From assembly GCA_021768625.1 (NCBI GenBank), contig JAETUM010000005.1, positions 1 through 64,000 of the forward strand: a DNA stretch of 64,000 nt, given 5' to 3'. Source of the DNA: Candidatus Stoquefichus sp. (GTDB taxonomy: Bacteria > Bacillota_I > Bacilli_A > Erysipelotrichales > Coprobacillaceae). Below are positions 1 to 64,000 of this stretch, piece by piece (positions within the stretch are counted from its first letter, which is position 1; the number at the start of each line of letters is the position of its first letter). Under the pieces are notes generated by a model, which was not told the origin of the DNA, did no database searches, and saw nothing but the letters and a program-made list of their open reading frames with translations. The position numbers and the translations under genes are program-made.

Positions 1-396
1 GAAAATCAAAAAGAAGTAGGAGATGGGCAGGAAATCATCTATGTCAATGGAGAGTATGAAGGAGAAGATGAGATAGGGAGATTGATGCATGACTTTCGAT
101 GCAAAGAGGCGAAAGAAATGTATAATGAAGTCTTAGCGAAAAGGGTAAAAAGAATTAAAACAAAGAAGGAAGGGGAAAGAGAAATGGGAAAGATACTTGA
201 CGAAATTAAAAATGAAGGAATAGAGATTGGAATAGTGAAAGGTGAACAAAGGGGACTTCTCATAGGAAGAGAAGAAGCTAAAATATTATCTATTCAAAGT
301 ATAATGGAGAATCTAAACTTAACTGTTCAACAAGCTATGGAAGTATTAAATATTCCACCAAATGAGCAAGAACATTATATGAAAATAATCAATTAA
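1..396 (+). CDS. Rpn-family PD-(D/E)xK nuclease/transposase-like protein, C-terminal part
   Basis: The reading frame is open from base 1 to the TAA at 394-396, so the 5' end of the gene lies outside the window. The visible 131 residues contain a segment like VNGEYEGEDEIGRLMHDF, followed by a charged helical stretch and a GIEIGIVKGEQRGLLIGREE tail. This pattern is typical of the C-terminal half of Rpn (PDDEXK_2) recombination-promoting nucleases. The catalytic PD-(D/E)xK core would be upstream and cannot be judged. A terminator follows directly. Family assignment is from recalled motifs; activity is inferred. Confidence 0.7.
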   Translation, partial: ENQKEVGDGQEIIYVNGEYEGEDEIGRLMHDFRCKEAKEMYNEVLAKRVKRIKTKKEGEREMGKILDEIKNEGIEIGIVKGEQRGLLIGREEAKILSIQSIMENLNLTVQQAMEVLNIPPNEQEHYMKIIN

Positions 397-401
397 TAAT
401 A

Positions 402-442
402 AAAATACCAATAGTTACTAATTGTTGTTGGTATTTTGCTTT
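402..442 (+). terminator. Intrinsic terminator after the Rpn-like gene
   Basis: A 10-bp perfect inverted repeat (AAAATACCAA at 402-411, TTGGTATTTT at 428-437) is followed by a short T-rich tract. It sits six bases after the stop codon. Confidence 0.7.
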
Positions 443-475
443 ATTATGTTTCAATGGTATAATATGTGAAAGGAG
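435..475 (+). promoter_or_regulatory. Promoter and RBS of the Cof-type phosphatase gene
   Basis: TTTGCT (435-440) and a consensus TATAAT (458-463) are separated by 17 bp. AAAGGAG (469-475) lies seven bases before the ATG at 482. The -35 overlaps the preceding terminator arm. Confidence 0.6.
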
Positions 476-481
476 TTATAT

Positions 482-1318
482 ATGGCAGATAAGATACTAT
501 ATGTTTCCGATTTAGATGGAACACTATTAAGAAGTGATGAAACAATAAGTCAACTAACATGTCAAACCATTAATCATTTGGTAAAACATGGAATGATATT
601 TTCATATGCAACAGCGAGATCATTTCAAACTGCGCATAAGGTAACAAAGGGGTTAGAAGTTAAAATGCCTTTGATTATTTATAATGGAGCACTTATTATA
701 GATAGTGTATCGCAAGACATTTTATTAGCAAATTTTTTTGAAGCTAAAGAAATTAAAGAATTGATTCATGATTTAACAAATCATCATATATATCCTATTG
801 TTTATTCGTATATAGATCAAAAAGAAAAATTTTCATTTGTAGAGGAATTGAATACCAAAGGTATGAAAGATTTTATTTATACTCGTAAAGATGATATAAG
901 AAAAAATCCAGTAAAGAGTATTGATGAGTTATCTTTAGGACAATGTTTTTATATAACTTGTATAGATGGATATGAGAAATTAGAACCTTTCTATCACAAA
1001 TATAAAAGTCAATTTCATTGTCTCTTTCAAGAGGATATATACTTACATAGTCAGTGGTTAGAAATCATGCCATTAAAAGCATCAAAATCACAGGCAATTC
1101 TACAGCTGAAAGAATATTTAGATTGTGACAGGATAATTGTGTTTGGTGATGGAAATAATGATATAGATATGTTTCATATAGCTGATGAAGCTTATGCAGT
1201 TGAAAATGCTGTTGACGAGCTAAAAGATATAGCCACTCAAGTTATTTTAGGGAATAATGATGATGGAGTTGCAAAGTGGTTATTACAGAATGTGGCTTTA
1301 GATAAATCACTTAAATAA
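482..1318 (+). CDS. Cof-type HAD-IIB phosphatase
   Basis: This 278-aa protein is a haloacid-dehalogenase hydrolase of the Cof subfamily, likely a cytosolic phosphatase for sugar phosphates, nucleotides or flavin phosphates. Motif I is DLDGTLL with both aspartates near the N-terminus. Motif IV is FGDGNNDIDM near residue 220, and the conserved lysine lies in the MPLKASKSQA stretch just before it. The C2-type cap lies between residues ~80 and 190. Length is normal for the family. It has its own promoter and good RBS. The substrate cannot be read from sequence. Confidence 0.9.
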   Translation: MADKILYVSDLDGTLLRSDETISQLTCQTINHLVKHGMIFSYATARSFQTAHKVTKGLEVKMPLIIYNGALIIDSVSQDILLANFFEAKEIKELIHDLTNHHIYPIVYSYIDQKEKFSFVEELNTKGMKDFIYTRKDDIRKNPVKSIDELSLGQCFYITCIDGYEKLEPFYHKYKSQFHCLFQEDIYLHSQWLEIMPLKASKSQAILQLKEYLDCDRIIVFGDGNNDIDMFHIADEAYAVENAVDELKDIATQVILGNNDDGVAKWLLQNVALDKSLK

Positions 1319-1333
1319 GAAAGAAGGAATTGT

Positions 1334-1492
1334 ATGGAATTGATTAATCAAACACTTATCATGTCATTTTTAGGAATTATTGCATCATGTTGTATTGTTT
1401 TTCCAATATTATATTTAGTTCAAAAAAGAAAGCAACATAAAGAGTTATTAGCAATACTAAAAGAAATCAATAGAAAGAATGATGCAAAATAA
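1334..1492 (+). CDS. Small single-pass membrane protein, 52 aa
   Basis: This short gene begins with ATG at 1334 behind an AAGGA motif, 15 bases after the phosphatase stop, so it is probably co-transcribed with it. The product has one hydrophobic helix (roughly residues 7-31) and a basic, charged tail. The last 26 bases overlap the end of the convergent C26 amidohydrolase gene. No family is recognised. Support is the RBS, the membrane-protein composition and the operon position. Confidence 0.55.
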   Translation: MELINQTLIMSFLGIIASCCIVFPILYLVQKRKQHKELLAILKEINRKNDAK

Positions 1493-2135
1493 AATCAACT
1501 ATTAAATGAATAAAAATATCTTGTGAATGAGAATCCATTCTTTCAGGATGCCATTGAAAAGCAAGAATCTGATGATTTTCAATACCTTCTATAAGACCAT
1601 CTTCACTGATAGCGTTAACATGAAAAATATCTGCAACCTGATTGATGTTTTGATGATGAAAAGAATTGACTTCTATATTAGATGCAAAGTAGTGTGATAA
1701 AAATGTGTGTGGTTGAATATGAATGGAATGAGAATCATGGCTGTGATTAATAGTTGTCATATAGGTTGAGGGAATATCTTGTATAAGATTGCCTTTAAAA
1801 AAGACGTTTATAACTTGAATACCTCTACATATTCCAATAATAGGTTTATGAGCATGATAAAATTGATGAATTAAGGCAAAGTCCATTGATTCTATGAACT
1901 TATTTTCTAAATTTGTTTGAGAATCTAATTCTTGACGAAAATAGATAGGGTCAATATCGTCTCCACCACAAATAAGTAAAGCATCGTTGCGATTGACAAT
2001 ATCTTGATATTGATGTGAATATCTTGGAAGGATAGGTTCTATTTCGAAGTATGGAGATAGAAATTGATAATAAGTATAGTTCATAAAAAAAGTTGAGTCA
2101 TCTTTCATACGAGTAGTAAAAGCGATTTTTAACAT
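1467..2135 (-). CDS. Class I glutamine amidotransferase-like peptidase C26
   Basis: This 222-aa protein belongs to the gamma-glutamyl-GABA hydrolase group, which hydrolyses gamma-glutamyl bonds in the cytosol (PuuD-type enzymes). The nucleophile elbow GICRG holds the catalytic Cys. QWHPE near the C-terminus supplies His and Glu of the triad. The early ICGGDDIDP segment matches the family. It is convergent with, and overlaps, the 52-aa membrane protein gene. The substrate (gamma-Glu-GABA or another gamma-glutamyl compound) is not determined by sequence. Confidence 0.85.
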   Translation of the reverse strand: MLKIAFTTRMKDDSTFFMNYTYYQFLSPYFEIEPILPRYSHQYQDIVNRNDALLICGGDDIDPIYFRQELDSQTNLENKFIESMDFALIHQFYHAHKPIIGICRGIQVINVFFKGNLIQDIPSTYMTTINHSHDSHSIHIQPHTFLSHYFASNIEVNSFHHQNINQVADIFHVNAISEDGLIEGIENHQILAFQWHPERMDSHSQDIFIHLIVDFILHHSFY

Positions 2136-2279
2136 ATTTTATCATTTCCTTTTGTTTAGATATTGATAATTCATAAAAATTGATTATACTATTATATATG
2201 TTAATAACTTAGAAATTTGACTTTTTAAGTTGTTTGTATTAAGATTGAATAAATTATGAAATAAGGAGATTTTTTATAA

Positions 2280-3572
2280 GTGGACCCGAATCAGATAATT
2301 ATGATTGTGTTATTTATTGTATTGATTTTTTTATCAGCATTATTCTCTATGAGTGAAACTGCTTTTATGTCAGTCAATAAAATTAGAATTAGAACTTTAG
2401 CAGAAGAAAATAATAAAAGTGCAAAGATTGTTGATAATTTGTTGGAGAATCAAGATCGTTTGTTGAGTTCAGTTCTTATTGGAAATAACTTAGTCAATAT
2501 TGCTGCATCATCATTGACAACATCTTTTGTTATTTCTATTTTTGGAAATGAAGGAACAGGTGTTGCGATTGCAACTGGTTTTGTAACATTAATGATATTG
2601 ATTTTTGGTGAAATCACACCAAAGTCATTGGCTACTAAAAATGCAGAATCTATTACATTTAAAGTATGTCGTTTCATTAAGTTTTTGTCTATTATTTTTA
2701 AACCTGTTGTTGCAATATTAAACTTTATTTCATCTTTTTTTATTAAGTTATTTGGTGGTGATAAAGATAATGGACCAACAATGACAGAAGAAGATTTAAA
2801 AACAATAGTGACTGTTTCTCATGAAGAAGGTGTCTTAGAAGACGAAGAGAAAGAAATGATTCATAATGTTTTTGAATTTGGAGATACAGAAATTAAAGAG
2901 ATTATGACACCACGTATTCATGTGGTCAGTGTTCCTGATGATGTTTCTTATAACGACTTAATGAAGAGTTTTAAAGAAAGTCAGTTTTCAAGAATACCTG
3001 TTCATTCTGAATCATATGATGAAATCATAGGTGTTCTTCATATTAAAGATTTGATGTTATCAAAAGTTGTTAAGTCTAAGTTTGATGTTAAAGAATTTAT
3101 GCGTGAAACTTTTGTTGTTTACGAATTTAATCATGTATCAGATGTATTTGAATCAATGCGAGAGGAACATATTTCTTTAGCTATTGTATTAGATGAATAT
3201 GGTGTTATGAGTGGTATTGTAACATTAGAAGATATTGTTGAGGAAATTGTTGGTGAAATTGATGATGAATATGATGATACTGAGAATTCTATTATTGAAT
3301 TAGCTGATGGACAATATCTTATTGATGGAAGTTTAAATATTGATGAAATTAATGAAAACTGTCAGACATCATTTGAATCAGAAGATTTTGAATCTATTGG
3401 AGGTTTGGTTTTAGGACAATGTAATGGAAGTCCAGAGTTGAATCAAGTTTTAAAGATTGACAATGCTTTATTAACAATAAAACAAATAGATAAAAATCGT
3501 ATCGTTCAATTACAATTAGAACTTTTGAAAGAGGAAAGTGAAGAAAGTGATGATGAGGAAAAACATAATTAA
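2280..3572 (+). CDS. CNNM/CorC (HlyC) family transporter with DUF21 and CBS domains
   Basis: This 430-aa membrane protein has the usual three-part layout. An N-terminal DUF21 domain with about four membrane helices contains FSMSETAFMS and FGEITPKS. A CBS pair follows from about residue 200 (IMTPRIHVV, then the LVLDEYG-type VLDEYGVMSG stretch). A C-terminal CorC_HlyC domain is acidic at its end. The family takes part in Mg2+/Co2+ export or homeostasis; the old 'hemolysin' label is not mechanistic. The start is GTG at 2280, 12 bases after AAGGAG. Confidence 0.9.
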   Translation: MDPNQIIMIVLFIVLIFLSALFSMSETAFMSVNKIRIRTLAEENNKSAKIVDNLLENQDRLLSSVLIGNNLVNIAASSLTTSFVISIFGNEGTGVAIATGFVTLMILIFGEITPKSLATKNAESITFKVCRFIKFLSIIFKPVVAILNFISSFFIKLFGGDKDNGPTMTEEDLKTIVTVSHEEGVLEDEEKEMIHNVFEFGDTEIKEIMTPRIHVVSVPDDVSYNDLMKSFKESQFSRIPVHSESYDEIIGVLHIKDLMLSKVVKSKFDVKEFMRETFVVYEFNHVSDVFESMREEHISLAIVLDEYGVMSGIVTLEDIVEEIVGEIDDEYDDTENSIIELADGQYLIDGSLNIDEINENCQTSFESEDFESIGGLVLGQCNGSPELNQVLKIDNALLTIKQIDKNRIVQLQLELLKEESEESDDEEKHN

Positions 3573-3605
3573 TGTTTTTCCTTTATATTCGTATGGAGGG
3601 AAATC

Positions 3606-4415
3606 ATGAAAGATAAAGCGATTCAACTTTATGAAAGATGTATAGAAATATATGATAATTATAGAGAAGTTGTTCCATCATATGCTCCTGCAGCATTATC
3701 TTTTTATCTTTTGTTAATATTGATTCCTGCGTTTTCTTTGATAGCTATCGGAACATCATTGTTTCATATAGATATGTCCATTATTGAAAACTTAATTAGA
3801 CATTATGTTGTTGGGGAATACTCTGCGATGCTCATTAATATTTTGGAATCACGTTCCATTAATACAGTTGCTTTAATTACGATTGTTTTTTCCTTTTATG
3901 CTGTTTCAAGAGGAGTGGGTAATATTTATGAGATTTCTAAAAATATGTATCATCATAATAAAGAAGAAAGTATTCTTGCTTATTATTTGAATACTTTTAA
4001 AATTACTTTCTTTTTATTAGTGTTGTTTATAGGAATTATAGGTGTAATAGCAATAGGGCCACTTGCATATGTTTTTAATTTTATGTATTCCTTTTTTGGA
4101 ATTAGACATATGCTTTTATATTTTTTGATTGTTTTTTGTTTAATGTGTATTTATATGATTGTACCACGTATTCGCATTTATTGGATAGATGCTTTTCAAG
4201 GAGCATTAGCTGCAGCAGCCTTGATGTTAGTATTGTATTATGGATTGAATATTTATTTTAGGTTTGCTGATTTTCAATCTGTGTATGGACCTCTTGCGTT
4301 TATTATTGTGATATTGTTTGTATTTGATTGGGCAGCTGAAGTTTTTTATATTGGTATGTATATAACAAATCTTTTATATTTAGGGAGAAAGAAAAATGAG
4401 AAAAGAAAGAATTGA
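3606..4415 (+). CDS. YihY/BrkB family inner-membrane protein
   Basis: A 269-aa protein with about six hydrophobic segments. It carries the family signatures PAALSFYLLLILIPAFSL near the N-terminus and, near the C-terminus, YGPLAFIIVILFVFDWAAEV. These proteins were once called ribonuclease BN or virulence factor BrkB; their real function is not settled. GGAGGG precedes the ATG. The end overlaps the next gene by 20 bases, so the two are probably translationally coupled. Confidence 0.85.
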   Translation: MKDKAIQLYERCIEIYDNYREVVPSYAPAALSFYLLLILIPAFSLIAIGTSLFHIDMSIIENLIRHYVVGEYSAMLINILESRSINTVALITIVFSFYAVSRGVGNIYEISKNMYHHNKEESILAYYLNTFKITFFLLVLFIGIIGVIAIGPLAYVFNFMYSFFGIRHMLLYFLIVFCLMCIYMIVPRIRIYWIDAFQGALAAAALMLVLYYGLNIYFRFADFQSVYGPLAFIIVILFVFDWAAEVFYIGMYITNLLYLGRKKNEKRKN

Positions 4416-5700
4416 AATAAAGAAGTTAGGTATTAATGGTGAAGGAATAGGATATGTCGATAAAAAGGTTTGTTTTATAGAAAATGCTTTACCAGGAGAA
4501 ATTGTGGAAGTAGAATTAGATAGTCATAATCGTAAGTTTTTAAAAGGTAAAGTTGTGAAATATATAAAGACTTCATCTGAACGTGTTTCTTCTTTTTGTA
4601 AAGAGGATAAGTTTTGCCAAGGATGTGCGTTGACAACGTTAAAGTATGAGAAACAGTTAATTTATAAAAAGGGAATATTAAAAGATGCACTAAAAAAATA
4701 TACAAGTTATGATGTGGAGAAGTTACCTATTCAAAATGTAATAGAGAGTCCATTATTAGAGGGATATAAGCAGGTTGTTTCTTTGCCAGTTACATATTTT
4801 AAAGGAAAGGTTGTAGTTGGTATTTATCAAAGAGAATCTAAATACTTAACTTTGATGAATCAGTGTTCAATGCAAGATCCACTTATTAATTGTATAATTC
4901 AAAAAATTGAAAATATTTTAAATAAGCATGGTGTAAGAGATTATAATGATAAAGTAAAAAAAGGATTGCGTTTTCTTCAAATAAGACATATTCAATCTGC
5001 TATTCAAGTTTTATTTGTTACTGGAAATGATGGAATTAGTGAAGCTGTTACAAAAGAAATAAGCCAAATAGAAGAAGTGAAAAGTATTTATTATACTATA
5101 AATACATCAAGATATCAGGATTTTAATTTGCAAGGATATAAAAAGATTTATGGACAATCTACATTATCATTTGAATGTTTTGGGCAACAATATTTATATT
5201 CTATCAAATCGGATTTCCCTGTTCATCCTGTGATGGAAGAGAAAAAGTTAAGTATTGTCAAATCTTTTATACCTCATCATGCTTCTGTATTATCTATTGG
5301 TTGTGGAGTTGGTTTATTAGAATTATCATTAGATAATGAGGTTATAGGTATAGATGATAAAAAATATCATATCAAAGATGCTAATGATAATGCTAAGTTC
5401 TTAAGAAACGAAAATGCTCATTTTATATGTAAAAATATTGATGAAGCTGTTATTCAACAATGTAAAAATAAACATTTTGATATTGTTGTTGTACAAAAAG
5501 AATCATTGAGTGATGCTATTAAACAAAGTCTTATTTTAGCCAAAGTGAATGATGTTATTTTTGTTAGTGATCATCCGTCATCATTAGCAAAAGATATAGA
5601 AGAATTAAATCGTTATTTTGATGTTGAAAAGATGATTCCATTAGATATGTATCCTCACACATCAAAAGTTGAAACAATTGTAAAGTTAAAAAGAAAATAA
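4396..5700 (+). CDS. RlmD/TrmA-like RNA m5U methyltransferase homologue lacking the catalytic Cys
   Basis: A 434-aa protein with the normal architecture of 23S rRNA (uracil-C5) methyltransferases: an N-terminal TRAM domain (residues ~1-58), iron-sulfur cysteines at 68, 74, 77 and 157, and a C-terminal Rossmann domain with a GCGVGLLELS SAM motif. The catalytic motifs are changed. The usual SCNP nucleophile motif reads SDHP at 391-394, placing Asp at the position of the Cys. The DPPR/DPAR motif reads QKES, and the usual FxQxN motif reads DFPVHP. The final HxE-type region (SKVETI) is kept. The fold is clear, but methyl transfer by the known mechanism is unlikely. Confidence 0.85.
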   Translation: MRKERIEIKKLGINGEGIGYVDKKVCFIENALPGEIVEVELDSHNRKFLKGKVVKYIKTSSERVSSFCKEDKFCQGCALTTLKYEKQLIYKKGILKDALKKYTSYDVEKLPIQNVIESPLLEGYKQVVSLPVTYFKGKVVVGIYQRESKYLTLMNQCSMQDPLINCIIQKIENILNKHGVRDYNDKVKKGLRFLQIRHIQSAIQVLFVTGNDGISEAVTKEISQIEEVKSIYYTINTSRYQDFNLQGYKKIYGQSTLSFECFGQQYLYSIKSDFPVHPVMEEKKLSIVKSFIPHHASVLSIGCGVGLLELSLDNEVIGIDDKKYHIKDANDNAKFLRNENAHFICKNIDEAVIQQCKNKHFDIVVVQKESLSDAIKQSLILAKVNDVIFVSDHPSSLAKDIEELNRYFDVEKMIPLDMYPHTSKVETIVKLKRK

Positions 5701-5702
5701 AG

Positions 5703-5720
5703 CTGCTATATGCAGTTTTT
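5703..5720 (+). terminator. Weak intrinsic terminator after the RlmD-like gene
   Basis: A short hairpin (CTGC/GCAG with TATAT loop) is followed by TTTTTATTTAT. The stem is short, so termination may be partial. Confidence 0.4.
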
Positions 5721-5798
5721 ATTTATATCATTAAATTTCTTGATTTTTAATATTATCTTGATGTAAAATTAAAAAAACCAGTTAAAGGGAGAACTGTT

Positions 5799-8006
5799 AT
5801 GAAACATACTAGAATTGATCATAATTTAATAGAGTATATGTTGACTCTATTGGATTCCTCTAAAGATAATATAGATAATAATAAACAATCAAGTTCAATT
5901 CATTCATCAGACTTCTATAAAACAGAAATAGCATATGAAATTATACAATTTATGGATGAAATGCCAGGAGGATTTCTTATCTATCATGCTGATGGAAATG
6001 AAGAGATTATTTATGCTAATAATGCATTGTTACGTATATTTCAATGTGCTGATTTAAAAGAATTTCAAGAATTAACTGGTAATTCTTTTAGGGGAGTTGT
6101 GCATCCAGATGACTTAGATGCAGTGGAGAAAAGCATTGCGGAACAGATTATAAATAGTCAATACGATTTAGACTATGTAGAATATCGTATTATCCAAAAA
6201 AGTGGAGCAATACGTTGGATAGAAGATTATGGGCATTTTATTCATAGCAATTCTATTGGTGATATTTTTTATGTATTTCTTACTGATTGTACTGAAAAGA
6301 AAAATCAAATCATAGTAGAAAGAACAAATTGGCTTTATGAGCAGAAGAAAAAAGAAGAACAAATGCAAAGTCTTATTGAAGAATATGATAAAGAAAAGCA
6401 ATTGATTAATCGTGAGTATTTACGTCGCTTAGAAGTTATAGAGGGATTAAGTGTTCATTTTGACTCTATTCTTTATGTTGAATTAGATAATGATCTTGTA
6501 TTACCATATCGTTTAAATGATAGAATTCAAAACTTTTTTAAAGATAATAAACCGTGTCAATTTTCTCAATTTATATCAGAATATATCAATACATGGGTTT
6601 ATAATGAAGATCGTGAACAACTTCAAAAAGAAATTCAGCCTTCATTTATTATTCAAAAATTATTAGAGAGTAAGACATATTATGTTAATTACCGAATATT
6701 AACTGATGAAACAATACATTATTCGCGATTAAGAATTGTTAATGTTGGAAGAAAAGAAAATATATCTCAGATTGTTATAGGATATAGAAACATGGATGAT
6801 GAGATTGCACGGGAGATGACGCAAAATCAGATATTAGAAGATGCACTTAAAAAAGCCAAATTATCTAATGTGGCAAAAGATGTGTTTTTAGCTAACATGT
6901 CACATGATATAAGAACACCATTAAATGCTATTTTTGGATTTACAAAACTGGCCAAAAAGAATAGCCATGATAGTGATATCGTTAAGCAATATCTTGATAA
7001 AATTGAGGCATCGAGTCAAGAACTTTTAAATTTGATTGAAAAGGTTTTAGAATTATCACGCATTGAATCACAAGATATAAAGGAAGTCGAATGTAATTTA
7101 TATGACATTATTCAAGAAGCTTATCAAGCTCTTTTACCACGAGCTTTTCATAAAAATATAGAGTTTGTTTTAAAAGATAATGATTTAAAGTACGGTAATA
7201 TTTATGCTGATAGGAATAAGTTAAAGCAATGTTTTCATCATCTGATGAGCAATGCTGTGAAGTATACAAATTCTGGTGGAAGAGTAGATGTTGATATTAA
7301 GGAAATAAAGGATTTATCTAATGATTATGTTGTTTTTAAATTTATTGTTAAAGATACGGGTGTAGGGATTAGCCAAAAGTTCTTAGAACATATTTTTGAA
7401 CCATTTGAAAGAGAAAAGAATACTACGTTTAGTGGTATTTATGGAACAGGATTAGGATTGACTTTAACTAAGAATATTGTTGAAAAAATGAATGGAAATA
7501 TTGATGTTGAGAGTACTGTTGGAAAGGGTAGTACATTTACTATAACTTTACGTTTAAGAGTACAAAATCATTCAAAATTAAATTCTGTAGATACAAGAAA
7601 TATTATTAAGAGTTTAAAAGGTCAAAAGATTTTATTGGTTGATGATAATGAATTGAATTTAGAAATTGAAGTAGAAATACTTGAGGAGTTAGGTTTGGTT
7701 ATTGAAACAGCAACAAATGGAGAAATAGCTGTAGAAAAGATTAGAAATTCAAAATTAGATGAATATGCTTTTATTTTAATGGATATTCAAATGCCTGTTA
7801 TGGATGGTAGAAAGGCTACTGAAATTATTCGTTCTTTTGATAATCTAAGATTAGCTTCTATACCTATTATTGCTTTATCAGCAAATGCATTTGAGAGTGA
7901 TAGACAATTATCATTAAAATGTGGTATGAATGCTCATTTAACAAAGCCTATTAATATTGATGAATTACTTGAAATGATTTCTAAAATTATGGATATGAAA
8001 AGATAA
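5799..8006 (+). CDS. Soluble PAS hybrid histidine kinase with C-terminal receiver
   Basis: A 735-aa signalling protein. Residues ~50-170 form a PAS domain (PAS_3-like, with VVHPDDLD and a WIEDYGHFI strand). A charged coiled-coil-like region and a second, weaker sensor region follow. The HisKA domain contains NMSHDIRTPLNAI with the phospho-accepting His near residue 368. HATPase motifs are present (NAVKYT, DTGVGI, GTGLGL). A receiver domain (LLVDDNELN, phospho-Asp in LMDIQMPVMDG near residue 662) ends the protein. No membrane helix is visible, so it should sense a cytosolic signal. There is no output domain and no partner regulator next to it. Confidence 0.9.
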   Translation: MKHTRIDHNLIEYMLTLLDSSKDNIDNNKQSSSIHSSDFYKTEIAYEIIQFMDEMPGGFLIYHADGNEEIIYANNALLRIFQCADLKEFQELTGNSFRGVVHPDDLDAVEKSIAEQIINSQYDLDYVEYRIIQKSGAIRWIEDYGHFIHSNSIGDIFYVFLTDCTEKKNQIIVERTNWLYEQKKKEEQMQSLIEEYDKEKQLINREYLRRLEVIEGLSVHFDSILYVELDNDLVLPYRLNDRIQNFFKDNKPCQFSQFISEYINTWVYNEDREQLQKEIQPSFIIQKLLESKTYYVNYRILTDETIHYSRLRIVNVGRKENISQIVIGYRNMDDEIAREMTQNQILEDALKKAKLSNVAKDVFLANMSHDIRTPLNAIFGFTKLAKKNSHDSDIVKQYLDKIEASSQELLNLIEKVLELSRIESQDIKEVECNLYDIIQEAYQALLPRAFHKNIEFVLKDNDLKYGNIYADRNKLKQCFHHLMSNAVKYTNSGGRVDVDIKEIKDLSNDYVVFKFIVKDTGVGISQKFLEHIFEPFEREKNTTFSGIYGTGLGLTLTKNIVEKMNGNIDVESTVGKGSTFTITLRLRVQNHSKLNSVDTRNIIKSLKGQKILLVDDNELNLEIEVEILEELGLVIETATNGEIAVEKIRNSKLDEYAFILMDIQMPVMDGRKATEIIRSFDNLRLASIPIIALSANAFESDRQLSLKCGMNAHLTKPINIDELLEMISKIMDMKR

Positions 8007-8040
8007 AAAAGTGAGTTGTTTTATAACAATTCATTTTTGT
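8006..8040 (+). terminator. Intrinsic terminator after the hybrid kinase
   Basis: AAAAAGTGAGTTGTT pairs (with one mismatch) with AACAATTCATTTTT across a four-base loop, followed by TTTTGTTTTAT. It begins at the stop codon of the kinase gene. Confidence 0.65.
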
Positions 8041-8114
8041 TTTATATGTAGGAAAACATTGAAAATAGGGGGAGAAAGTTATTTTTAGAAAAATAAAATA
8101 AAATCATGAAATAG

Positions 8115-8143
8115 TTTCCAAAATGATATAATGATGATATAAT
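8115..8143 (+). promoter_or_regulatory. Promoter of the rnf operon
   Basis: TTTCCA (8115-8120), a 17-bp spacer and a consensus TATAAT (8138-8143). A second TATAAT lies at 8127-8132. GGAGGG follows before the rnfC ATG at 8173. Confidence 0.55.
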
Positions 8144-8172
8144 GTTTTGGTAAAAAGATATGGAGGGATACA

Positions 8173-9477
8173 ATGTCAATTTTATCTGGAATAGGAAAAG
8201 TGAAATTAGACGGTCAAAAGGGTTTAACAAAAGATAAACCTATTTTACCAATCGAAGCACCAGATGTTGTTTATATTCCCCTTGTCATAGGTACAGCAAC
8301 AGATTTTGATGTCCATGTAAAAGAAGGAGATCATGTTTGTATTGGAACAAAATTAGCAACTCGTAAGAGTATGTATGTTCCTATTTATTCATCTGTTTCT
8401 GGAACTGTCAAAGGAATAGAAAGACGTATGCATGCTTCAAGAAGATTACAAGAACATATTGTGATTGAAAATGATCATAAAGATGAAAGAGTGAAAGCTC
8501 TAGATATTCAAGATCCTGATTCAATGTCACAAGAGGATGTTTTTAATGCTATTAAGGAGTTAGGATTAGTTGGATTAGGAGGTTCAGGTTTTCCAACTTA
8601 CATTAAATATTCTAATCCTGAAAATATTGAAACAATTCTCATTAATGGAGTTGAATGTGAACCATTTTTAACAAGTGATCATTTAGCTATGAAGAGAGAT
8701 GTAAAAGCATTATTTGATGGTGTTCATTTCTTGATTAAAGCAGCAAATGCTAAAAATGCTATTATTGCAATTAAAGAACATAAGCCTGATTTGATGGAAT
8801 TATTAGTTGAAGAAGCTAAAAATTATGATAACATTGAACCACGTGAAGTTCCTGATCGCTATCCAATGGGATGGGAAAGAGTCGTTGTTGAAACTGTATT
8901 TAAAAAAGAATATGATAAGTTACCTGCTGAAATAGGTGTTATTGTTAATAACTCATCAACTGCTATTGCACTATCTAAAGGAATTAGAAATGGCGAACCA
9001 ATAACTCATCGTGTTGTCACTTTCTCAGGAAATGGATTAAAAAATCCACAAAATGTAGAAGTTGCAATAGGAACACCAGTCAATTATATTGTTGAAAAGA
9101 TTGGTGGTTATATAGATGATGATTGTGATGGTTTCTTATTAGGTGGAGGACCTATGATGGGAAAATCTGTCGCAAATGATTCATTTGTGATTTATTGTCA
9201 TAACAATGCTATTACTGTTATGAAAAAAGAAAATATAAAACCTTTACCATGTTTAAAATGTGGTGAGTGTACTTTACATTGTCCTGCTCATTTACAACCT
9301 GTTCGTATTATGCAAGCAGAAAAAGCAGCTAATGTTGAGTTGATTGAAAAATTAGATGTGACTCGTTGTGTTGAATGTGGTATGTGTACTTATATTTGTC
9401 CAAGTAAGATAGAAGTGACAGATATGGTAGCAAAGGCAAAACGTCGTTATCAATTAGCACAAAGAAGAAAAGGGTAG
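8173..9477 (+). CDS. rnfC: Rnf electron transport complex subunit RnfC
   Basis: RnfC is the peripheral NADH-side subunit of the Rnf complex, which couples ferredoxin:NAD+ electron transfer to ion pumping. The 434-aa protein has an N-terminal barrel-like part, the GLGGSGFPTYIK loop typical of the NADH/FMN-binding fold, and two 4Fe-4S motifs near the C-terminus (CLKCGECTLHCP and CVECGMCTYICP). Length is normal for Gram-positive RnfC. It is the first gene of a tight C-D-G-E-A-B operon; 13 bases separate it from rnfD. Confidence 0.95.
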   Translation: MSILSGIGKVKLDGQKGLTKDKPILPIEAPDVVYIPLVIGTATDFDVHVKEGDHVCIGTKLATRKSMYVPIYSSVSGTVKGIERRMHASRRLQEHIVIENDHKDERVKALDIQDPDSMSQEDVFNAIKELGLVGLGGSGFPTYIKYSNPENIETILINGVECEPFLTSDHLAMKRDVKALFDGVHFLIKAANAKNAIIAIKEHKPDLMELLVEEAKNYDNIEPREVPDRYPMGWERVVVETVFKKEYDKLPAEIGVIVNNSSTAIALSKGIRNGEPITHRVVTFSGNGLKNPQNVEVAIGTPVNYIVEKIGGYIDDDCDGFLLGGGPMMGKSVANDSFVIYCHNNAITVMKKENIKPLPCLKCGECTLHCPAHLQPVRIMQAEKAANVELIEKLDVTRCVECGMCTYICPSKIEVTDMVAKAKRRYQLAQRRKG

Positions 9478-9490
9478 AGAGGGGTATATT

Positions 9491-11650
9491 ATGAAGATTA
9501 CTATGCAAAGAACATCACCAAACTATCGTCAAAAACTCTCTACACATCGTATTATGAGAGATTTAACAATTGGTTTATTGGTGATTGTTGCTTGTTCATT
9601 AATTTGTCAATATATGATTGTAAAGTCAAACCCTATGCAAAGTGTAACAAAAGCAGCACTTATTTATGGTGTTTCTGTAGGTGTTGCACTTATTACAGAA
9701 ATTGTATGGGCTTTGATTCATAAATTAGATATTATCGAGCATTTAAAGAATAGTTTTCCATTGGTAACATCAATTATTTTTGCTTTAACATTACCAATCG
9801 GAACACCTTTATATGTTGTTGCTATAGGTTCATTTATTGCTATTTTCTTTGGAAAATTAGTTTATGGAGGATTTGGACAAAATATCTTTAATCCTGCTTT
9901 GGTAGGACGTGTTGTTGTTCATTTAGCCTATGGTGCATCATTAACAACAAGTTTACCAGTTAATGGTATTGATATTGCTACAAAAGCAACTCCTGCAACA
10001 ATGCTTGCTGGAACAAATTGGTTAGGTGGAGAAGGATTCACTTATAATTTATTTGATTTGTTTATTGGAACACATGCAGGTGCTTTAGGTGAAACATGTG
10101 CATTAGCAATATTGATTGTTGGTATTATTTTAGTTATCAGACATGTGTTTGATGCAAGAATACCAGTTGCTTATTTAGGAACTGTTCTTGTATTAAGTGA
10201 AGTATTCGCTTTAGTGAATGGTTTAGATCCTATTACTTATCCACTTGTTCATTTATGTATTGGTGGAGTTGTCTTTGGTGCAGTCTTTATGGCTACAGAT
10301 CCAGTGACATCACCATCCAGTCCATTAGGAAAAATTTTATATGGTATTTGTTTAGGATTCTTAACAATGATTATTCGTTTGAAAGCAAATTATCCTGAAG
10401 GTGTTTTATTCTCAATCTTAATTATGAATATGTTTACACCATTTATTGATTCAATGATTTTGGGAAGAACAAGTGAAAATACAACAAAACAATGGATAGC
10501 TATTGCATTAAGTTTATTAATTGCTGTAGCATGTGTCTTTGGTATTGGACAATCTTTGAAGAATCAATTAGAGACAGAAAAACAAGAAGCTATTAAGGCT
10601 GAAGAAGAAAAGAAAAAGAAAGAAGCTGAAGAAGCTGCTAAGAAACCAAAATGGAATGTTTTAAGTAAGATTAAGGGTGGATATTTAATGGAAACTTATG
10701 GATTTGGTGGTGAAGATAAACCAATGAAAGTTGAAGTTAAGTTATCTAAAGACAAAATTACTTCTGTAAAGGTTGTAGAATATACTGGAGAGACAGCAGG
10801 ATATGGGTTAGATTTAATTGAAGGTAAATCTACAAATGAAAAAGCCAAAGCTTTCTATGATAAAGTATTGAAAAATGGAATTGCAGTGAAAGATGTTGAA
10901 GGCGTTGATACTGCAACAGGAGCTACAATGACAACTAATGGTATTATGAATGCTATTAAAGGTGCTATTGAAGCGTACGAAAGTGAGCCAGTTGTTAAAG
11001 GCAATGTATATACTTATACATTAACAGCTAAAGGATTTGGTGGAGAAAATAATCCAATGAAGGTTGAAGTTTCTATTGATAAAGCAAAATCACAAGTTAC
11101 TTCTGTGAAAGTTGTTGAATATGCTGGAGAAACGGCAGGTTATGGTTTAGATCTTATTGAAGGAAAATCAACAAATGAGAAAGCCAAAGCTTTCTATGAT
11201 AAAGTCCTTAAAGGTAAATTTGCAACAAAAGATGTTGAAGGTATTGATACTGCAACAGGAGCAACTTTAACTACTAAGGGTATTATTGATGCTATTAATC
11301 AAGCTATTGAGAAAGTGAATGCTATCTTAGTTCCTAATAAAGATGGTTTTTATGAAATCAAAGCGAATGGTTTTGGTGGAGAAAATAAACCTATGACTGT
11401 ATTAGTTAAGGTTAATGGAGATAAGGTTACTGTAAAAGTAAAAGATTATGCTGGAGAAACAGCAGGATATGGATTAGATTTAATTGAAGGTAAATCTACA
11501 AATGAAAAAGCCAAAGCTTTCTATGATAAATATTTAAAATCATCATTTAGTAAGAAAGATATAGAAGGTGTAGATACTGCAACAGGAGCAACAATGACTA
11601 CGAAAGGAATCGTTGAAGCAATTGAAAAAGCAATTGCTACAGCTAATTAG
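9491..11650 (+). CDS. rnfD: RnfD fused to three C-terminal FMN-binding domains
   Basis: Residues 1 to ~360 are a standard membrane RnfD. They contain many helices, the KATPATML segment near residue 167 where RnfD usually carries covalent FMN, and the conserved MATDPVTSPSSPLGK loop. A charged EEEKKKKEAEEAAKKP linker then leads to three tandem FMN_bind domains of about 110 residues (roughly 396-496, 505-608 and 617-719). Each has GFGGE(D/N)(K/N)PM, GETAGYGLDLIEGKS and a TATGAT(M/L)TT motif matching the S/T-GAT covalent flavinylation site. RnfD normally ends at 310-360 residues, so this 719-aa form has doubled in length. RnfG follows as a separate gene. Confidence 0.93.
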   Translation: MKITMQRTSPNYRQKLSTHRIMRDLTIGLLVIVACSLICQYMIVKSNPMQSVTKAALIYGVSVGVALITEIVWALIHKLDIIEHLKNSFPLVTSIIFALTLPIGTPLYVVAIGSFIAIFFGKLVYGGFGQNIFNPALVGRVVVHLAYGASLTTSLPVNGIDIATKATPATMLAGTNWLGGEGFTYNLFDLFIGTHAGALGETCALAILIVGIILVIRHVFDARIPVAYLGTVLVLSEVFALVNGLDPITYPLVHLCIGGVVFGAVFMATDPVTSPSSPLGKILYGICLGFLTMIIRLKANYPEGVLFSILIMNMFTPFIDSMILGRTSENTTKQWIAIALSLLIAVACVFGIGQSLKNQLETEKQEAIKAEEEKKKKEAEEAAKKPKWNVLSKIKGGYLMETYGFGGEDKPMKVEVKLSKDKITSVKVVEYTGETAGYGLDLIEGKSTNEKAKAFYDKVLKNGIAVKDVEGVDTATGATMTTNGIMNAIKGAIEAYESEPVVKGNVYTYTLTAKGFGGENNPMKVEVSIDKAKSQVTSVKVVEYAGETAGYGLDLIEGKSTNEKAKAFYDKVLKGKFATKDVEGIDTATGATLTTKGIIDAINQAIEKVNAILVPNKDGFYEIKANGFGGENKPMTVLVKVNGDKVTVKVKDYAGETAGYGLDLIEGKSTNEKAKAFYDKYLKSSFSKKDIEGVDTATGATMTTKGIVEAIEKAIATAN
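10672..11648 (+). repeat. Three tandem FMN-binding domain repeats inside rnfD
   Basis: The equivalent GGAGA(G/A)AC sites start at 10787, 11126 and 11453, a period of about 330 bp. The core coding for GETAGYGLDLIEGKSTNEKA is nearly unchanged in all three units, even at many third positions, which points to recent duplication or ongoing gene conversion. Confidence 0.9.
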
Positions 11651-11662
11651 GAGGTAAGGAAT

Positions 11663-12196
11663 ATGAATAAAATAGTAAAATTAACTCTTTTCCTTGCAGT
11701 TGTTGCTGGACTTTCAGGAGCTGCTTTATCATTTGTTTATCAAATGACTGATCCAATTATTCAAGAAGCTGCTATTGCAAGTGAAAAAGAAAACTTAGTA
11801 AAAATATATACTTCTGGTGAAGAATTTAAAGCACTTGATACAGGTTTGGCTGATTATACTGCTTTACAAGGATGTTATGAAGCAAGCAGTGGTGGAACTG
11901 TAAAAGGTTATGTTTATAAATGTAGTGTCACTGGATATGGTGGAGCAAGTACTCCAATTGTTTATTTAGTTGCATTAGATCAAGATGGAACTTATAAAGG
12001 ATATGAAGTGATTGATTGTAGTGGAGAAACAAGTGGCTTTGGTTCTAAAGTTGCTGAAGATAGTTTCAAAAATGGAATTGTAGGAAAAAATATTGGTGAT
12101 TCTATTGATACAATTTCTGGAGCAACAATTTCTTCATCTGCTGTTGTTGATGGAATTAATCAAGCAACAGAACATTATAATGCTAATTTTAAATAA
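11663..12196 (+). CDS. rnfG: Rnf electron transport complex subunit RnfG
   Basis: RnfG carries a covalently bound FMN on the outer face of the membrane. The 177-aa protein has one N-terminal membrane helix (residues ~5-27) and an FMN_bind domain with GETSGFGS and SGATISS, whose Thr is the expected flavin attachment site. Length is normal to slightly short. GGAGG lies upstream, 12 bases after rnfD. With the three domains on RnfD, the complex would have four extracytoplasmic-type FMN_bind modules. Confidence 0.95.
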   Translation: MNKIVKLTLFLAVVAGLSGAALSFVYQMTDPIIQEAAIASEKENLVKIYTSGEEFKALDTGLADYTALQGCYEASSGGTVKGYVYKCSVTGYGGASTPIVYLVALDQDGTYKGYEVIDCSGETSGFGSKVAEDSFKNGIVGKNIGDSIDTISGATISSSAVVDGINQATEHYNANFK

Positions 12197-12209
12197 GGAG
12201 GGGACATAG

Positions 12210-12869
12210 ATGAAAAAATTAGATATTTTCAAAAAAGGTTTATTTATTGAAAATCCAATCTTTGTTTTATTGCTAGGTCTATGTTCAGCCTTAGCAATTA
12301 CAACATCACTTACAAATGCGATTGGTATGGGAATGGCTGTTACTTGCGTATTAATTATGAGTAATGTGATTATTTCTTTATTAAGAAATATTATTCCTAA
12401 TGAAATTAGAATTCCTGTTTTTATTGTTGTTATTGCAACATTAGTTAAATGTGTTCAAATGTTAATGAATGCATATACTCCAGCTTTATATGAATCACTA
12501 GGAGTATTCATTCCATTAATTGTTGTTAACTGTATTATTTTAGGTAGAGCTGAAAGCTTTGCTTCTAAAAATGGTATTGTTGATTCTTTATTAGATGCTT
12601 TAGGAATGGGATTAGGATATACTTTTGCAGTATTAGTTATTTCATTTTTTAGAGAACTTATTGGAACTGGTGGATTAAGTTTATATAATCCATTTGATGC
12701 AAGTCAAGTCATCTTTGATGTTAAGATTTTTGCAGATTATGCAGTTTCATTATTTACACAACCTGCTGGAGCATTTATGACTTTAGGTTGTATACTTGCT
12801 TTTGTTCAATTCTTAAAGATAAAAAAAGAAAAGAAAGCAAAGAAATTAAAAGAAGCGGAGGTAAAGTAG
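12210..12869 (+). CDS. rnfE: Rnf electron transport complex subunit RnfE
   Basis: RnfE is one of the two related six-helix membrane subunits that hold the central iron-sulfur site of Rnf. The 219-aa protein has helices throughout, conserved NP near the N-terminus (ENPIFVLLLGLCSALAI), a cysteine in GLCSA and one in VVNCIILGRAE, the pair expected to ligate the intramembrane cluster. AGGAGGGG precedes the start. The tail is basic and rich in lysine. Confidence 0.95.
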   Translation: MKKLDIFKKGLFIENPIFVLLLGLCSALAITTSLTNAIGMGMAVTCVLIMSNVIISLLRNIIPNEIRIPVFIVVIATLVKCVQMLMNAYTPALYESLGVFIPLIVVNCIILGRAESFASKNGIVDSLLDALGMGLGYTFAVLVISFFRELIGTGGLSLYNPFDASQVIFDVKIFADYAVSLFTQPAGAFMTLGCILAFVQFLKIKKEKKAKKLKEAEVK

Positions 12870-12870
12870 T

Positions 12871-13443
12871 ATGGAATTAGTCAGTTTATTTATTGGATTA
12901 ACTTTTGTTAATAATGTTGTGTTAAGTAAATTCTATGCTATTTGTCCATTATTAGGTGTTTCTAAGAAACCTAAAAATGCTTTAAACATGGGATATGCTG
13001 TTACATTTGTTATTTTTGTATCATCAATTGTGACTTGGTTAATATACAATTGTATATTAGTACCATTAAAAATTGAATATCTAGATTTAATTACATTTAT
13101 CTTAGTAATTGCTTCACTTGTGCAATTTGTTGAAATGTTCTTAAAGAAAACAAGTCCAGAGATTTATAAATCAATGGGTGTTTATTTACCACTTATTACA
13201 ACAAACTGTGCTGTATTAGGTGTTGCATTAGATAATATTAGTGCAGGATATAATTTAATTGAAGCTGCTGTAGCAGGTTTAGCTGTATCAATTGGATTTA
13301 CAATTGTTATTTATATTTTCGCTACAATTAGAGAAAGATTAGATATTGCTAATGTTCCAGAAAGTTTTAAAGGAACTCCAATTGCATTAATCACTGCTGG
13401 GATTATGGCTTGTGCTATAGCTGGAATCGCAGGTCTTGTTTAA
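12871..13443 (+). CDS. rnfA: Rnf electron transport complex subunit RnfA
   Basis: RnfA is the partner of RnfE. The 190-aa protein has six predicted membrane helices, the NNVVLSKFYAICPLLGVS motif near the N-terminus and LITTNCAVLGVAL in the middle; the two cysteines are the expected cluster ligands. It starts one base after rnfE ends, and its stop codon overlaps the ATG of the next small gene (TAATG), so translation is coupled along the operon. Confidence 0.95.
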   Translation: MELVSLFIGLTFVNNVVLSKFYAICPLLGVSKKPKNALNMGYAVTFVIFVSSIVTWLIYNCILVPLKIEYLDLITFILVIASLVQFVEMFLKKTSPEIYKSMGVYLPLITTNCAVLGVALDNISAGYNLIEAAVAGLAVSIGFTIVIYIFATIRERLDIANVPESFKGTPIALITAGIMACAIAGIAGLV

Positions 13444-13616
13444 TGAATATTTGGGCATTTGTTTGGATGGCTATTTTAGTAGCTGTCTTTATTGGAACAT
13501 ATTTATGGAATAAAAATACACCTCAACCAGAGGGGTGTGAAGATATGAGTGAATGTAGTGGATGCAATAATATTGCATGTGCACATCATAGTGCTCATCA
13601 TGAGGAGGAAAAATAA
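13443..13616 (+). CDS. 57-aa membrane-anchored Cys/His-rich peptide inside the rnf operon
   Basis: The ATG overlaps the rnfA stop (TAATG) and the last base overlaps rnfB. The product has one N-terminal membrane helix (residues ~4-22), a short linker, then Cys 32, 38, 41 and 46 and four histidines (AHHSAHH) in a hydrophilic tail. The arrangement recalls FeoB-associated Cys-rich membrane proteins, but the operon position argues for a role in Rnf. The cysteines could hold an iron-sulfur cluster or another metal; this is inference. A later GTG or TTG start would remove the helix and is less likely. Confidence 0.75.
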   Translation: MNIWAFVWMAILVAVFIGTYLWNKNTPQPEGCEDMSECSGCNNIACAHHSAHHEEEK

Positions 13617-13927
13617 TGAACATTAGTGCTGTATTGGCTTTGGTTGTTATTGGAGCAGTACTTGGGTTGATTTTGGGAATTGCTAATAAGTATCTTATTG
13701 TAGAAGAAGATAATCGTATTGGTGATGTAACTGAAATGCTTCCTGGGGCAAATTGTGGAGCATGTGGTTATCCAGGATGTTCTGGTTTTGCAACTGCTTT
13801 GGTTGAAGGAGAAGCAAGCAAAGTATCTACTTGCTTAGTAAGTAATGCTGAAGCAAGAGAAAAAATTGCTACTTATTTAAATGAAACTCCAGGACCAGAT
13901 GGAACAACTGTTAATGTCACAATTTAG
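13616..13927 (+). CDS. rnfB: Truncated RnfB with only the membrane anchor and first cluster motif
   Basis: RnfB normally accepts electrons from ferredoxin through several 4Fe-4S clusters. This 103-aa version keeps the N-terminal helix (residues ~4-24), the ANCGACGYPGC motif (Cys 47, 50, 55) and Cys 73, giving C-x2-C-x4-C-x17-C for one cluster. It then ends after about 30 residues. Clostridial RnfB usually continues with ferredoxin-type domains to 250 residues or more. A terminator begins within 20 bases, and no downstream frame continues the protein, so the short form appears real rather than frameshifted. Confidence 0.9.
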   Translation: MNISAVLALVVIGAVLGLILGIANKYLIVEEDNRIGDVTEMLPGANCGACGYPGCSGFATALVEGEASKVSTCLVSNAEAREKIATYLNETPGPDGTTVNVTI

Positions 13928-13944
13928 TTAAAGAATTATAATAG

Positions 13945-13986
13945 GACTTGATTTCTTACTTGTTAAGAAGTCAGGTCTTTTTTATT
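13945..13986 (+). terminator. Terminator of the rnf operon
   Basis: GACTTGATTTCTT pairs with AAGAAGTCAGGTC (with G-U pairs), followed by TTTTTTATTTG. Confidence 0.75.
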
Positions 13987-14026
13987 TGTTTTCAATAATA
14001 TGGTTTTATCAGATTATTTTAAAAAG

Positions 14027-14058
14027 TGCATTTTGTACAAGAATAATGCATTTTGTGC
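14027..14058 (+). promoter_or_regulatory. Direct repeat pair, putative LytTR (AgrA-type) binding site
   Basis: TGCATTTTGTAC (14027-14038) and TGCATTTTGTGC (14047-14058) are direct repeats starting 20 bp apart, about two helix turns. LytTR regulators bind such spaced direct repeats just upstream of the -35 box. The pair lies 17 bp before the candidate -35 of agrD. Assignment to the AgrA-like regulator at 40.2-40.9 kb is inference. Confidence 0.65.
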
Positions 14059-14075
14059 AGTGTGTATTCCTAATT

Positions 14076-14117
14076 TTGTCGAACTCCTTTATAGTTAATT
14101 ATATATATTAAAGGAGG
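14076..14117 (+). promoter_or_regulatory. Promoter and RBS of the agrD-agrB-rhs transcript
   Basis: TTGTCG (14076-14081) and TATATA (14100-14105) with an 18-bp spacer. The longer spacer and poor -35 fit a promoter that needs an activator. AAGGAGG (14111-14117) lies eight bases before the agrD ATG. Confidence 0.5.
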
Positions 14118-14125
14118 ACAGATTA

Positions 14126-14281
14126 ATGAAAAAAGTTTTAAAAGAATTACAAGATTATTGCTTAAAGGTGGTGTCAGGATTATTCTTATATGTAGGTATA
14201 ACAACTGTTAACTCTTCATGTAATGCTATCTTTCATCAACCAGAAGAAAGCAAATCATTAGAACGTTTTAAAAATATCTAA
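14126..14281 (+). CDS. agrD: AgrD-like cyclic autoinducing peptide precursor, 51 aa
   Basis: A 51-aa product with the three-part AgrD layout. An amphipathic N-terminal helix (residues 1-25, ending KVVSGLFLYVG) is followed by a core with one cysteine (NSSCNAIF, Cys 32 to Phe 36) and an acidic, proline-containing tail (HQPEESKSLERF). Cys four residues before the junction would form the usual five-residue thiolactone ring (C-N-A-I-F). Its stop codon overlaps the agrB ATG by one base. It has a strong AAGGAGG site and the LytTR-type repeat upstream. The exact cleavage points are predicted by analogy only. Confidence 0.85.
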   Translation: MKKVLKELQDYCLKVVSGLFLYVGITTVNSSCNAIFHQPEESKSLERFKNI

Positions 14282-14841
14282 TGAATATAATTAATCAATT
14301 AATTGATCATAAGATTATTGCAGAAGAGGATAGGGATATATATGAATATGGATATGTTAATTTTAGATTATATGCTATTTTTCTCATATTTGTATTGTTA
14401 GGAAATATCATATTAAAGAATTATTTATATACGATCATATTTTTAATATGTGTATTTCAATTAAGAAGATTTAGTGGGGGATTACATTTAAGTGACTCAA
14501 AAAGTTGTTTGTTTTTATCAACAGTTGTCACACTTATTATTCCGATGCTGTGTCAATTTTATGATTTTAATATTATATATAAGTTATTCATTCAAGGTAT
14601 TATGCTGTTAATATACATATTTCTTCCGGTCGTTGATACACGTAATAAAATTTTAAATGATAATGAAAAGGTTGCTTATAAAAGAAAGTTAATGATATAT
14701 GTTTTTATTGATAATATCATTTTAATGATTTGTTTGTTGATGAAATTCAATGGTATATATATGGTTATTTTATATTCAATGCTTTTAGTACTTATATCTA
14801 ATATTGTTGGTTTATTATTAAAAAAGATAAATATTATGTAA
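14281..14841 (+). CDS. agrB: AgrB-like accessory membrane peptidase
   Basis: AgrB removes the AgrD tail and forms the thiolactone. This 186-aa membrane protein contains RRFSGGLHLSDSKSC. The catalytic pair is His 69 and Cys 76, seven residues apart as in staphylococcal AgrB (His 77/Cys 84), preceded by the conserved RRFSGG. About five or six hydrophobic segments are visible. Translation is coupled to agrD. No agrC or agrA follows; a hairpin follows instead. Confidence 0.92.
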   Translation: MNIINQLIDHKIIAEEDRDIYEYGYVNFRLYAIFLIFVLLGNIILKNYLYTIIFLICVFQLRRFSGGLHLSDSKSCLFLSTVVTLIIPMLCQFYDFNIIYKLFIQGIMLLIYIFLPVVDTRNKILNDNEKVAYKRKLMIYVFIDNIILMICLLMKFNGIYMVILYSMLLVLISNIVGLLLKKINIM

Positions 14842-14870
14842 ATTGATATGTTTTATGCATATCAATTTTC
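14841..14870 (+). terminator. Leaky-looking hairpin between agrB and the rhs genes
   Basis: AATTGATATG (14841-14850) pairs perfectly with CATATCAATT (14858-14867) around a seven-base loop and is followed only by TTC. The weak T tract, and the lack of room for a new promoter before the next RBS, suggest partial read-through into the secreted-protein and rhs genes. Confidence 0.6.
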
Positions 14871-14889
14871 ATTATTAAAAGGAGAAAAC

Positions 14890-15369
14890 ATGAAGGGAAA
14901 ACAAATAAAGAGATTATTAATTGCTTTTGTTATTTGTATGATAGCTATAACTTCTGTGAAAGCATATGTGGATTATCATGCAAATGCAGTACAAGTGGAT
15001 AATGGATATTATCCAAATGGAGAGTTTGGTAAATTAGACAAGAAGAAATCTCCTATTGTTAATATGACAATTTTATTAAAATTGTTAAATACAGCTAATT
15101 TTTGTGATGAAGATTGGTTTGAACAAGTTAGAGCATTATTATTTATTATGGGAGCTCAAGTTGATATGCATATTGAAGATGATGATGAATTTGTTCATGA
15201 ACTGATGGTTAAACAAAAGAGAATCGTTATTGCTTTAAAGGCTATTGAGGGAAAATATCCAGCAACACAGGTAAAACTGGAAGATATTGACGAATTAGAA
15301 GCAGCATATAATGATTATCATGATTATTATTATCAACATTATAATATGGGAGGTGTTGATAATGAATAG
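14890..15369 (+). CDS. Small secreted or membrane-anchored protein preceding rhs
   Basis: A 159-aa protein starting at ATG 14890 behind AAAGGAGAA; an in-frame start further upstream would lie inside the hairpin and has no RBS. It has a basic N-terminus and a hydrophobic signal or anchor (residues ~6-25, LLIAFVICMIAITSVKA). A soluble helical part rich in acidic and aromatic residues follows, ending in a Tyr-rich tail. No family is recognised. Its last eight bases overlap the rhs start, so the two are translationally coupled. It may help export or hold the Rhs protein; that is inference. Confidence 0.75.
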   Translation: MKGKQIKRLLIAFVICMIAITSVKAYVDYHANAVQVDNGYYPNGEFGKLDKKKSPIVNMTILLKLLNTANFCDEDWFEQVRALLFIMGAQVDMHIEDDDEFVHELMVKQKRIVIALKAIEGKYPATQVKLEDIDELEAAYNDYHDYYYQHYNMGGVDNE

Positions 15370-18300
15370 AATGATGAAATCTATAAAAAAGGTATTACTT
15401 ATTATTGTTACTGTTACTATTTTTATATCATCCTTTCAAATCTTTGGAGATGTTTATGCAGTAGAGAATAATAAGATTGATGATGAGAATACACATGGAG
15501 AATATAACAAAGATATTCAAGAAGAAGCGAGTCACCAAACGCAAATCAATAAAACAGATCCAGATGTTATTATCAAAGAACCAACAATTGTTGAGGACAC
15601 AAGTCGTTTTGATGATGAGGATGAATTAATTAATGAAAGAACAGAAAATTCTAAAACATATCAGCTAGATTCTGGGAAATATGTTACAGAATATTATTTT
15701 CAACCTGTTCATAAAAAAGAGGGAGAAAAGTATGTTGAGATTGATAATACTTTGGAAAAACAATCAAGTTTTTTTAGAAGTGCTCAATCATCATATTCTA
15801 ATAAAGATGGCTTATATGATTTTCAAGTGAATAATGGTTATATTGAAATAAGTGATTCAAATGATCAAATATTAACTATGATTCCAGAAGGAAATTTAAA
15901 GAATTTTGCAGTGAAAGAAAATGTTATTTTATATTCTTCAATATTAGATAATGTTGATCTTGAATATAGAGTTGAATCAAATTATATTACTCAAAATATT
16001 TATATAAATGGACAAGTCAATATTGATAGATATTCATTTCAATTAAATGGTGATCATTTCATTGCTGAAGTTAATGAAGAAGGGAATTTAGTTTTAAAGA
16101 AGGATACAGAGGTTATTTATACTTTTTTAAAACCATATTTAAAAGATAAAGAAGGAGTCAGAAATGAAGAAACTTCATATGAAGTAAAAAAGAATGATGG
16201 TGGATATGAAGTCACAATTGTTTTTAACGAGAAATGGTTGAATAAAAGTCAATTGGTTTATCCAGTTGCTTTAGCAAGTCAAGTAGAAGTGAATAATGCT
16301 GATGTTACAGAATTAACGTCTTCTTATATTCGTTCTGGTAGACCAGAGATAACAAGTCAATATTCTGATTTATTTGTAGGATATGATGATAATTATTATG
16401 GTGGTCAGGGTAGTGATATTAAAATAGCCAGAGCATTTATTTATTTTAAAATGCCTGATATTGGAAAGAATCAAAGAATAGAAAGTGCAAGTTTAAAATT
16501 ATATAAAGAACAGGACTTAGCTGATAACGAACTTAATGAGATTGATGTTTATAGTACAAATTCATATGTTGATCCAAGTACAGTGAATTGGAATAATCAG
16601 CCAAAGGATAAAACAAAAATATCAACCAAAGCTTTTACAAAGCCTAAAGGATGGAAGACTTTTGATATAACAAAACATGTAGAGAGTTTGATGAAAGGTG
16701 AGAAAAGAACATTAGTTTTACAAGTTACAGATGAAAGTTCAAAATATCATTGTAATGTTTTCAATACAGAATCATCAGCTTATTTACCAAAAGTAGAAAT
16801 TTATCATAGTGATGATTATGATATAGATCCATCATTAGATTTAGAAAAATTTGATAACACATTAAGAGTTTATGCAAAAGATGGACAATATTTTGAAGCA
16901 TTAAGTATGGAAGGAATAGCAAAGCCATATTCAAGTGTTCATTTTGATTTATATGCTAAAACAGGTGAAAAAGATTATTCTCTTATAAAATCATTAAATG
17001 CTGAGGACAAAGCTTCGCCTTATTTTATTGATCCCATACATATCAGTCATCCAATCAAAGATGTTCAACAATACAAAAAAGAAGAGGTCAATTATACAAC
17101 AAAGTATTTAAAATTTGGAGATATTCCAAAGTATGATACATTCTATGAATATAGAATGAAAGTAGAATACAATGGCAAGAAATCTACAAAAACATTAATA
17201 ACAGATGGTTTTATCTTATATAAAGTCAAATTGGGAGATAATCTTAAAACAATCGCTTCACATTATGGATTAAAAACAAATCAAATTATGAAAGATAACA
17301 ATATGAAATCTTCTAAGATTAAAGAAGACGATGTTTTATTCTTAAGATTTGCAAAAGATAATCCTAAAATACCAAAAGATGTCTATAAACCGCCAGTTAG
17401 AATCAGTACATATCAGGCAAAATATGTTTATAGAGGACCATCATGTTATGGATCATGTTCAGCAGGGGATCCAGTGAATACAAGTATTGGAAATTTCTAT
17501 CATGAATCAAAAGATTTCACAATGACTGATTTTGATGACTTGTTTTTAAGCAGAGTTTATAACTCTTATGGGGAAGATAACTCATCTATTTTCGGTATGA
17601 ATTTCTCTAGTAACTTTGAACAATATATTACCTATACAAAAGAAGATAATATGTTATTTTTTAGAGGTGATGGGAAAATATTAGAAATTTCTAAAAAAGA
17701 TGGGAAATATCAACCAAAGCTATCTGATAAGATAAAGGTTAAAGTTAATGATAAAACAACAGAGATTTATGATAAAACAGATGATATGACTTATATTTTT
17801 AATGAATATGGAATGTTATATCAAATCAGAACACATAATGGTTTTATCTCTCAAATTTATTATGATGATTATGGAATGATTGATTATATTCAAATAGGGA
17901 AAAAGAAAGTTAACTTTGAATATAATTCATATCATTTAGTGAAGTCTATAACATTACCAAATGATACCAAGATCCAATATGTTTATAATGCAGATAGGCA
18001 GTTAACTGAATTCATAGATGCGAATGGAAATAAAGAAAAATATGCTTATGATGAAAATGGAAAAATAAAAAGCATTACAGATAAAAAAGGAGCTGTTCTA
18101 GCTAATAACACGTATGATCAAAATGGTGTTGTTTTATCACAAAAAGATGCAAATGGAAATCTTGTAGAATTTTCCTATAATACTGGTTCTACAAAAGTAA
18201 CTTATAATGGGAAAGAAAGCGAAACATATGCATTAAACAGTGAATATAAGGTCTCTCGTATTTCTTATTCTGATGGAACATCAAAGTCATATACATATGA

Positions 18301-21300
18301 TGATGCAGGTTATTTGACTTCTGAAACAGATGAAAAAGGACAAAAAACAACTTATACATATGATAGCAATCACAATTTAACAGTCCAAGAAAATCCAGAT
18401 GGAACAAGTGAAAAGTATACATATGATAGTCAAGGAAATGTGACATCAATCACAAATAGAGACGGTACAAAAGAAACATATCAATATGATAATAACAATA
18501 ATCTTATTTATAAAGATAATAGTGATAGTCAAGGTATTCATTATGTTTATAATGATAAGAATTTAGTTATTAAGGAAACAAATGCTTTAGGAGTTTCTAA
18601 AGATTATGAATACAAAGACAATCAAATTGTTAAAATAACACATAGCAATGGACTTGTAGAATCTTTTGTCTATGATTCAATGGGAAATGTTATCAAGGAA
18701 TCTGATAATAAAGGACGTTCTACAAGCTATGTTTATGATAACAATAATCAGATTATCCAAAAAACAGATAGTTATGGAAATAGTGAATATTTCAAATATG
18801 ATGGAAATGGCAATGTTATTGAATCTATTGATAAATTAGGTTCAAAGATTACAAATACATATGATAAGAATAATAATCTTATCAAGACATCACAAGGTGG
18901 TCTTTCAACATCTAAGACTTATGATTATAAAAATAGAATGATCAGTGAAACGGATGAAGAAGGAAATACAGTTCGTTATGTTTATGATGTCAAAGATCAA
19001 GTTATTCAAGAAATAGATAAATATGGAAATATAAAAACAAATGAATATGATGTTTCTGGAAATCTCATAAAAACAACTGATGAAAAAGGGAATACAATAA
19101 CATATACATATAAAAATGATCAAGTCATCAAAGAAACAGACTCTTTAGGTTTAACAACATCATATGAATACGATCAATATAATCGTGTTATTAAAGAAAT
19201 CAATCCTCATAATAAAGTCATAACAACACAATATGATAGTCATGGAAATATTATAAAGACAGTCAATGAAAGAGGATTAATAAATACCAAAACATATGAT
19301 CAATATGATAGATTAGTGAAAGAAGTTAATGAACAAGGAATAATAATTACTTATACATATGATAAGTATAATCAACTTATTAAGAAGCAAGAAGATAACA
19401 AAGTAACAACATATGAATATGATGTTTATGGAAATCAAGTTAAAGAAACAGATACTTATGGACATACTCAAACAAAACAATACGATAAGTTAAATAGATT
19501 AGTGAAAGAAACGGATGAATTATCTGGAACAACAATTCATAAGTATGATGCACAAGGAAATGAAATTGAAACAATTGATGCAAATGGACATTCACAAAAG
19601 AAAGTCTATAATACAGATAGTTCATTAATGAAAGAAATAGATGCATTAGGAAATGAAACAATTATTTCTTATGATTCATTAGGAAGAGTATCAAAGCAAA
19701 CAGATGCATATGGAAATATAACTTCTCATACATATGATAAGTATGGAAATGTTCTTTCAACAGCTATCAATGATAAAGTCATTGAAGAAAAAGCATATGA
19801 TCAATATGGAAGAGTTGTTCAAACAACACAATTAAACAATATTGTTTTCACAACATATGATACACATGATCGTATTCTTAAAGAAGAGAACAAGACAACA
19901 GGTCTTATTACAAATAATGAATATGATAAGTATTCTAATGTTATAAAAACATATGATAATGGTGAAAAAGAAGAAACATATATCTATGATGACTATAACC
20001 AACTTGTATCATCTACAGATGCATATGGAAGAACATCTACAAATGTATATGATAAGTATGGACAAGTCATAGAAAAAGTTAATGAAGCGAATGAAAAGAC
20101 ACTTACTCAATATGATAAGTATGGAAATATAATCAGTGAAACAGATCATTTAGGATTAAAAACACAATACCAATATGATTTACTTCAAAGAAAAACAAAA
20201 GAAATTGTTAATAATGAAAAAACATTAACATATACTTATGATGCAAAAGGACAGTTGTTAAAGACACATGATTCTTCAACGAACACAGTAACGTCAAATA
20301 CATATGATGCAGTAGGTAATGTCTTAACATCAACAGATGCATTGAATCATCAAACAACATATGTTTATGATGCTAAAAATAGAGAAATCAAGACAACTGA
20401 TGCACTAGGGAATAGTACTTCTAAAGTTTATGATATTTATGATCATGTCATTAAGGAAACAGATGCATTAGGAAATAGCAAACAAACAAAGTATGATGTT
20501 TTTGGTAATGTTATACGAGAAGTTGATGAAAGAGGATTTAAGACAGAATATAAGTACAATGACAATCTTCAAAATATTGAAATTATTGATAAGAAGGGAA
20601 ATTCTTCAACATTTACTTATAATAAACAAGGATATCTTTCAAAACAAACAAATCAAAGTGGATATTCAACATTATTTGAATATGATTTATATGGACAAAA
20701 AGTTAAGGAAACAGATCCTAATGGAAATATAAGTACTTTTGAATATGATAAGTTAGGGAATGTTGTTAAGGAAACAATTCCAAACAAAATAACAGTTCAT
20801 CAATATGATGAATTAGGAAGACTTATTTCTACTCAAGAAAATGATGTTTATAAGATTCAAAATACATATAATGATAAGAATCAAGTGATTGAATCAACCA
20901 ATGCAATGAATTATAAAACATTATATACTTATGATATATATGGTAATGTTTTAACAGAGGATTTTGCAGGATATAAGACAATGAATACTTATGATCTTCA
21001 TCAAAATCTTATTAAGAAAGTTGAAAATGATCTTAAAACAACAACATATACATATAATGCATTAAATCAAGAAATAGAAACAAAGATTAATGATGTTATT
21101 CAAACAAAGAATCAATATGATGCTGTTGGAAATATCATTTATAAGTATGAAGAAGGAGTACAAACAAAATATACTTATGATAAACTCAACAGACAAAAAG
21201 AGATCTATTTTAATGAACTGGATGATAGAAGTCAGTATGTATTGGTAGGTTCTTACCAATATGATGAAACTGGAAATATCATAGAAGTGAAAGATGCATA

Positions 21301-23884
21301 TAATCATGTTGTTAAACGTTCATATGATGCATTTAATCAGTTAATATCTGAAACAAATGCGAATGGATATACAACAAAGTATGCTTATGATAAAGTAGGA
21401 AATATTGCAAAGGTACAAGATCCAAAAGAAAGAGTTGTTGAATATCTTTATGATGGAAACAATAATCAAATTAAAAAGATTATTAATAAAAAAGAAGCTG
21501 TTTATGAATATGATGAAAATAATCATATGATATCTTCAAAAGATGAATATGGTTTAAAAGAAAAATATCAATATGATATTGATGGTAACTTGTTATCATA
21601 TACAAAGAATGATGGAACAACTATCAAATCAACATATGATGCTGAGGGTAACCAATTAACTGAAGGAGATAGACAATTTACTTATAATGCCTTTAATCAA
21701 GTCCTTACAGCTAAATACAAGGGAAAAACAACATCCTATGAATATGATAGCCTCAATCATTTAAAGAAGGTTACAGACACAAAGAATCAGGTTGTAGAAT
21801 ATACTTATGATGTTTATGGGAATAAAACATCAATGAAGTATAAAAACAATACGATCACCTATACTTATAATCAATTCAATAAGATTGACAAAGTATCACA
21901 AAACGGGAAACAATTTGCATCATATACATATGATGCAAGAGGAAATACTTTAACTTTCACAAGAGGAAATTATACAACAACATATGAGTATGATAACCTT
22001 TCAAGAAGAACAAAGTATACGCATCAAAAAGGAAATGATATATTATCAACATATGAATATAAGTTTGATCCAAACAATAATATCATTTCAGAAACAATTA
22101 ATGGGAAAACAAATACTTATACATACAATGAAAATGATGAACTCGCAACATCATCTAAATATATCAATAACAAAGCTATTCAAACAACATATCAATATGA
22201 TGTATTTGGAAACAAAATAGAAAAGACATCAGATGGAACATCTAAAGTCTATAAGTATAATGATAAAAATCAATTAACAAGTATCAATGATTCTTCAAAA
22301 GGATTAACCACAATCTATTATGATAAAAATGGAAATATGAGAGATATCTACTATGCTGGTGGATTTATAGAACATTATACATATGATGAATACAATCAAT
22401 TAACAGAGCTTAAAACAAATAAAATATCTATCTATACATATGAATATGATGCCCAAGGTGATAGAATATCACAAAAGGCAGAAACAAAAGATAGATTTGA
22501 ATATGGTTCAAAATATGAAGATACATGGTATGATGATCTTTCACAGATGGGTATTGAAGAAATCGAAGATATGCTTCAATCAATGGATAGTCATACAGCC
22601 TTTGATAATCTTAGACATGTTGTGAAGAATAGAGGAGCATGTAAAGGGAACTTTGGAAAAGATAATGTCAATGATATTGAATATGGAACTCCATCAAGAA
22701 TAGAAAACTTCACAAGTGATTATCTATTAGATAAGAGCGAAGAGTATACACAGATACTTGCTGATAATGATAAGATCAATATCTATGGTGAAGAAAGAAT
22801 AGCCACAAATCAATGGAGTACATATAACTATTATATGACAGGGCTCAATGAGAGTGTTTATACGACAACAGAAACAACATCATGGAGTGAAAAGCTTACA
22901 GATATTGAATATACAGATACAGGCTTAACAGACGACATAGACAAAGGCTATGCATATAATGGAGAAGCTAAGGATGTATCAGGACTTATCTATCTTAGAG
23001 CAAGGTACTACAATCCTCGTATAGGACAATTTGTACAGATAGATACATATACAGGAGAAGATGAAAACATTGCTTCACAGAATAGATACTGTTATACTAT
23101 AAATAACCCATATAAGTATGTGGATTCTAGTGGACATATGATATTAGAAGCTATTCTTGCATTTATAGCTAAGCATGGTGTAGAACTTGCAATATTATTT
23201 TTTGGAACAGTTTTAGTAGCAGAGGCAACTAAGAAAAAGGATATTAATTTTGAAATACCATTGCCAACAATAAGTATACCAAAACCTACTTTAAAAGATG
23301 TTACTAAAAATATAGTGAAAACTGTAGTAAGAAAAAATCCTATAGTTGCAGTTGCAGCAGTAACAGGTGCTGGAGTAGGAGTGTCTCTGGCAGGCAGCAC
23401 TTCTACAGCCTTAAAGAAAATTCCTCAGCCATGTCCTGATGGATTAGGATGGAATAAGATTCCTAAAGATATATTGCCATATATAGGGGGCATTATAGGT
23501 GGATATGCTTTTGTAAATGAATTTTTAAGTAAATTGCATCGAATAAGAAGATATAAAACTGATCAGGAACATCATATTGTGCCACACAGTGCTTGGGATG
23601 AATGTGGAAGTGTTAAGCATGATTTCTATCTAAATATTCCTAGAGAAGTTTTGGATAGAAATCTTGTCGGTAAAGTTCAGGATAGTAATAATAAGGTTAT
23701 GATTTCTAATATGGTGCATAGATATATTCATACTAAATTATATTATCAATCTTTATATTATAATTTAGATAAAAAGTTGCTAGGTGAAAGGTTTGCGTAT
23801 CAAGCAAAAGTGATTTTAATATTAGGTAAGTATCGTATGATTTTAAAAGGATTATCTGACACAGTAAAGAAATTACTTTTATAA
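15362..23884 (+). CDS. Secreted Rhs/WapA-like polymorphic toxin with HNH (AHH-like) C-terminal tip
   Basis: About 2,840 aa from ATG 15362, which follows GGGAGGTG. Order: signal peptide (residues ~1-31), long N-terminal region, DNRLRE-type domain (~318-481), LysM-like module (~618-668), DUF6531-type start of the Rhs shell (~700-790), dozens of YD repeats (~835-2360), and the Rhs core (AYNGEAKDVSGLIYLRARYY, then NPYKYVDSSGH, ending near 2590). The variable tip of ~250 aa has hydrophobic segments and then EHHIVPHSAW (from residue 2736), an Asn-containing stretch and HRYIHTKLYY, resembling the AHH/HNH-EndoVII nuclease superfamily. It resembles B. subtilis WapA in being Sec-exported. Nuclease activity is inferred. 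Confidence 0.92.
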   Translation: MNRMMKSIKKVLLIIVTVTIFISSFQIFGDVYAVENNKIDDENTHGEYNKDIQEEASHQTQINKTDPDVIIKEPTIVEDTSRFDDEDELINERTENSKTYQLDSGKYVTEYYFQPVHKKEGEKYVEIDNTLEKQSSFFRSAQSSYSNKDGLYDFQVNNGYIEISDSNDQILTMIPEGNLKNFAVKENVILYSSILDNVDLEYRVESNYITQNIYINGQVNIDRYSFQLNGDHFIAEVNEEGNLVLKKDTEVIYTFLKPYLKDKEGVRNEETSYEVKKNDGGYEVTIVFNEKWLNKSQLVYPVALASQVEVNNADVTELTSSYIRSGRPEITSQYSDLFVGYDDNYYGGQGSDIKIARAFIYFKMPDIGKNQRIESASLKLYKEQDLADNELNEIDVYSTNSYVDPSTVNWNNQPKDKTKISTKAFTKPKGWKTFDITKHVESLMKGEKRTLVLQVTDESSKYHCNVFNTESSAYLPKVEIYHSDDYDIDPSLDLEKFDNTLRVYAKDGQYFEALSMEGIAKPYSSVHFDLYAKTGEKDYSLIKSLNAEDKASPYFIDPIHISHPIKDVQQYKKEEVNYTTKYLKFGDIPKYDTFYEYRMKVEYNGKKSTKTLITDGFILYKVKLGDNLKTIASHYGLKTNQIMKDNNMKSSKIKEDDVLFLRFAKDNPKIPKDVYKPPVRISTYQAKYVYRGPSCYGSCSAGDPVNTSIGNFYHESKDFTMTDFDDLFLSRVYNSYGEDNSSIFGMNFSSNFEQYITYTKEDNMLFFRGDGKILEISKKDGKYQPKLSDKIKVKVNDKTTEIYDKTDDMTYIFNEYGMLYQIRTHNGFISQIYYDDYGMIDYIQIGKKKVNFEYNSYHLVKSITLPNDTKIQYVYNADRQLTEFIDANGNKEKYAYDENGKIKSITDKKGAVLANNTYDQNGVVLSQKDANGNLVEFSYNTGSTKVTYNGKESETYALNSEYKVSRISYSDGTSKSYTYDDAGYLTSETDEKGQKTTYTYDSNHNLTVQENPDGTSEKYTYDSQGNVTSITNRDGTKETYQYDNNNNLIYKDNSDSQGIHYVYNDKNLVIKETNALGVSKDYEYKDNQIVKITHSNGLVESFVYDSMGNVIKESDNKGRSTSYVYDNNNQIIQKTDSYGNSEYFKYDGNGNVIESIDKLGSKITNTYDKNNNLIKTSQGGLSTSKTYDYKNRMISETDEEGNTVRYVYDVKDQVIQEIDKYGNIKTNEYDVSGNLIKTTDEKGNTITYTYKNDQVIKETDSLGLTTSYEYDQYNRVIKEINPHNKVITTQYDSHGNIIKTVNERGLINTKTYDQYDRLVKEVNEQGIIITYTYDKYNQLIKKQEDNKVTTYEYDVYGNQVKETDTYGHTQTKQYDKLNRLVKETDELSGTTIHKYDAQGNEIETIDANGHSQKKVYNTDSSLMKEIDALGNETIISYDSLGRVSKQTDAYGNITSHTYDKYGNVLSTAINDKVIEEKAYDQYGRVVQTTQLNNIVFTTYDTHDRILKEENKTTGLITNNEYDKYSNVIKTYDNGEKEETYIYDDYNQLVSSTDAYGRTSTNVYDKYGQVIEKVNEANEKTLTQYDKYGNIISETDHLGLKTQYQYDLLQRKTKEIVNNEKTLTYTYDAKGQLLKTHDSSTNTVTSNTYDAVGNVLTSTDALNHQTTYVYDAKNREIKTTDALGNSTSKVYDIYDHVIKETDALGNSKQTKYDVFGNVIREVDERGFKTEYKYNDNLQNIEIIDKKGNSSTFTYNKQGYLSKQTNQSGYSTLFEYDLYGQKVKETDPNGNISTFEYDKLGNVVKETIPNKITVHQYDELGRLISTQENDVYKIQNTYNDKNQVIESTNAMNYKTLYTYDIYGNVLTEDFAGYKTMNTYDLHQNLIKKVENDLKTTTYTYNALNQEIETKINDVIQTKNQYDAVGNIIYKYEEGVQTKYTYDKLNRQKEIYFNELDDRSQYVLVGSYQYDETGNIIEVKDAYNHVVKRSYDAFNQLISETNANGYTTKYAYDKVGNIAKVQDPKERVVEYLYDGNNNQIKKIINKKEAVYEYDENNHMISSKDEYGLKEKYQYDIDGNLLSYTKNDGTTIKSTYDAEGNQLTEGDRQFTYNAFNQVLTAKYKGKTTSYEYDSLNHLKKVTDTKNQVVEYTYDVYGNKTSMKYKNNTITYTYNQFNKIDKVSQNGKQFASYTYDARGNTLTFTRGNYTTTYEYDNLSRRTKYTHQKGNDILSTYEYKFDPNNNIISETINGKTNTYTYNENDELATSSKYINNKAIQTTYQYDVFGNKIEKTSDGTSKVYKYNDKNQLTSINDSSKGLTTIYYDKNGNMRDIYYAGGFIEHYTYDEYNQLTELKTNKISIYTYEYDAQGDRISQKAETKDRFEYGSKYEDTWYDDLSQMGIEEIEDMLQSMDSHTAFDNLRHVVKNRGACKGNFGKDNVNDIEYGTPSRIENFTSDYLLDKSEEYTQILADNDKINIYGEERIATNQWSTYNYYMTGLNESVYTTTETTSWSEKLTDIEYTDTGLTDDIDKGYAYNGEAKDVSGLIYLRARYYNPRIGQFVQIDTYTGEDENIASQNRYCYTINNPYKYVDSSGHMILEAILAFIAKHGVELAILFFGTVLVAEATKKKDINFEIPLPTISIPKPTLKDVTKNIVKTVVRKNPIVAVAAVTGAGVGVSLAGSTSTALKKIPQPCPDGLGWNKIPKDILPYIGGIIGGYAFVNEFLSKLHRIRRYKTDQEHHIVPHSAWDECGSVKHDFYLNIPREVLDRNLVGKVQDSNNKVMISNMVHRYIHTKLYYQSLYYNLDKKLLGERFAYQAKVILILGKYRMILKGLSDTVKKLLL
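17870..22470 (+). repeat. YD-repeat array encoded in rhs
   Basis: Dozens of degenerate units of about 20-21 codons of the form YDxxGNxxxxxDxxGxxxxYxY. The DNA looks repetitive (TATGAT, GGAAAT, ACAGAT), but the units differ in sequence and stay in frame, so this is protein structure (the Rhs beta-cocoon) rather than a satellite. Confidence 0.9.
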
Positions 23885-23889
23885 AAGAT

Positions 23890-23912
23890 AAAGGGTAACA
23901 TGATTACCCTTT
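23890..23912 (+). terminator. Hairpin between the rhs tip and the next gene
   Basis: AAAGGGTAA (23890-23898) pairs with TTACCCTTT (23904-23912), followed by ATTC. It may attenuate or end the long rhs transcript; the T tract is short. Confidence 0.5.
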
Positions 23913-23928
23913 ATTCAAAGGAGAAAAT

Positions 23929-25488
23929 ATGGAAAATTATAAGTTAGTAAATGCTAATATTTATTGTTGTTCTAATAAATACTATGTGATAAAAAAGAAT
24001 TATAAATTATATGTATATGATTATGAACATTATCTAGTGTTTGAATCAAAGCCTATCAAAAATATTATTTATGGAAACTTTGTGAGTGATGATCTTGTCT
24101 ATTTTGGCATGACAGTTAAACGTCTTATTTACAGATTGGATATTAAAGAAAAAAAGCTTGAAAGAATAAAATATACAAATTTTTCATATCCAGATGCTCG
24201 CAGAATATTTGGTATTGATGATAAAATCTATATTTTTTATAATGGTTCTGAGAGTGCAGACAGTCCTTATGTATCTGCGTTGGCAGTTCTAAATAAAGAA
24301 ACATCACAAATAGAGGATAACTTAATCCTTCCAGATAATATGATATCTTGGCAAAATTTATTCACTATTGATAAAAAGATATATCTAACCTCTATTTATG
24401 GAAAGTTTGATGACATATACTATAATTATTATTTATACGAAAAAAGTGATAAACTAAAAATTATTTCTGAAATGTCCACACTTGATTATGAAACAGAGAT
24501 TGTTGTTTCTGATAATGAAAAGTATTTGATTATTGCTAGTGTATATTCAATGACACATTTTGGAGAAATTCTTATTTATGATTTATCAAAAAATTGTATT
24601 ATAGATACAATTATGTATGAACATGTAGCAGAGTATAGAACAATTTATCATTCATTTCATTACAATAACAAGGATTATGTTATTTTTCAGGCTAATCCAA
24701 TATATTGTACATGGAAAGATGATTTATGGCATACGTATCTATATTCAATACAAGATAAAAAGATTGTCGCAAAGTATTCATCAACATTTTTAATAAGATA
24801 TATTCAAAAGGCAAAAACAATGATAGTAGAAACTGCAAATTATTATAAAAGATCTGAATTTTATACAGTGGATGATCAAAAGGAAAATCTATTTGAAGTA
24901 TTAGAGAAAGTTCATAAAAATGTAAAAGTAAAGTCAAAAAAGATCAAAAATGATGCTTACTTTAAAGAATGTCCATTTCAAACTAATAAGCTATATAATG
25001 AATATAGTGAAAAAGAGGCAGAAGAGTTTTTTCAATCATTTATAGAAACTATAGATGAAAGAATAGATTGTTTGTTTAAGGTAATGAATCGTTTAATGAA
25101 TATCTCATTAGAATATGATTACGAAACCTTTGAAAGAGTTATTGATTGGTATTTTAGCGTGTTTAATATGAAGTTCTATATTCCAGAAAATCTAAATCAG
25201 ACCATAAAATTAACGATAACAGACAGTTTGTTATATGATTATCAATTTACAGATCTAACATATACAACAATGGCGTATGTAGGAACGTATATAGGAAAAA
25301 TGATACAGTATCACGATCCAAAATCAATGTGGAAACTAGATATAGATAAAAACAGTCAAAATTATCATCAGCTATACATAGAAAGAACAAACAGACAAAA
25401 GATTTATCCTTTAGTATATATGGAAACAATATCCAGATGTTTGCTTGATAGAAAGTCTTTTAATTTAAAGGAGATATTTCAATTTTAA
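23929..25488 (+). CDS. Putative immunity protein with beta-propeller-like N-terminus
   Basis: A 519-aa cytosolic protein, 44 bases after rhs, with AAAGGAG. Residues ~1-310 look like a WD/propeller-type repeat protein with short beta-rich units (IYDLSKN, YLYSIQDKK). Residues ~345-519 form a separate helical domain beginning CPFQTNKLYNEYSEKEAEEF and continuing ISLEYDYETFERVIDWYF. That second domain recurs in the 231-aa protein at 32.1 kb and in a broken piece at 29.8 kb. Position directly after the toxin tip suggests immunity to the HNH tip. This is inferred from order only; no known immunity family was recognised. Confidence 0.75.
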   Translation: MENYKLVNANIYCCSNKYYVIKKNYKLYVYDYEHYLVFESKPIKNIIYGNFVSDDLVYFGMTVKRLIYRLDIKEKKLERIKYTNFSYPDARRIFGIDDKIYIFYNGSESADSPYVSALAVLNKETSQIEDNLILPDNMISWQNLFTIDKKIYLTSIYGKFDDIYYNYYLYEKSDKLKIISEMSTLDYETEIVVSDNEKYLIIASVYSMTHFGEILIYDLSKNCIIDTIMYEHVAEYRTIYHSFHYNNKDYVIFQANPIYCTWKDDLWHTYLYSIQDKKIVAKYSSTFLIRYIQKAKTMIVETANYYKRSEFYTVDDQKENLFEVLEKVHKNVKVKSKKIKNDAYFKECPFQTNKLYNEYSEKEAEEFFQSFIETIDERIDCLFKVMNRLMNISLEYDYETFERVIDWYFSVFNMKFYIPENLNQTIKLTITDSLLYDYQFTDLTYTTMAYVGTYIGKMIQYHDPKSMWKLDIDKNSQNYHQLYIERTNRQKIYPLVYMETISRCLLDRKSFNLKEIFQF

Positions 25489-25554
25489 TAAAAGAAAAAT
25501 AAATATATTACGAAACTAAATTATTTAATGCCAAAGAAAAATAAAGTGTCATGT

Positions 25555-25905
25555 CATATGATAATCTTTATATATACATGAGATATAGACAATGTTTTTG
25601 CTATATGGGTACAAGAAAAAAAGCAGAATCTTATCTAATAAGGGCATATCAAATGGCAGGGATGAAGTGTTTGAACCTGAAGATGATTTATTTAAAGAAA
25701 TGGCAATGAAAGAAGAACAAGAAGACAAACAGGAAGAGGAGTAGGATGTAGAATTTGATGATATGTTTAGATTACCTTTAGAATATACCTTCTTAGAAAA
25801 AATATATGGAATTACAATTTTATGGAATCTTATTAACTGAGAAAAGTATATACTAATTATAGTGATCTTTTTGAACAAATTCTTAAAGAACTTTATGAAA
25901 ATGGA
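25555..25905 (+). pseudogene. Decayed coding remnants
   Basis: This stretch has no intact gene, but short pieces look coding. One reads DEVFEPEDDLFKEMAMKEEQ and ends at a TAG near 25743. It is followed in the same frame by DVEFDDMFRLPLEYTFLEKI to a TGA, and then by a piece reading YSDLFEQILKELYENG. They may be parts of one dead gene. Identity unknown. Confidence 0.35.
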
Positions 25906-26883
25906 TAAAAGAAACAAACAGTTAATAACAGATATAAATACAGTATCATATGAAGAATACATGTCACCATCAGAAAACTATTTTCTAACAATTGCTAATA
26001 TGAATATGAAGATTTATAATGTTTTGAATAAAGAATTGAAAGTTGTTAAAGAGAAATATGTCAGTCAAGTATGTATTACGAAGGATGATAAGCACTTGAT
26101 TTATAGTAAAACGAATTCTGCAATGCTATATATATATACGATATAAAAAATAATTGTGTAAAAAATAAAAAAATTTTAAAACGAGGTGCAGAAATCAAAT
26201 TTATTATTCAAGCAGATAAATATCATATTTTAATAGGACTAGTTAATTATAAGAAAAATATAATATATGATGATTTATATAGATTTGAATATAGTGTTTA
26301 TCTATATGATTTGAGAGATAATTCTATTTTGGAGTTTGTTCTAGATGATAATTTAGAACTTGATGATTTTCCAATTATATTTAATGATATTGTTTATATA
26401 CCATGTGCAAAATTAAATTATGAAAGAAAATGGATGATGTTTAGCAATAATGAATTAAAATCTTTAAATCAATCAATAGAAATTTTAGATACTTGTAATC
26501 ATATAGAAATATCTAAGCATGAGAAATATATGGCATGTAGGTATGATGATCATATTGATTTATATGATATAAATGAAATGAAGATTGTACAAGTTATAAG
26601 GAAAACAAAAATTAAAGACGATTTTGAAGACGAAGCACTGAGAAAAGCATGTAGAGGACATTTTGGAATAAATAGAGAGAATCAAGAGGTTTATTATTCG
26701 ATATGTGAAAATAAAATAGATATATATAATTTTGAAACTAATCAATGGAGTTCTATTATTGTAGATTGTAATACTTATATAATGGATTGTTTAATTTCAT
26801 TTAATAATAATCAGATATTTTTTAGAATACCAGATATAGTACATTGCTATTGTCATATATGTGATTTAAATAATTATATATGA
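25895..26883 (+). pseudogene. Beta-propeller-like immunity homologue broken by a frameshift in a TA repeat
   Basis: One frame runs from ATG 25895 (or 25901) to a TAA at 26144-26146. The protein sense continues in another frame (YIYDIKNNCV...) to the stop at 26881-26883. The switch falls in the CTATATATATATACG tract near 26126-26139, where a two-base slip would join LIYSKTNSAMLYIY to DIKNNCV. Joined, it is about 330 aa with propeller-like units (IYNVLNKELKVV, VYLYDLRDN, IDLYDINEMKIV), like the first part of the preceding 519-aa protein. It is either a pseudogene or, if the TA tract varies, an on/off gene. Confidence 0.6.
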
Positions 26884-27134
26884 TTATTCTTGTAGGAAAT
26901 AAATTAAATTTTTAATTGAGAGAGACTTTTATAGTATGTTTGCATTATGATGAAAATAATTGTCTTAATTAATGAAATATAACTTAATTGATGGTATACA
27001 TGTAAGAATCAAGTGATATACGCAAAATCTGTAAATTACTTTATTATTCATATGAAGAGTCAACTATTGAAATTGACTCTTGCATTATTATTAGATAAAT
27101 GTTATCTCTTACAAAGAAGGAGAGTAGTTAAATT
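26884..27134. other. Intergenic stretch with one hairpin
   Basis: No coding frame is seen. A 9-bp perfect inverted repeat (AAGAGTCAA at 27055-27063, TTGACTCTT at 27073-27081) could be a terminator or attenuator before the next pair of genes. AAGAAGGAG precedes the ATG at 27135. Confidence 0.5.
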
Positions 27135-27590
27135 ATGGATTTAGAGAAAATAGAGTTTAAGCAGTTATTTAATATTTTAAAAAATAATCCAGAAACTTTT
27201 TTATTAAGGAATGATATTGTTTTACTTCATCAATTTTTAATAGGTGCTTTAAAAATAAATACAAATCAAAAAGACAAGCAGCTATTTAGTTTGTTTAGTT
27301 GGAATAATTTTCATTTTTATGAACAAGCATATTTAAAAGAAATAGGGCTATTAAACCAAATAAAGTATTCTGCAGCTTGGAGCGAAGAACTAAAGAGTGT
27401 ATGTAATTCGGAAGAAGAGTCAATTGATTTATTTTTTCATATTTTAGACCAATTCGTAAAAGATTTTTATGAAGGGTTGGTTCCTGATGAAGCATTTTTA
27501 GTCCCCATAAGTGAAAGAAGTGAAAAAAATATAGGAAGATATCTTTGGCCAGAAGATATGGAAAATGGAAAAGAGGGGTTACATAAATAA
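27135..27590 (+). CDS. Putative immunity protein, family A, copy 1
   Basis: A 151-aa soluble protein. It begins with a segment NPETFLLRNDIVLLHQFLIG, has a central WNNFHFYEQAY region and an acidic CNSEEESIDLFFHILDQFV helix. The same plan is found in the genes at 27590, 38082 and 38501, so all four form one family. The TAA overlaps the next ATG by one base, so two members are made as a coupled pair. No named family is recognised. Immunity is inferred from location in the toxin island. Confidence 0.7.
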   Translation: MDLEKIEFKQLFNILKNNPETFLLRNDIVLLHQFLIGALKINTNQKDKQLFSLFSWNNFHFYEQAYLKEIGLLNQIKYSAAWSEELKSVCNSEEESIDLFFHILDQFVKDFYEGLVPDEAFLVPISERSEKNIGRYLWPEDMENGKEGLHK

Positions 27591-27928
27591 TGAATATTGA
27601 AAACTTAGTATATATGATCAAAAAGAGACCTGGAATGTTTTTAATAAGAATTGATATTAAATGTTTATATCAGTTTTTATATGTTTATTTTTTTGTAAAA
27701 TATGATAATTATGTAGATAATTTAATGAACAAATTTTTTTGGAATAATTTTCATGATTTTTCTGTGAATTATATTAGTCAAAAAAGAATGAATTATAGTA
27801 AATCAAGTGATAATTGGTGTTATGAAATAAGAAACGTGTGTAACAATGAAGAAGAGGAATTAGAGTTGTTTTTTGCTATTTTTAAAGAATTTATGGATTG
27901 TTTTTATAAAGTTAAACTTAATAAATAA
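27590..27928 (+). CDS. Putative immunity protein, family A, copy 2
   Basis: A 112-aa paralogue of the preceding gene, coupled to it by a one-base overlap. It shares KRPGMFLIRIDIKCLYQFL, FFWNNFHDFSVNY and CNNEEEELELFFAIFKEFMD. The segment 27736-27899 is almost identical in DNA to 38635-38798 (two differences in 164 bases), although the two genes differ clearly at both ends. That mosaic pattern points to gene conversion or recombination between the two ends of the island. Function is inferred from context. Confidence 0.7.
   Translation: MNIENLVYMIKKRPGMFLIRIDIKCLYQFLYVYFFVKYDNYVDNLMNKFFWNNFHDFSVNYISQKRMNYSKSSDNWCYEIRNVCNNEEEELELFFAIFKEFMDCFYKVKLNK
27736..27899 (+). repeat. 164-bp near-identical block shared with 38635-38798
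   Basis: By eye, 162 of 164 bases match the block in the gene at 38501-38833; similarity drops sharply on both sides. The copies are 10.9 kb apart in the same orientation and lie inside two family A genes. Confidence 0.85.
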
Positions 27929-28139
27929 AGTAAGATGTATGTGATGTAAAAAGGATAATAGCAATATGTTTATTAAAAATGAAAGAATTTTCAGATAAAA
28001 TAAATGAAAGATATTATCTTATTATGAAATTGTAACTATACATTGTGAAGAAAAAGTAATAGGATCAATTAATATTTTAAATTATGGAAAATATAAAAAG
28101 TTATTTTAACCTTAAAGTAATGTGAAAAAGGGATATAAA

Positions 28140-28469
28140 ATGGAAGATAAGCTGATAAAAATAAAAAATGAAAACTTTGAAAAAGTAATTTTAATTGTAT
28201 TAATAGGAATTCTAGATTCTTTAAAAAATCATGTGATATCAATAGAAGAAGCAGAGAGGATTATTTTTTCTCCTTATATGGAGAATAGGCTAAGAAGAGA
28301 TAATGTTAGAAGTGAAATTATTGATATTATTATTTGTGGATGTGAACTTGAAGATATTGAATCCTTACTACCAGAAGAATTAGATAAAAATATAAATGAT
28401 TTATTAAATAGAACAATAGTACTTTTAAAACAATATGAGAAAATAGATGATAATTTTTGGATTCGTTAA
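28140..28469 (+). CDS. Small protein resembling DUF3969, probable immunity protein
   Basis: A 109-aa soluble protein starting at ATG 28140 behind AAAAGGGA; a GTG at 28122 is in frame but lacks a good RBS. It reads LIGILDSLKNHVISIEEAER, then FSPYMENRLRR, then IIICGCELEDIESLLPEELD. I recall a similar ILDSL...ISIEEAE...ELEDI.SLLP pattern in the DUF3969 family, which is common among toxin-island genes, but I cannot confirm it. About 210 bases before it (27929-28139) hold no intact gene; a short coding-like scrap ends at 28110. Confidence 0.6.
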   Translation: MEDKLIKIKNENFEKVILIVLIGILDSLKNHVISIEEAERIIFSPYMENRLRRDNVRSEIIDIIICGCELEDIESLLPEELDKNINDLLNRTIVLLKQYEKIDDNFWIR

Positions 28470-28569
28470 TAATAATTATATTTTAAATTGTTATTACTAT
28501 TTGAAAATTATCAAAGAATTTGTATATATAGATAATATGATTTTCATGAATTTAAGCTTATAGATTTAA

Positions 28570-29157
28570 ATACTAGCAGCAGATGTTATATTGAAACCAA
28601 TAAAATGGGCAGCAAAGAGTGTGATAGAGGCAGCAACAGCAATAGTCAAGAAGATACCAGACTTTGCATCAAAGGTATGTAAATTTCTTAAGTCTGTACC
28701 ATCAAAATTGCCAACATGGTTATTTGATAATAAAACAGTTAGATTCGTAAAAAAAGAGTGTTATGCATTTGCAGAATATATAAATAGGTTATTTAAAAAA
28801 TGCAATGAAGAAATATCTAAACATTTTATACGTAGTGAAGTTACTAAAAATCTTAAAGATTATGTTCTAAAGAATCATTGTCTTAAGAAAGTTTTACAAG
28901 AAGTAAAATATGTTCCAATAGAAAGATTAGCTAGAAAAAGCTTTTTTAATCCAAAATGGATCAAAGAACAAGTTTTAGATGCTACAAAATACGCATATAA
29001 TTATGCTATAAATTCTGGGAAAAAGAGGCATATTGCTTTAAAGTACAAGGGAAAAATTATTAATGTATTTGTTAAATCATCTGGAGAAGTGGACACAGTT
29101 TATGGGACCTATAAATATACAGCAAAACAATTAATGAAAATGGCAGGAAGAAAATAA
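28570..29157 (+). CDS. Displaced Rhs C-terminal toxin tip 1 (no start of its own)
   Basis: The frame is open from 28570 with no convincing RBS or ATG (first start TTG 28591). Residues up to about 65 form a pre-toxin segment (LKPIKWAAKSVIEAATAIVK, then KLPTWLFDNKTVR) nearly identical to that in the tip at 29981. The rest is unrelated to it and ends KGKIINVFVKSSGEVDTVYG followed by TYKYTAKQLMK. This is the signature of a displaced Rhs-CT cassette: common pre-toxin, different toxin. It may become active by recombining onto an rhs core. The nuclease class is not recognised. Its stop directly abuts the next ATG. Confidence 0.75.
   Translation: MLAADVILKPIKWAAKSVIEAATAIVKKIPDFASKVCKFLKSVPSKLPTWLFDNKTVRFVKKECYAFAEYINRLFKKCNEEISKHFIRSEVTKNLKDYVLKNHCLKKVLQEVKYVPIERLARKSFFNPKWIKEQVLDATKYAYNYAINSGKKRHIALKYKGKIINVFVKSSGEVDTVYGTYKYTAKQLMKMAGRK
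28578..28772 (+). repeat. 195-bp pre-toxin repeat, copy 1 (with 30175-30369)
   Basis: By eye about four differences in 195 bases from the copy at 30175-30369. It starts at AGCAGATGTTATATTG and ends at GCATTTGC, and both flanks diverge at once. It is long enough to serve as a recombination substrate for exchanging toxin tips. Confidence 0.9.
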
Positions 29158-29709
29158 ATGTTTAAATTAGAGTATCAAATTTTTGAAACTGATGAAGAAT
29201 TAAATAAAAATATAGATTTGATGAAAAAAGAAGGTATGAATACTATTTATGGATATATACTACTTACATTTAATTCAAATGAAATAGGAGATTTAATTTC
29301 TAATTATGGAATTATTAATCCAAATTTGGAAGAAAATGAGATGTATTTGTATGAAGAAAATTTATGCTGGTGGTTTGATACATTATTACGAGTGACAGAA
29401 TTATTAGATGATTATGAATATGTACGTTTTAAGGAATTAGAATCTTTAGATGCGTGGGTATCATTAGAAAAAGATAATAAAAAATTAAAAGTGATTAGTT
29501 TTTACTATTATGATAGGAAAACTCCAGATGTGATTAGTACAGAGAAAATACATAGTGATGATGTTGAGTTTCGCGAAGAAATTGATATAGAAGAATTTAG
29601 AAATAATATAATCATAAAAGTTAAAAAATTTATTAAAGAATTAGAAGAAATAAATCCAGATTTACTTCAATTAAGTGAAGTTGTAGAATTACTAGAGTTT
29701 ATTTCATAA
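29158..29709 (+). CDS. Putative immunity protein for toxin tip 1
   Basis: A 183-aa, strongly acidic soluble protein whose ATG directly follows the stop of the tip-1 frame. Recognisable stretches are LLTFNSNEIGDLISNYGIIN, the aromatic ENLCWWFDTLLRVTELL, SFYYYDRKTPDVIST and a Leu/Glu-rich C-terminal helix. The zero-base junction is typical of a toxin/immunity pair that moves as one unit. No known family is recognised; the role is inferred from order. Confidence 0.7.
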   Translation: MFKLEYQIFETDEELNKNIDLMKKEGMNTIYGYILLTFNSNEIGDLISNYGIINPNLEENEMYLYEENLCWWFDTLLRVTELLDDYEYVRFKELESLDAWVSLEKDNKKLKVISFYYYDRKTPDVISTEKIHSDDVEFREEIDIEEFRNNIIIKVKKFIKELEEINPDLLQLSEVVELLEFIS

Positions 29710-29765
29710 TAAAATTGTAACCATATAACAATAGAGATATATTATAAGAAGAAAATGATATGTGA

Positions 29766-29908
29766 AATCAAGTTATATTAAAATCTTTGATTAATAGCTA
29801 TGTGGATAGCCAACCACCATCTCACTTTAAACCTAGTCCATTTCAATGTGATAAATCAATTAGGAAGTATACAAAAAGGAAGTTAAAGAATTGTTTGAAA
29901 TATAATAA
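29766..29908 (+). pseudogene. Fragment of the shared immunity module, frameshifted
   Basis: One frame reads SQPPSHFKPSPFQCDKSI then RKYT. After an A5 tract near 29873-29877 the adjacent frame continues KKEVKELFEI to a stop. This matches the start of the helical module in the 519-aa protein (KECPFQTN...YSEKEAEEF) and the 231-aa protein (KPTPVDES...YTKKEAELMF). It is a third, dead copy that stops where the next toxin cassette begins. Confidence 0.6.
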
Positions 29909-29980
29909 TCTCTATTTTTAATAAAGTATAAAACAATTCAAGTCAAGAAAACCAATAATAATCTTCCTCAAAATAATGGA

Positions 29981-30835
29981 GTGGTAAAACCACAACCACA
30001 GACATGTTACAGTAGAGATCAATCATTAGACGCATTACAAATTGTATTAGATTTAATAGGATTTTTACCAGGATTAGGAGATATATGTGATGGAATAAAT
30101 GCAGTTATTTCCTATTTAAGAGAGAATTATGTAGATGCACTTATATCAGTAGGTTGCATAGTATTCTCTATGGTAGCAGATGTTATATTGAAACCAATAA
30201 AATGGGCGGCAAAGAGTGCGATAGAGGCAGCAACAGCAATAGTCAAGAAGATACCAGACTTTGCATCAAAGGTATGTAAATTTCTTAAGTCTGTACCATC
30301 GAAATTGCCAACATGGTTATTTGATAATAAAACAGTTAGATCCGTAAAAAAAGAGTGTTATGCATTTGCTGATTATATTACAAAATTATTTCAAAATCTC
30401 AAGGTTTGGGAAATCAAACCTATTCCACGTGGAAAAGAAATAGAGAAAGTTTTAGCAAAAACAAAATATTTATTTCATGAGCATGTAGGAAAACTTGCAG
30501 GAGGTTATTTCCCAGCTTTTGATTTTATAAAAGGTAAAAAAAGTATTAGTGTCAAAAGCTTAAACATGGGTGTAGGAAAATATACTGATCCTGATAAAGC
30601 TATAAAACAAATCAATAAATATGTAGACGATCTTATAAACAGTAAAACAAAAATTAGTAATTTGAAAAGAGGAAAAAATGATAAGACGGTTCAAAAATGG
30701 TTGAAAAGAGCCGCAGATGTTACCGAAAAGCAATTAGATATATATGTACCAAAAGGAACGTCTCACTTGATTGATAAGAAAAAAATTAAAAGCGGGAAAA
30801 AAATAGTTATTAATATTATTGAATATGGAAGGTAA
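29981..30835 (+). CDS. Displaced Rhs C-terminal toxin tip 2, CdiA-CT-type PD-(D/E)xK DNase-like
   Basis: The frame opens at GTG 29981, without a strong RBS, in a linker typical of Rhs tips (VVKPQPQTCYSRDQS). A hydrophobic pre-toxin region follows (LDLIGFLPGLGDICDGI), then the segment shared with tip 1. The toxin part has PRGKEIEKVL, FPAFDFIKG, SISVKSLNMG and INKYVDDL. This order (RG..IE, FP..D, S.KS, YvD.L) matches the CdiA C-terminal endonuclease family of restriction-endonuclease fold, with E, D and K as probable catalytic residues. Family call is from recalled motifs. Without its own signal or shell it should be silent unless recombined. Confidence 0.75.
   Translation: MVKPQPQTCYSRDQSLDALQIVLDLIGFLPGLGDICDGINAVISYLRENYVDALISVGCIVFSMVADVILKPIKWAAKSAIEAATAIVKKIPDFASKVCKFLKSVPSKLPTWLFDNKTVRSVKKECYAFADYITKLFQNLKVWEIKPIPRGKEIEKVLAKTKYLFHEHVGKLAGGYFPAFDFIKGKKSISVKSLNMGVGKYTDPDKAIKQINKYVDDLINSKTKISNLKRGKNDKTVQKWLKRAADVTEKQLDIYVPKGTSHLIDKKKIKSGKKIVINIIEYGR
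30175..30369 (+). repeat. 195-bp pre-toxin repeat, copy 2 (with 28578-28772)
   Basis: This is the partner of copy 1. It encodes the end of the pre-toxin region; the sequence after 30369 is toxin-specific. Confidence 0.9.
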
Positions 30836-30839
30836 AATT

Positions 30840-32105
30840 ATGTATGAGAGAAATAGAATAGGAATTGAAATATCATTTAAAACAACAGATTTTATGAAAT
30901 CAACATTTATTATAGATATGTTAGAATTGGTTGATTTTAATGAGAAATATGAATTAAAAAAATGTTGGGGAAATATAAAAGGAAAATATTTAAAAAAAGA
31001 GTTGTTTCATATATTTAAAGATATTCCTTTCTATTCTCCTCATTTAAGATTTTTGTTTGAATGTAATGATATTGAATTGGAAATATGTAATTCATGGATT
31101 TCTGGATTTAGTCATATAGATATTAGAGGATTAGAAAAAATTAATATTGTCTTAGATGTTCTTCAAGAATTATGTCAATATTTTAAGAATAATTTTTTCT
31201 CGATTTTATGTTATGACTTAGAGTTTATGTATAAACAAAGTGTAGAATCTCCTTATGAGAATTTTATTACTGATTTTCTTGGTTTGTCTTTTACTGAATA
31301 TAATGCTGGATATATATTTGATAATTATGGTATATCATTTGGCTCTTGTTGGAAGATGTATTATGGAAAATACTTTTATGATTTTATTCCTAAAGGAAAA
31401 TTATTATCTTTTCATGATGGATATCAAAACTATGAAGAAGATGGCATTGTTAAAACAACATTATTTGAAAATCCTTTCGAGTCATCTAAAACAGAAAATA
31501 TGTTAGTTCAGAAACAATATAAGAAAAAAATGAATTTTAATTATTTTAATAAATATTTGAGAAAAAATTGGTATCATGTTGAAGAAAACAATACGGATTA
31601 TTTAAAAGGATATGAGGATGAAAGATGTTATTATATAGAAGATAAACCACAAAATAAGTATATTATAGATTTATTGTCTGGAGAAACTTTGATATTAAAG
31701 AAGTATAAAAAATCAGTATTTTATTTCATGGATGATGATTTAGGGGTAGGAGAATGTTATGCAATATTCTTATATATAAATGATGGGAATTTTCCAAAGG
31801 ATACAAGTATAGAAGAACCACCTGCTAGATTAACAGTAATGGCAAAGTGGACTAATAAAAGTATTAAAGAAGATGCATTAGAAAATGGATATAAATATAA
31901 AAGAATAAGTTCTTCTCATTATGTAATGGAAAAAGAAGATGAAAAGAGTATTATCATTAGACATCTTTATACTACAAAAGAAGAAGAGGAATATGAAATA
32001 GATTTAGAAGTAACAAAATCTAAATTAACAGAAGAAGAGCTTGCTAATGTACTAGATGAATATAATAAAATGATAAAATCAAAGAGAGTAAGAGGTGTCG
32101 AATAA
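30840..32105 (+). CDS. Two-part putative immunity protein for toxin tip 2
   Basis: A 421-aa soluble protein from ATG 30840, seven bases after GGAAGG and five bases after the tip-2 stop. The N-terminal ~220 residues are aromatic-rich (IGIEISFKTTDFMKSTFIID, GFSHIDIRGLEKINIVLDVL). The remaining part is beta-rich with an acidic helical end (KSKLTEEELANVLDEYNKM). No family is recognised for either half. The stop overlaps the next ATG by one base, so both downstream genes are translated together. Direct adjacency to the DNase-like tip supports an immunity role. Confidence 0.7.
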   Translation: MYERNRIGIEISFKTTDFMKSTFIIDMLELVDFNEKYELKKCWGNIKGKYLKKELFHIFKDIPFYSPHLRFLFECNDIELEICNSWISGFSHIDIRGLEKINIVLDVLQELCQYFKNNFFSILCYDLEFMYKQSVESPYENFITDFLGLSFTEYNAGYIFDNYGISFGSCWKMYYGKYFYDFIPKGKLLSFHDGYQNYEEDGIVKTTLFENPFESSKTENMLVQKQYKKKMNFNYFNKYLRKNWYHVEENNTDYLKGYEDERCYYIEDKPQNKYIIDLLSGETLILKKYKKSVFYFMDDDLGVGECYAIFLYINDGNFPKDTSIEEPPARLTVMAKWTNKSIKEDALENGYKYKRISSSHYVMEKEDEKSIIIRHLYTTKEEEEYEIDLEVTKSKLTEEELANVLDEYNKMIKSKRVRGVE

Positions 32106-32800
32106 TGTTTTTTAAGAAAAAGGAAGAATTTAAAGAAGAAAAAATTGAAGGTGATTTTGTAACTTTTAAAGTATCAATAAATGAGAATCCATCAATAAAT
32201 CGTCAACAAGATCCATTATATAACAAACATTTATATACAATTGAAAAAGACTATGGTTTTAAACCAACACCTGTAGATGAAAGTAAACCTATTGAACAGT
32301 ATACAAAGAAAGAAGCAGAATTGATGTTTGAATGGTATTTAGATGATTTACCAAAAAGAACAGAATATCTATTTGATTATATCAATAGGACAGAATCAAT
32401 AGAATTAAAATACGATTTCGAAACATTTAAAAAAGTTATGAAATGGTTTGAAAACAATATAACTGTTACATATAAAAGTGAAAAAGAGATGGATATAGAA
32501 AGAAATTTAGCTCCTGAAATTGCTAGAGGACATATTCCCAATTATGAATTTACAGAAGATACATTATTATTAATAGTAGTTATTGGTGGATATTTAGGAC
32601 AAGTTATGATACAAGAAATACTAAATACAAAATGGATCATAGATAAGTATAAGAAAAGTCCTACATATAACAGAGCAGTTATAATAAAGGAAAGTGGGTT
32701 TAAGCTTCCGATAACAACAATCATGGAAAACTTTTCTAGATGTATCGTTGAAGGAATAGATGTAGGCATTGATGAAGCTATAGAATCGTGGTGTTTATAG
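32105..32800 (+). CDS. Putative immunity protein carrying the shared helical module
   Basis: A 231-aa protein coupled to the preceding gene. After a charged N-terminal ~60 residues it has the module KPIEQYTKKEAELMFEWYL, then IELKYDFETFKKVMKWF, then a helical end with IVVIGGYLGQVM and NFSRCIVEGID. It aligns with the last ~170 residues of the 519-aa protein after rhs (EYSEKEAEEFFQSFI, ISLEYDYETFERVIDWYF, AYVGTYIGKM, ISRCLLDRKS). The module is thus used alone here and fused to a propeller there. It resembles no family I can name. Confidence 0.75.
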   Translation: MFFKKKEEFKEEKIEGDFVTFKVSINENPSINRQQDPLYNKHLYTIEKDYGFKPTPVDESKPIEQYTKKEAELMFEWYLDDLPKRTEYLFDYINRTESIELKYDFETFKKVMKWFENNITVTYKSEKEMDIERNLAPEIARGHIPNYEFTEDTLLLIVVIGGYLGQVMIQEILNTKWIIDKYKKSPTYNRAVIIKESGFKLPITTIMENFSRCIVEGIDVGIDEAIESWCL

Positions 32801-32946
32801 ATAGAAAAATTATTTAGAGAAGTTTGTTTTTAATTGATTTTGATTTAAGAAATGGTGTTAATAATTTATAGATACAATTGAACAGAAATTATTGTTTTTA
32901 ATTATTTTTAATAATTATTTGAACCTCTCGCATTTATTGTACTTAG
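32801..32946. other. AT-rich stretch without a recognisable gene
   Basis: No coding frame, clear promoter or terminator is seen between the 231-aa gene and the toxin fragment that follows. Confidence 0.5.
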
Positions 32947-33225
32947 GGAGCTTTAAAATATAAAGGAATAGAAAGCAAGTATAAATTTTATTTAGACATA
33001 GCAAGATCAGTTATTATTACTCATTTTCAGTTTATAAATAATCCAGTTAATCTTATATATATTCCAAAACAATTACATAAATATTGTCATACTGAAAAAT
33101 ATTATTGGTCGATAAGAAGTAATTTTAAGATAACAGATAAAGTATCTTTGAGAAAAAATTATGTAGCAGTAAAGCTAGGAAAGTATAGAACAGCATTAAT
33201 GTGGTTAGGAAAATTTGTGAAATAG
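32947..33225 (+). pseudogene. Orphan C-terminal fragment homologous to the rhs HNH tip
   Basis: The open frame has no start codon or RBS and ends at TAG 33225. Its ~92 residues align with the last ~90 residues of the rhs tip: KFYLDIARSVI versus DFYLNIPREVL, QLHKYCHTEKYYWSI versus MVHRYIHTKLYYQSL, and AVKLGKYRTALMWLG versus KVILILGKYRMILKGL. The HHIVP half of the nuclease motif is missing. This is the stump of a diverged older tip of the same toxin family. Confidence 0.75.
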
Positions 33226-33226
33226 T

Positions 33227-33610
33227 TATTTTTATTCAAAATCAGATGAATGTTATGAATATAATGATATTACTAATATCACATAATTTAATATATCATA
33301 CAATACAGAAACTTATTTTGAAAAAAATTATAATCCATTAGAAGATAGCTATTATAGAGTTATGCCAGACAAGCAACATACTATGCAAAGATGGAGTTAT
33401 GCATATTTATGCGGTGATGAGGAAAAGGTGTTGAATGAAGAAACGTATCAAGTTTTATTTGATTGGTATAAGCAGGAAGGCATTAAAAATATTGGATATG
33501 AAGATGAGCAAATGATGGATGCATGTGTTGGTCCAATTGGATATCAAGAAGTGTTAGATATTATAACAAAAGTTGCTTTTAGAATTCAAAAAGAAGATGA
33601 TTTTTTATAA
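33227..33610 (+). pseudogene. Immunity-like gene interrupted by an in-frame stop
   Basis: One frame reads through SKSDECYEYNDITNIT, a TAA at 33284-33286, then NISYNTETYFEKNYNPLEDS and on to TYQVLFDWYKQEGIKNIGYE, MMDACVGPIGYQEVLDIITK and the stop at 33610. The second part can start at ATG 33362 (82 aa), but the coding sense begins well before that ATG. The C-terminal pattern LFDWYK.EGI.NIGYE...GP.GY.E looks like a conserved small-protein family I cannot name. Confidence 0.55.
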
Positions 33611-33612
33611 AA

Positions 33613-33732
33613 AACCTGGTTCAATGTTATTGTGTGCATGGTGTGTGTAAAGAAATTGCCCAAGTTAGTGATAATATTAATCCAAGAGATTGGATACCTG
33701 ATAAAAATATTATTAATCCATATAAACCGTAA
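33613..33732 (+). pseudogene. Short C-terminal coding scrap
   Basis: A 39-codon open frame without a start reads HGVCKEIAQVSDNINPRDW followed by a Pro/Asn-rich end to TAA. It looks like the tail of a lost protein rather than random sequence. Low certainty. Confidence 0.3.
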
Positions 33733-33750
33733 TTAAGGAGTGATTTATTT

Positions 33751-34167
33751 ATGAGATTCAAGAAGTTTTTGAAAGATATACCATTAGTAGATTTAAAGGG
33801 AATGGATTTATGTAGTATTATTTCTTTTAAAGAAAAATTATTATCATTAAATAAAAAAGAATTGTATGTTTTGAATGAATCTTATATTTTAGCACCATAT
33901 TATATTTCAAATAATCGAATATATGAATTGTATGAATTTGATTTATATATATCAAATGAGTTTATGGATGTATATAGTTATTTAGAAAATAAAGCAGTTA
34001 ATACAATTGAAAATATATCACAGGATATAATAGATAGAACAAAAAAATGTTTTATAAGTGTATACAACAATAATGAATATAATATATATCAAGAACTTAA
34101 AGACTATCTAGAATTTATAACAAATTCGCAAGAATTTTCTAATAGAGTAGAGGAGGCTTATAGTTAA
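33751..34167 (+). CDS. Putative immunity protein, 138 aa
   Basis: A 138-aa soluble protein with a good AAGGAG site. It begins MRFKKFLKDIPLVDLKGMDL and continues with helical, Tyr/Asn-rich sequence (ELYVLNESYILAPYY). The C-terminal half is acidic and helical. No family is recognised. There is no intact toxin directly upstream, so it may be an orphan immunity gene kept against tips used by relatives; that is inference. Confidence 0.6.
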   Translation: MRFKKFLKDIPLVDLKGMDLCSIISFKEKLLSLNKKELYVLNESYILAPYYISNNRIYELYEFDLYISNEFMDVYSYLENKAVNTIENISQDIIDRTKKCFISVYNNNEYNIYQELKDYLEFITNSQEFSNRVEEAYS

Positions 34168-34196
34168 AAATTCGATAAGCAAAACATTTATTTTGA

Positions 34197-34424
34197 AATA
34201 TATTAAAGTTTAATAATAGATTTCAATACAAAATATTTAAATATGAGGAACTAACAAAGCAATTTTTAAACATAATATTAAAGAGTTTAAGACTTAATAT
34301 TGATAATGAAAATATATTAAAGGATTTTCATTGTTTTATGGAACATTATTTAGAAGATATATCTTACTTATCATTTCGAGATAGTTTTGAACAAATAATA
34401 ACAAATGATAAGAATATATACTAA
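34197..34424 (+). pseudogene. Coding fragment without a start
   Basis: The frame after a TGA runs 75 codons to TAA 34422-34424 and reads KYEELTKQFLNIILKSLRL then LEDISYLSFRDSFEQIITN. It has no start codon with an RBS. It may be the end of a dead immunity gene. Bases 34425-34550 hold nothing recognisable. Confidence 0.4.
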
Positions 34425-34550
34425 GCATACTCAATTGTATTTTTTATAGAAGTTGAAAGATTATAAATATTGTTGTAGAGTTAAAATTACTTGATATAGT
34501 AGAAAAATCATTAAAAAATAAAATATGATAAGGAGTAAGAGTAATATAAA

Positions 34551-35057
34551 ATGATGATTAATGAAATAGTAATATATATAGATTGTTGTCCAAATTATAA
34601 TCAAATTGAAAATTTGTTTATTAAAATATTGGAGATAGAGTCAAATGATTTGTCTATAAAATATACAATGATGGATGATTGGTTTTTTACAAATGAAAAG
34701 AAAGTTTCTGTAATTGATACTAAAAATTTAAGTGACAAAATATGTCGTATTGAATTATTTGAAAACAAAAGTAGTAGAGGTATTATAACAATCGAAATGA
34801 ATGATGGAATTTATCAAATCGATATGTATGTAAGAAATAATTTTATTCATAAAGTAGATTTGCAATTTGTTGAAAATGTAAAACAAATCTTTAATTCATT
34901 TAGATTCATTGCTATAGGTGATGATTTTCTTATAGGGGAAGGTAATAATATAAAAAATATCATTTCATCATCTAGTGGTGTAGAACTATGGATTTTTCCT
35001 TTTGATAATGATAAGAAAATAATTCAAAAATTAAATTTGTTAAATGAAGCTATTTAA
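34551..35057 (+). CDS. Putative immunity protein, 168 aa
   Basis: A 168-aa soluble alpha/beta protein beginning MMINEIVIYIDCCPNYNQIE, with GIITIEMNDGIYQIDMYVRN in the middle and GVELWIFPFDND near the end. AAGGAGT lies about 13 bases upstream, slightly far. No family is recognised and no toxin is adjacent. The region after it (35058-35275) holds no clear gene. Confidence 0.6.
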   Translation: MMINEIVIYIDCCPNYNQIENLFIKILEIESNDLSIKYTMMDDWFFTNEKKVSVIDTKNLSDKICRIELFENKSSRGIITIEMNDGIYQIDMYVRNNFIHKVDLQFVENVKQIFNSFRFIAIGDDFLIGEGNNIKNIISSSSGVELWIFPFDNDKKIIQKLNLLNEAI

Positions 35058-35275
35058 TAAACTTTGTAATATGGAAGAATTACATACTATTTTTAGAGTT
35101 GTAAGAGTAAAATAGTTTATCATCTGATATGTTATTTATGGATATTAGCTGATTAAAGCAGAGAGGAGTATTCTAAAAAAAGATATTGGGAGCTATTAGA
35201 TATATATAGTGTAGAAAATATATTATAATAGCGACTAATGGAGAAATATTATTTCTTGGATTGGGTAGACAAATA

Positions 35276-35584
35276 ATGAATAATGAATTTTATGGAACAA
35301 TAGCAAAAATAGAAAAATTAGTTTCAGAATATAGAGTATCAAATTATGGGGTAGGACCTTATGATGTGTTTAAAGTTAAAATTTTTTATGATGGAAAATA
35401 TTATGAAGGATATACAAATATACAAATTATAGATCAAATAGGAGACTATTATGTTGCTCTTGGAACAGGAAAAACAGAAGAAGAGGCCCTAGAGGATACA
35501 ATTCATCGTTTTTTTGAGAAGACATCATGGAAAGATGAATGGAACGAAGAAGATTTTGATTGGATTGATTCAGATGATTTTTGA
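35276..35584 (+). CDS. Tandem small acidic protein, copy 1
   Basis: A 102-aa acidic protein. The start is set at ATG 35276 by comparison with copy 2 (MDNEFYGTIAKIEKL); a TTG 15 bases upstream is less likely. It reads EYRVSNYGVGPYDVFKVKIF, then TEEEALEDTIHRFFE, and ends EEDFDWIDSDDF. Copies 2 and 3 follow directly, giving a tandem set. No family is recognised. Small acidic proteins in such arrays are usually immunity proteins; that is inference. The RBS here is weak. Confidence 0.65.
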   Translation: MNNEFYGTIAKIEKLVSEYRVSNYGVGPYDVFKVKIFYDGKYYEGYTNIQIIDQIGDYYVALGTGKTEEEALEDTIHRFFEKTSWKDEWNEEDFDWIDSDDF

Positions 35585-35625
35585 TAGATGATTATGATCT
35601 ATGATATGTAAAGGAGAGATAAATA

Positions 35626-35934
35626 GTGGATAATGAGTTTTATGGAACAATAGCAAAAATTGAAAAATTAGTTTCAGAATATAGAGTATCAAATTATGGG
35701 GTAGGACCTTATGATGCATTTAAAGTTAGGATATTCTATGATGGAGAATATTATGAGAGTCGTACAAATATACAAATTATAGATGAAATTGGAAATTATT
35801 ATGGAGCTCTTGGAATTGGAAAGACAGAAGAAGAGGCTCTAGAGGACACAATTCACCAGTTTTTTGAAATGACATCATGGAAAGATGAATGGAATGATGA
35901 GGATTTTGATTGGGCAGATCCAGATGATTTTTAA
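35626..35934 (+). CDS. Tandem small acidic protein, copy 2
   Basis: A 102-aa near-duplicate of copy 1 in both DNA and protein, with changes concentrated in the middle (ESRTNIQIIDEIG) and end (EEDFDW becomes DEDFDWADPDDF). The start is GTG 35626 behind a good AAAGGAG site. The close DNA match shows a recent tandem duplication of about 350 bp. Confidence 0.7.
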   Translation: MDNEFYGTIAKIEKLVSEYRVSNYGVGPYDAFKVRIFYDGEYYESRTNIQIIDEIGNYYGALGIGKTEEEALEDTIHQFFEMTSWKDEWNDEDFDWADPDDF

Positions 35935-36059
35935 TTATTCATTTATAATTATTAAACAGTAAGTAATGAGAAGAGAAAGTTTGATTTTAATATAAAATAT
36001 ATGATTTTAAACTTTCTTTATCTATTTATAAAAGAGAAAACAATATAATTGGAGGAATT

Positions 36060-36368
36060 ATGATAAAGAAGTATAATGGAAAAGAATTAAACATAGAGAA
36101 ATTAGTTGCTGAATATGCTGTGTGGGAGTTATATATAAGTCCATATGGCAAATTTAAGGTAAGAGTATTTTATGATGGGGAAAAATATACAAGTCATACC
36201 AATATAATGGTTATTGATCAAGAGGGAATATATCATAGTGTTACAGCTAGTTCTCATACAATGGAGGATATATTAGATGAAACTATACAACAATTTTTTA
36301 AGATGACAGAGTGGAAAAAAGATTGGAAAGAAGAGGATTTCGATTGGGTTAATCCAAATGAATTTTAG
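36060..36368 (+). CDS. Tandem small acidic protein, copy 3 (diverged)
   Basis: A 102-aa paralogue sharing the same plan: NIEKLVAEYAVWELYISPYG, KVRVFYDGEKYTSHTNI, DETIQQFFKMTEWKKDW and EEDFDWVNPNEF. It is clearly older than the copy 1/copy 2 split. GGAGG precedes the ATG. Keeping three versions fits a set of immunity proteins against related toxins. Confidence 0.65.
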   Translation: MIKKYNGKELNIEKLVAEYAVWELYISPYGKFKVRVFYDGEKYTSHTNIMVIDQEGIYHSVTASSHTMEDILDETIQQFFKMTEWKKDWKEEDFDWVNPNEF

Positions 36369-36526
36369 AAAATGATAGTAATAGGATAGTATATTAGTTT
36401 GAGATAGATACATTATATCCTTTGGTAAAAATAGGGTTTGTAAATATGTTATAGAAAAATTTAGAGTGAGAGCTTTGGAACAATAAGAAGGTACGATATT
36501 TAACAGTTACTAATCCTAAATTTAAA

Positions 36527-36580
36527 AAAAGAGAGATTTCTCATCTTAATTATTAAAATAAAAGATTTGAGATCTCTTTT
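36527..36580. terminator. Hairpin before the ParB-like toxin fragment
   Basis: AAAAGAGAGAT (36527-36537) pairs imperfectly with the ATCTCTTTT arm ending at 36580, with further pairing inside. It may end transcription of the tandem genes. The rest of 36369-36743 holds no intact gene; a minus-strand open stretch at 36625-36740 looks faintly coding. Confidence 0.5.
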
Positions 36581-36743
36581 AATACTTATAAACTTATTGA
36601 AGTTTATTATGAGAATATTAAATTTTATTTCAATTGAAAAGGCTTATATTTCTTCAGATTAGGTATGAATATATTATCATAAAAATCTAAAAGTATTTTC
36701 CAACATTCTTTTTGAGAACATAATTTGTAAAGCAACTGAGGTA

Positions 36744-37217
36744 TTGTGTCTTGGAATAGAATTTGAACTTCAACAGAATGGTTTATCTGCAAGTAAGAAA
36801 CTAGTTTATATTGATATAAACAATCCAAGGAACTATGCATTTGCGACTGATGGAGTCGTAGGTGGAGGATCAAATAATGACTTGTCAGAGAATGATAATC
36901 ATAAGAAAAAGTATAATATTAAAGGAACTTCTTATGATACAAAAAAATTATTTAAAACTCAACCTAAGCAATTTACTAAAGAAAGTAGGATAAGAGCAAT
37001 TATGGAACAAATTGAAAGAGAAGAAATTGATTCAATTAATCCAATTCCTGTATATGTACACAAGGGTGATGCATTAATTGTAGATGGACATCATAGATAT
37101 GAAGCTTGTGTAAGATTGGGGGGGATGAAAAGAGTTCCTATTAAATATATACATAAAAACCAACTACCAAGATATAACAGAAACTTAGATGATTTGTTAT
37201 ATCATATGCATAAGTAA
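36744..37217 (+). CDS. Displaced toxin tip 3, ParB-like nuclease domain
   Basis: A 157-codon frame with no convincing start or RBS (TTG 36744). The second half reads INPIPVYVHKGDALIVDGHH, with RYEACVRLGGMKRVPIKYI after it, the ParB/sulfiredoxin fold signature in which DGHHRY forms the active-site loop. ParB-like domains are known as polymorphic toxin tips. The first half (QQNGLSASKKLVYIDINNPR, TDGVVGGGSNND) looks like the linker of a larger toxin. Like tips 1 and 2 it seems cut from an rhs gene. Confidence 0.65.
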   Translation: MCLGIEFELQQNGLSASKKLVYIDINNPRNYAFATDGVVGGGSNNDLSENDNHKKKYNIKGTSYDTKKLFKTQPKQFTKESRIRAIMEQIEREEIDSINPIPVYVHKGDALIVDGHHRYEACVRLGGMKRVPIKYIHKNQLPRYNRNLDDLLYHMHK

Positions 37218-37338
37218 ATCTTTAATATATTTAAGAAAACTAACTTAATCATTATCAACTACAGATAAATAAGGTTGATAGAAAGGAAAAGGTATATTGT
37301 AAATGATAGGTTAAATGAACTATTTATAATATACCAAG

Positions 37339-37764
37339 ATGAATAACATGGAAGAAGAATTAACCAATTTGTTAAAAGAGTATGTGGTAAATATTGAGAA
37401 AGCGATGAAATTAATCTATCAAAAATTTTCTTTAACAAATAATGATGATTTGATTTGTTTAAGAACAAAGTATCACGGATATGTAGAAATTGAAGAAGGA
37501 ACATATATATTTCATGGAGCAGGATGTCGATTTGAGGGAAAAAATTTTTATGTGGATTTTCAATTTGGAGGAAAAAAGCATTATGGAGGAATAGAAACTC
37601 ATACATTTTGTAATACTCTTATGGAAACCCATTCAAAAATATTTGAAAAATATGATCATATAACACTCAATGATTTCGTTGTTAGAATATGTAATAAACT
37701 TGTAGAGGAAGGAATGATGTATAAAGATCAATTTTATTTTTTCAAAAATGAGATTTGTATATAG
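37339..37764 (+). CDS. Putative immunity protein for the ParB-like tip
   Basis: A 141-aa soluble protein 121 bases after the ParB-like frame. It contains YVEIEEGTYIFHGAGCRFEG, then FYVDFQFGGKKHYGGIETHT. The HG.GC.....VDF.FG pattern resembles DUF6896-type proteins, which are often toxin neighbours; this comparison is from memory and not certain. RBS is weak. Position directly after a toxin tip supports an immunity role. Confidence 0.6.
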   Translation: MNNMEEELTNLLKEYVVNIEKAMKLIYQKFSLTNNDDLICLRTKYHGYVEIEEGTYIFHGAGCRFEGKNFYVDFQFGGKKHYGGIETHTFCNTLMETHSKIFEKYDHITLNDFVVRICNKLVEEGMMYKDQFYFFKNEICI

Positions 37765-37823
37765 TAAATTCTAAAGTGTCCAAGCAGGATACTTTAAAAT
37801 TATTTGGGTATTTTTCCTTCAAA

Positions 37824-37892
37824 GGAGTACATATAACTATTATATGATAGGACTCAATGAGAGTGTTTATACGACAACAGAGACAAAATCAT
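37824..37892 (+). pseudogene. 69-bp relic of the rhs core
   Basis: GGAGTACATATAACTATTAT and the bases after it match 22815-22883 inside rhs with about five differences. It would encode STYNYYMIGLNESVYTTTET, versus STYNYYMTGLNESVYTTTET in rhs. There is no frame around it. It is a trace of an rhs copy or of recombination with the rhs core. The rest of 37765-38081 holds nothing recognisable. Confidence 0.85.
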
Positions 37893-38081
37893 TAATTGAA
37901 TTAGAGAATATAGTGAATTATTTAATAAATATTATTGACATTTGAATAAGATTTATATTTTTAATCTTATAGAGAATTAAAACACTGGCATTATTTTAGA
38001 ATTAATATTTATACTAAATATTTGAAAAAGTTACATTTACATATAGTAATAAGAATAAATTATAAAGATGTGGAGGTAAAT

Positions 38082-38444
38082 ATGTATAAAAAGCAAGGAT
38101 TTAGAGAGTTTTTTTTAATAATTAAGACGGAACCAAATAAGTATCTTTTAGAAAATAAGATTAATTATCTTGCTCAATTTTTAATTGGACTTCCTAAAGA
38201 ATTCTTTTTAGAAGAAGATCAGATAATTTTTGAGATATTTAAAGATAAAATTTGGGAATATTCTAAGGAATATATTTATAAATATGGTGATATACAGAAA
38301 ATGAAAGACACTGTAATATGGAGTGAGCAGATTTTGAGTGTCAGCCAAAATGAAGATGAAGCAATGAATACCTTTTTTAAGATTCTCGATAATTTTATAG
38401 AAGATTATTATAAAGGATTGTTTACTACAAATAGCAAGTTATAG
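38082..38444 (+). CDS. Putative immunity protein, family A, copy 3
   Basis: A 120-aa protein from ATG 38082 behind GGAGG; longer in-frame starts upstream have no RBS. It shares the family A plan: TEPNKYLLENKINYLAQFLI, VIWSEQILSVSQNEDEAMN and FFKILDNFIEDYYKGLF. It is most like the gene at 27135 (AAWSEELKSVCNSEEES, FVKDFYEGL). The same two-member order is repeated here with copy 4, so the 27-kb pair has a diverged counterpart. Confidence 0.7.
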   Translation: MYKKQGFREFFLIIKTEPNKYLLENKINYLAQFLIGLPKEFFLEEDQIIFEIFKDKIWEYSKEYIYKYGDIQKMKDTVIWSEQILSVSQNEDEAMNTFFKILDNFIEDYYKGLFTTNSKL

Positions 38445-38500
38445 AATATATAAAGAATAGAGATAATTATTATTTGGAATTAGGAGGTATGAGAATAGAA

Positions 38501-38833
38501 ATGGGTAATATAGAAGAAGTAGTGAATTTAATAGAAAAAAGATGGGGAATGTTTTTGTTAGAAAGGAAGCTTGATTATTTATATCAGTTTTTATTTGGAT
38601 TATCATTTAATGAAGAACAAGAGATAAATACTTATTTTTGGAATAATTTTCATGATTTTTCTGTGAATTATATTAGTCAAAAAAGAGCGAATTATAGTAA
38701 ATCAAGTGATAATTGGTGTTATGAAATAAGAAACGTGTGTAACAATGAAGAAGAGGAATTAGAGTTGTTTTTTGCTATTTTTAAAGAATTTATGGATTAT
38801 TTTCATAAAATTGATAAGGTATATGAGATATAG
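38501..38833 (+). CDS. Putative immunity protein, family A, copy 4
   Basis: A 110-aa protein. Alignment with copy 2 (MNIENLVYMIKKRPGMFL) supports MGNIEEVVNLIEKRWGMFL as the start at 38501; ATG 38489 is only one base from the GGAGG. The middle (38635-38798) is nearly identical in DNA to copy 2, while the N-terminal third is different. It is the last gene of the island before the convergent kinase gene. Confidence 0.7.
   Translation: MGNIEEVVNLIEKRWGMFLLERKLDYLYQFLFGLSFNEEQEINTYFWNNFHDFSVNYISQKRANYSKSSDNWCYEIRNVCNNEEEELELFFAIFKEFMDYFHKIDKVYEI
38635..38798 (+). repeat. 164-bp near-identical block shared with 27736-27899
   Basis: This is the partner of the block in copy 2, in the same orientation 10.9 kb away. 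Confidence 0.85.
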
Positions 38834-38936
38834 AAAAGGATAATAGTATTATATTGATTAAAAAATGTGTATTAATGAAACAAGTCTTGAAAATAACTAC
38901 ATTATTTAGATAAACAAGAAGATAGCTTTTAGAAAA

Positions 38937-38975
38937 GTTAAAAACAGAGTAACAGACATATATGTTTGTTACTCT
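38937..38975 (-). terminator. Terminator of the regulator/kinase operon
   Basis: AGAGTAACA (38946-38954) pairs with TGTTACTCT (38967-38975). Read on the minus strand the hairpin is followed by GTTTTTAAC. It overlaps the last codons of the kinase gene. Confidence 0.65.
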
Positions 38976-40249
38976 TTTACATTGACAGACATTGGAAGCA
39001 ATATAACAGTTTCAAAAACATGATATTCTTCATTAAAATGAAAATGATAACTTCCATCATATTTATGAGTGATATTCTTAATAATCTTTAATCCATAACC
39101 ATGAAATTCTTTATTCTTTTTCGTTGTTTCATAGTTCTTATTAACACTATCACAACTATTAATCACTTTTAATATCAACATATTGTTCATAGCACTTAGC
39201 TTTATTTTTATAAAATGAGATGATTGGGTTTGAATACAACTTTCTATAGCATTCTCTAGTATATTAGAAAATAATATATTAAAATCTTTATGACTGATAT
39301 AAGGAATTTCTTTTAATTTAATATCATATTTTAAATCAATTTTATATTTTTGAATATCATCATACTTTGAATTAATCGCATAATCTACTATTTGATTACC
39401 AGTGACATAATTAATTGTATTTAATTGCATATCAAGATTTAATTCATTAATATATTCTTTTGTTTTATCATATTCTTCATGTGAAATATAAGTAGAAATA
39501 ATACGAATATGTTTATTAAAATCATGAATAAATTGTTTAGAATTCTCGATCTTTTCCTCTACCATTTTATTTTGCATTTCATAAATCAGCTCTTTATTTC
39601 TTAAAAGTTCATTATCAAGTTGAATGTTTTTAGAATCAATCACATCAATAAATAATTTAAAGATAATAAAGTTAGAAACCAATAACCCTAATGTACTTAT
39701 AAAACTGAGTACAGGTTCACTTTTCATAAGATTAAGTTTAAGAATTGCAAATATGACAATAACTGTTGTAATAGGAAAAAGAGATAAGTACCAAATATAA
39801 GAAGCATCATATGTTCCTTTAATATCATTATATTTAATAATAAGATAAGCAGTAGAAAACAGAAATATAGTGCTAATAATCATCCCACAAACCAAGTATA
39901 AATATGGATGTGATAGAGTAGGAATAAGAATAACTAAACCATCTAAAATAATAGATGTTAATATTTCACCAATAAAAGATGAAATAATAAATACAAATGA
40001 AAAGATTAGTTCACTAAAGAATTCACCTATAAAAAGAAATCTTAAAATAAGTATATAAACAATAATTGTTGTTAAAACATTCATAGGGAAATTTTGTGAT
40101 AAATTAATAAAACTTTTGATAAATATAAACATAAGAACAATAAAAATATGCAAATATTTGTATTTATCTTTCAAAGAAAATAAATGCGAACAATACCATA
40201 TAAATAAAGAAATCAAAATAAAATTATTAAATAAAAAGGTCAAATACAT
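38969..40249 (-). CDS. AgrC-like membrane sensor histidine kinase
   Basis: A 426-aa protein. Residues ~1-205 form about six membrane helices with no large extracellular domain, as in peptide-sensing AgrC kinases. A helical linker leads to an H box KQFIHDFNKHIRII (His in IHDF). A GHKL ATPase follows with the N box FSNILENAIESC and the G box GYGLKIIKNI. It starts two bases after the LytTR regulator stop. It is the only peptide-sensor-type kinase in the window. It probably senses the peptide from the agrDB genes at 14 kb, but this is inferred, since they are 24 kb apart. Confidence 0.88.
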   Translation of the reverse strand: MYLTFLFNNFILISLFIWYCSHLFSLKDKYKYLHIFIVLMFIFIKSFINLSQNFPMNVLTTIIVYILILRFLFIGEFFSELIFSFVFIISSFIGEILTSIILDGLVILIPTLSHPYLYLVCGMIISTIFLFSTAYLIIKYNDIKGTYDASYIWYLSLFPITTVIVIFAILKLNLMKSEPVLSFISTLGLLVSNFIIFKLFIDVIDSKNIQLDNELLRNKELIYEMQNKMVEEKIENSKQFIHDFNKHIRIISTYISHEEYDKTKEYINELNLDMQLNTINYVTGNQIVDYAINSKYDDIQKYKIDLKYDIKLKEIPYISHKDFNILFSNILENAIESCIQTQSSHFIKIKLSAMNNMLILKVINSCDSVNKNYETTKKNKEFHGYGLKIIKNITHKYDGSYHFHFNEEYHVFETVILLPMSVNVKE

Positions 40250-40251
40250 AA

Positions 40252-40950
40252 TTATATCTTCCCTCCTAAATATTGATGATAATCATCAATAAAAATCCTT
40301 TTAAACTTTCTTGTTAAAACAAGCTCATCTTTTCCTACTATAATAACATTATTTTTCCCTATATCTTTGACATGTTTAAGATTAACAATAAATGCTTTAT
40401 GACATTGAGAAAAGTAACATCCATCTAATATATCTAACCACTCTTTTATAGTAATCGTTGTACTATAGTTATGAGTTACAGTATGTACAATTGTCTTTCT
40501 TTGATAATATTCAATATATAATATATCTTTGATAAAGATTTTATAGTTAGCAATACGATAATCATAAATAAACTTTGTATCTATTAAATATTCTTTTAAT
40601 ATTTCTTTGATTTCTATTTCAAATTCTAAAGAATCTAAAGGCTTAATGAAATATCTCTCAGCATGAACTTTATATCCTTCTTGAAGATAATTATTATAGT
40701 TACTAATAAAAATAATAATACAATTTTTATTATACTTTCTTATTTCCTTTGCTAGAGAAATACCATTAATATCATTCATCTCAATATCTAACAATAATAA
40801 ATCATAACTAACTTTTTCTTGTAAAACATCTATGCCTGAATGAAATAAGTCTATTTTTGCAGATATCTTTAAATTATCAATTGTTTGATCAACAACTTCA
40901 TATATTTGATTAATTTCATTGATATTATCATCACATATTGCAATTTTCAT
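40252..40950 (-). CDS. AgrA-like LytTR response regulator
   Basis: A 232-aa protein. The receiver domain (residues ~1-120) has ICDDN, phospho-Asp 55 in LLLLDIEMNDING, and FIKPLD. A LytTR DNA-binding domain (residues ~130-232) follows, with YYQRKTIVHT, FSQCHKAFIVNLKHV and VLTRKFK. LytTR regulators bind pairs of short direct repeats, such as the pair at 14027-14058. GGGGAG precedes the ATG. It lies between an XRE regulator (45 bases) and the AgrC-like kinase (2 bases), probably one operon. Confidence 0.92.
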   Translation of the reverse strand: MKIAICDDNINEINQIYEVVDQTIDNLKISAKIDLFHSGIDVLQEKVSYDLLLLDIEMNDINGISLAKEIRKYNKNCIIIFISNYNNYLQEGYKVHAERYFIKPLDSLEFEIEIKEILKEYLIDTKFIYDYRIANYKIFIKDILYIEYYQRKTIVHTVTHNYSTTITIKEWLDILDGCYFSQCHKAFIVNLKHVKDIGKNNVIIVGKDELVLTRKFKRIFIDDYHQYLGGKI

Positions 40951-40995
40951 TATATTCTCCCCAAATGTTGATGTGAAAACATGCTAATCAAATGA

Positions 40996-41349
40996 TCAAA
41001 AATCAGAGTTATGTGAAGAATTTTTTAATAATACAAGAATTGCTTCAACAGTCTTATCGTATTGTTCAGGTGGAAGATCTCTTAGTAATTCTATGATTAA
41101 TTCTTCCCTTTGTGTTAGTGAACCTATAGTCACTTTGTTTTGTTTGTTACGTACACCAAGAATATGATCAATAGAAAAATCTAGCTCTTTAGCAAAAGAA
41201 ACCAAAGTATCAGTAGGTATTTGTCTTTGATTCAAAAGATATTTACTTAATGTACTAGGAGAAATATTCATCTTTTTAGCAAAATCTTTCTCACTGTTAT
41301 AGTCTGTTCTTCTTATATATTTTCTTAATTCTTTACCAATATCTTCCAT
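40996..41349 (-). CDS. XRE-family transcriptional regulator
   Basis: A 117-aa protein beginning MEDIGKELRKYIRR; the start at 41349 is chosen because GGAGAG lies six bases upstream. The helix-turn-helix spans about residues 15-65 (SEKDFAKKMNISPSTLSKYL). The C-terminal part is helical (LPPEQYDKTVEAILVLL). It is first in the operon with the AgrA/AgrC-like pair. An inverted repeat in its promoter suggests self-repression, so it may set the threshold for the quorum-sensing genes; this is inference. Confidence 0.88.
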   Translation of the reverse strand: MEDIGKELRKYIRRTDYNSEKDFAKKMNISPSTLSKYLLNQRQIPTDTLVSFAKELDFSIDHILGVRNKQNKVTIGSLTQREELIIELLRDLPPEQYDKTVEAILVLLKNSSHNSDF

Positions 41350-41428
41350 ATTTCTCTCCATCAACGTTATTTATTCTTATTATAAGAAAAAGTCATAGCA
41401 AATTCATTTCAACAGACAAATAGGAAAT

Positions 41429-41457
41429 GAAATATCCATATAGGATATTATTGTCAA
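41429..41457 (-). promoter_or_regulatory. Promoter and operator of the XRE-LytTR-kinase operon
   Basis: On the minus strand TTGACA (41452-41457), 17 bp, TATTTC (41429-41434). Between them ATATCC (41432-41437) and GGATAT (41443-41448) form an inverted repeat overlapping the spacer, the usual place for an XRE repressor. Confidence 0.6.
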
Positions 41458-41545
41458 TGTTATACTTATTCATTCCTTTTTTTACATAAAAATAATAAGA
41501 ATAAATTTGAGAAAAAGTGAATAAGATATTGAAAAGGGGTTAATG

Positions 41546-41590
41546 AAAAAAAGGGGCTTTTTAACAATATAAATACATTCGCCCTTTTTT
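41546..41590 (+). promoter_or_regulatory. Long inverted repeat reaching into the -35 of the dlt-like operon
   Basis: AAAAAAAGGGGC (41546-41557) and GCCCTTTTTT (41581-41590) can pair across a 23-base loop. The right arm ends at the TTGACA box (41589). It may be an operator, or a terminator that blocks transcription from outside. Confidence 0.5.
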
Positions 41591-41617
41591 GACAAATAGT
41601 ATGAATTGAGCTATACT
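41589..41617 (+). promoter_or_regulatory. Strong promoter of the racemase/dlt-like operon
   Basis: Perfect TTGACA (41589-41594), 17 bp, TATACT (41612-41617). Transcription would start near 41624, which rules out the in-frame ATG at 41619 and supports the start at 41652. Confidence 0.85.
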
Positions 41618-41651
41618 AATGCAGTTAGAGGTAGATAAAAGGAGAGATGAT

Positions 41652-42374
41652 ATGAAGTTAGGAATCATTGGTGGATTAGGACCACTTGCAACTGCATATT
41701 ATTATGAGTTATTAACAAGAATGAGTGATGTTCGCTATGATCAAGAACACTTAGAAATCTTTATTCATAGTTGTCCACAAATTCCTGATAGAACAGAATA
41801 TATTTTAGATCATCATAAAGATAATCCTATTGATGGATTGATTAATGCTGCTCAAGGTTTACAATCACAAGGAGCGAATATCTTAGCATTGCCATGTACA
41901 ACAGCTCATTATTTTTATGATGAATTATCTCAAGCTGTTCATATTCCTATGATTCATTTGATAAATGAAGTTTGTGATTATCTAATGAGGAAGTCTATTT
42001 CATGTGTAGGAATTATGGCAACAACAGGAACAATTGTTACAGAACTTTTTCAAAAAGAATTAGAGAAAAGGGATATACGATATATTCTTCCTAATCAATC
42101 ATCACAAAATGATATTATGCATCTTATTTATCATAATATAAAATGTGGTGAACCAATTGAAATGGAACGTTTTGAAAAAGTATCTGAAGAGTTATTTCAT
42201 CAAGGGGCTCAAACAATTATTCTTGGATGTACAGAATTATCTCTTATTAAAAAAGAAGAACATTTAGATAAAAGATATTTAGATGTGTTAGAGTTATTAG
42301 CAGCTGTGGCATTGTTTAAGTGTCATATGAATATAAAAGATGATTATCGTTATCTAATAGATGAAGGGGATTAA
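41652..42374 (+). CDS. Aspartate/glutamate racemase family protein
   Basis: A 240-aa cofactor-independent racemase from ATG 41652 behind AAAAGGAGA. It starts MKLGIIGGLGPLATAYYYEL, with the two catalytic cysteines in ALPCTTAHYF and ILGCTELSL. The family makes D-Asp or D-Glu, though some members act on other amino acids. It is the first gene of an operon for activating and attaching an amino acid to a surface polymer; the next gene starts one base after its stop. It may therefore supply a D-amino acid other than D-Ala. Confidence 0.88.
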   Translation: MKLGIIGGLGPLATAYYYELLTRMSDVRYDQEHLEIFIHSCPQIPDRTEYILDHHKDNPIDGLINAAQGLQSQGANILALPCTTAHYFYDELSQAVHIPMIHLINEVCDYLMRKSISCVGIMATTGTIVTELFQKELEKRDIRYILPNQSSQNDIMHLIYHNIKCGEPIEMERFEKVSEELFHQGAQTIILGCTELSLIKKEEHLDKRYLDVLELLAAVALFKCHMNIKDDYRYLIDEGD

Positions 42375-42375
42375 A

Positions 42376-43896
42376 ATGCAAACAAATGTATTAGAATATT
42401 TAGAAAGTACAGTACTCAAAGTACCTCATAAAGTAGCTTATGCTAATGAAGAAGATGTTTTGACATTTCAACAAGTCTATGATTATGCCAGAGCAATAGG
42501 ATCTGCAATTGCTACTTATCATTATGATAAACAACCTATTGTTGTCTATATGAAAAAACATCCTAATGCCATTAGTGCATTTTATGGTGTGGTTTATAGT
42601 GGTAACTTCTATGTTCCTATAGATGAAGAAATGCCACAATATAGAATAGAACTCATTTTTCAAACTCTTCAGCCAAAGATGATTATTTGTGATGAAGAAA
42701 CTCAAAAACATATTCAAGAATTGAATTATCAAGGTCATATATGTTTATTTGAAGAAATGATTCAAACACCTATTCATCAAGAAACATTAACGAAGATTAG
42801 AGAAAAAGCATTAGATATAGATCCTTTATATATTGTTTTTACATCAGGCTCAACTGGTATTCCTAAAGGTGTTGTGGCATGTCATAGAAGTGTTATAGAT
42901 TATATAGAAAATTTATCTGAAGTATTACAAGTCACTGAGGGAAGTGTTTTTGGAAATCAAGCACCATTATATTTCGATGCTTGTTTAAAGGAACTTTATC
43001 CAACATTAAAGTTTGGAGCAACCACTTATTTAGTTCCTAAAAATTTATTTATGTTTCCAATACAATTAATAGAATTTTTAAATAAACATAAGATTAATAC
43101 AATTTGTTGGGTTGCTTCAGCATTATCACTTGTTTCTGGATTGAAAACATTTGATAAAATCAAACCAGAATATTTACATACAATCGCTTTTGGAAGCGAA
43201 GTTTTCCCAATTAAACAATATAATGAATGGAAACGTGTTTTACCAGATGCTCGTTTTATTAACTTATATGGACCAACTGAAGCTACAGGAATGAGTTGTT
43301 ATTATGAAGTTAAAAAAGAGTTTGCATTAGATGATGTAATTCCAATAGGAAAACCATTCCATAATACAGAAGTTTTATTATTGAAAGAAGATAATACGTT
43401 AGCTAAAAAAGATGAAATTGGCGAAATTTGTATACGTGGGACAGCAGTAACCTTGGGATATTATCATAATAAAGAAAAAACAAATGAAGCATTTGTACAA
43501 AACCCTTTAAATGACGCTTATAGTGAAATCATTTATAGAACAGGTGATTTAGCAAGATATAATGAAAATCATGAATTGATTTTTGTATCGAGAAAAGATT
43601 ATCAAATCAAACATATGGGACATCGTATTGAGCTTGGAGAGATAGAACAACATGTTCAAATGTTAGAAGGTATAACAAATGCATGCTGTATTTATGATCA
43701 AGAAGTAGAAAAGATTGTTCTTTATTATATTGGGGTCAAAGAAACAAAAGAAGTGAAGGCTTATTTAAAAGGAAAATTGCCACGATATATGATACCAAAT
43801 GTGGTTAGAAAGCTTGATGATATGCCTTTAACTCCTAATGGAAAGATGAATCGTCGTTTATTAAAAGAAATGTATAAGGAATCAAGGAGGAAATAA
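42376..43896 (+). CDS. DltA-like amino acid adenylation enzyme
   Basis: A 506-aa adenylate-forming enzyme of the length of DltA, which loads an amino acid on a carrier protein. Motifs: VFTSGSTGIPKGV (P-loop), FINLYGPTEAT, YRTGDLARY, and the C-terminal catalytic Lys in NGKMNRRLL. In Bacillus DltA the D-Ala-selecting Cys lies in FCGEVLP; here the segment reads FGSEVFP, with Gly at that place. The alignment is from memory but the segment is well anchored. The start at ATG 42376 is one base after the racemase stop. Substrate therefore uncertain. Confidence 0.9.
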   Translation: MQTNVLEYLESTVLKVPHKVAYANEEDVLTFQQVYDYARAIGSAIATYHYDKQPIVVYMKKHPNAISAFYGVVYSGNFYVPIDEEMPQYRIELIFQTLQPKMIICDEETQKHIQELNYQGHICLFEEMIQTPIHQETLTKIREKALDIDPLYIVFTSGSTGIPKGVVACHRSVIDYIENLSEVLQVTEGSVFGNQAPLYFDACLKELYPTLKFGATTYLVPKNLFMFPIQLIEFLNKHKINTICWVASALSLVSGLKTFDKIKPEYLHTIAFGSEVFPIKQYNEWKRVLPDARFINLYGPTEATGMSCYYEVKKEFALDDVIPIGKPFHNTEVLLLKEDNTLAKKDEIGEICIRGTAVTLGYYHNKEKTNEAFVQNPLNDAYSEIIYRTGDLARYNENHELIFVSRKDYQIKHMGHRIELGEIEQHVQMLEGITNACCIYDQEVEKIVLYYIGVKETKEVKAYLKGKLPRYMIPNVVRKLDDMPLTPNGKMNRRLLKEMYKESRRK

Positions 43897-43898
43897 GA

Positions 43899-44126
43899 AT
43901 GGAAGATTTATTAGAGATTTTAGAAGAATTACATGATGATGTGGATTATGAAACATGTACAACATTAATTGATGATAAGATTTTAGATTCATTTGATATT
44001 GTTACAATCGTTGCTGAAGTGAATAATGTATTTGATGTACAAATTCCTGCTGAAGAACTCATTCCTGAAAACTTTAATTCTGCTAAAGCTTTATATGCTT
44101 TAATAGAACGTTTAGAAGACGAATAG
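43899..44126 (+). CDS. DltC-like acyl/aminoacyl carrier protein
   Basis: A 75-aa acidic carrier protein. The phosphopantetheine serine is in ILDSFDIVTIV (DSF instead of the commoner DSL), followed by FDVQIPAEELIPENFNS, a typical carrier helix III region. It begins two bases after the adenylation gene and ends one base before the MBOAT gene, as in dlt operons. It would carry the activated amino acid to the MBOAT protein at the membrane. Confidence 0.9.
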   Translation: MEDLLEILEELHDDVDYETCTTLIDDKILDSFDIVTIVAEVNNVFDVQIPAEELIPENFNSAKALYALIERLEDE

Positions 44127-44127
44127 T

Positions 44128-45717
44128 ATGTATTTTACATCATATCAATTTATATTATTTTTATTGATTTTATTTATAGCTTATTATTTAGTCAAGAAGA
44201 AGTATCAATGGATACTTCTTCTTATTGGAAGCTATATTTTTTATGCTTTTGCAGGTATTGAATATTTGTTTTATTTTGCAACAACAACGATATCAACTTA
44301 TTTGATTTCACAAAGAATAAAAAAAGTTAAAATAAAACAAAAAGAGTATTTAAAGATTAATAAAGCAGATTTAAGTAGACAAGAGAAAAAGGAATATAAA
44401 AAAGTAATGAAAGCTAAACAATGGCATTATTTATTAATATGTTTATTGTTTAACTTTGGGGTTTTAGGAATTGTTAAATATACAGATTTTATGATTGGAA
44501 ATATCAATGGGATTTTATCATTATTTCATGGTGAACCATTATCATTTATGAATTTTGCATTACCTATGGGTATATCTTTTTATACATTTCAATCAATGGG
44601 ATACATTATAGATGTTTATCGTGGAACTTGTGAAGTGGAAGATAATATTTTTAAGTTAAGCTTATTTATTTCTTTTTTTCCACAAGTTATTCAAGGACCT
44701 ATTAGTCGTTTTAAAGATTTATCACAAACATTATATCAAGAACATGATTTTGATTTAAAAGCAATATCATTTGGATTACAAAGAGTTTTATGGGGATTCT
44801 TTAAAAAATTAGTGATTGCAGATAGAATTTTGGTTGCTGTTAATACATTAATTGGTGATCCTGCAACATATGATGGAATCTTTGTTCTTGTAGGTATGAT
44901 TTATTATGCTATTGAATTATATGCTGATTTTACAGGTGGTATTGATATTACAATTGGGGTTGCACAAATGTTTGGTGTGCATTTAACAGAGAACTTTGAA
45001 CGTCCTTATTTTTCAAAGAATATTGCTGAATATTGGCGTAGATGGCATATTACAATGGGAACATGGTTTAAAGATTATATCTTTTATCCGTTATCAGTCA
45101 ATCCAAGAATGTTGAAATTTTCGAACTGGTCACGTCGAACATTTCCTTCAGGAATAGGCAAAAGAATTCCAGTTTATGTATCAAGTTTTATTGTTTGGTT
45201 TGCAACAGGTATATGGCATGGAGCAAGTTGGAATTTTATTGTATGGGGATTGTTAAATGCTGTAGTGATTTGTTTAAGTGAAGAAATGAAACCTTTTTAT
45301 GAATGGTTTCATCAACATTTTCATGTTGATGGAAAGACTTCCTATAAAATCTTTCAAATTGCAAGAACATTTTTATTAATGAGTTCATTAAGAATATTAG
45401 ATTGCTATAGAGATGTTCCACTATCATTTGCTATGTTTGGCTCTATGTTTACAAAGTTTAATTTTTCTGAAATATTCAATGGAGCATTAATGAATTTAGG
45501 ATTATCTATGATTGACTATATCATTATTATTATTGGTGTTTTTGTAATGTTCATGGTAAGTTTTATGCAAAGAAAGGGAAGTATACGAGAAAGAATTGAT
45601 AAAAAACCTGTGATTGTTAAATTCTTTGTTTATTATGTGTTGATTTTTGCTATTGTGTTATTTGGAGCATATAGCATTGGTTATGATGCAAGTCAATTTA
45701 TATATAATCAGTTTTAG
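44128..45717 (+). CDS. MBOAT-family DltB-like transferase
   Basis: A 529-aa membrane-bound O-acyltransferase with about 11 helices. MBOAT signatures are present: the region YWRRWHITMGTWFKDYIFYP and the catalytic His in VWFATGIWHGASWNF. It corresponds to DltB, which passes the carrier-bound amino acid across the membrane. It is longer than typical DltB (~400 aa), partly because of a charged cytoplasmic insert near residues 65-95 (KVKIKQKEYLKINKADLSRQ). It is coupled to the carrier gene. Confidence 0.9.
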   Translation: MYFTSYQFILFLLILFIAYYLVKKKYQWILLLIGSYIFYAFAGIEYLFYFATTTISTYLISQRIKKVKIKQKEYLKINKADLSRQEKKEYKKVMKAKQWHYLLICLLFNFGVLGIVKYTDFMIGNINGILSLFHGEPLSFMNFALPMGISFYTFQSMGYIIDVYRGTCEVEDNIFKLSLFISFFPQVIQGPISRFKDLSQTLYQEHDFDLKAISFGLQRVLWGFFKKLVIADRILVAVNTLIGDPATYDGIFVLVGMIYYAIELYADFTGGIDITIGVAQMFGVHLTENFERPYFSKNIAEYWRRWHITMGTWFKDYIFYPLSVNPRMLKFSNWSRRTFPSGIGKRIPVYVSSFIVWFATGIWHGASWNFIVWGLLNAVVICLSEEMKPFYEWFHQHFHVDGKTSYKIFQIARTFLLMSSLRILDCYRDVPLSFAMFGSMFTKFNFSEIFNGALMNLGLSMIDYIIIIIGVFVMFMVSFMQRKGSIRERIDKKPVIVKFFVYYVLIFAIVLFGAYSIGYDASQFIYNQF

Positions 45718-45726
45718 GAGGAAATT

Positions 45727-46800
45727 ATGAAAAAGAAGATATCTATTATGATTATTTCAATATGTCTGATTGTTTCAACATTTTTCCTTCTTCAAAACTT
45801 ATTGACACCGAAATATATAAGTGAAGTCCCTGAAGGAAGTTTAATAGGTGAATATTATAAAGAAGAAAAATATGATCATAATGTTGTCTTTATTGGAGAT
45901 TGTGAAGTTTATGAAAATTTTTCACCAATAACATTATGGCAAAATTATGGTATCAAAAGTTATATACGTGGAAGTGCCCAACAACTTATTTGGCAATCTT
46001 ATTATTTGATGGAGGAAACACTTCAGTATGAAAAACCAGATGTGATTGTTTTTAATGTTTTATCATTAAAATATGATGAACCTCAAAATGAAGCATATAA
46101 TCGTTTGAATCTTGATGGGATGAAGTGGTCTAAAAGTAAATGGAATTCTATACAGGCATCAATGATGGAAGAAGAATCAGTGATTGATTATATTTTCCCA
46201 CTTCTAAGATATCATCAAAGATGGAGTGAATTGACATCTGAAGATTTTGAATATTTGTTTAAAGAAAAACCTCAGTTATCACATAATGGCTTTTTAATGC
46301 GTGTTGATGAACTGGGTGTTGATACTATTCCTGAAGCTCAACCTCTTGCAGATTATCAGTTCTCTGATAATTGTTATAAATATCTTGATAAAATGGTCGA
46401 ATTATGTCAAGATAATGGAGTACAATTGGTTTTGATAAAAGCACCAAGCCTTTATCCAGCATGGTACGATCAATGGGATCAACAAATGCAAGATTATGCT
46501 AAAAAGAATCATATTGATTATATTAATTTTTTAGATGATATTGAAAAGATTGGGTTAGATTTTCAACATGATACTTATGATGCAGGACTTCATTTGAATT
46601 TAAGTGGAGCTGAAAAATTATCAAATTATTTTGGCCAATATTTACAGGATAAATATCATATTAAAGATAGTCGTCAAGATAAAGAGGCATCAGTACGTTG
46701 GAATAAGAAAGTTAAGTTCTATAATGATATGAAAGAGGATCAATATCAAGAACTCAAAAAATATGGTTATTTAAAAAGTTATGGAGCAACAGAGAAATAG
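45727..46800 (+). CDS. SGNH-hydrolase-fold DltD-like protein with Cys at the nucleophile position
   Basis: A 357-aa protein with an N-terminal signal anchor (residues ~5-25) and an extracytoplasmic SGNH-like domain. Block I reads VVFIGDCEVYENFSP where most relatives have G(D/S)S; the usual catalytic Ser is a Cys. Block V is kept as YDAGLHLNLSGAEKL, giving Asp and His. In dlt systems DltD completes transfer of the amino acid to the polymer. I recall similar GDCE proteins next to MBOAT genes in other gut Firmicutes, so the Cys may be a subfamily trait. Confidence 0.82.
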   Translation: MKKKISIMIISICLIVSTFFLLQNLLTPKYISEVPEGSLIGEYYKEEKYDHNVVFIGDCEVYENFSPITLWQNYGIKSYIRGSAQQLIWQSYYLMEETLQYEKPDVIVFNVLSLKYDEPQNEAYNRLNLDGMKWSKSKWNSIQASMMEEESVIDYIFPLLRYHQRWSELTSEDFEYLFKEKPQLSHNGFLMRVDELGVDTIPEAQPLADYQFSDNCYKYLDKMVELCQDNGVQLVLIKAPSLYPAWYDQWDQQMQDYAKKNHIDYINFLDDIEKIGLDFQHDTYDAGLHLNLSGAEKLSNYFGQYLQDKYHIKDSRQDKEASVRWNKKVKFYNDMKEDQYQELKKYGYLKSYGATEK

Positions 46801-46809
46801 GAGGTTTCT

Positions 46810-47301
46810 ATGAAAAAATTATTAATAGTTTTAGCAGCAGTATTTATGTTAGTGGGATGTTCTTCAGATTCAGGTGATAAAAAAGATACATCAGTTAATG
46901 AAGAAGGATTTGTATTTGAAGTGAATGGAACAGCCATTTCAATGAATGAAGATACATCATCTATCTTAGAAGGTCTTGGAAAAGAACTTTCATATTATGA
47001 AGCAAAAAGTTGTGCTTTTGAAGGAATGGATAAAACCTATACATATGCTGATTTTCAATTATTGACATATCCAAAAGATGATAAAGATTATGTCAATTCT
47101 GTTGTATTAAAATCTGATACAGTTGCTACTCAAGAAGGAGTGTCTATAGGAGATACAAAAGCAAAGGTTGAAGAAAAATACGGAAAAGATTTTGAAGACA
47201 AGAATGGAGCTTATGTTTATACTAAGGGAAAATCAAAGTTAGAATTTATTTTTACTGATGATACAGTAACTTCTATCACTTATACAGCAATTACAAAGTA
47301 G
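46810..47301 (+). CDS. Putative lipoprotein of the dlt-like operon
   Basis: A 163-aa secreted lipoprotein: signal MKKLLIVLAAVFMLVGCSS with a lipobox (LVGC, Cys 17). The mature part has an NGTAISMNEDTSSILEGLG stretch, a CAFEGMDKTYTYADF segment and a G(V/D)-type IGDTKAKVEEKYG element. AGGAGG precedes the ATG, nine bases after the SGNH gene. No named family is recognised. It probably acts with the SGNH protein on the cell surface (inference). Confidence 0.82.
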   Translation: MKKLLIVLAAVFMLVGCSSDSGDKKDTSVNEEGFVFEVNGTAISMNEDTSSILEGLGKELSYYEAKSCAFEGMDKTYTYADFQLLTYPKDDKDYVNSVVLKSDTVATQEGVSIGDTKAKVEEKYGKDFEDKNGAYVYTKGKSKLEFIFTDDTVTSITYTAITK

Positions 47302-47317
47302 ACTATGTCTACTTTTT
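47295..47317 (+). terminator. Terminator of the dlt-like operon
   Basis: AAAGTAGAC pairs with GTCTACTTT over a three-base loop, followed by TT. It overlaps the stop codon of the lipoprotein gene. Confidence 0.65.
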
Positions 47318-47408
47318 AAGCACTTTTGTTGATGAAATAAAAATGATGTGTTAGACTCAGTATATAAAATCAAGAAAGAATCATAATATAAAGAGAAAGG
47401 ATGATATT

Positions 47409-47717
47409 ATGTCAAATGTATTACATGTTAATAGTCAAGAATTTAATGAATTACTTTCAAATAATGAAGTTGTTTTTGTAGATTTTTATGCAAATTGGTG
47501 TGGGCCTTGTAAAATGCTTGCTCCAAGTATTGAGAAGTTAGCAGATGAACATCCAGAAGTCAAAGTTGTTAAAATAGATGTTGATCAAGAACAAACTCTT
47601 GCAATGCAATATCAAGTGCAATCTATTCCAACATTAATTACATTTAAAAATGGACAACCTGTTGCTAGACAATTAGGATTTATTCCATATGAAACATTAG
47701 AATCAATGATTCAATAA
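47409..47717 (+). CDS. trxA: Thioredoxin
   Basis: A 102-aa thioredoxin, the general cytosolic disulfide reductase. It has the WCGPCK active site in DFYANWCGPCKMLAPSIEKL, the buried Asp earlier (VFVDF), and the cis-Pro loop QSIPTLITFKNG. Length and motifs are standard. No reductase is adjacent. AGAAAGGATGAT provides a weak RBS. Confidence 0.95.
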   Translation: MSNVLHVNSQEFNELLSNNEVVFVDFYANWCGPCKMLAPSIEKLADEHPEVKVVKIDVDQEQTLAMQYQVQSIPTLITFKNGQPVARQLGFIPYETLESMIQ

Positions 47718-47744
47718 TATCTACATCATGTAGATATTTTTTTG
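47718..47744 (+). terminator. Terminator after thioredoxin
   Basis: ATATCTAC and GTAGATAT form a hairpin over ATCAT, followed by a run of seven T. Confidence 0.85.
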
Positions 47745-47773
47745 TTGACAAAAGAAGTAGTATATGATAGACT
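47745..47773 (+). promoter_or_regulatory. Promoter of the marR-ABC operon
   Basis: TTGACA (47745-47750), 17-bp spacer, TAGACT (47768-47773). Confidence 0.75.
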
Positions 47774-47776
47774 ATT

Positions 47777-47790
47777 GTTCGTAACCGAAC
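47777..47790 (+). promoter_or_regulatory. Putative MarR operator 1
   Basis: GTTCG-TAAC-CGAAC, a perfect 5-4-5 inverted repeat directly after the -10 box, overlapping the probable transcription start. A related element lies at 48283. Confidence 0.6.
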
Positions 47791-47806
47791 GAATGAGGTG
47801 TAGTAG

Positions 47807-48250
47807 ATGTATCGAGATCCAATTGGTCATAGATTAAAGACAGTAAATAATTTAATGAAACGTTCAATGGATAAATTCTTTGGACATAAACCTGATAGAG
47901 CAACTCTTATGCATACATGGATTATTGGTTTCTTACAAGATCGGGAAGATCAAGGGAAAGATACTTTCCAAAAGGATATAGAAATAGAGTTTTCTATTAA
48001 TCGTTCAACAACATCAGAGATGTTGAAATTAATGTGTAAAAAGGGAATGATTGAAAGAATTCCAGTTTCACATGATGCAAGATTAAAGAAGATTGTTTTA
48101 ACTAATCAAAGTAGAGAGTTTAATCATCAGATGGATAATCAAATGAAAATGATGCATGAGCGTTTAGTAGAAGGTTTATCACAAGAAGAAATTGATACAT
48201 TTATAGTACTTATAGATAAATTAATAAACAATATAAAAAAAGAATTATAA
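47807..48250 (+). CDS. MarR-family repressor of the adjacent ABC exporter
   Basis: A 147-aa winged-helix regulator. The DNA-binding region is FQKDIEIEFSINRSTTSEML followed by the wing VSHDARLKKIVLT; helical dimerisation segments lie at both ends. It is the first gene before two ABC exporter half-transporters, the usual arrangement for a drug- or metabolite-responsive pump. Similar inverted repeats before marR and before the transporter suggest it controls both. The inducer is unknown. Confidence 0.88.
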   Translation: MYRDPIGHRLKTVNNLMKRSMDKFFGHKPDRATLMHTWIIGFLQDREDQGKDTFQKDIEIEFSINRSTTSEMLKLMCKKGMIERIPVSHDARLKKIVLTNQSREFNHQMDNQMKMMHERLVEGLSQEEIDTFIVLIDKLINNIKKEL

Positions 48251-48272
48251 TCAGGGGAACCTGATTTTTATC
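48249..48272 (+). terminator. Short hairpin after marR
   Basis: ATCAGG-GGAA-CCTGAT followed by TTTTAT. It may reduce read-through from marR to the transporter genes. Confidence 0.5.
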
Positions 48273-48282
48273 TAGTTTTATA

Positions 48283-48311
48283 GTTCGTTAGCAAACAGTT
48301 TGGTTGCGTAC
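48283..48311 (+). promoter_or_regulatory. Putative MarR operator 2
   Basis: GTTCG-TTAG-CAAAC (48283-48296) is a near match to operator 1, and GTTTGGTTGCGTAC follows at 48298-48311 as a second related half. Spacing between marR and the transporter gene makes a local regulated promoter plausible. Confidence 0.5.
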
Positions 48312-48334
48312 TTTATGAATAGGAGGTATTGGAC

Positions 48335-50065
48335 ATGTTAAAAACTTTAATGAAAGAAATCAAACAATATAAAAAAGCATCTTTTTTAACTATGTTTTTT
48401 GCTGTTACAGAGGTTATTCTTGAAATTTTAATTCCATTCATGATGGCTAAGATTATAGATGATGGTATACAGGCACAGAATATGAATGCAATTCTTCAAT
48501 ATGGATTTGTGATGTTTTTACTTGTTATTGGAACATTATCAACAGGTTTTTTAGCAGGTAAGTATGCATCTTATGCTTCAACAGGTTTTGCTGCTAATCT
48601 AAGAGATGCCATGTATACACATATTCAAACATATTCTTTTTCTAATATTGATAAATTTAGTACAGCAGGGTTAGTTACAAGATTAACAACAGATGTTACT
48701 AATGTACAAAATTCATATCAAATGCTGATTCGTATGTGTATTCGTGCACCAATGAATTTGATTTGTGCTATGGCAATGGCATTAATGATCAATGTGAATT
48801 TAAGTATGATTTTTATTGGTGCTATAAGCTTTTTAATCATTGTTTTAGGTTTTATTATGTTTTTTGCTATGAAATATTTTAATGAAGCATTTCCTAAATA
48901 TGATGACTTAAATGAAAGTGTTCAAGAAAATGTTGTTGGAATTCGTGTTGTCAAATCATTTGTTCGTGAAAAGTTTGAAAATGAAAAGTTTCAAAAAGCA
49001 TCAAATAATATTTATAAATTATTTGTGAAAGCAGAGAGTGTTTTAGCTTTTAATAACCCAGCTATGATGGTTGCTGTTTATTCTTGTATATTATTACTAT
49101 CTTGGTTTGGTGCTCAAAGTATCGTAGGTGGTACTTTAACAACTGGAGAATTAACAAGTTTATTTAGTTATGTTATGAATATTTTAATGTCATTAATGAT
49201 GTTATCAATGGCTTTTGTTATGATTACTATGTCAATTGCTTCGGCAAAACGTATTAGTGAAGTCATTAATGAGCAATCAGATTTGGTATCACCAGAAAAT
49301 GCATTAATGGAAGTTAATAATGGAAAGATTGACTTTCATCATGTCACATTTTCATATAAACATGGGACAGGCGAGCCTGTATTAAGAGATATTGATTTGC
49401 ATATTGCTTCTGGTGAAACAATTGGTATTATTGGTGGTACTGGAAGTGCTAAGAGTAGTTTAGTTAATTTGATAAGTCGTCTTTATGATGTCGATGATGG
49501 TTGTGTTTGTGTTGGAGATGAAGATGTAAGACGCTATCATTTAGAAGTCTTAAGGGATGAAGTTGCTGTTGTTTTACAGAATAATGTTTTGTTTTCTGGA
49601 ACTATTTTAGAAAACTTAAGATGGGGTAAAGAGGATGCAACTTTAGAAGAGTGTGTAGAAGCTTGTCGTCTTGCATGTGCTGATGATTTTATTCAAGAAT
49701 TTCCTAAAAAATATGACACATATATTGAACAAGGTGGAACAAACGTATCTGGTGGACAAAAGCAACGTTTATGTATTGCTAGAGCATTACTTAAAAAGCC
49801 AAAGATTTTAATTTTAGATGACTCTACAAGTGCTGTAGATACAGCCACTGATGTAAGCATTCAAAAGTCATTTAAGGAATATATTCCAGAAACAACAAAG
49901 ATTATTATTTCTCAACGTATTTCAAGTGTTCAAAATGCAGATCGTATTATTGTTTTAGATGATGGTATTGTGAGTGGTTTTGCAAGTCATGATGAATTAT
50001 TAAAAACAAATGATATTTATCGTACAATATATGAAACACAGACAAAAGGGAAGGAGGAAGCATAA
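48335..50065 (+). CDS. ABC exporter half-transporter with degenerate catalytic site
   Basis: A 576-aa exporter half: six membrane helices (residues ~15-310) and an ATPase domain. Walker A is GGTGSAKSS, the signature is VSGGQKQR, and Walker B reads LILDDSTSAVD, with Asp in place of the catalytic Glu. The D-loop and switch His region reads IIISQRISS, with Gln in place of the His. Such a half normally pairs with a canonical half in heterodimeric multidrug exporters (LmrCD/BmrCD type). The ATG at 48335 lies eight bases after AGGAGG. Confidence 0.9.
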   Translation: MLKTLMKEIKQYKKASFLTMFFAVTEVILEILIPFMMAKIIDDGIQAQNMNAILQYGFVMFLLVIGTLSTGFLAGKYASYASTGFAANLRDAMYTHIQTYSFSNIDKFSTAGLVTRLTTDVTNVQNSYQMLIRMCIRAPMNLICAMAMALMINVNLSMIFIGAISFLIIVLGFIMFFAMKYFNEAFPKYDDLNESVQENVVGIRVVKSFVREKFENEKFQKASNNIYKLFVKAESVLAFNNPAMMVAVYSCILLLSWFGAQSIVGGTLTTGELTSLFSYVMNILMSLMMLSMAFVMITMSIASAKRISEVINEQSDLVSPENALMEVNNGKIDFHHVTFSYKHGTGEPVLRDIDLHIASGETIGIIGGTGSAKSSLVNLISRLYDVDDGCVCVGDEDVRRYHLEVLRDEVAVVLQNNVLFSGTILENLRWGKEDATLEECVEACRLACADDFIQEFPKKYDTYIEQGGTNVSGGQKQRLCIARALLKKPKILILDDSTSAVDTATDVSIQKSFKEYIPETTKIIISQRISSVQNADRIIVLDDGIVSGFASHDELLKTNDIYRTIYETQTKGKEEA

Positions 50066-51921
50066 TGAATAAGAAGAAAAATGTTTTAGGAAGATTATTA
50101 AAAAGAGTTTTTCAATATTATGGCATTCATTGTTTTATTGTTCTTATATGTATTATTGGACAGGCTATGTGTACAGTTCAGGGAACTTTGTTTATGCAAA
50201 CATTAATAGATGATTATGTTATTCCTCTTATGAATGTTCCTTCTCCAGATTTTAGTGGATTGTTTCATGCATTAACAAGAATGGCATGTATCTTTGGATT
50301 AGGTGTTCTCTTCTCATATACTTATCAACGTATTATGGTAACTGTTACACAAGGCTTTTTAAGAGATTTAAGAGGCGAATTGTTCCAACATATGGAAACA
50401 TTGCCAATTCAATATTTTGATAGACATACACATGGTGATATTATGTCTATTTATACAAATGATATTGATACACTTAGACAATTAATTAGTCAATCTTTAC
50501 CACAACTTGTTTCAAGTTCTATAACAATAGTAACAGTTTTTATATCAATGCTCACATTAAATATTCCATTAACGATATTAAGTGTTATCATGTTATGTGT
50601 TATTTTATTTGTTTCACGTAAAGTAGGAAGTTTATCAAGTCGCTATTTTATAAGACAACAACAAGAATTAGGAAAAGTTAATGGTTATATTGAAGAAATG
50701 ATTTCAGGACAAAAAGTTGTTAAGGTCTTTAATCATGAAAAAGTTGTTATTGATGATTTTAGAGAAATTAATGAAAATTTAAGGGATACAGCATATCAAG
50801 CAAACAAATTTGCAAATGTTTTAATGCCTTTAACAATTCAAACAGGTAATGTTTCTTATATATTATGTGCAATTGTAGGAGCATTGATGGCTTTATCAGG
50901 TCGCTTTGATTTAACAATTGGAACATTAATTTCATTTATGACATTAAATAAGAATTTTAATAATCCAGTCGGACAAATTTCTCAACAAATTAATGCAGTA
51001 GCCATGGCACAAGCTGGAGCAAAAAGAATTTTTGATTTATTGGATCAAGAAAGTGAAAATGATCAAGGAATTGTGACTTTATGTAGAGTGAAGTATGTTG
51101 ATGGAAAAATGGTTGAGACAAGTGAAAGAACAGGTCATTGGGCTTGGCGTCATCCAAGAAATAACGGAGATGTTGAGCTTGTTGAAATGAAGGGTGATCT
51201 TCGTCTTGAAAATGTAGACTTTGGATATGTAGAGGATAAGATGGTTTTACACAATATTGATGTATTTGCGAATCCAGGAGAAAAAATTGCATTTGTTGGA
51301 GCAACTGGTGCTGGAAAGACAACAATTACAAATCTTATTAATCGTTTTTATGATATTCAAGGTGGAACAATTACTTATGATGGTATTGATATTAAACTCA
51401 TTAAAAAAGATGATTTAAGAAGATCGTTAGGAGTTGTTCTTCAAGATACTCATTTATTTACAGGTACAGTCATGGATAATATTCGTTATGGACGTTTAGA
51501 TGCAAGTGATGAAGAATGTATACAAGCTGCAAAACTTGCCAATGCTGATGGTTTTATTAGACATTTACCAAATGGATATGAAACAATGTTGACAGGGGAT
51601 GGAGCTAATCTTTCACAAGGACAAAGACAATTACTTGCTATAGCAAGAGCAGCTGTTGCAAACCCACCTGCACTTATTTTAGATGAAGCAACATCATCTA
51701 TTGACTCACGTACAGAAAAACTTGTTCAAGACGGTATGGATAAATTAATGGATAATCGTACAACATTGGTTATTGCTCATAGATTATCAACAATTAAAAA
51801 TAGTGATTGTATTATGGTGTTGGATCATGGGCGTATTATAGAAAGAGGGAATCATGAGTCTTTGATGAAAGAAAAAGGTAAGTATTATCAGTTATATACA
51901 GGTATGATTGAAATGGATTAA
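50065..51921 (+). CDS. ABC exporter half-transporter with canonical catalytic site
   Basis: A 618-aa exporter half, coupled to the previous gene by a one-base overlap. Walker A is GATGAGKTT, the signature is LSQGQRQ, Walker B LILDEATSSID has the catalytic Glu, and the H-loop is VIAHRLST. The ATPase domain has an insert-like stretch before Walker A (TGHWAWRHPRNNGDVE). Together the two halves give one consensus and one degenerate ATP site. Substrate unknown. Confidence 0.92.
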   Translation: MNKKKNVLGRLLKRVFQYYGIHCFIVLICIIGQAMCTVQGTLFMQTLIDDYVIPLMNVPSPDFSGLFHALTRMACIFGLGVLFSYTYQRIMVTVTQGFLRDLRGELFQHMETLPIQYFDRHTHGDIMSIYTNDIDTLRQLISQSLPQLVSSSITIVTVFISMLTLNIPLTILSVIMLCVILFVSRKVGSLSSRYFIRQQQELGKVNGYIEEMISGQKVVKVFNHEKVVIDDFREINENLRDTAYQANKFANVLMPLTIQTGNVSYILCAIVGALMALSGRFDLTIGTLISFMTLNKNFNNPVGQISQQINAVAMAQAGAKRIFDLLDQESENDQGIVTLCRVKYVDGKMVETSERTGHWAWRHPRNNGDVELVEMKGDLRLENVDFGYVEDKMVLHNIDVFANPGEKIAFVGATGAGKTTITNLINRFYDIQGGTITYDGIDIKLIKKDDLRRSLGVVLQDTHLFTGTVMDNIRYGRLDASDEECIQAAKLANADGFIRHLPNGYETMLTGDGANLSQGQRQLLAIARAAVANPPALILDEATSSIDSRTEKLVQDGMDKLMDNRTTLVIAHRLSTIKNSDCIMVLDHGRIIERGNHESLMKEKGKYYQLYTGMIEMD

Positions 51922-51926
51922 TAAAA

Positions 51927-51970
51927 AGAAGATAAAGTGATATGTTTATAGCATAGACTTTATCTTTTAT
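51927..51970. terminator. Bidirectional terminator between convergent genes
   Basis: AAGATAAAGT and ACTTTATCTT form a stem with T-rich sequence after it on the plus strand and an A/T-rich flank for the minus strand. Confidence 0.7.
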
Positions 51971-51986
51971 TATAGAAAATATTTAT

Positions 51987-52430
51987 TTATAAAATACGAT
52001 TAATTCTTTTTATTTCATCATCTTTAAAAACATACTCAGGATCTTCATAATATTTTGCCATAATATCAGCATCTTTAATCAGTTCACTATAAACATCATC
52101 AATTTGCTGTTTATGACTATGAAGACGAATGGCAGTTGTTATCATGTTGATTTCATCTTCAGTGAAATCATATTGATGAAGTATTTGTTGGGTCATTTCA
52201 CTAGAGATAACTGCATGGTTAAAGGAATTATGATGAATAAACTGACTATAATCATGGAACAATCCAATAATACTTGCGATTTCAATATCAAGTTGTCTTT
52301 CTCTAGCATAAATTTGACATAAAGTACATACTTGAATTGTATGAAAGTAAGCTTTTTGTTTATATATACCAAAGCAATTTTTTTCAATTTCTTTGAAGAA
52401 TAAATCTTTTAATTGTTCATATCTATTCAT
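51987..52430 (-). CDS. HD-domain phosphohydrolase
   Basis: A 147-aa protein with an HD metal-binding set: His in YFHTIQV, GLFHDYSQF (the HD pair), an additional His (FNHAVIS) and a later Asp (LIKDADIMAKY). This is the pattern of small HD hydrolases acting on nucleotides or phosphate esters. It overlaps the upstream methyltransferase gene by four bases. Substrate unknown. Confidence 0.85.
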   Translation of the reverse strand: MNRYEQLKDLFFKEIEKNCFGIYKQKAYFHTIQVCTLCQIYARERQLDIEIASIIGLFHDYSQFIHHNSFNHAVISSEMTQQILHQYDFTEDEINMITTAIRLHSHKQQIDDVYSELIKDADIMAKYYEDPEYVFKDDEIKRINRIL

Positions 52431-53749
52431 CTTCTTAACCCCTTTGGATATAAGTTTTTAGCTTGATGTTGACTTTCCTTATAAAAAGAAAGAGGAAAAT
52501 CTTCTACGAAAATAATACCATATCCTTTATGATCTGTACCTGCTATCGTTTCTCCATGAATATATTGAGATACTTCTTTGTCAGATTCATGAAATGTATA
52601 TGATTGTTTGACGTCATCTTTTTGCAGTGTTAATGCTAAAGCATGGCTGGGTTCAAATCGATTCTTTTTGCATTCACCTAAGTAAAGACCATTCCTTAAA
52701 ATACGAATACCTTTTAATTCTGGAAATTGTGGAAGGATTGCATATATGTGATTGTTATTATCATAAAGATAATGAGGTGGTTTTATATTTAAGTATTGAT
52801 GATAAAAATCATCAATTAATTTCATGTTTTGTTTAGAAATTGAAGGTTTCATTGCTTTTACTTTTTTTGTTTGAGAAGTTCCGTTTTTTTGGATTAAAGC
52901 AATAAAGTGACCTTCGCCTCTATGTTTATGTGGATATAGTCTTACAACTTCTTTCATATTGATTCCTTCACTCATACCATGGCTCTTTTGTAGTGGAATA
53001 AGTGAACAATCATAGTGCTCAAGAATGTATTGAATTTGTTCTTCATTTTCAATGGTATTATAAGTACATGTTGAATAGATGAGTTGACCACCAGGTTTAA
53101 GCATAGTCATAGCAGCATCTATAAGTTGTCTTTGAATATATGCACATTCATCAATCTTATCTAATGACCAAGTTTCAATAGCTTGATCATTTTTTCTAAA
53201 CATACCTTCTCCACTACAGGGAGCATCTAAAATAATTTTATCAAAGAATTGGGGTAATATTTTTGTTAATGAAAGAGGATCACAATTTGTTACCATTGTA
53301 TTTTTCAATCCAAATCTTTCTACATTTTCAGAAAGAATTTTAGCACGTAAGGGAACAATATCATTTGTTAGCATGAAACCATCACAAGATAATTGACTTG
53401 CAATAGCACAAGTTTTACCACCAGGAGCACCACACATATCAAGAACATAGTCATCTTCTTTAACTTTTAAAAAGTGTGAGACAAGCATAGCACTTGGTTC
53501 TTGTATATAGTAAGCTCCACAATGGAAAAATGGAGATTTTCCTAAAGGGTAATTTTGATAATCAAAATAATATCCATTTTTAACAATACTTGATGGTTCA
53601 ATATATTTTTTATCAAGATATTGAAGAATATCTTTTTTTAATGGATTTGTATAAAAACCTTTAACAGATGGTAAAGAAAGTGCGTTCATAAAATCATCAT
53701 ACTCATCTTTTAAAAGGTTTTTCATTTGTTCTTCAAATTGTTTATTCAT
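52427..53749 (-). CDS. RsmF/Sun-family rRNA cytosine-C5 methyltransferase
   Basis: A 440-aa NOL1/NOP2/Sun enzyme. SAM binding: LDMCGAPGGKTCA. The two cysteines of the mechanism are in DAPCSGEGMFRK and YSTCTYNTIENEE. A C-terminal RsmF-type/PUA-like region follows from about residue 290. It probably makes 5-methylcytosine in 16S rRNA. The start at ATG 53749 follows GGTGA; an ATG 12 bases upstream is possible. Confidence 0.9.
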   Translation of the reverse strand: MNKQFEEQMKNLLKDEYDDFMNALSLPSVKGFYTNPLKKDILQYLDKKYIEPSSIVKNGYYFDYQNYPLGKSPFFHCGAYYIQEPSAMLVSHFLKVKEDDYVLDMCGAPGGKTCAIASQLSCDGFMLTNDIVPLRAKILSENVERFGLKNTMVTNCDPLSLTKILPQFFDKIILDAPCSGEGMFRKNDQAIETWSLDKIDECAYIQRQLIDAAMTMLKPGGQLIYSTCTYNTIENEEQIQYILEHYDCSLIPLQKSHGMSEGINMKEVVRLYPHKHRGEGHFIALIQKNGTSQTKKVKAMKPSISKQNMKLIDDFYHQYLNIKPPHYLYDNNNHIYAILPQFPELKGIRILRNGLYLGECKKNRFEPSHALALTLQKDDVKQSYTFHESDKEVSQYIHGETIAGTDHKGYGIIFVEDFPLSFYKESQHQAKNLYPKGLRR

Positions 53750-53831
53750 TATCTTCACCATTTATCATTATACAAATGAAAAGTTAATGTGTAAATGAAA
53801 AAAGTATGATAAAATATGAATGGTGATAAAA

Positions 53832-54377
53832 ATGAAGAGATGTGCATGGGCTTTAGGAGATATTTTAATTCGTTATCATGATGAAATATGGGGAAAACCT
53901 CAACATGATGAAAGAATGTTATATAAGATGTTGATATTAGAAGGACTACAAGCTGGGTTAAGTTGGGAAATTGTATTAAAGAAGGAAGAAGCGTATAATC
54001 AAGCTTTGGATTCTTTTGATTATTTAAAAATTGCTCAATATGATGATAAGAAGTATGAAGAATTAATGAGTAATTCTTTATTGATTAGAAATAAATTAAA
54101 GATGAGGGCTATTATTATAAATGCTCAAGCATTTATACAGGTTCAAAAAGACTATGGATCATTTAATGACTATATTTGGTCATTTACAGACTATCAACAA
54201 ATTAAACATTGTTATAAACATTCTGTAGATGTTCCTGCTTTTGACGATTTATCTACTCAAATTTCTCATGATTTAAAGAAAAAGGGATTTAAATTTGTTG
54301 GTCCAACAATCATCTATAGTTATTTACAGGCTATAGGAATTTATAATGATCATGAAATTGATTGTGATTTCTATTGA
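53832..54377 (+). CDS. tag: DNA-3-methyladenine glycosylase I
   Basis: A 181-aa base-excision repair enzyme that removes 3-methyladenine. It has RCAWALGD at the start (Tag proteins begin with a zinc-binding Cys), YHDEIWGKPQHDERMLYKML, LEGLQAGLSWEIVLKK, and the C-terminal FKFVGPTIIYSYLQAIGIYNDH with the zinc His/Cys residues (CDF at the end). The start MKRCAW at 53832 follows GGTGA by six bases. Confidence 0.92.
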   Translation: MKRCAWALGDILIRYHDEIWGKPQHDERMLYKMLILEGLQAGLSWEIVLKKEEAYNQALDSFDYLKIAQYDDKKYEELMSNSLLIRNKLKMRAIIINAQAFIQVQKDYGSFNDYIWSFTDYQQIKHCYKHSVDVPAFDDLSTQISHDLKKKGFKFVGPTIIYSYLQAIGIYNDHEIDCDFY

Positions 54378-54395
54378 TTTTTTTAAAAAATCAAT
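54373..54395. terminator. A/T-only hairpin after tag
   Basis: ATTGATTTTTT and AAAAAATCAAT form a palindrome over the tag stop codon, just before tRNA-Leu. The U-run can serve either strand. Confidence 0.4.
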
Positions 54396-54413
54396 ATATA
54401 ATATTGTGGAAGT

Positions 54414-54500
54414 GCCCGAATGGCGAAATTGGTAGACGCAGCAGACTCAAAATCTGCCGGTGTAACAGCTGTGCCGGTTCGAGTCCGGCTTCGGGCACCA
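54414..54500 (+). tRNA. tRNA-Leu (anticodon CAA)
   Basis: The acceptor stem is GCCCGAA/TTCGGGC with discriminator A and encoded CCA. The D arm contains GGTAGACGC. The anticodon stem-loop is GCAGA-CTCAAAA-TCTGC, which puts CAA at 34-36. A long variable arm (CGGTGTAACAGCTGTG) and the T arm GCCGG-TTCGAGT-CCGGC follow. The class II shape fits Leu, reading UUG. Confidence 0.95.
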
Positions 54501-54526
54501 ATTTTCAGACGAATTCTATATATTTG

Positions 54527-54569
54527 GAAAAAGGTGGATGTAAGATGAGAATCTTATATCCCCTTTTTC
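54527..54569 (+). terminator. Terminator after tRNA-Leu
   Basis: A long imperfect hairpin (GAAAAAGG...TAAGAT / ATCTTA...CCTTTTTC) ends in a T run. Confidence 0.65.
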
Positions 54570-54589
54570 TATACAATAAAGGTATATAA

Positions 54590-54624
54590 AAATATCATAC
54601 AAGTTTAAACTTCGTATGATATTT
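54590..54624 (-). terminator. Terminator of the lysR gene
   Basis: AAATATCATAC pairs with GTATGATATTT, 11 bp perfect, directly at the end of the lysR gene; T-rich on the minus strand after the stem. Confidence 0.75.
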
Positions 54625-55495
54625 ATAATTGATAATGATTATTAAAAAGATAATCAATAAGTTGATAAGCTGCTTTTGATAATTCTTTCTTTGAATTATA
54701 AACCAAATAAATTGTTCTTAAATCCTGTTTTAAATGAAGATGAATAATTTCGATATTATCAAATGGTTTAAGATTATCATTGTTAGCAGTTAGTCCTATT
54801 CCAAAATCTTGAGAAACCATACTTGCAATAGAAGTTTCATCATCTAATTCATAAAGAATATGAGGTTTTAAATGTTTATCTTCAAAGAGTTTTTTGATGG
54901 GTTGAGCAATTGCAAGATCATGATGATATGTGATTAAAGGATATTTAATAATATCTTCAAGTGTTACATTATCTTTTTGACTTAAAGGATGATTCTTAGT
55001 AGTGATTAAAACCAATTCTTCAGATAATAAAGGTAAATAAGTAAGTGTTGAATCATCTTCTTTACTACATATTCCAAAATCATACTTCCCTTTTTTTATA
55101 GCATTAATAATATCTGAAGTCCATCCAGTTCTAAATTGAATCTGATATTCATTATTAAGTTGTTTTAATATAGGAATTAAATATGTATTAACAATTGTTG
55201 GAATAATAGCTATTTCAACCTTTTTTTCTTGTGTTTTTTTATAATTCCTCATTTCTAATATACCTTCATCAAGTATTTTTAATGATTCATTAACATATTT
55301 TAGAAAAACTTTTCCCTCATCGCTTAAAAAAACATTACGACCTTTCTTTATAAATAATGTCACTCCTAATTCATTTTCTAGTTCTTTAATAGCATAACTT
55401 AGGCTAGGCTGTGAGATATATAGTTTTTCACTTGCCTTTGTATAATGTTGATATGTAGCAAGCATTTGAAAGTAATATAACTGATTAAGATTCAT
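54623..55495 (-). CDS. LysR-family transcriptional regulator
   Basis: A 290-aa LysR regulator. The N-terminal helix-turn-helix contains QLYYFQMLATYQHYTKASEK and LYISQPSLSYAIKELENELG, and a periplasmic-binding-like effector domain starts near residue 90. The start MNLNQLYYF at 55495 is chosen because LysR proteins begin a few residues before this helix. It is divergent from an OYE-MFS-AKR operon with a TATAG-N7-CTATA site between, so it very likely controls that operon in response to its substrate. Confidence 0.92.
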   Translation of the reverse strand: MNLNQLYYFQMLATYQHYTKASEKLYISQPSLSYAIKELENELGVTLFIKKGRNVFLSDEGKVFLKYVNESLKILDEGILEMRNYKKTQEKKVEIAIIPTIVNTYLIPILKQLNNEYQIQFRTGWTSDIINAIKKGKYDFGICSKEDDSTLTYLPLLSEELVLITTKNHPLSQKDNVTLEDIIKYPLITYHHDLAIAQPIKKLFEDKHLKPHILYELDDETSIASMVSQDFGIGLTANNDNLKPFDNIEIIHLHLKQDLRTIYLVYNSKKELSKAAYQLIDYLFNNHYQL

Positions 55496-55525
55496 AAACA
55501 TCACCATTCATATATTAATATAATT

Positions 55526-55542
55526 TATAGAAATTATCTATA
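55526..55542. promoter_or_regulatory. Putative LysR box
   Basis: TATAG-AAATTAT-CTATA, an inverted repeat containing the T-N11-A LysR motif, lies between the divergent lysR and OYE genes. A possible -10 (TACAAT, 55587-55592) of the operon follows. Confidence 0.6.
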
Positions 55543-55623
55543 GATTTGATAAAAAAAGAGTATTAGATATTGTAGAGCTTTGTCGTTACAATATATGTGA
55601 AAACTTTGACAAGGAGGACTCAT

Positions 55624-57528
55624 ATGTTTAAGAAAATGTTTGAACCTATTCAAATAGGTCCAATGAAAGTCAATAATCGTTTTGTTGTACCACCAATGTC
55701 AAATAATTTTGCGATAGCAAGTGGAGAGTTAAGTGAACGTTCTTTAGCTTATTATCGCGAAAGAGCAAAAGGTGGATTTGGTTTAATTACAATAGAAGCA
55801 ACTGTTATCGATCCAACTGCAAAGGGTGGACCAAGAAAACATTGTTTGTTCTCAGACAATCAAATTGATGCTTTAAAGAAAGTTGTTGATGAATGTCATA
55901 TGTATGGAGCTAAGATAATGGTTCAACTTCAGCAAGCTGGACCAGAAGGAAGTGCAAAGGCAGCAGGCTATCCATTAAAGTCATCATCACGTATACAGGC
56001 AGCTTTTTCTAAAGATATTCCTTTAGAAATGACACGAGAACAAATATACGAACTTGTAGAACTTTATGGAGATGGGGCACTTCGTGCCATGAAAGCAGGA
56101 GTGGACGCAGTGGAAATCCATATGGCTCATGGATATCTTGTTTCTAGTTTTATTTCACCCCAAACGAATAAAAGAGTTGATGAGTTTGGTGGCTGTTTTA
56201 CAAACAGAATGCGTTTACCAAAGTTAATTATTGAAAATATTCGTCGTAAAGTAGGACATAACATTGCAGTTTTAGCAAGAATAAATAGTTGTGATGAGGT
56301 GAATGGTGGTCTCACTTTAGAAGATTCAATAGCTGTAGCTGCTTATTTAGAAATGTTAGGTATTGATGGAATTGATGTATCTCGTAGTATTCATTTAAAA
56401 GACGAATATATGTGGGCACCAACAACAATACATCAAGGATTTAATTTAGAACATGTTAAGCGTATTAAAGATGTTGTTAGTATTCCAATTATTACAGTAG
56501 GAAGATATAATGATCCGTTTCTACCTGAATTAGTTGTGAAAAAGGGATACGCAGACATGATAGCAATGGGAAGACAATCTATTGCTGATCCGCATTTTCC
56601 TTCAAAAACAGCAGCCAATCAATTAGAAGAAATTACACCATGTATTGCTTGTTTACAAGGATGTGTTGGAAATATGTTCTGTGGCAAGCCTATTGAATGT
56701 TTAGTCAATCCATTTGTAGGATATGAAAATCATTTAGAAGATAAGTGTGATGCTTCTAAAAAGGTTATGGTTATTGGTGGTGGAGTTGGTGGTATGTTTG
56801 TTGCTTATCAACTCGCAAAGAAAGGTCATCAAGTTTCTTTATATGAGAAAGATTCTGTTTTAGGTGGACAAATGCGATTAGCGGCAGTACCTCCAGGTAA
56901 AGGAGATATTACACAAATGGTTAGAAATTATATTGTGTTATGTCAAAAATATCATGTTGATATACATTTAGAAACAGAAGTTAATGAAAATATGATTAAA
57001 CAATTATCACCAGATGTTCTTATTATTGCAACTGGAGCAAAACCATTAGTTCCTCATATTTCAGGGGTGGAAAATTGTTTAAATGCTATTGATGTTTTAG
57101 ATGGTAAAGTTCAATGTGGTAAGAAGACTTTAGTTATTGGTGGAGGACTTGTAGGATGTGAAACTGCTGATTATTTAGGAGAACGTGGATTTGATGTGAC
57201 ATTAATTGAAGCTAGAGATGATATAGCTATGGATATTGTAAGCGAACATCGTATTTATTTAATGAAAAACTTTAAAGAAAATCATATTCAAGTCTATACA
57301 AATAGTCCTGTTCAAACAATAGGAAAAGATGGTGTTGTTATTGAAAAGAATAATCAAAATATAGAGTTATCTGGCTTTGATAGTATTGTTTTAGCAATAG
57401 GGTCTCGTGCATATCAACCATTTGCTCAAAATTTAGCAAAAGAACAATATGTTATTGGGGATGCATTGAGTGCAAGACGAGCTATTGATGCTTTAAGAGA
57501 AGCAAGAGAAGTTATTATAAAAATATAA
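55624..57528 (+). CDS. NADH:flavin oxidoreductase, Old Yellow Enzyme/FadH-BaiH type
   Basis: A 634-aa ene-reductase, from ATG 55624 behind AAGGAGG. The FMN barrel (residues ~1-340) has VNNRFVVPPMSNNF, MVQLQQAGPEG and AVEIHMAHGYL. A 4Fe-4S motif follows (CIACLQGCVGNMF and CLVNP). Then come FAD/NAD(P) domains with VIGGGVGGMFVAYQL and VIGGGLVGCETADYL. This matches 2,4-dienoyl-CoA reductase and the bile-acid enzymes BaiCD/BaiH. It would reduce an activated C=C bond. No bai gene cluster is present, so the substrate is unknown. Confidence 0.92.
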   Translation: MFKKMFEPIQIGPMKVNNRFVVPPMSNNFAIASGELSERSLAYYRERAKGGFGLITIEATVIDPTAKGGPRKHCLFSDNQIDALKKVVDECHMYGAKIMVQLQQAGPEGSAKAAGYPLKSSSRIQAAFSKDIPLEMTREQIYELVELYGDGALRAMKAGVDAVEIHMAHGYLVSSFISPQTNKRVDEFGGCFTNRMRLPKLIIENIRRKVGHNIAVLARINSCDEVNGGLTLEDSIAVAAYLEMLGIDGIDVSRSIHLKDEYMWAPTTIHQGFNLEHVKRIKDVVSIPIITVGRYNDPFLPELVVKKGYADMIAMGRQSIADPHFPSKTAANQLEEITPCIACLQGCVGNMFCGKPIECLVNPFVGYENHLEDKCDASKKVMVIGGGVGGMFVAYQLAKKGHQVSLYEKDSVLGGQMRLAAVPPGKGDITQMVRNYIVLCQKYHVDIHLETEVNENMIKQLSPDVLIIATGAKPLVPHISGVENCLNAIDVLDGKVQCGKKTLVIGGGLVGCETADYLGERGFDVTLIEARDDIAMDIVSEHRIYLMKNFKENHIQVYTNSPVQTIGKDGVVIEKNNQNIELSGFDSIVLAIGSRAYQPFAQNLAKEQYVIGDALSARRAIDALREAREVIIKI

Positions 57529-57545
57529 AGGGGAGAAATTTAATT

Positions 57546-58751
57546 ATGCAAAAGAGAAAATTTGTTTTTACAGCAGCGTTTGTAATTATTTTCTGCTGTA
57601 GTGCTTCTGCAGCATTTAGTGTGTTTTCTAAACCACTACAAGAAGCAACTGGAGGAAACTCAGCACAAGTTGCATTGACATTAACAATTTATCAGACATT
57701 TATGGCTTTGTTTGGTATTTTATCAGGAAAAATTATTGATAAGAGTGGACCTAAAAAATTAATGTTTATAGGTGGAATTGTTTTTGGATTAGGATGGGCT
57801 TTAACAGCTTTTGCTTCATCAATTCCAATGTTATATTTGACAACAGGATTGATTGCAGGGGCTGGAAATGGTTTGTTATATAATCCATCATTAAATATGG
57901 CTTTAAAGTGGTTCCCAGAAAAGAAGGGAACAATGTCAGGATTGTTGTTGGCATCTGCTAGTGTTGGACCATTGGCTTTATCAAAAGTCGGAGCGATTTT
58001 ATGTGAAGCTATGGGAACAAAAGGGTTTATTTATATTGGTATAGCATATACTATCCTTGTTTGTATAGCATCTTGGTTTACAGCTGTACCTGAAGATGGA
58101 TGGGTTCCTGATGGATATACATTAGAAAAGCAAACTGATAATAATTCTGTTAAAGATGTAGCACCAGGAGAAATGATAAAAACTGTGAAGTTTTGGATTA
58201 TGTTATTATTGTTTGCATTGTCTTGTACAGCAGGGATTATGATGATTGGGTCGCTTTCTGCAATTGCCCAAACACAATTAGGAGTTGATCCAATTGTGGC
58301 AAGTAATTTTGTAGCTGTTAATTGCATTGCGAATTTATGTGGTCGTTTAATTATTGGTAAATTCTGTGATAAAGTTGGCGAGGCAAAAACATTGATTGGT
58401 ATTTTAGTCGCAACAATTTTATCTTTACTTGGTTTAAAGTTTGTGGGTTCTTCAATTGCTTTATTCACTGCTTGCTTAGTTATTCTAGGTGGTGCATTTG
58501 GTGGAGTACTTGTTGTTTATCCGCCATTAACAGCCAAGAACTTTGGTATGAAAAATCAAGGAATGAACTATGGCATCATGTTCTTTGCATATGCTATTGG
58601 ATCTTTGTTAGGACCTCAAATTGCAGCACGTTTTGTTGATGTGAATGCTGGTATGATGGCCTATGGTCCAGTCTATATGGTTGCAATTGGTGTTGCTATT
58701 GTTGGTTTGGTTTTCAATTTTATATTAATGAGTCAAATGAAGGGAGAATAA
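57546..58751 (+). CDS. MFS transporter, OFA (oxalate/formate antiporter-like) family
   Basis: A 401-aa transporter with 12 likely helices. The loop GKIIDKSGPKKLMFIGG is the MFS signature between helices 2 and 3, and GLIAGAGNGLLYNPSLNMAL and KWFPEKKGTMSGLLLAS are typical OFA features. It lies between the OYE and AKR genes, 17 bases after the first, and probably imports the compound they reduce or exports the product. Confidence 0.9.
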   Translation: MQKRKFVFTAAFVIIFCCSASAAFSVFSKPLQEATGGNSAQVALTLTIYQTFMALFGILSGKIIDKSGPKKLMFIGGIVFGLGWALTAFASSIPMLYLTTGLIAGAGNGLLYNPSLNMALKWFPEKKGTMSGLLLASASVGPLALSKVGAILCEAMGTKGFIYIGIAYTILVCIASWFTAVPEDGWVPDGYTLEKQTDNNSVKDVAPGEMIKTVKFWIMLLLFALSCTAGIMMIGSLSAIAQTQLGVDPIVASNFVAVNCIANLCGRLIIGKFCDKVGEAKTLIGILVATILSLLGLKFVGSSIALFTACLVILGGAFGGVLVVYPPLTAKNFGMKNQGMNYGIMFFAYAIGSLLGPQIAARFVDVNAGMMAYGPVYMVAIGVAIVGLVFNFILMSQMKGE

Positions 58752-58754
58752 AAT

Positions 58755-59735
58755 ATGGAATATATAAGAATTAAAGGTTTAGATAAGCCTATATCTCGTT
58801 TAATTATGGGAACAGCATGGTTTAATGTTGAGTATGAAGATGAAATTTTTAAAATGTTAGATTTATATGTAGAAAAAGGTGGAACTGTTTTAGATACAGG
58901 TAAATTTTATGGAGCTAACTTTAATGGAGATCATGCTTGTGAATCAGAACGTATTTTAAAGAAATGGTTAGAGTCAAGAAATATTCGTGATAAACTTGTT
59001 ATTATGGATAAAGCATGCCATCCTGTGATTACTCCTGATGGGGCACATCATCCAGAATATTGGCGTGTAAAACCTGATATTATTACAGACGATTTACATT
59101 ATAGCTTACTTTATACAGGACTAGATTATTTTGATATTTATTTGTTACATCGTGATGATCCTAGTGTTCCAGTAGCTGATATTATGGATAGATTAGAACA
59201 ACATCGTCAAGAAGGATTGATTCGTGCATATGGTGTTTCTAACTGGGAACAAGAAAGAGTAGAAGCAGCGATGAAATATTGTGCAGAAAAAGGATATCAA
59301 GGATTATCGGTGAATAATCCATCATATTCATTAGCTCATGTGCAAAAGACAAGATGGCCAGGATGTGTGTATGCAGATGATGATTATGCAGCTTGGCATA
59401 AAGATAAGGATATTACATTATTTTCATGGGCAGCTCAAGGACATGGATTCTTTGCAGATATTTACGATGAGAATGCACCACAAGATATTAAAGATGCTTT
59501 CTTTAGTGAAGAAAATTTTGAAAGATTAAATCGTGCAAAAATTTTAGGTAAAGAAAAAAATGTACCATCTATTAATATTGCTTTGGCTTATGTTTTAAAT
59601 CAAGAATTTGATACATGTGCAATTATAGGATCACGAGATCGTCAAGAATTTGATTCTTGTTTAGATGCACTGAAAATTAAATTAACAAAAGAAGAAATGA
59701 ACTATCTTTGTTTAAAATCAGATACATATCAATAA
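58755..59735 (+). CDS. Aldo/keto reductase
   Basis: A 326-aa AKR. The catalytic set is visible: Asp in VLDTGKFYG with Tyr following, Lys in VIMDKACHP, and His in YLLHRDDP. The C-terminal nucleotide-binding part has TCAIIGSRDRQEFDSCL. Relatives often act on sugars or small carbonyls. As third gene of the OYE operon, four bases after the MFS gene, it may reduce the ketone next to the double bond reduced by OYE. Confidence 0.9.
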   Translation: MEYIRIKGLDKPISRLIMGTAWFNVEYEDEIFKMLDLYVEKGGTVLDTGKFYGANFNGDHACESERILKKWLESRNIRDKLVIMDKACHPVITPDGAHHPEYWRVKPDIITDDLHYSLLYTGLDYFDIYLLHRDDPSVPVADIMDRLEQHRQEGLIRAYGVSNWEQERVEAAMKYCAEKGYQGLSVNNPSYSLAHVQKTRWPGCVYADDDYAAWHKDKDITLFSWAAQGHGFFADIYDENAPQDIKDAFFSEENFERLNRAKILGKEKNVPSINIALAYVLNQEFDTCAIIGSRDRQEFDSCLDALKIKLTKEEMNYLCLKSDTYQ

Positions 59736-59740
59736 ATAGA

Positions 59741-59777
59741 AATCCTTTAAACAGTATTATGTTTAAAGGATTTTTTT
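59741..59777 (+). terminator. Terminator of the OYE-MFS-AKR operon
   Basis: AATCCTTTAAAC pairs perfectly with GTTTAAAGGATT over an eight-base loop, followed by TTTTT. Confidence 0.9.
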
Positions 59778-59834
59778 AAATATCACAGTATTTTCACATT
59801 TCTGTGTTATATTTAATAAAAAGGATGTGAAAGA

Positions 59835-60767
59835 ATGAATAAAATAGAATTAATCAAATATGAACTAAAGAAAGCTGTGCTAGGTAAAGATGATATTTTA
59901 GAATACATTTTAATTGCTTTGTTGTCAAAGGGACATGTATTATTGGAAGATATTCCAGGAGTAGGAAAGACGAATATGGCTATCGCTTTAACAAAAGCAA
60001 CGCAATTAGATTATCAAAGAGTTCAGTTAACAAGTGATGTTTTACCAAGTGACTTATTAGGCTATAGTACTTATTCTATGGATTCAAAGGAAATTGTTTA
60101 TAAGAAAGGACCTATTCTTACAAATGTATTTTTAGCTGATGAAATCAATCGTACTTCAAGTAAGACACAATCAGCTTTGCTTCAAGTTATGGAAGAAGGT
60201 AAGATTGACATTGATGGACATACGTATGAAGTACCTCAACCTTTTATGGTTATCGCAACTCAGAATCCATTTGGGAGTGCAGGAACACAACTATTACCTG
60301 ATTCTCAATTAGATCGTTTTATGATGAAACTTTCGATAGGATATCCTGATAAAAAAAACGAAATTGAAATTATTAGACGTAAACGTCTAGGAAATCCAAT
60401 AGAGACAATTCAACCTATTGTTTCTATTGATGAAATTCTTCAAATGCAAGATGAAGTAAAAAAAGTATATATTTCACCTGAAATTGAACAGATGATTGTA
60501 GAAGTTGTTCAAGCCTCAAGAAATCATTCTTTAATTGAACAAGGTGCTTCACCACGTGCATCTATTGCTTTAATGAAAGCAAGTCAAGCATATGCATTTA
60601 TAAATAATAGAGATTATGTCATTGATGATGATATTAAACACTTACTTTATCCTGTATTAAATCACCGTTTTATATTTGCTTCACATATAAATCCTACACA
60701 TGATACATATCAAAAAGTATTTGATGATCTTTTAAACACTATAACAACTATTCAATATAAACCATGA
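59835..60767 (+). CDS. MoxR-family AAA+ ATPase
   Basis: A 310-aa AAA+ ATPase. Walker A: LEDIPGVGKTNMAIAL; Walker B: VFLADEINRTSSKTQSALLQ; sensor I: VIATQNPFGSAGT. MoxR proteins act as chaperones for assembling enzymes or surface complexes, together with DUF58 and transglutaminase-like partners. The next two genes are exactly those partners. Its stop overlaps the DUF58 start by four bases. GGATGTGA gives a moderate RBS. Confidence 0.92.
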   Translation: MNKIELIKYELKKAVLGKDDILEYILIALLSKGHVLLEDIPGVGKTNMAIALTKATQLDYQRVQLTSDVLPSDLLGYSTYSMDSKEIVYKKGPILTNVFLADEINRTSSKTQSALLQVMEEGKIDIDGHTYEVPQPFMVIATQNPFGSAGTQLLPDSQLDRFMMKLSIGYPDKKNEIEIIRRKRLGNPIETIQPIVSIDEILQMQDEVKKVYISPEIEQMIVEVVQASRNHSLIEQGASPRASIALMKASQAYAFINNRDYVIDDDIKHLLYPVLNHRFIFASHINPTHDTYQKVFDDLLNTITTIQYKP

Positions 60768-61666
60768 TGATTAAAAATATATTGATATACATTTGTATTA
60801 TTGCTTTAGGATATATATTTTATTTATTATTTGTAGGTTATTTATCATACTATGTTTTCTTAGTTATTCTATTTTGTCCAATACTTTCACTCATTTTATT
60901 GTTACTTATGTTTCATCGATCACAATTATCTTTTATTGATAAAAAGGTTTCTATTATTCAACAAGAGAAGTCAGTTATAAAGATTAAGAAGGAAGCACCG
61001 TTATTAGGATACTGTCGTGTACATATATTTCAATCAAAGTATTTGTTGAAAAATGAGATTAATGAGATAGATATAGTTTACCCACATTGTGGAGGTTTTC
61101 GTTTAACACTTGGAAAGTATAAACAATATGATACATTAAACCTTTTCTTTATAAAGAAAAATTCATCTGATTATATAGATGTAACAGTTTTACCTAAAAG
61201 TATTCAATATCCTTTTGATGATATAGCATCTACACTTCCTTCACAAGAACAGGAAAATTATTCAATATCACAAAAAGGAGATGATCCTACTGAAATCTTT
61301 GATATTCATGAATATCATGAAGGTGATTTGTTAAAGAATATTCATTGGAAACTCTCTTTGAAACATCAAAAATTACTTATTAAAGACAATGCACTACCTA
61401 TTCAAGAAACAATTTCATTACAATGTATGCTTTATGCTAATGATGATGACAATGATTTAATGTTTCAATATTTACATGCTTTTTGTCAATATTTACTTTT
61501 ACATCAGTATGCTTTTACTTTTATGAATCAGCATATTGAAGGTCAACAACAATATTTACAGGCTTTATCACAATTGTTATGGACAAAGAAAGATGTACAT
61601 AATCATACAAAAAGTCTTTATCAATATTTAGTAGATAAAGAAGGCGTTCATTATATAAAGAGGTGA
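60764..61666 (+). CDS. DUF58-family membrane protein
   Basis: A 300-aa protein with two N-terminal membrane helices (residues ~5-45) and the DUF58 signature around DIHEYHEGDLLKNIHWKLSL. The core DUF58 region is ~40 residues; the rest is beta-rich and partly VWA-like. It is coupled to moxR and followed after four bases by the transglutaminase-like gene. The set is widespread, but its substrate is not known. Confidence 0.85.
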   Translation: MMIKNILIYICIIALGYIFYLLFVGYLSYYVFLVILFCPILSLILLLLMFHRSQLSFIDKKVSIIQQEKSVIKIKKEAPLLGYCRVHIFQSKYLLKNEINEIDIVYPHCGGFRLTLGKYKQYDTLNLFFIKKNSSDYIDVTVLPKSIQYPFDDIASTLPSQEQENYSISQKGDDPTEIFDIHEYHEGDLLKNIHWKLSLKHQKLLIKDNALPIQETISLQCMLYANDDDNDLMFQYLHAFCQYLLLHQYAFTFMNQHIEGQQQYLQALSQLLWTKKDVHNHTKSLYQYLVDKEGVHYIKR

Positions 61667-61670
61667 TGGT

Positions 61671-63650
61671 ATGAGTTTTATATTGTATTTTTTAGGAATA
61701 TTTTCAGCATTAAGTGCTTTTGTATTATCGTTTCCTTTTTATAGTGATGTTTATTTGTTGTTAGGTAGTCTTCTAATAATTTGTTTATTTCAATATATTT
61801 TATATTATGTTTTCGAGAATAAAAAGTACTTTTATATCTTTTCTATATGTGTATTTCTTATATGTTTATATTTGTCTTGGACAGGATTGCTATATATGAA
61901 AGATGTTATTTTAAAGAAGTATATGGAGGTATCGAGCTATCAGTTTTACATTATGGGAACATATCATTATAATAATGATTTCTTTATGAACCTTACAGCA
62001 ATGTTATTGTTGGTTTTACCGATAAATGTTTGTAATATTTATTTTTTAGATAAAAAGAAGTATATACTATCTATACTTATATTATTTCCATTTATTTTTT
62101 GTGAAATTTTATTTACGATTACTCCACCATTATATTGTTTACCATATATCACATATTGTATTATTCTTGTTTTTTTAAGACATCAATCACAAATACAACT
62201 ATTACCAATTATTTTATGTATATCATTTATACTTGGATTGTTTTATTTAAACCCACCTGAATCATATACACATCCAAGAGAAAAGCAAAGTTATATGGAT
62301 GCAGCAGTATCTGTTCCAGGGCAGAGTAATCAAAGTTATAATTTAATGGAACAAGGAAATCGTTATTATTCAAATAGGGTGGATTTGGTTGTTAGAGGAG
62401 TTACGAATCAATCATTTCTATTAAGAGGGAATGTATATAATGATTTTGATGGCGAATGGAAGCAAAGCTATTCACAATATGTTAAGGAGTATCCTTTTTT
62501 AGATAATATTAAAAAATTAAGTGAACATGTGCAATGTCAAACACAAAGAATAACAGTCAGTGACAACTATCATAGAGATATCGTCTATGTTCCTTATTTT
62601 TATTATCCTGTTTCTCGAACACTTTCTTACTTTTATTCTCATTTTGAAGGAGAAAAGGATGAAGAGTATGAATTGATTCTTCCTAATAATGAATGGAATT
62701 CTTATTTTACTATGACCGAGGATGAGAAATGGCAAAAATTCTATAATAAGATAAATTTTTATATCCGACAAGGTTATACTTCTACAGATAATATGCGTAT
62801 TCCCGATGGTACAAGACAAGTTCTTTCTCGTTTTATGGAAGAGCATGAACTTAATGATATTACAGATATTTATGAACTTATAACAAAGGCCAAAAAGGCT
62901 ATTCATGATAATACTGAATATTCATTAACACCTGGAAGAACTCCAGATAATGAGAATTTTTTTGATTATTTCTTGAATAAAAATAAAAAGGGATATTGTG
63001 TTCACTATGCTTCGACTTTAGCATTGATTTTGAGAATGAAAGGATATGAAGCTAATTTTGTAACTGGATATCAGGTTGATAAAGCGAACTCTTCTTTAGA
63101 TTATATACGTGTATATGATAGTTCAGCACATGCTTGGGTTGAGATTGCAGATGATTTGTTAGGCGTTATACCAATTGAGGCTACACCTGCTTCTTCAAAT
63201 GCAGTAACGGCTAATCAAAGTGATAATCCTCAATCATCTACTCCTTTAACGCAGAGTGCAGACAATACTATTGATAATAGTCCAGCATCTCAAGAAAAGG
63301 AAGATGATAAAGTGTTTGTTGTATCAACATATGTTTATGTTTTTATTGGTGTTATGATTGTTATTGTAGGGGTGTATGGACAATCTAGGATTCGTTTGCG
63401 TAGTCGATGGAATCAATTGGATTATAATCAAAGAGTATGTATGATGTATCATTGTTTAGATAGATTAAAAGTACACATACCTGTTGAGATAATCCATGTA
63501 GTTAAAAAAGCAAAATTTTCTCAATATCAATTAAATGATGAAGAATACCAAAAGGCTTTATCAATATATACAAAGTTAATAAGTGAAGTTTATAAAGACT
63601 CATCAATTATAAGAAAAATAAAATTGAAAGTTATTGATGCATATATTTAA
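61671..63650 (+). CDS. Transglutaminase-like (TgpA-type) membrane protein
   Basis: A 659-aa protein. About six N-terminal helices (residues ~1-200) lead to an extracytoplasmic transglutaminase-like core with the Cys in KGYCVHYASTLALILRMKGY, the His in DSSAHAWVEIAD, and a following acidic region. A Ser/Gln-rich linker, one more helix (~545-570) and a C-terminal DUF4129-like cytoplasmic tail end it. Cys and His of the triad are intact. It completes the MoxR-DUF58-transglutaminase operon. Confidence 0.9.
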   Translation: MSFILYFLGIFSALSAFVLSFPFYSDVYLLLGSLLIICLFQYILYYVFENKKYFYIFSICVFLICLYLSWTGLLYMKDVILKKYMEVSSYQFYIMGTYHYNNDFFMNLTAMLLLVLPINVCNIYFLDKKKYILSILILFPFIFCEILFTITPPLYCLPYITYCIILVFLRHQSQIQLLPIILCISFILGLFYLNPPESYTHPREKQSYMDAAVSVPGQSNQSYNLMEQGNRYYSNRVDLVVRGVTNQSFLLRGNVYNDFDGEWKQSYSQYVKEYPFLDNIKKLSEHVQCQTQRITVSDNYHRDIVYVPYFYYPVSRTLSYFYSHFEGEKDEEYELILPNNEWNSYFTMTEDEKWQKFYNKINFYIRQGYTSTDNMRIPDGTRQVLSRFMEEHELNDITDIYELITKAKKAIHDNTEYSLTPGRTPDNENFFDYFLNKNKKGYCVHYASTLALILRMKGYEANFVTGYQVDKANSSLDYIRVYDSSAHAWVEIADDLLGVIPIEATPASSNAVTANQSDNPQSSTPLTQSADNTIDNSPASQEKEDDKVFVVSTYVYVFIGVMIVIVGVYGQSRIRLRSRWNQLDYNQRVCMMYHCLDRLKVHIPVEIIHVVKKAKFSQYQLNDEEYQKALSIYTKLISEVYKDSSIIRKIKLKVIDAYI

Positions 63651-63653
63651 AGA

Positions 63654-63692
63654 CCTTAGCTAATGATCTAATAATTGAGCTAAGGCTTTTTT
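63654..63692. terminator. Terminator between convergent genes
   Basis: CCTTAGCT (63654-63661) pairs with AGCTAAGG (63678-63685), followed by CTTTTTTG. The stem lies partly in the 3' end of the Crp/Fnr gene. Confidence 0.75.
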
Positions 63693-64000
63693 GTTTAAAA
63701 TAATAATTTTCTTATATTTGTTTTTAATATATCCTTTTTTGGCAAAATCATTAAGAACTTTTGTGACTGTAACACGGGATAAACCTACAATTGTTGCGAT
63801 TTCTTCATGTGTATAAGGTAAAGTTGAATTAATGATTCCTTTATCAATATTATCTACAACTGTTTGTTCGAGAAGAAATGATGCAATTTTTTCATAGCGA
63901 TTATATGTATATGCTTTTTTTAATAATGATGTCATATAATCACAAGTTTGTGAAAGAAGTTTAAGCAAAGATATTGTGAGCTCTTTTGAATCACTAAGAT
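63660..64000 (-). CDS. Crp/Fnr-family regulator, C-terminal part
   Basis: The frame stays open to the window edge, so the gene is cut. The visible ~113 residues hold a dimerisation-helix end (YEKIASFLLEQTVV) and the Crp-type winged helix LPYTHEEIATIVGLSRVTVT followed by KVLNDFAKKGYI. The recognition helix SRVTVTKVLNDF differs from the E. coli CRP/FNR RE..SR pattern. The effector domain is outside the window. Confidence 0.9.
   Translation of the reverse strand, partial: LSDSKELTISLLKLLSQTCDYMTSLLKKAYTYNRYEKIASFLLEQTVVDNIDKGIINSTLPYTHEEIATIVGLSRVTVTKVLNDFAKKGYIKNKYKKIIILNKKALAQLLDH

What the first reader, a model, noticed from the sequence alone, without database searches (positions are those of the whole stretch)
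10672..11648. RnfD carrying a triple FMN-domain tail
Three tandem FMN_bind repeats, each with a TATGAT(M/L)TT flavinylation-type motif, follow the membrane part of RnfD through a Lys/Glu-rich linker. With RnfG this gives four FMN_bind modules and could form a flavin wire that extends electron transfer outward from the membrane. Extracellular flavin-based electron transfer by flavinylated domains is known in Gram-positives; a fusion to RnfD in a shortened-RnfB complex is unusual. An FMN transferase (ApbE) is not in the window.
Basis: partly seen in the sequence, partly recalled or inferred. Interest (0 to 1): 0.76.

Follow-up and report, generated by a model that had tools for sequence, protein, structure and literature searches.

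The report
Flavin arm on Rnf membrane subunit
A gut-type bacterium carries a variant of the Rnf membrane redox pump whose RnfD subunit has gained an extra membrane crossing and an outward-facing arm of three flavin-carrying domains, a layout that recurs in its relatives and could let the pump pass electrons to the cell exterior.

Summary
rnfD (9491-11650, 719 aa) is a complete RnfD core (PF03116) followed by three tandem FMN_bind domains (PF04205), each with a perfect DTATGAT flavinylation motif. Tools add five things. (1) An 11th hydrophobic helix (aa 335-353) follows the ten-helix core, whose C-terminus is cytoplasmic in solved Rnf, so the tail should lie outside. (2) The genome has ApbE and a separate small FMN_bind lipoprotein. 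(3) RnfB is only membrane anchor plus FdI cluster domain; FdII/III is gone. In 87 of 87 loci where both could be scored, short RnfB goes with the 11th helix and long RnfB without it; this is one evolutionary event. (4) The tail is recurrent but unstable (0-3 copies). Its domains are one pool with the extra domains of multi-flavinylated RnfG and swap with them (up to 99.7% DNA identity inside one operon); they are not copies of the canonical RnfG domain. (5) A Bacilli subclade has lost rnfG and keeps only an FMN-tailed RnfD. Best reading: a multi-FMN arm of a variant Rnf that can exchange electrons with the RnfD/RnfG flavins and pass them to extracytosolic acceptors. Anatomy is well supported; covalent flavin and electron export are inferred.

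The parts
8173..9477 (+). rnfC, NADH/FMN and 2x[4Fe-4S] subunit, 434 aa
   Evidence: TIGR01945 345.2 bits over cut-off 245.95; Complex1_51K, SLBB, Fer4
9491..10465 (+). rnfD core, aa 1-325, ten-helix membrane domain
   Evidence: PF03116 E 1.1e-82; solved RnfD/NqrB chains align up to query aa 321-327; Foldseek best hits 9eri_D and 7zc6_D
9989..9991 (+). RnfD core Thr167, equivalent of the covalent-FMN threonine of known RnfD
   Evidence: T in 103 and S in 1 of 104 aligned RnfDs; invariant in A1; Thr153 carries FMN in C. tetanomorphum RnfD
10493..10549 (+). additional 11th transmembrane helix, aa 335-353
   Evidence: Kyte-Doolittle mean 2.52; helix 331-355 in the AlphaFold2 model; lies after the end of all solved RnfDs
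10565..10642 (+). K/E-rich helical linker, aa 359-384
   Evidence: helix in the AlphaFold2 model, pLDDT about 63-71
10685..10960 (+). FMN_bind domain 1, aa 399-490
   Evidence: PF04205; limits
10907..10927 (+). flavinylation motif 1 DTATGAT, acceptor T479
   Evidence: motif definition D-x-x-[S/T]-G-A-[S/T] from PMC12052999
11018..11299 (+). FMN_bind domain 2, aa 510-603
   Evidence: PF04205; limits
11246..11266 (+). flavinylation motif 2 DTATGAT, acceptor T592
11354..11626 (+). FMN_bind domain 3, aa 622-712
   Evidence: PF04205; limits
11573..11593 (+). flavinylation motif 3 DTATGAT, acceptor T701
11663..12196 (+). rnfG, single-FMN_bind subunit, 177 aa
   Evidence: PF04205 E 3.4e-14; TIGR01947 75.6 bits, under the cut-off of 102
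12107..12127 (+). RnfG flavinylation motif DTISGAT
   Evidence: sequence
12210..12869 (+). rnfE
   Evidence: TIGR01948 242.6 bits over cut-off 213.4
12871..13443 (+). rnfA
   Evidence: TIGR01943 242.9 bits over cut-off 229.3
13616..13927 (+). short rnfB, 103 aa: N-terminal helix plus one [4Fe-4S] (FeS, PF04060) domain, no polyferredoxin part
   Evidence: PF04060 E 2.4e-14 and nothing else; TIGR01944 67.3 against cut-off 68.7, matching model positions 5-92 of 190

Best explanation
The feature is an extracytosolic, multi-FMN arm built onto RnfD of a variant ('short-RnfB') Rnf complex. The RnfD core ends in the cytoplasm as in known Rnf; an added 11th helix takes the chain back out, a helical linker follows, and three FMN_bind domains hang outside like beads. 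ApbE, a lipoprotein encoded elsewhere in the genome, should attach FMN to T479, T592 and T701. Electrons that already surface in every Rnf cycle at FMN(RnfG) and FMN(RnfD T167) can hop to the tethered FMNs, and from there to extracytosolic acceptors such as the genome's free FMN_bind lipoprotein. The complex then acts as a branched Rnf that can export electrons as well as run the ferredoxin/NAD loop. Shown: domains, motifs, extra helix, ApbE, recurrence, domain exchange with RnfG. Inferred: flavinylation, outside location (strong), electron hopping, and export and acceptor (weakest).
For: Domains and motifs. Tail model mean pLDDT 90.2; its best PDB match is CbFMN4 domain 1 (8p2b, Foldseek prob 1.00, TMt 0.69, E 7e-3), a domain of a multi-FMN protein, with NqrC chains also matched (prob 0.90-0.93). 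Topology: ten TM helices with C-terminal residues in the cytoplasm in solved RnfD, plus one extra helix here; the 10-11 loop is net positive (mean +2.3, positive in 91 of 97) and the 15 residues after helix 11 average -0.8. Flavin-acceptor position is T or S in 99 of 99 RnfD-tail domains. ApbE in the genome. Tail domains form one pool with the extra domains of RnfG, an extracytosolic subunit, and exchange with them: at least 10 label changes forced, best split puts all 82 RnfG first domains together, 99.7% and 95.2% DNA identity between the RnfD and RnfG C-terminal domains of L060 and L014. A small FMN_bind lipoprotein-sized gene occurs in 16 of 18 tail-bearing and 0 of 16 tailless RnfD genomes of the family. 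Multi-flavinylated RnfG has been proposed to branch electrons to outside acceptors (PMC8238504, passages).
Against: No experiment. No extracellular reductase or classical acceptor was found next to the operon; the lipoprotein lies on another contig in an unrelated gene context, and the lipoprotein/tail link is confounded by kinship. The tail is gained or lost at least 11 times, so it is not essential to the complex. In RnfG-less relatives the tail probably works inside the U-shaped path, not as an exporter. AlphaFold2 pTM for the whole protein is 0.53, so domain placement is unknown. Only 49 of 99 tail domains keep the strict D..[ST]GA[ST] string, though the window's three do.
Confidence: 0.5

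Rival explanations
1. The arm serves the internal Rnf cycle only: its FMN domains are tethered helpers or spares for RnfG, carrying electrons between the RnfA/E cluster and FMN(RnfD), with no export.
For: In eight operons rnfD is followed by rnfE after 39-136 bp with no rnfG, and RnfD carries one or two FMN_bind domains; in G343 and G395-G397 the RnfD tail is the only FMN_bind protein in the genome. The TM-helix-linker-FMN layout resembles that of RnfG.
Against: In the window a normal RnfG is present next to three tail domains. Tail domains are not copies of the canonical RnfG domain; they group with RnfG's extra domains. Copy numbers up to 3 (tail) and 5 (RnfG) exceed what a shuttle needs.
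Confidence: 0.27
2. The extra flavins are an electron buffer or oxygen scavenger at the membrane surface, without a dedicated acceptor.
For: A purified three-FMN protein (SaFMN3) has one redox potential (-184 mV) and its reduced form uses O2 (PMC10339131, abstract and passages). The window's three domains are likewise similar to one another (70-75% identical).
Against: No specific support here; the co-occurrence with an FMN_bind lipoprotein suggests a partner.
Confidence: 0.12
3. The tail is a nearly neutral by-product of unequal recombination between rnfD and rnfG repeats; flavins attach but do nothing useful.
For: Frequent gain, loss and exchange of domains.
Against: Acceptor T/S kept in 99 of 99 tail domains; dN/dS about 0.31-0.38 between window repeats; recurrence over many lineages.
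Confidence: 0.08
4. The tail sits in the cytoplasm and is not flavinylated by ApbE.
For: C-terminal residues of ten-helix RnfD are cytoplasmic.
Against: An 11th helix stands after the core in 97 of 103 RnfDs scored, all except the six with a long RnfB, with a mostly positive loop before it; the domains are shared with extracytosolic RnfG.
Confidence: 0.03

Closest known systems
Multi-flavinylated RnfG in RNF clusters (Meheust et al. 2021, PMC8238504)
   Same: Extra FMN_bind domains added to an Rnf subunit on the extracytosolic side; proposed second electron path to outside acceptors; here the extra domains of RnfG and RnfD are one sequence pool.
   Different: There the domains are on RnfG; here they are on RnfD, through an added transmembrane helix, while RnfG is single.
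Canonical Rnf complex (C. tetanomorphum 7zc6, A. woodii 9eri)
   Same: RnfA, C, D, E, G homologues in one operon; RnfD core fold and FMN threonine.
   Different: RnfB lacks the FdII/III ferredoxin part; RnfD has 11 instead of 10 helices and a flavin tail of over 330 residues.
NQR/RNF-like two-subunit complexes (PF03116 fused to PF00175)
   Same: RnfD/NqrB core with a fused redox domain; proposed outward electron flow.
   Different: Their fused domain is cytosolic and NAD-binding, and the core flavin threonine is lost; here the fused part is FMN_bind, predicted outside, and the threonine is kept.
Free multi-FMN proteins SaFMN3 and CbFMN4 (PMC10339131)
   Same: Three or four similar FMN_bind beads with DxxxGAT motifs; closest solved fold to the tail (8p2b).
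   Different: Those are separate proteins with no membrane pump attached.

Membership tests
Canonical Rnf complex | RnfC, D, G, E, A homologues in one operon | tested here: met
   RnfC, D, E, A pass NCBIfam cut-offs; RnfG matches at 75.6 bits, under its cut-off of 102; order C-D-G-E-A-B
Canonical Rnf complex | RnfD core with ten TM helices and covalent-FMN threonine | tested here: met
   PF03116 and TIGR01946, solved homologues, Thr167
Canonical Rnf complex | RnfB with C-terminal ferredoxin domain (two or more further [4Fe-4S] clusters) | tested here: not met
   103 aa, only PF04060; matches TIGR01944 5-92 of 190. Hence filed as an Rnf variant, not as canonical Rnf
Canonical Rnf complex | ferredoxin:NAD+ oxidoreductase activity coupled to ion transport | not testable with these tools
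   needs biochemistry
Multi-flavinylated proteins | more than one FMN_bind domain | tested here: met
   three
Multi-flavinylated proteins | ApbE motif D-x-x-[S/T]-G-A-[S/T] in each and an ApbE in the genome | tested here: met
   motif
Multi-flavinylated proteins | extracytosolic location | tested here: inconclusive
   predicted from helix count, charge and solved homologues; no experiment
Multi-flavinylated proteins | covalent FMN shown | not testable with these tools
   needs biochemistry
RnfG | tail reaches the RnfG model cut-off or groups with canonical RnfG domains | tested here: not met
   TIGR01947 78.0 against 102 (the window's own RnfG also fails, 75.6); tree split separates all 82 RnfG first domains from the tail domains, SH-aLRT 88, one stray RnfG extra domain
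NQR/RNF-like complex | PF00175 NAD-binding domain fused to PF03116 | tested here: not met
   no PF00175 hit in RnfD
Listeria-type flavin EET locus | Ndh2, EetA/B, quinone enzymes, PplA | not tested
   not searched; the gene list is recalled

The most novel reading that the evidence does not exclude
A Bacilli-wide branch of Rnf lost the ferredoxin-docking half of RnfB and gained an 11th RnfD helix on one branch. It then became a platform on which FMN modules are plugged onto RnfD or RnfG and swapped between them. In its fullest form it is an ion-pumping electron exporter to the cell surface; in its most reduced form RnfG is dispensed with and RnfD carries its own flavin shuttle.
Probability: 0.35. 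Interest if true: 0.82.

Novelty: new variant of a known kind. Interest (0 to 1): 0.62.

Why it matters
If true, gut Erysipelotrichia and related Bacilli own a cytochrome-free way to let an energy-conserving pump reach electron acceptors outside the membrane. The RnfG-less members would also offer a natural minimal Rnf in which the moving RnfG shuttle is covalently tethered to RnfD. The shortened RnfB asks how ferredoxin docks at all. All three are testable with purified complexes.

Tried and rejected
Chance or low-complexity repeat: rejected. Pseudogene or frameshift fusion with rnfG: rejected; the ORF is open and intact, and rnfG has its own ATG with an AGGAGG site just upstream. Cytoplasmic tail: made unlikely. 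Tail as a copied RnfG: rejected by the domain tree, with the caution that 84 columns for 212 rows leave many forks open and that long branches meet. RnfG merely moved elsewhere in the RnfG-less genomes: checked. G343 and G395-G397 have no other FMN_bind; G010, G064 and G111 have one lipoprotein each without an RnfG-type anchor (so has G055, whose operon I did not check for rnfG); G034 has a 130-aa single-helix FMN_bind protein. A control outside the class failed: the 'phylum' sample listed genomes of the same class only. Outside the class I have L084, L085 and the solved structures.

Counts by hand from listings: one search shows 31 of 110 RnfD-bearing genomes (of 295 searched) with an RnfD frame of 460 aa or more. 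The listing was cut, and a long frame does not prove FMN_bind (L141, 657 aa, had no hit with my profile). The family counts (18 of 34 with tail; lipoprotein 16 of 18 against 0 of 16) are mine, the lipoprotein being taken as a stand-alone FMN_bind frame of 118-135 aa. One of the 18 (G400) has the gene split into two frames and its lipoprotein split too. With a looser size limit (any stand-alone FMN_bind frame under 160 aa) three of the 16 tailless genomes (G422, G423, G425) would also count.

Rows dropped: one search left out four loci fetched twice or nearly so (L138, L139, L147, L140); one search left out L138, L139, L147, L030, L031 and L135_G; one search left out 14 duplicates or contig-end fragments. 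RnfD in L142 was cut wrongly and redone. The D-to-E gap of L135 (275 bp) comes from overlapping gene calls and is not counted as RnfG-less.

Own-genome PF00890 search gave only short matches of about 35 positions, uninformative for a fumarate-reductase partner. PFOR is present, so reduced ferredoxin can be made.

Full report
What is there. The window holds an Rnf operon, rnfC-D-G-E-A-B, at 8173-13927 on the plus strand. RnfD is 719 aa. Its first 325 residues are an ordinary RnfD core: PF03116 at aa 7-324, E 1.1e-82, TIGR01946 over its cut-off. The core's flavin threonine T167 is T in 103 and S in 1 of 104 RnfDs aligned. After it come a hydrophobic helix (aa 335-353), a K/E-rich helix (aa 359-384) and three FMN_bind domains, each with the motif DTATGAT. 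The motif meets the D-x-x-[S/T]-G-A-[S/T] rule stated in the ApbE review PMC12052999 (passages read). The repeats are 70-75% identical in protein with dN/dS of about 0.31-0.38.

Structure. AlphaFold2 on 32 sequences gives mean pLDDT 85.1 and pTM 0.53. Foldseek matches the core to solved RnfD of A. woodii and C. tetanomorphum. The tail alone models at pLDDT 90.2. Its best PDB match is domain 1 of the multi-FMN protein CbFMN4 (8p2b; probability 1.00, TM 0.69 on the target, E 7e-3); NqrC chains are the other matches of high probability (0.90-0.93); no match passed E 0.001.

Topology. In the C. tetanomorphum structure paper (PMC9588780, passages) RnfD has two five-helix halves, and both its 20 N-terminal and 10 C-terminal residues lie in the cytoplasm, against RnfC. 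All solved RnfD/NqrB chains align only up to window aa 321-327, so helix 11 is extra and should bring the tail outside. Over 97 RnfDs with this helix the loop before it is net positive (mean +2.3; positive in 91) and the 15 residues after it average -0.8 (negative in 51, positive in 25). These sequences are related, so the p-value printed there is not a fair one.

RnfB. The window RnfB (103 aa) has only the N-terminal helix and the PF04060 cluster domain. That corresponds to the anchor plus FdI of C. tetanomorphum RnfB (1-29 and 35-95); the larger part (97-268, FdII and FdIII) is missing. Among 87 loci where both proteins could be scored, all 81 with short RnfB (87-149 aa) have RnfD helix 11, and all 6 with long RnfB (260-268 aa) lack it; in 16 more loci helix 11 is present but no RnfB was found in the stretch. 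On the RnfD tree the RnfB state changes once, so this is one co-inherited event, not 87 independent ones. Within the window's own family the three standard operons whose RnfB I read (L144-L146: RnfD 304-309 aa, RnfB 260-263 aa) belong to the other type.

Distribution. A genome-contig scan brought 80 loci, nearly all Erysipelotrichia or related Bacilli by record title. In the window's family, 34 of 43 genomes have RnfD. By frame length and FMN_bind hits, 13 are standard (308-329 aa), 3 have frames of 365-388 aa and no FMN domain, 5 have a one-domain tail, 11 two and 2 three, the window's included (one two-domain case is split over two frames). On a tree of 93 RnfD cores, 61 have a tail; presence/absence needs 15 changes, at least 11 forced by well-supported branches. 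The tail is thus a repeatedly gained or lost trait of a short-RnfB branch.

Where the domains come from. I took 224 FMN_bind domains from RnfD tails and RnfGs. The acceptor position is T or S in 99 of 99 tail domains and in 124 of 125 RnfG domains, the exception being a gap in one row. The strict seven-residue motif holds in only 49 of 99 and 69 of 125. In a tree of 212 of them all 82 first domains of RnfG fall on one side of one branch (SH-aLRT 88, one stray extra domain), while RnfD-tail domains and the second-to-fifth domains of RnfG are intermixed (23 label changes, at least 10 forced). In several genomes the RnfD-tail domain and an extra RnfG domain of the same operon are nearest relatives. 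In L060 they are 99.7% identical over 369 nt and in L014 95.2% over 375 nt. These two are MAG contigs, so an assembly artefact cannot be excluded for L060 alone; seven well-supported mixed clades make the pattern general. So the tail is not a copied RnfG; it shares a pool of add-on modules with multi-domain RnfGs of the kind reported in PMC8238504 (passages).

RnfG-less relatives. In eight operons of one subclade (L067, L071, L074, L124-L128) rnfE follows rnfD after 39-136 bp with no rnfG, and RnfD carries one or two FMN_bind domains; RnfD of L067 and L074 passes the Pfam cut-off for both families. In genomes G343 and G395-G397 no other FMN_bind protein was found. In G010, G064 and G111 one further lipoprotein exists, and in G034 one small anchored protein, none in the operon. 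If those complexes work, the RnfD tail must do RnfG's job. This is the best evidence that a tail domain can reach the core's electron path, and it also feeds the main rival.

Genome context. One ApbE lies on contig C13, with a lipoprotein-type signal, directly downstream of a lipoprotein with a degenerate FMN_bind (18.6 bits, cut-off 22). The only other FMN_bind gene over the cut-off is a 119-aa lipoprotein on C60. A stand-alone FMN_bind frame of that size (118-135 aa) is found in 16 of 18 tailed and 0 of 16 tailless RnfD genomes of the family, and in one genome without RnfD (Fisher p 7e-8 ignoring kinship). PFOR is present, so reduced ferredoxin is available.

Mechanism. In solved Rnf the electron passes the extracytosolic FMN of RnfG and the FMN of RnfD (PMC11889175 and PMC12174285, passages). 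A tethered set of FMNs beside them can take electrons from that point. I commit to a branched Rnf with outward export as the most likely use (0.5), with the internal-shuttle role next (0.27). Flavinylation, hopping and the acceptor are inferred.

Literature. Searches for RnfD with FMN_bind or flavinylation, Rnf with Erysipelotrich-, RnfD-RnfG fusion, the Pfam pair, short RnfB, and flavinylated or multiheme Rnf gave no paper that I could see describing an RnfD-FMN_bind fusion or a ferredoxin-domain-less RnfB. In the passages read of PMC8238504, PMC11334425 (and its preprint PMC10979944), PMC10339131, PMC12052999 and PMC12174285 I saw none either. Supplements could not be read, and the 2081 multi-FMN proteins of PMC8238504 may well include such RnfDs unremarked.

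Verdict. Real, recurrent, and apparently undescribed as such; a new variant of the Rnf and multi-flavinylated-protein kinds, with function still inferred.

Noticed in passing
own genome, L122:2311-3252 (contig C13): Lipoprotein directly upstream of apbE with two degenerate FMN_bind-like halves (AGCT in place of SGAT; 18.6 bits, under the Pfam cut-off). Similar small lipoproteins with a GVT or GCT motif occur in G010, G055, G064 and G111.
   Followed up: partly
L083:5992-9145 (Acholeplasma record): Between rnfD and rnfE lie two RnfG-like genes (346 and 331 aa) sharing a near-identical C-terminal half and lacking an SGAT motif; the genome has no FMN_bind hit at all, yet RnfD has helix 11 and RnfB is short.
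   Followed up: no
L129 (G097): A reduced cluster rnfC-rnfD-rnfA with no rnfE, rnfB or rnfG found in the stretch and no FMN_bind in the genome.
   Followed up: no
L130-L132 (family f17): RnfD of 734-762 aa with two FMN_bind domains and longer spacers, larger than the window's.
   Followed up: no
window 14281-14841: AgrB-type gene (PF04647, E 2.5e-28) downstream of rnfB, followed by a 173-aa protein without a Pfam match.
   Followed up: no
window 15311-23884: 2857-aa protein with 13 RHS-repeat stretches, a LysM and a DUF6531 domain.
   Followed up: no
window 5799-8006: Hybrid sensor histidine kinase (PAS, HisKA, HATPase, receiver) just upstream of rnfC.
   Followed up: no
G400, contig C1 near 2157387-2159203: rnfD reads in two frames (400 and 241 aa), as does its FMN_bind lipoprotein; possibly sequencing errors in a one-contig assembly.
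   Followed up: no

What the first reader, a model, noticed from the sequence alone, without database searches (positions are those of the whole stretch)
13443..13927. Rnf complex with minimal RnfB and a Cys-rich companion peptide
Seen: RnfB is 103 aa with one C-x2-C-x4-C-x17-C motif and no ferredoxin domains, and a terminator follows at once. A 57-aa single-helix peptide with four Cys and several His is encoded between rnfA and rnfB with overlapping stops and starts. Known: RnfB usually has several 4Fe-4S clusters and is the ferredoxin entry point. Inference: electrons enter differently, by direct docking of ferredoxin or through the small peptide, or the donor is not ferredoxin.
Basis: partly seen in the sequence, partly recalled or inferred. 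Interest (0 to 1): 0.78.

Follow-up and report, generated by a model that had tools for sequence, protein, structure and literature searches.

The report
Minimal RnfB sodium/proton-pump variant
A whole branch of gut and environmental Bacilli/Mycoplasmatota-type bacteria runs the Rnf energy-conserving membrane pump with an RnfB subunit cut down to its anchor and one iron-sulfur domain, usually together with an undescribed tiny cysteine-rich membrane protein, so the part thought necessary to take electrons from ferredoxin is dispensable there.

Summary
Window 8173-13927 is a complete rnfCDGEA-pep-B operon; RnfB is 103 aa (one helix plus one PF04060 [4Fe-4S] domain), a strong terminator follows at 13943-13979, and a 57-aa helix-plus-4-Cys peptide is coupled between rnfA and rnfB by TAATG overlaps. 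It is not a sequencing error or a local loss. The genome holds no other Rnf-type rnfB, and 92 short-RnfB complexes from the class form one clade in an RnfA+RnfE tree. Long-RnfB relatives nest among Clostridia, so they look horizontally acquired. The peptide is a real, purifying-selected protein family without a Pfam entry. It occurs in 175 of about 194 short-RnfB genomes but only 5 of 194 genomes without RnfB. In some families it is encoded away from rnf, and its last three Cys (CX2CX4C) are the invariant core. 59 of 60 short-Rnf genomes tested encode pyruvate:ferredoxin oxidoreductase, and no ferredoxin gene sits in these operons. Best reading: soluble ferredoxin reduces the single swinging RnfB cluster directly; the peptide is an Rnf-dedicated Fe/Fe-S accessory acting in trans, like NqrM or RseC without being a detectable member of either. 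Its exact role is inferred. New variant of a known kind; I found no description of it in the searched literature.

The parts
8173..9477 (+). rnfC, 434 aa: NADH/FMN (51K-like) domain, SLBB, two 4Fe-4S motifs; NAD+ side intact
   Evidence: PF01512, PF13375, Fer4 hits; TIGR01945 over cut-off
9491..11650 (+). rnfD, 719 aa, with three FMN_bind domains fused at the C-terminus (each with a TGAT flavinylation motif)
   Evidence: PF03116 1e-82 plus three PF04205 stretches; RnfD >450 aa in 35/68 short-RnfB loci and 0/48 conventional loci
11663..12196 (+). rnfG, 177 aa, one FMN_bind domain (SGAT motif)
12210..12869 (+). rnfE, 219 aa, membrane subunit sharing the intramembrane [2Fe-2S] site with RnfA
   Evidence: PF02508, TIGR01948
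12871..13443 (+). rnfA, 190 aa
   Evidence: PF02508, TIGR01943 over cut-off
13443..13616 (+). 57-aa peptide: N-terminal transmembrane helix (3-24), then N-x2-T-P-x-P-x-G-C-x5-C-x2-C-x4-C-x-H; ATG overlaps rnfA stop
   Evidence: family alignments A1/A4; AF2 helix 3-24, Cys part low confidence; dN/dS
13616..13927 (+). rnfB, 103 aa: transmembrane helix plus single PF04060 [4Fe-4S] domain, conserved C-terminal YLNxTPGPDG tail, no ferredoxin domains; ATG overlaps peptide stop
   Evidence: AF2 mean pLDDT 94.8, best PDB match A. woodii RnfB 9eri_B
13943..13979 (+). intrinsic terminator closing the operon (16-pair stem, T tail)

Best explanation
This is an Rnf ferredoxin:NAD+ oxidoreductase of a distinct, monophyletic type in which RnfB consists only of the membrane anchor and the flexible single-[4Fe-4S] domain. 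Shown: the C-terminal multi-cluster input domain is missing throughout a single class-wide clade, most likely lost once, and everything downstream of that single cluster is kept (the RnfA/E Cys sites, RnfG and RnfD flavinylation motifs, RnfC with its clusters and NADH site). Inferred: reduced soluble ferredoxin, made by PFOR, docks directly on the RnfB [4Fe-4S] domain, which then swings to the RnfA/E [2Fe-2S] cluster; from there the path is the usual one (RnfG, RnfD, RnfC, NAD+), with the extra FMN domains on RnfD offering a side exit to extracytosolic acceptors. Inferred with less certainty: the 57-aa peptide is an Rnf-dedicated, membrane-anchored Fe or Fe-S binding accessory that helps load or keep the clusters of RnfB and RnfA/E. 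It would play the part NqrM plays for Nqr, and that RseC may play for Rsx, and it can be encoded in trans.
For: Operon rnfCDGEA-pep-B with short RnfB in all 20 first loci read, two families. In 80 named loci every peptide-bearing locus has short RnfB, and no conventional RnfB (262-710 aa) has the peptide. 92 short-RnfB complexes are one side of one branch (support 99) while long-RnfB class members sit inside Clostridia; rooted RnfA tree nests short inside long. Only residues ~5-90 of solved RnfB are covered; the short protein folds confidently to its end. PFOR in 59/60; no ferredoxin gene beside 55 short operons. A review gives RnfB a flexible [4Fe-4S] domain that reduces RnfA-E, and a separate C-terminal 2-7-cluster acceptor domain (PMC12174285). 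Peptide: 175/180 peptide-positive genomes have RnfB, 5/194 RnfB-negative genomes have the peptide; unlinked copies beside pgm-ung or the dCMP deaminase-lspA cluster; RseC effectively absent from the class; invariant last three Cys as in RseC, whose CX2CX5C binds [4Fe-4S] and which contacts RsxB/RsxD (PMC11729352); NqrM is predicted to deliver Fe to NqrD/E (PMC6209661).
Against: No biochemical data exist for any short-RnfB Rnf here; a direct ferredoxin contact is not shown. PFOR was not counted in Rnf-negative relatives, so it shows that ferredoxin is available, not that it is the donor. If the peptide matured only the RnfA/E cluster, conventional Rnf would need it too, yet long-RnfB members of the class lack both it (18/19) and RseC (one weak sub-cut-off hit). 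The peptide is undetected in about 18 short-RnfB genomes, including all 5 of family f12, although at least two of these have a diverged TM-CxxC ORF in its place. No detectable homology to NqrM or RseC.
Confidence: 0.55

Rival explanations
1. The peptide is a redox subunit: its 3-4 Cys bind an Fe-S cluster or iron centre that receives electrons from ferredoxin and passes them to the RnfB cluster, compensating for the missing domain.
For: Occurs with short RnfB and hardly ever with long RnfB; translationally coupled between rnfA and rnfB; invariant CX2CX4C; the analogous RseC Cys domain holds a [4Fe-4S] cluster and binds RsxB (PMC11729352).
Against: Gene unlinked in families f4, f6, f17 and f22, whose rnf operons are otherwise complete; undetected in about 10% of short-RnfB genomes; first Cys lost in 9 of 58 scored copies and spacing varies.
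Confidence: 0.28
2. The short-RnfB complex is not a ferredoxin:NAD+ reductase: it mainly moves electrons between NADH and extracytosolic acceptors through the extra FMN domains on RnfD, with RnfB as a vestigial or regulatory inlet.
For: RnfD with FMN_bind extensions in 35/68 short-RnfB loci, 0/48 conventional; multi-flavinylated RnfG has been proposed to bifurcate electrons to outside acceptors (PMC8238504).
Against: RnfB [4Fe-4S] Cys are invariant throughout the clade; half of the clade has RnfD without the extension; PFOR in 59/60.
Confidence: 0.12
3. The missing ferredoxin domains are supplied by a separate protein encoded elsewhere (a split RnfB).
For: Would restore the standard path; genomes are large enough to hide such a gene.
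Against: No ferredoxin-type ORF within 2.5 kb of 55 short operons; own genome has no second Rnf-type RnfB; the domain would have to be unlinked in all lineages of the clade. A standalone ferredoxin-domain gene elsewhere was not searched genome-wide.
Confidence: 0.08
4. Frameshift, assembly error or pseudogene.
For: None beyond the short length.
Against: Same length and conserved C-terminal tail in many families; terminator directly after the stop; purifying selection.
Confidence: 0.01

Closest known systems
Conventional Rnf (C. tetanomorphum 7zc6, A. woodii 9eri, A. vinelandii 8ahx)
   Same: Six core subunits, gene order C-D-G-E-A-B, PF04060 domain on a membrane helix, RnfC NADH/FMN/4Fe-4S side.
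   Different: RnfB ends at about residue 103, with none of the 2-7 C-terminal [4Fe-4S] clusters; extra peptide; RnfD often with FMN_bind extension.
NqrM (PF04400, DUF539), maturation factor of Na+-NQR
   Same: From the literature: small membrane protein dedicated to an Nqr/Rnf-type complex, predicted to deliver Fe to the NqrD/NqrE site.
   Different: No peptide scanned scores against PF04400 even at E<=1; no sequence relation shown.
RseC (PF04246), accessory of Rsx/Rnf
   Same: Membrane-anchored cytoplasmic Cys motif with three conserved Cys and one variable first Cys, spacing CX5CX2CX5C against CX5-6CX2CX4C; often encoded apart from rnf.
   Different: RseC is about 140-190 aa with two helices and an N-terminal Cys domain; profile comparison gives probability 1.2, so no homology shown.
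[quoted passage not shown]
   Same: About 50 aa, one helix then a Cys cluster; 3/23 members give weak hits, best E 0.0014.
   Different: Below family level, not next to feoB in the loci read, different Cys spacing (Cx3-5Cx2-3Cx6-8C, PMC8749426).

Membership tests
Rnf complex (core) | rnfC, D, G, E, A subunits in one operon | tested here: met
Rnf complex (core) | RnfB with membrane helix and PF04060 [4Fe-4S] domain | tested here: met
   PF04060 E 2.4e-14; 9eri_B, 7zc6_B, 8ahx_B by sequence, 9eri_B by fold at weak E 5e-3
Rnf complex (core) | RnfB C-terminal multi-[4Fe-4S] ferredoxin-accepting domain | tested here: not met
   Absent; TIGR01944 score 67.3, cut-off 68.7
Rnf complex (core) | ferredoxin:NAD+ oxidoreductase activity coupled to Na+ or H+ | not testable with these tools
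   needs biochemistry
NqrM (PF04400) | match to the family profile | tested here: not met
   23 members scanned, no hit at E<=1; PF04400 not found in the own genome (though nothing rang in the controls)
NqrM (PF04400) | required for cluster insertion into the D/E (A/E) membrane pair | not testable with these tools
   inference only
RseC (PF04246) | about 130-position profile with two helices and N-terminal Cys domain | tested here: not met
   one helix, C-terminal Cys; hhalign probability 1.2
RseC (PF04246) | three conserved Cys CX2CX5C with a dispensable first Cys | tested here: inconclusive
   similar CX2CX4C core with variable first Cys; too short to show homology
FeoB_associated (PF12669) | profile match and feoB neighbourhood | tested here: not met
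   window peptide no hit; best member 0.0014; neighbours are rnf or housekeeping genes

The most novel reading that the evidence does not exclude
The short-RnfB clade is a separate type of Rnf in which a single swinging [4Fe-4S] domain is the whole electron inlet, and the peptide is a new family of Rnf-specific iron-sulfur proteins (an 'RnfM') that either relays electrons or builds the clusters, replacing RseC in this lineage.
Probability: 0.5. Interest if true: 0.75.

Novelty: new variant of a known kind. Interest (0 to 1): 0.6.

Why it matters
Structural work on Rnf treats the C-terminal cluster chain of RnfB as the ferredoxin acceptor. A large clade that lost it, yet keeps every other redox part, gives a natural minimal system for asking what ferredoxin actually docks on and what the extra clusters add. 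The peptide is a candidate answer to an open question: which protein handles Fe-S loading for Rnf, since NqrM is known only for Nqr and RseC's role is disputed. Many of these bacteria are common gut Erysipelotrichales.

Tried and rejected
A second full-length rnfB in the genome: rejected. Sequencing error or pseudogene: rejected by relatives and selection. Peptide as a known family: Pfam, NCBIfam and PDB searches gave nothing convincing. NqrM sequences for a profile-profile comparison could not be obtained: PF04400 rang in none of the 21 genomes nor the 14 controls. Peptide strictly bound to the rnf operon: rejected, unlinked copies exist. RseC as the general partner replaced by the peptide: only partly fitting, because 17 of 32 named conventional-Rnf genomes and nearly all long-RnfB class members show no RseC either. 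AF2 of the peptide gave only the helix. Kostyrko 2016 not held; literature searches for short RnfB in Erysipelotrichia found nothing.

Full report
Observation. The window carries one operon, rnfC-D-G-E-A-peptide-B (8173-13927), ending in a 16-pair terminator at 13943-13979. rnfA, the peptide and rnfB are joined by TAATG stop-start overlaps. RnfB is 103 aa with Cys47, 50, 55 and 73 (C-x2-C-x4-C-x17-C), a PF04060 domain and no ferredoxin domain. The genome's only other PF04060 protein is a 387-aa two-ferredoxin, hydrogenase-like protein flanked by an RsbW-like ATPase and a PHP-domain gene.

Is it local? No. Short RnfB of about 90-107 aa (up to 131 aa if the longest upstream start is taken) occurs throughout the order and class. 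All 20 loci first read, from two families, have rnfCDGEA-peptide-B. Named examples are Candidatus Stoquefichus massiliensis, Massilimicrobiota, Holdemanella biformis, Solobacterium, Acholeplasmataceae and Anaeroplasmataceae. Long RnfB (260-286 aa) in the class is confined to a few genera.

History. In a tree of RnfA+RnfE from 156 complexes all 92 short-RnfB complexes lie on one side of one branch (support 99), and the class members with long RnfB fall inside Clostridia clades, as expected after horizontal transfer. When RnfA and RnfE root each other, the short clade nests inside long RnfA sequences (short RnfA one clade, support 97); the RnfE half is inconclusive. So the truncation is most likely a single derived event. 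The trees are quick ones (FastTree; short IQ-TREE search) and some long branches meet.

What is missing. Against solved RnfB chains of 174, 274 and 333 aa the short profile covers only residues ~5-90. A 2025 review describes RnfB as a helix, a flexible domain with one [4Fe-4S] that reduces the RnfA-E cluster, and a C-terminal domain with two to seven [4Fe-4S] clusters that accepts electrons from ferredoxin (PMC12174285). The short protein is exactly the first two parts. AF2 folds all of it at mean pLDDT 94.8, and its own C-terminal tail (YLNxTPGPDG) is conserved across the order, so it is a finished protein. The same domain occurs in the corrinoid Fe-S protein, which by established knowledge is reduced directly by ferredoxin; that is a precedent for direct docking.

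Donor. PFOR is present in 59 of 60 short-Rnf genomes from many families, including this one. This shows that reduced ferredoxin is made; Rnf-negative relatives were not counted as a control. No ferredoxin-type ORF accompanies 55 short operons (its two pattern hits are a split rnfC and an unrelated frame).

Peptide. The family has one helix, then N-x5-P..C..CX2CX4C; across diverse lineages N23, P29 and the last three Cys are invariant and the first Cys is nearly so. dN/dS is well below 1. In the same 395 genomes the peptide is found in 180 and RnfB in 201; by my comparison of the two lists 175 genomes have both, only 5 have the peptide alone, and 7 of the 26 RnfB-only genomes have long RnfB. 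Small mycoplasma-type genomes lacking both add to this contrast. Inside the window's own order the listed genomes split cleanly: 33 with short RnfB all have it; 3 with long RnfB and the listed genomes with none lack it. Among 19 long-RnfB class members one has it, next to an ApbE-like gene. No convincing copy occurs in 32 named genomes with conventional Rnf. In families f4, f6, f17 and f22 rnfA is followed directly by short rnfB, and the peptide gene lies elsewhere, between pgm and ung or before a dCMP deaminase-lspA cluster. Second copies in f14 lack the first Cys. Some 'missing' cases have a diverged helix-CxxC ORF in the usual place (L192, L191).

Mechanism. An accessory that works from several genomic places, tolerates loss of one Cys and is tied to Rnf fits a maturation or cluster-tending factor. 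NqrM plays that part for Nqr. RseC is needed for Rsx function, has three conserved Cys that hold a [4Fe-4S] cluster, and contacts RsxB and RsxD (PMC11729352). RseC is effectively absent from this class (14/395 weak helix-only matches, one marginally over the cut-off) but present in 15 of 32 named conventional-Rnf genomes. The resemblance to RseC is a motif, not demonstrated homology, and no NqrM match was found. The strongest argument for an electron relay instead is that the peptide goes with short, not long, RnfB. I put maturation or tending at about 0.45, relay at 0.28, and leave the rest to other roles.

Verdict. A real, ancient variant of Rnf with a minimal RnfB and an undescribed partner family. 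The structural and phylogenetic parts are shown; the electron entry and the peptide's role are inferred. The literature searched holds open-licence papers only, so prior description elsewhere is possible.

Noticed in passing
window 9491-11650: RnfD is fused to three FMN_bind domains with TGAT motifs; such extensions occur in 35/68 short-RnfB loci and 0/48 conventional ones, so flavin chains on RnfD, not only RnfG, are a trait of this clade.
   Followed up: partly
L244 6004-6558: A family f9 RnfB of 184 aa with two tandem PF04060-type domains and no ferredoxin domain, a possible way of lengthening the relay.
   Followed up: no
L292 (G148 contig 6): A diverged peptide homologue next to an ApbE-like flavin transferase in a genome with long RnfB.
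   Followed up: partly
L237-L241, L245-L247: In family f22 the peptide sits between phosphoglucomutase and uracil-DNA glycosylase genes in the loci read; reason unknown.
   Followed up: no
G000 contig 95, about 21.8 kb (L002): 387-aa protein with two ferredoxin motifs and a C-terminal PF04060 domain beside RsbW-like and PHP genes, probably a hydrogenase-like sensor cluster.
   Followed up: no
window 14126-14841 and 15311-23884: Downstream: short peptide plus AgrB-like protein (quorum-sensing type) and a 2857-aa RHS-repeat protein with an HNH-like end.
   Followed up: no
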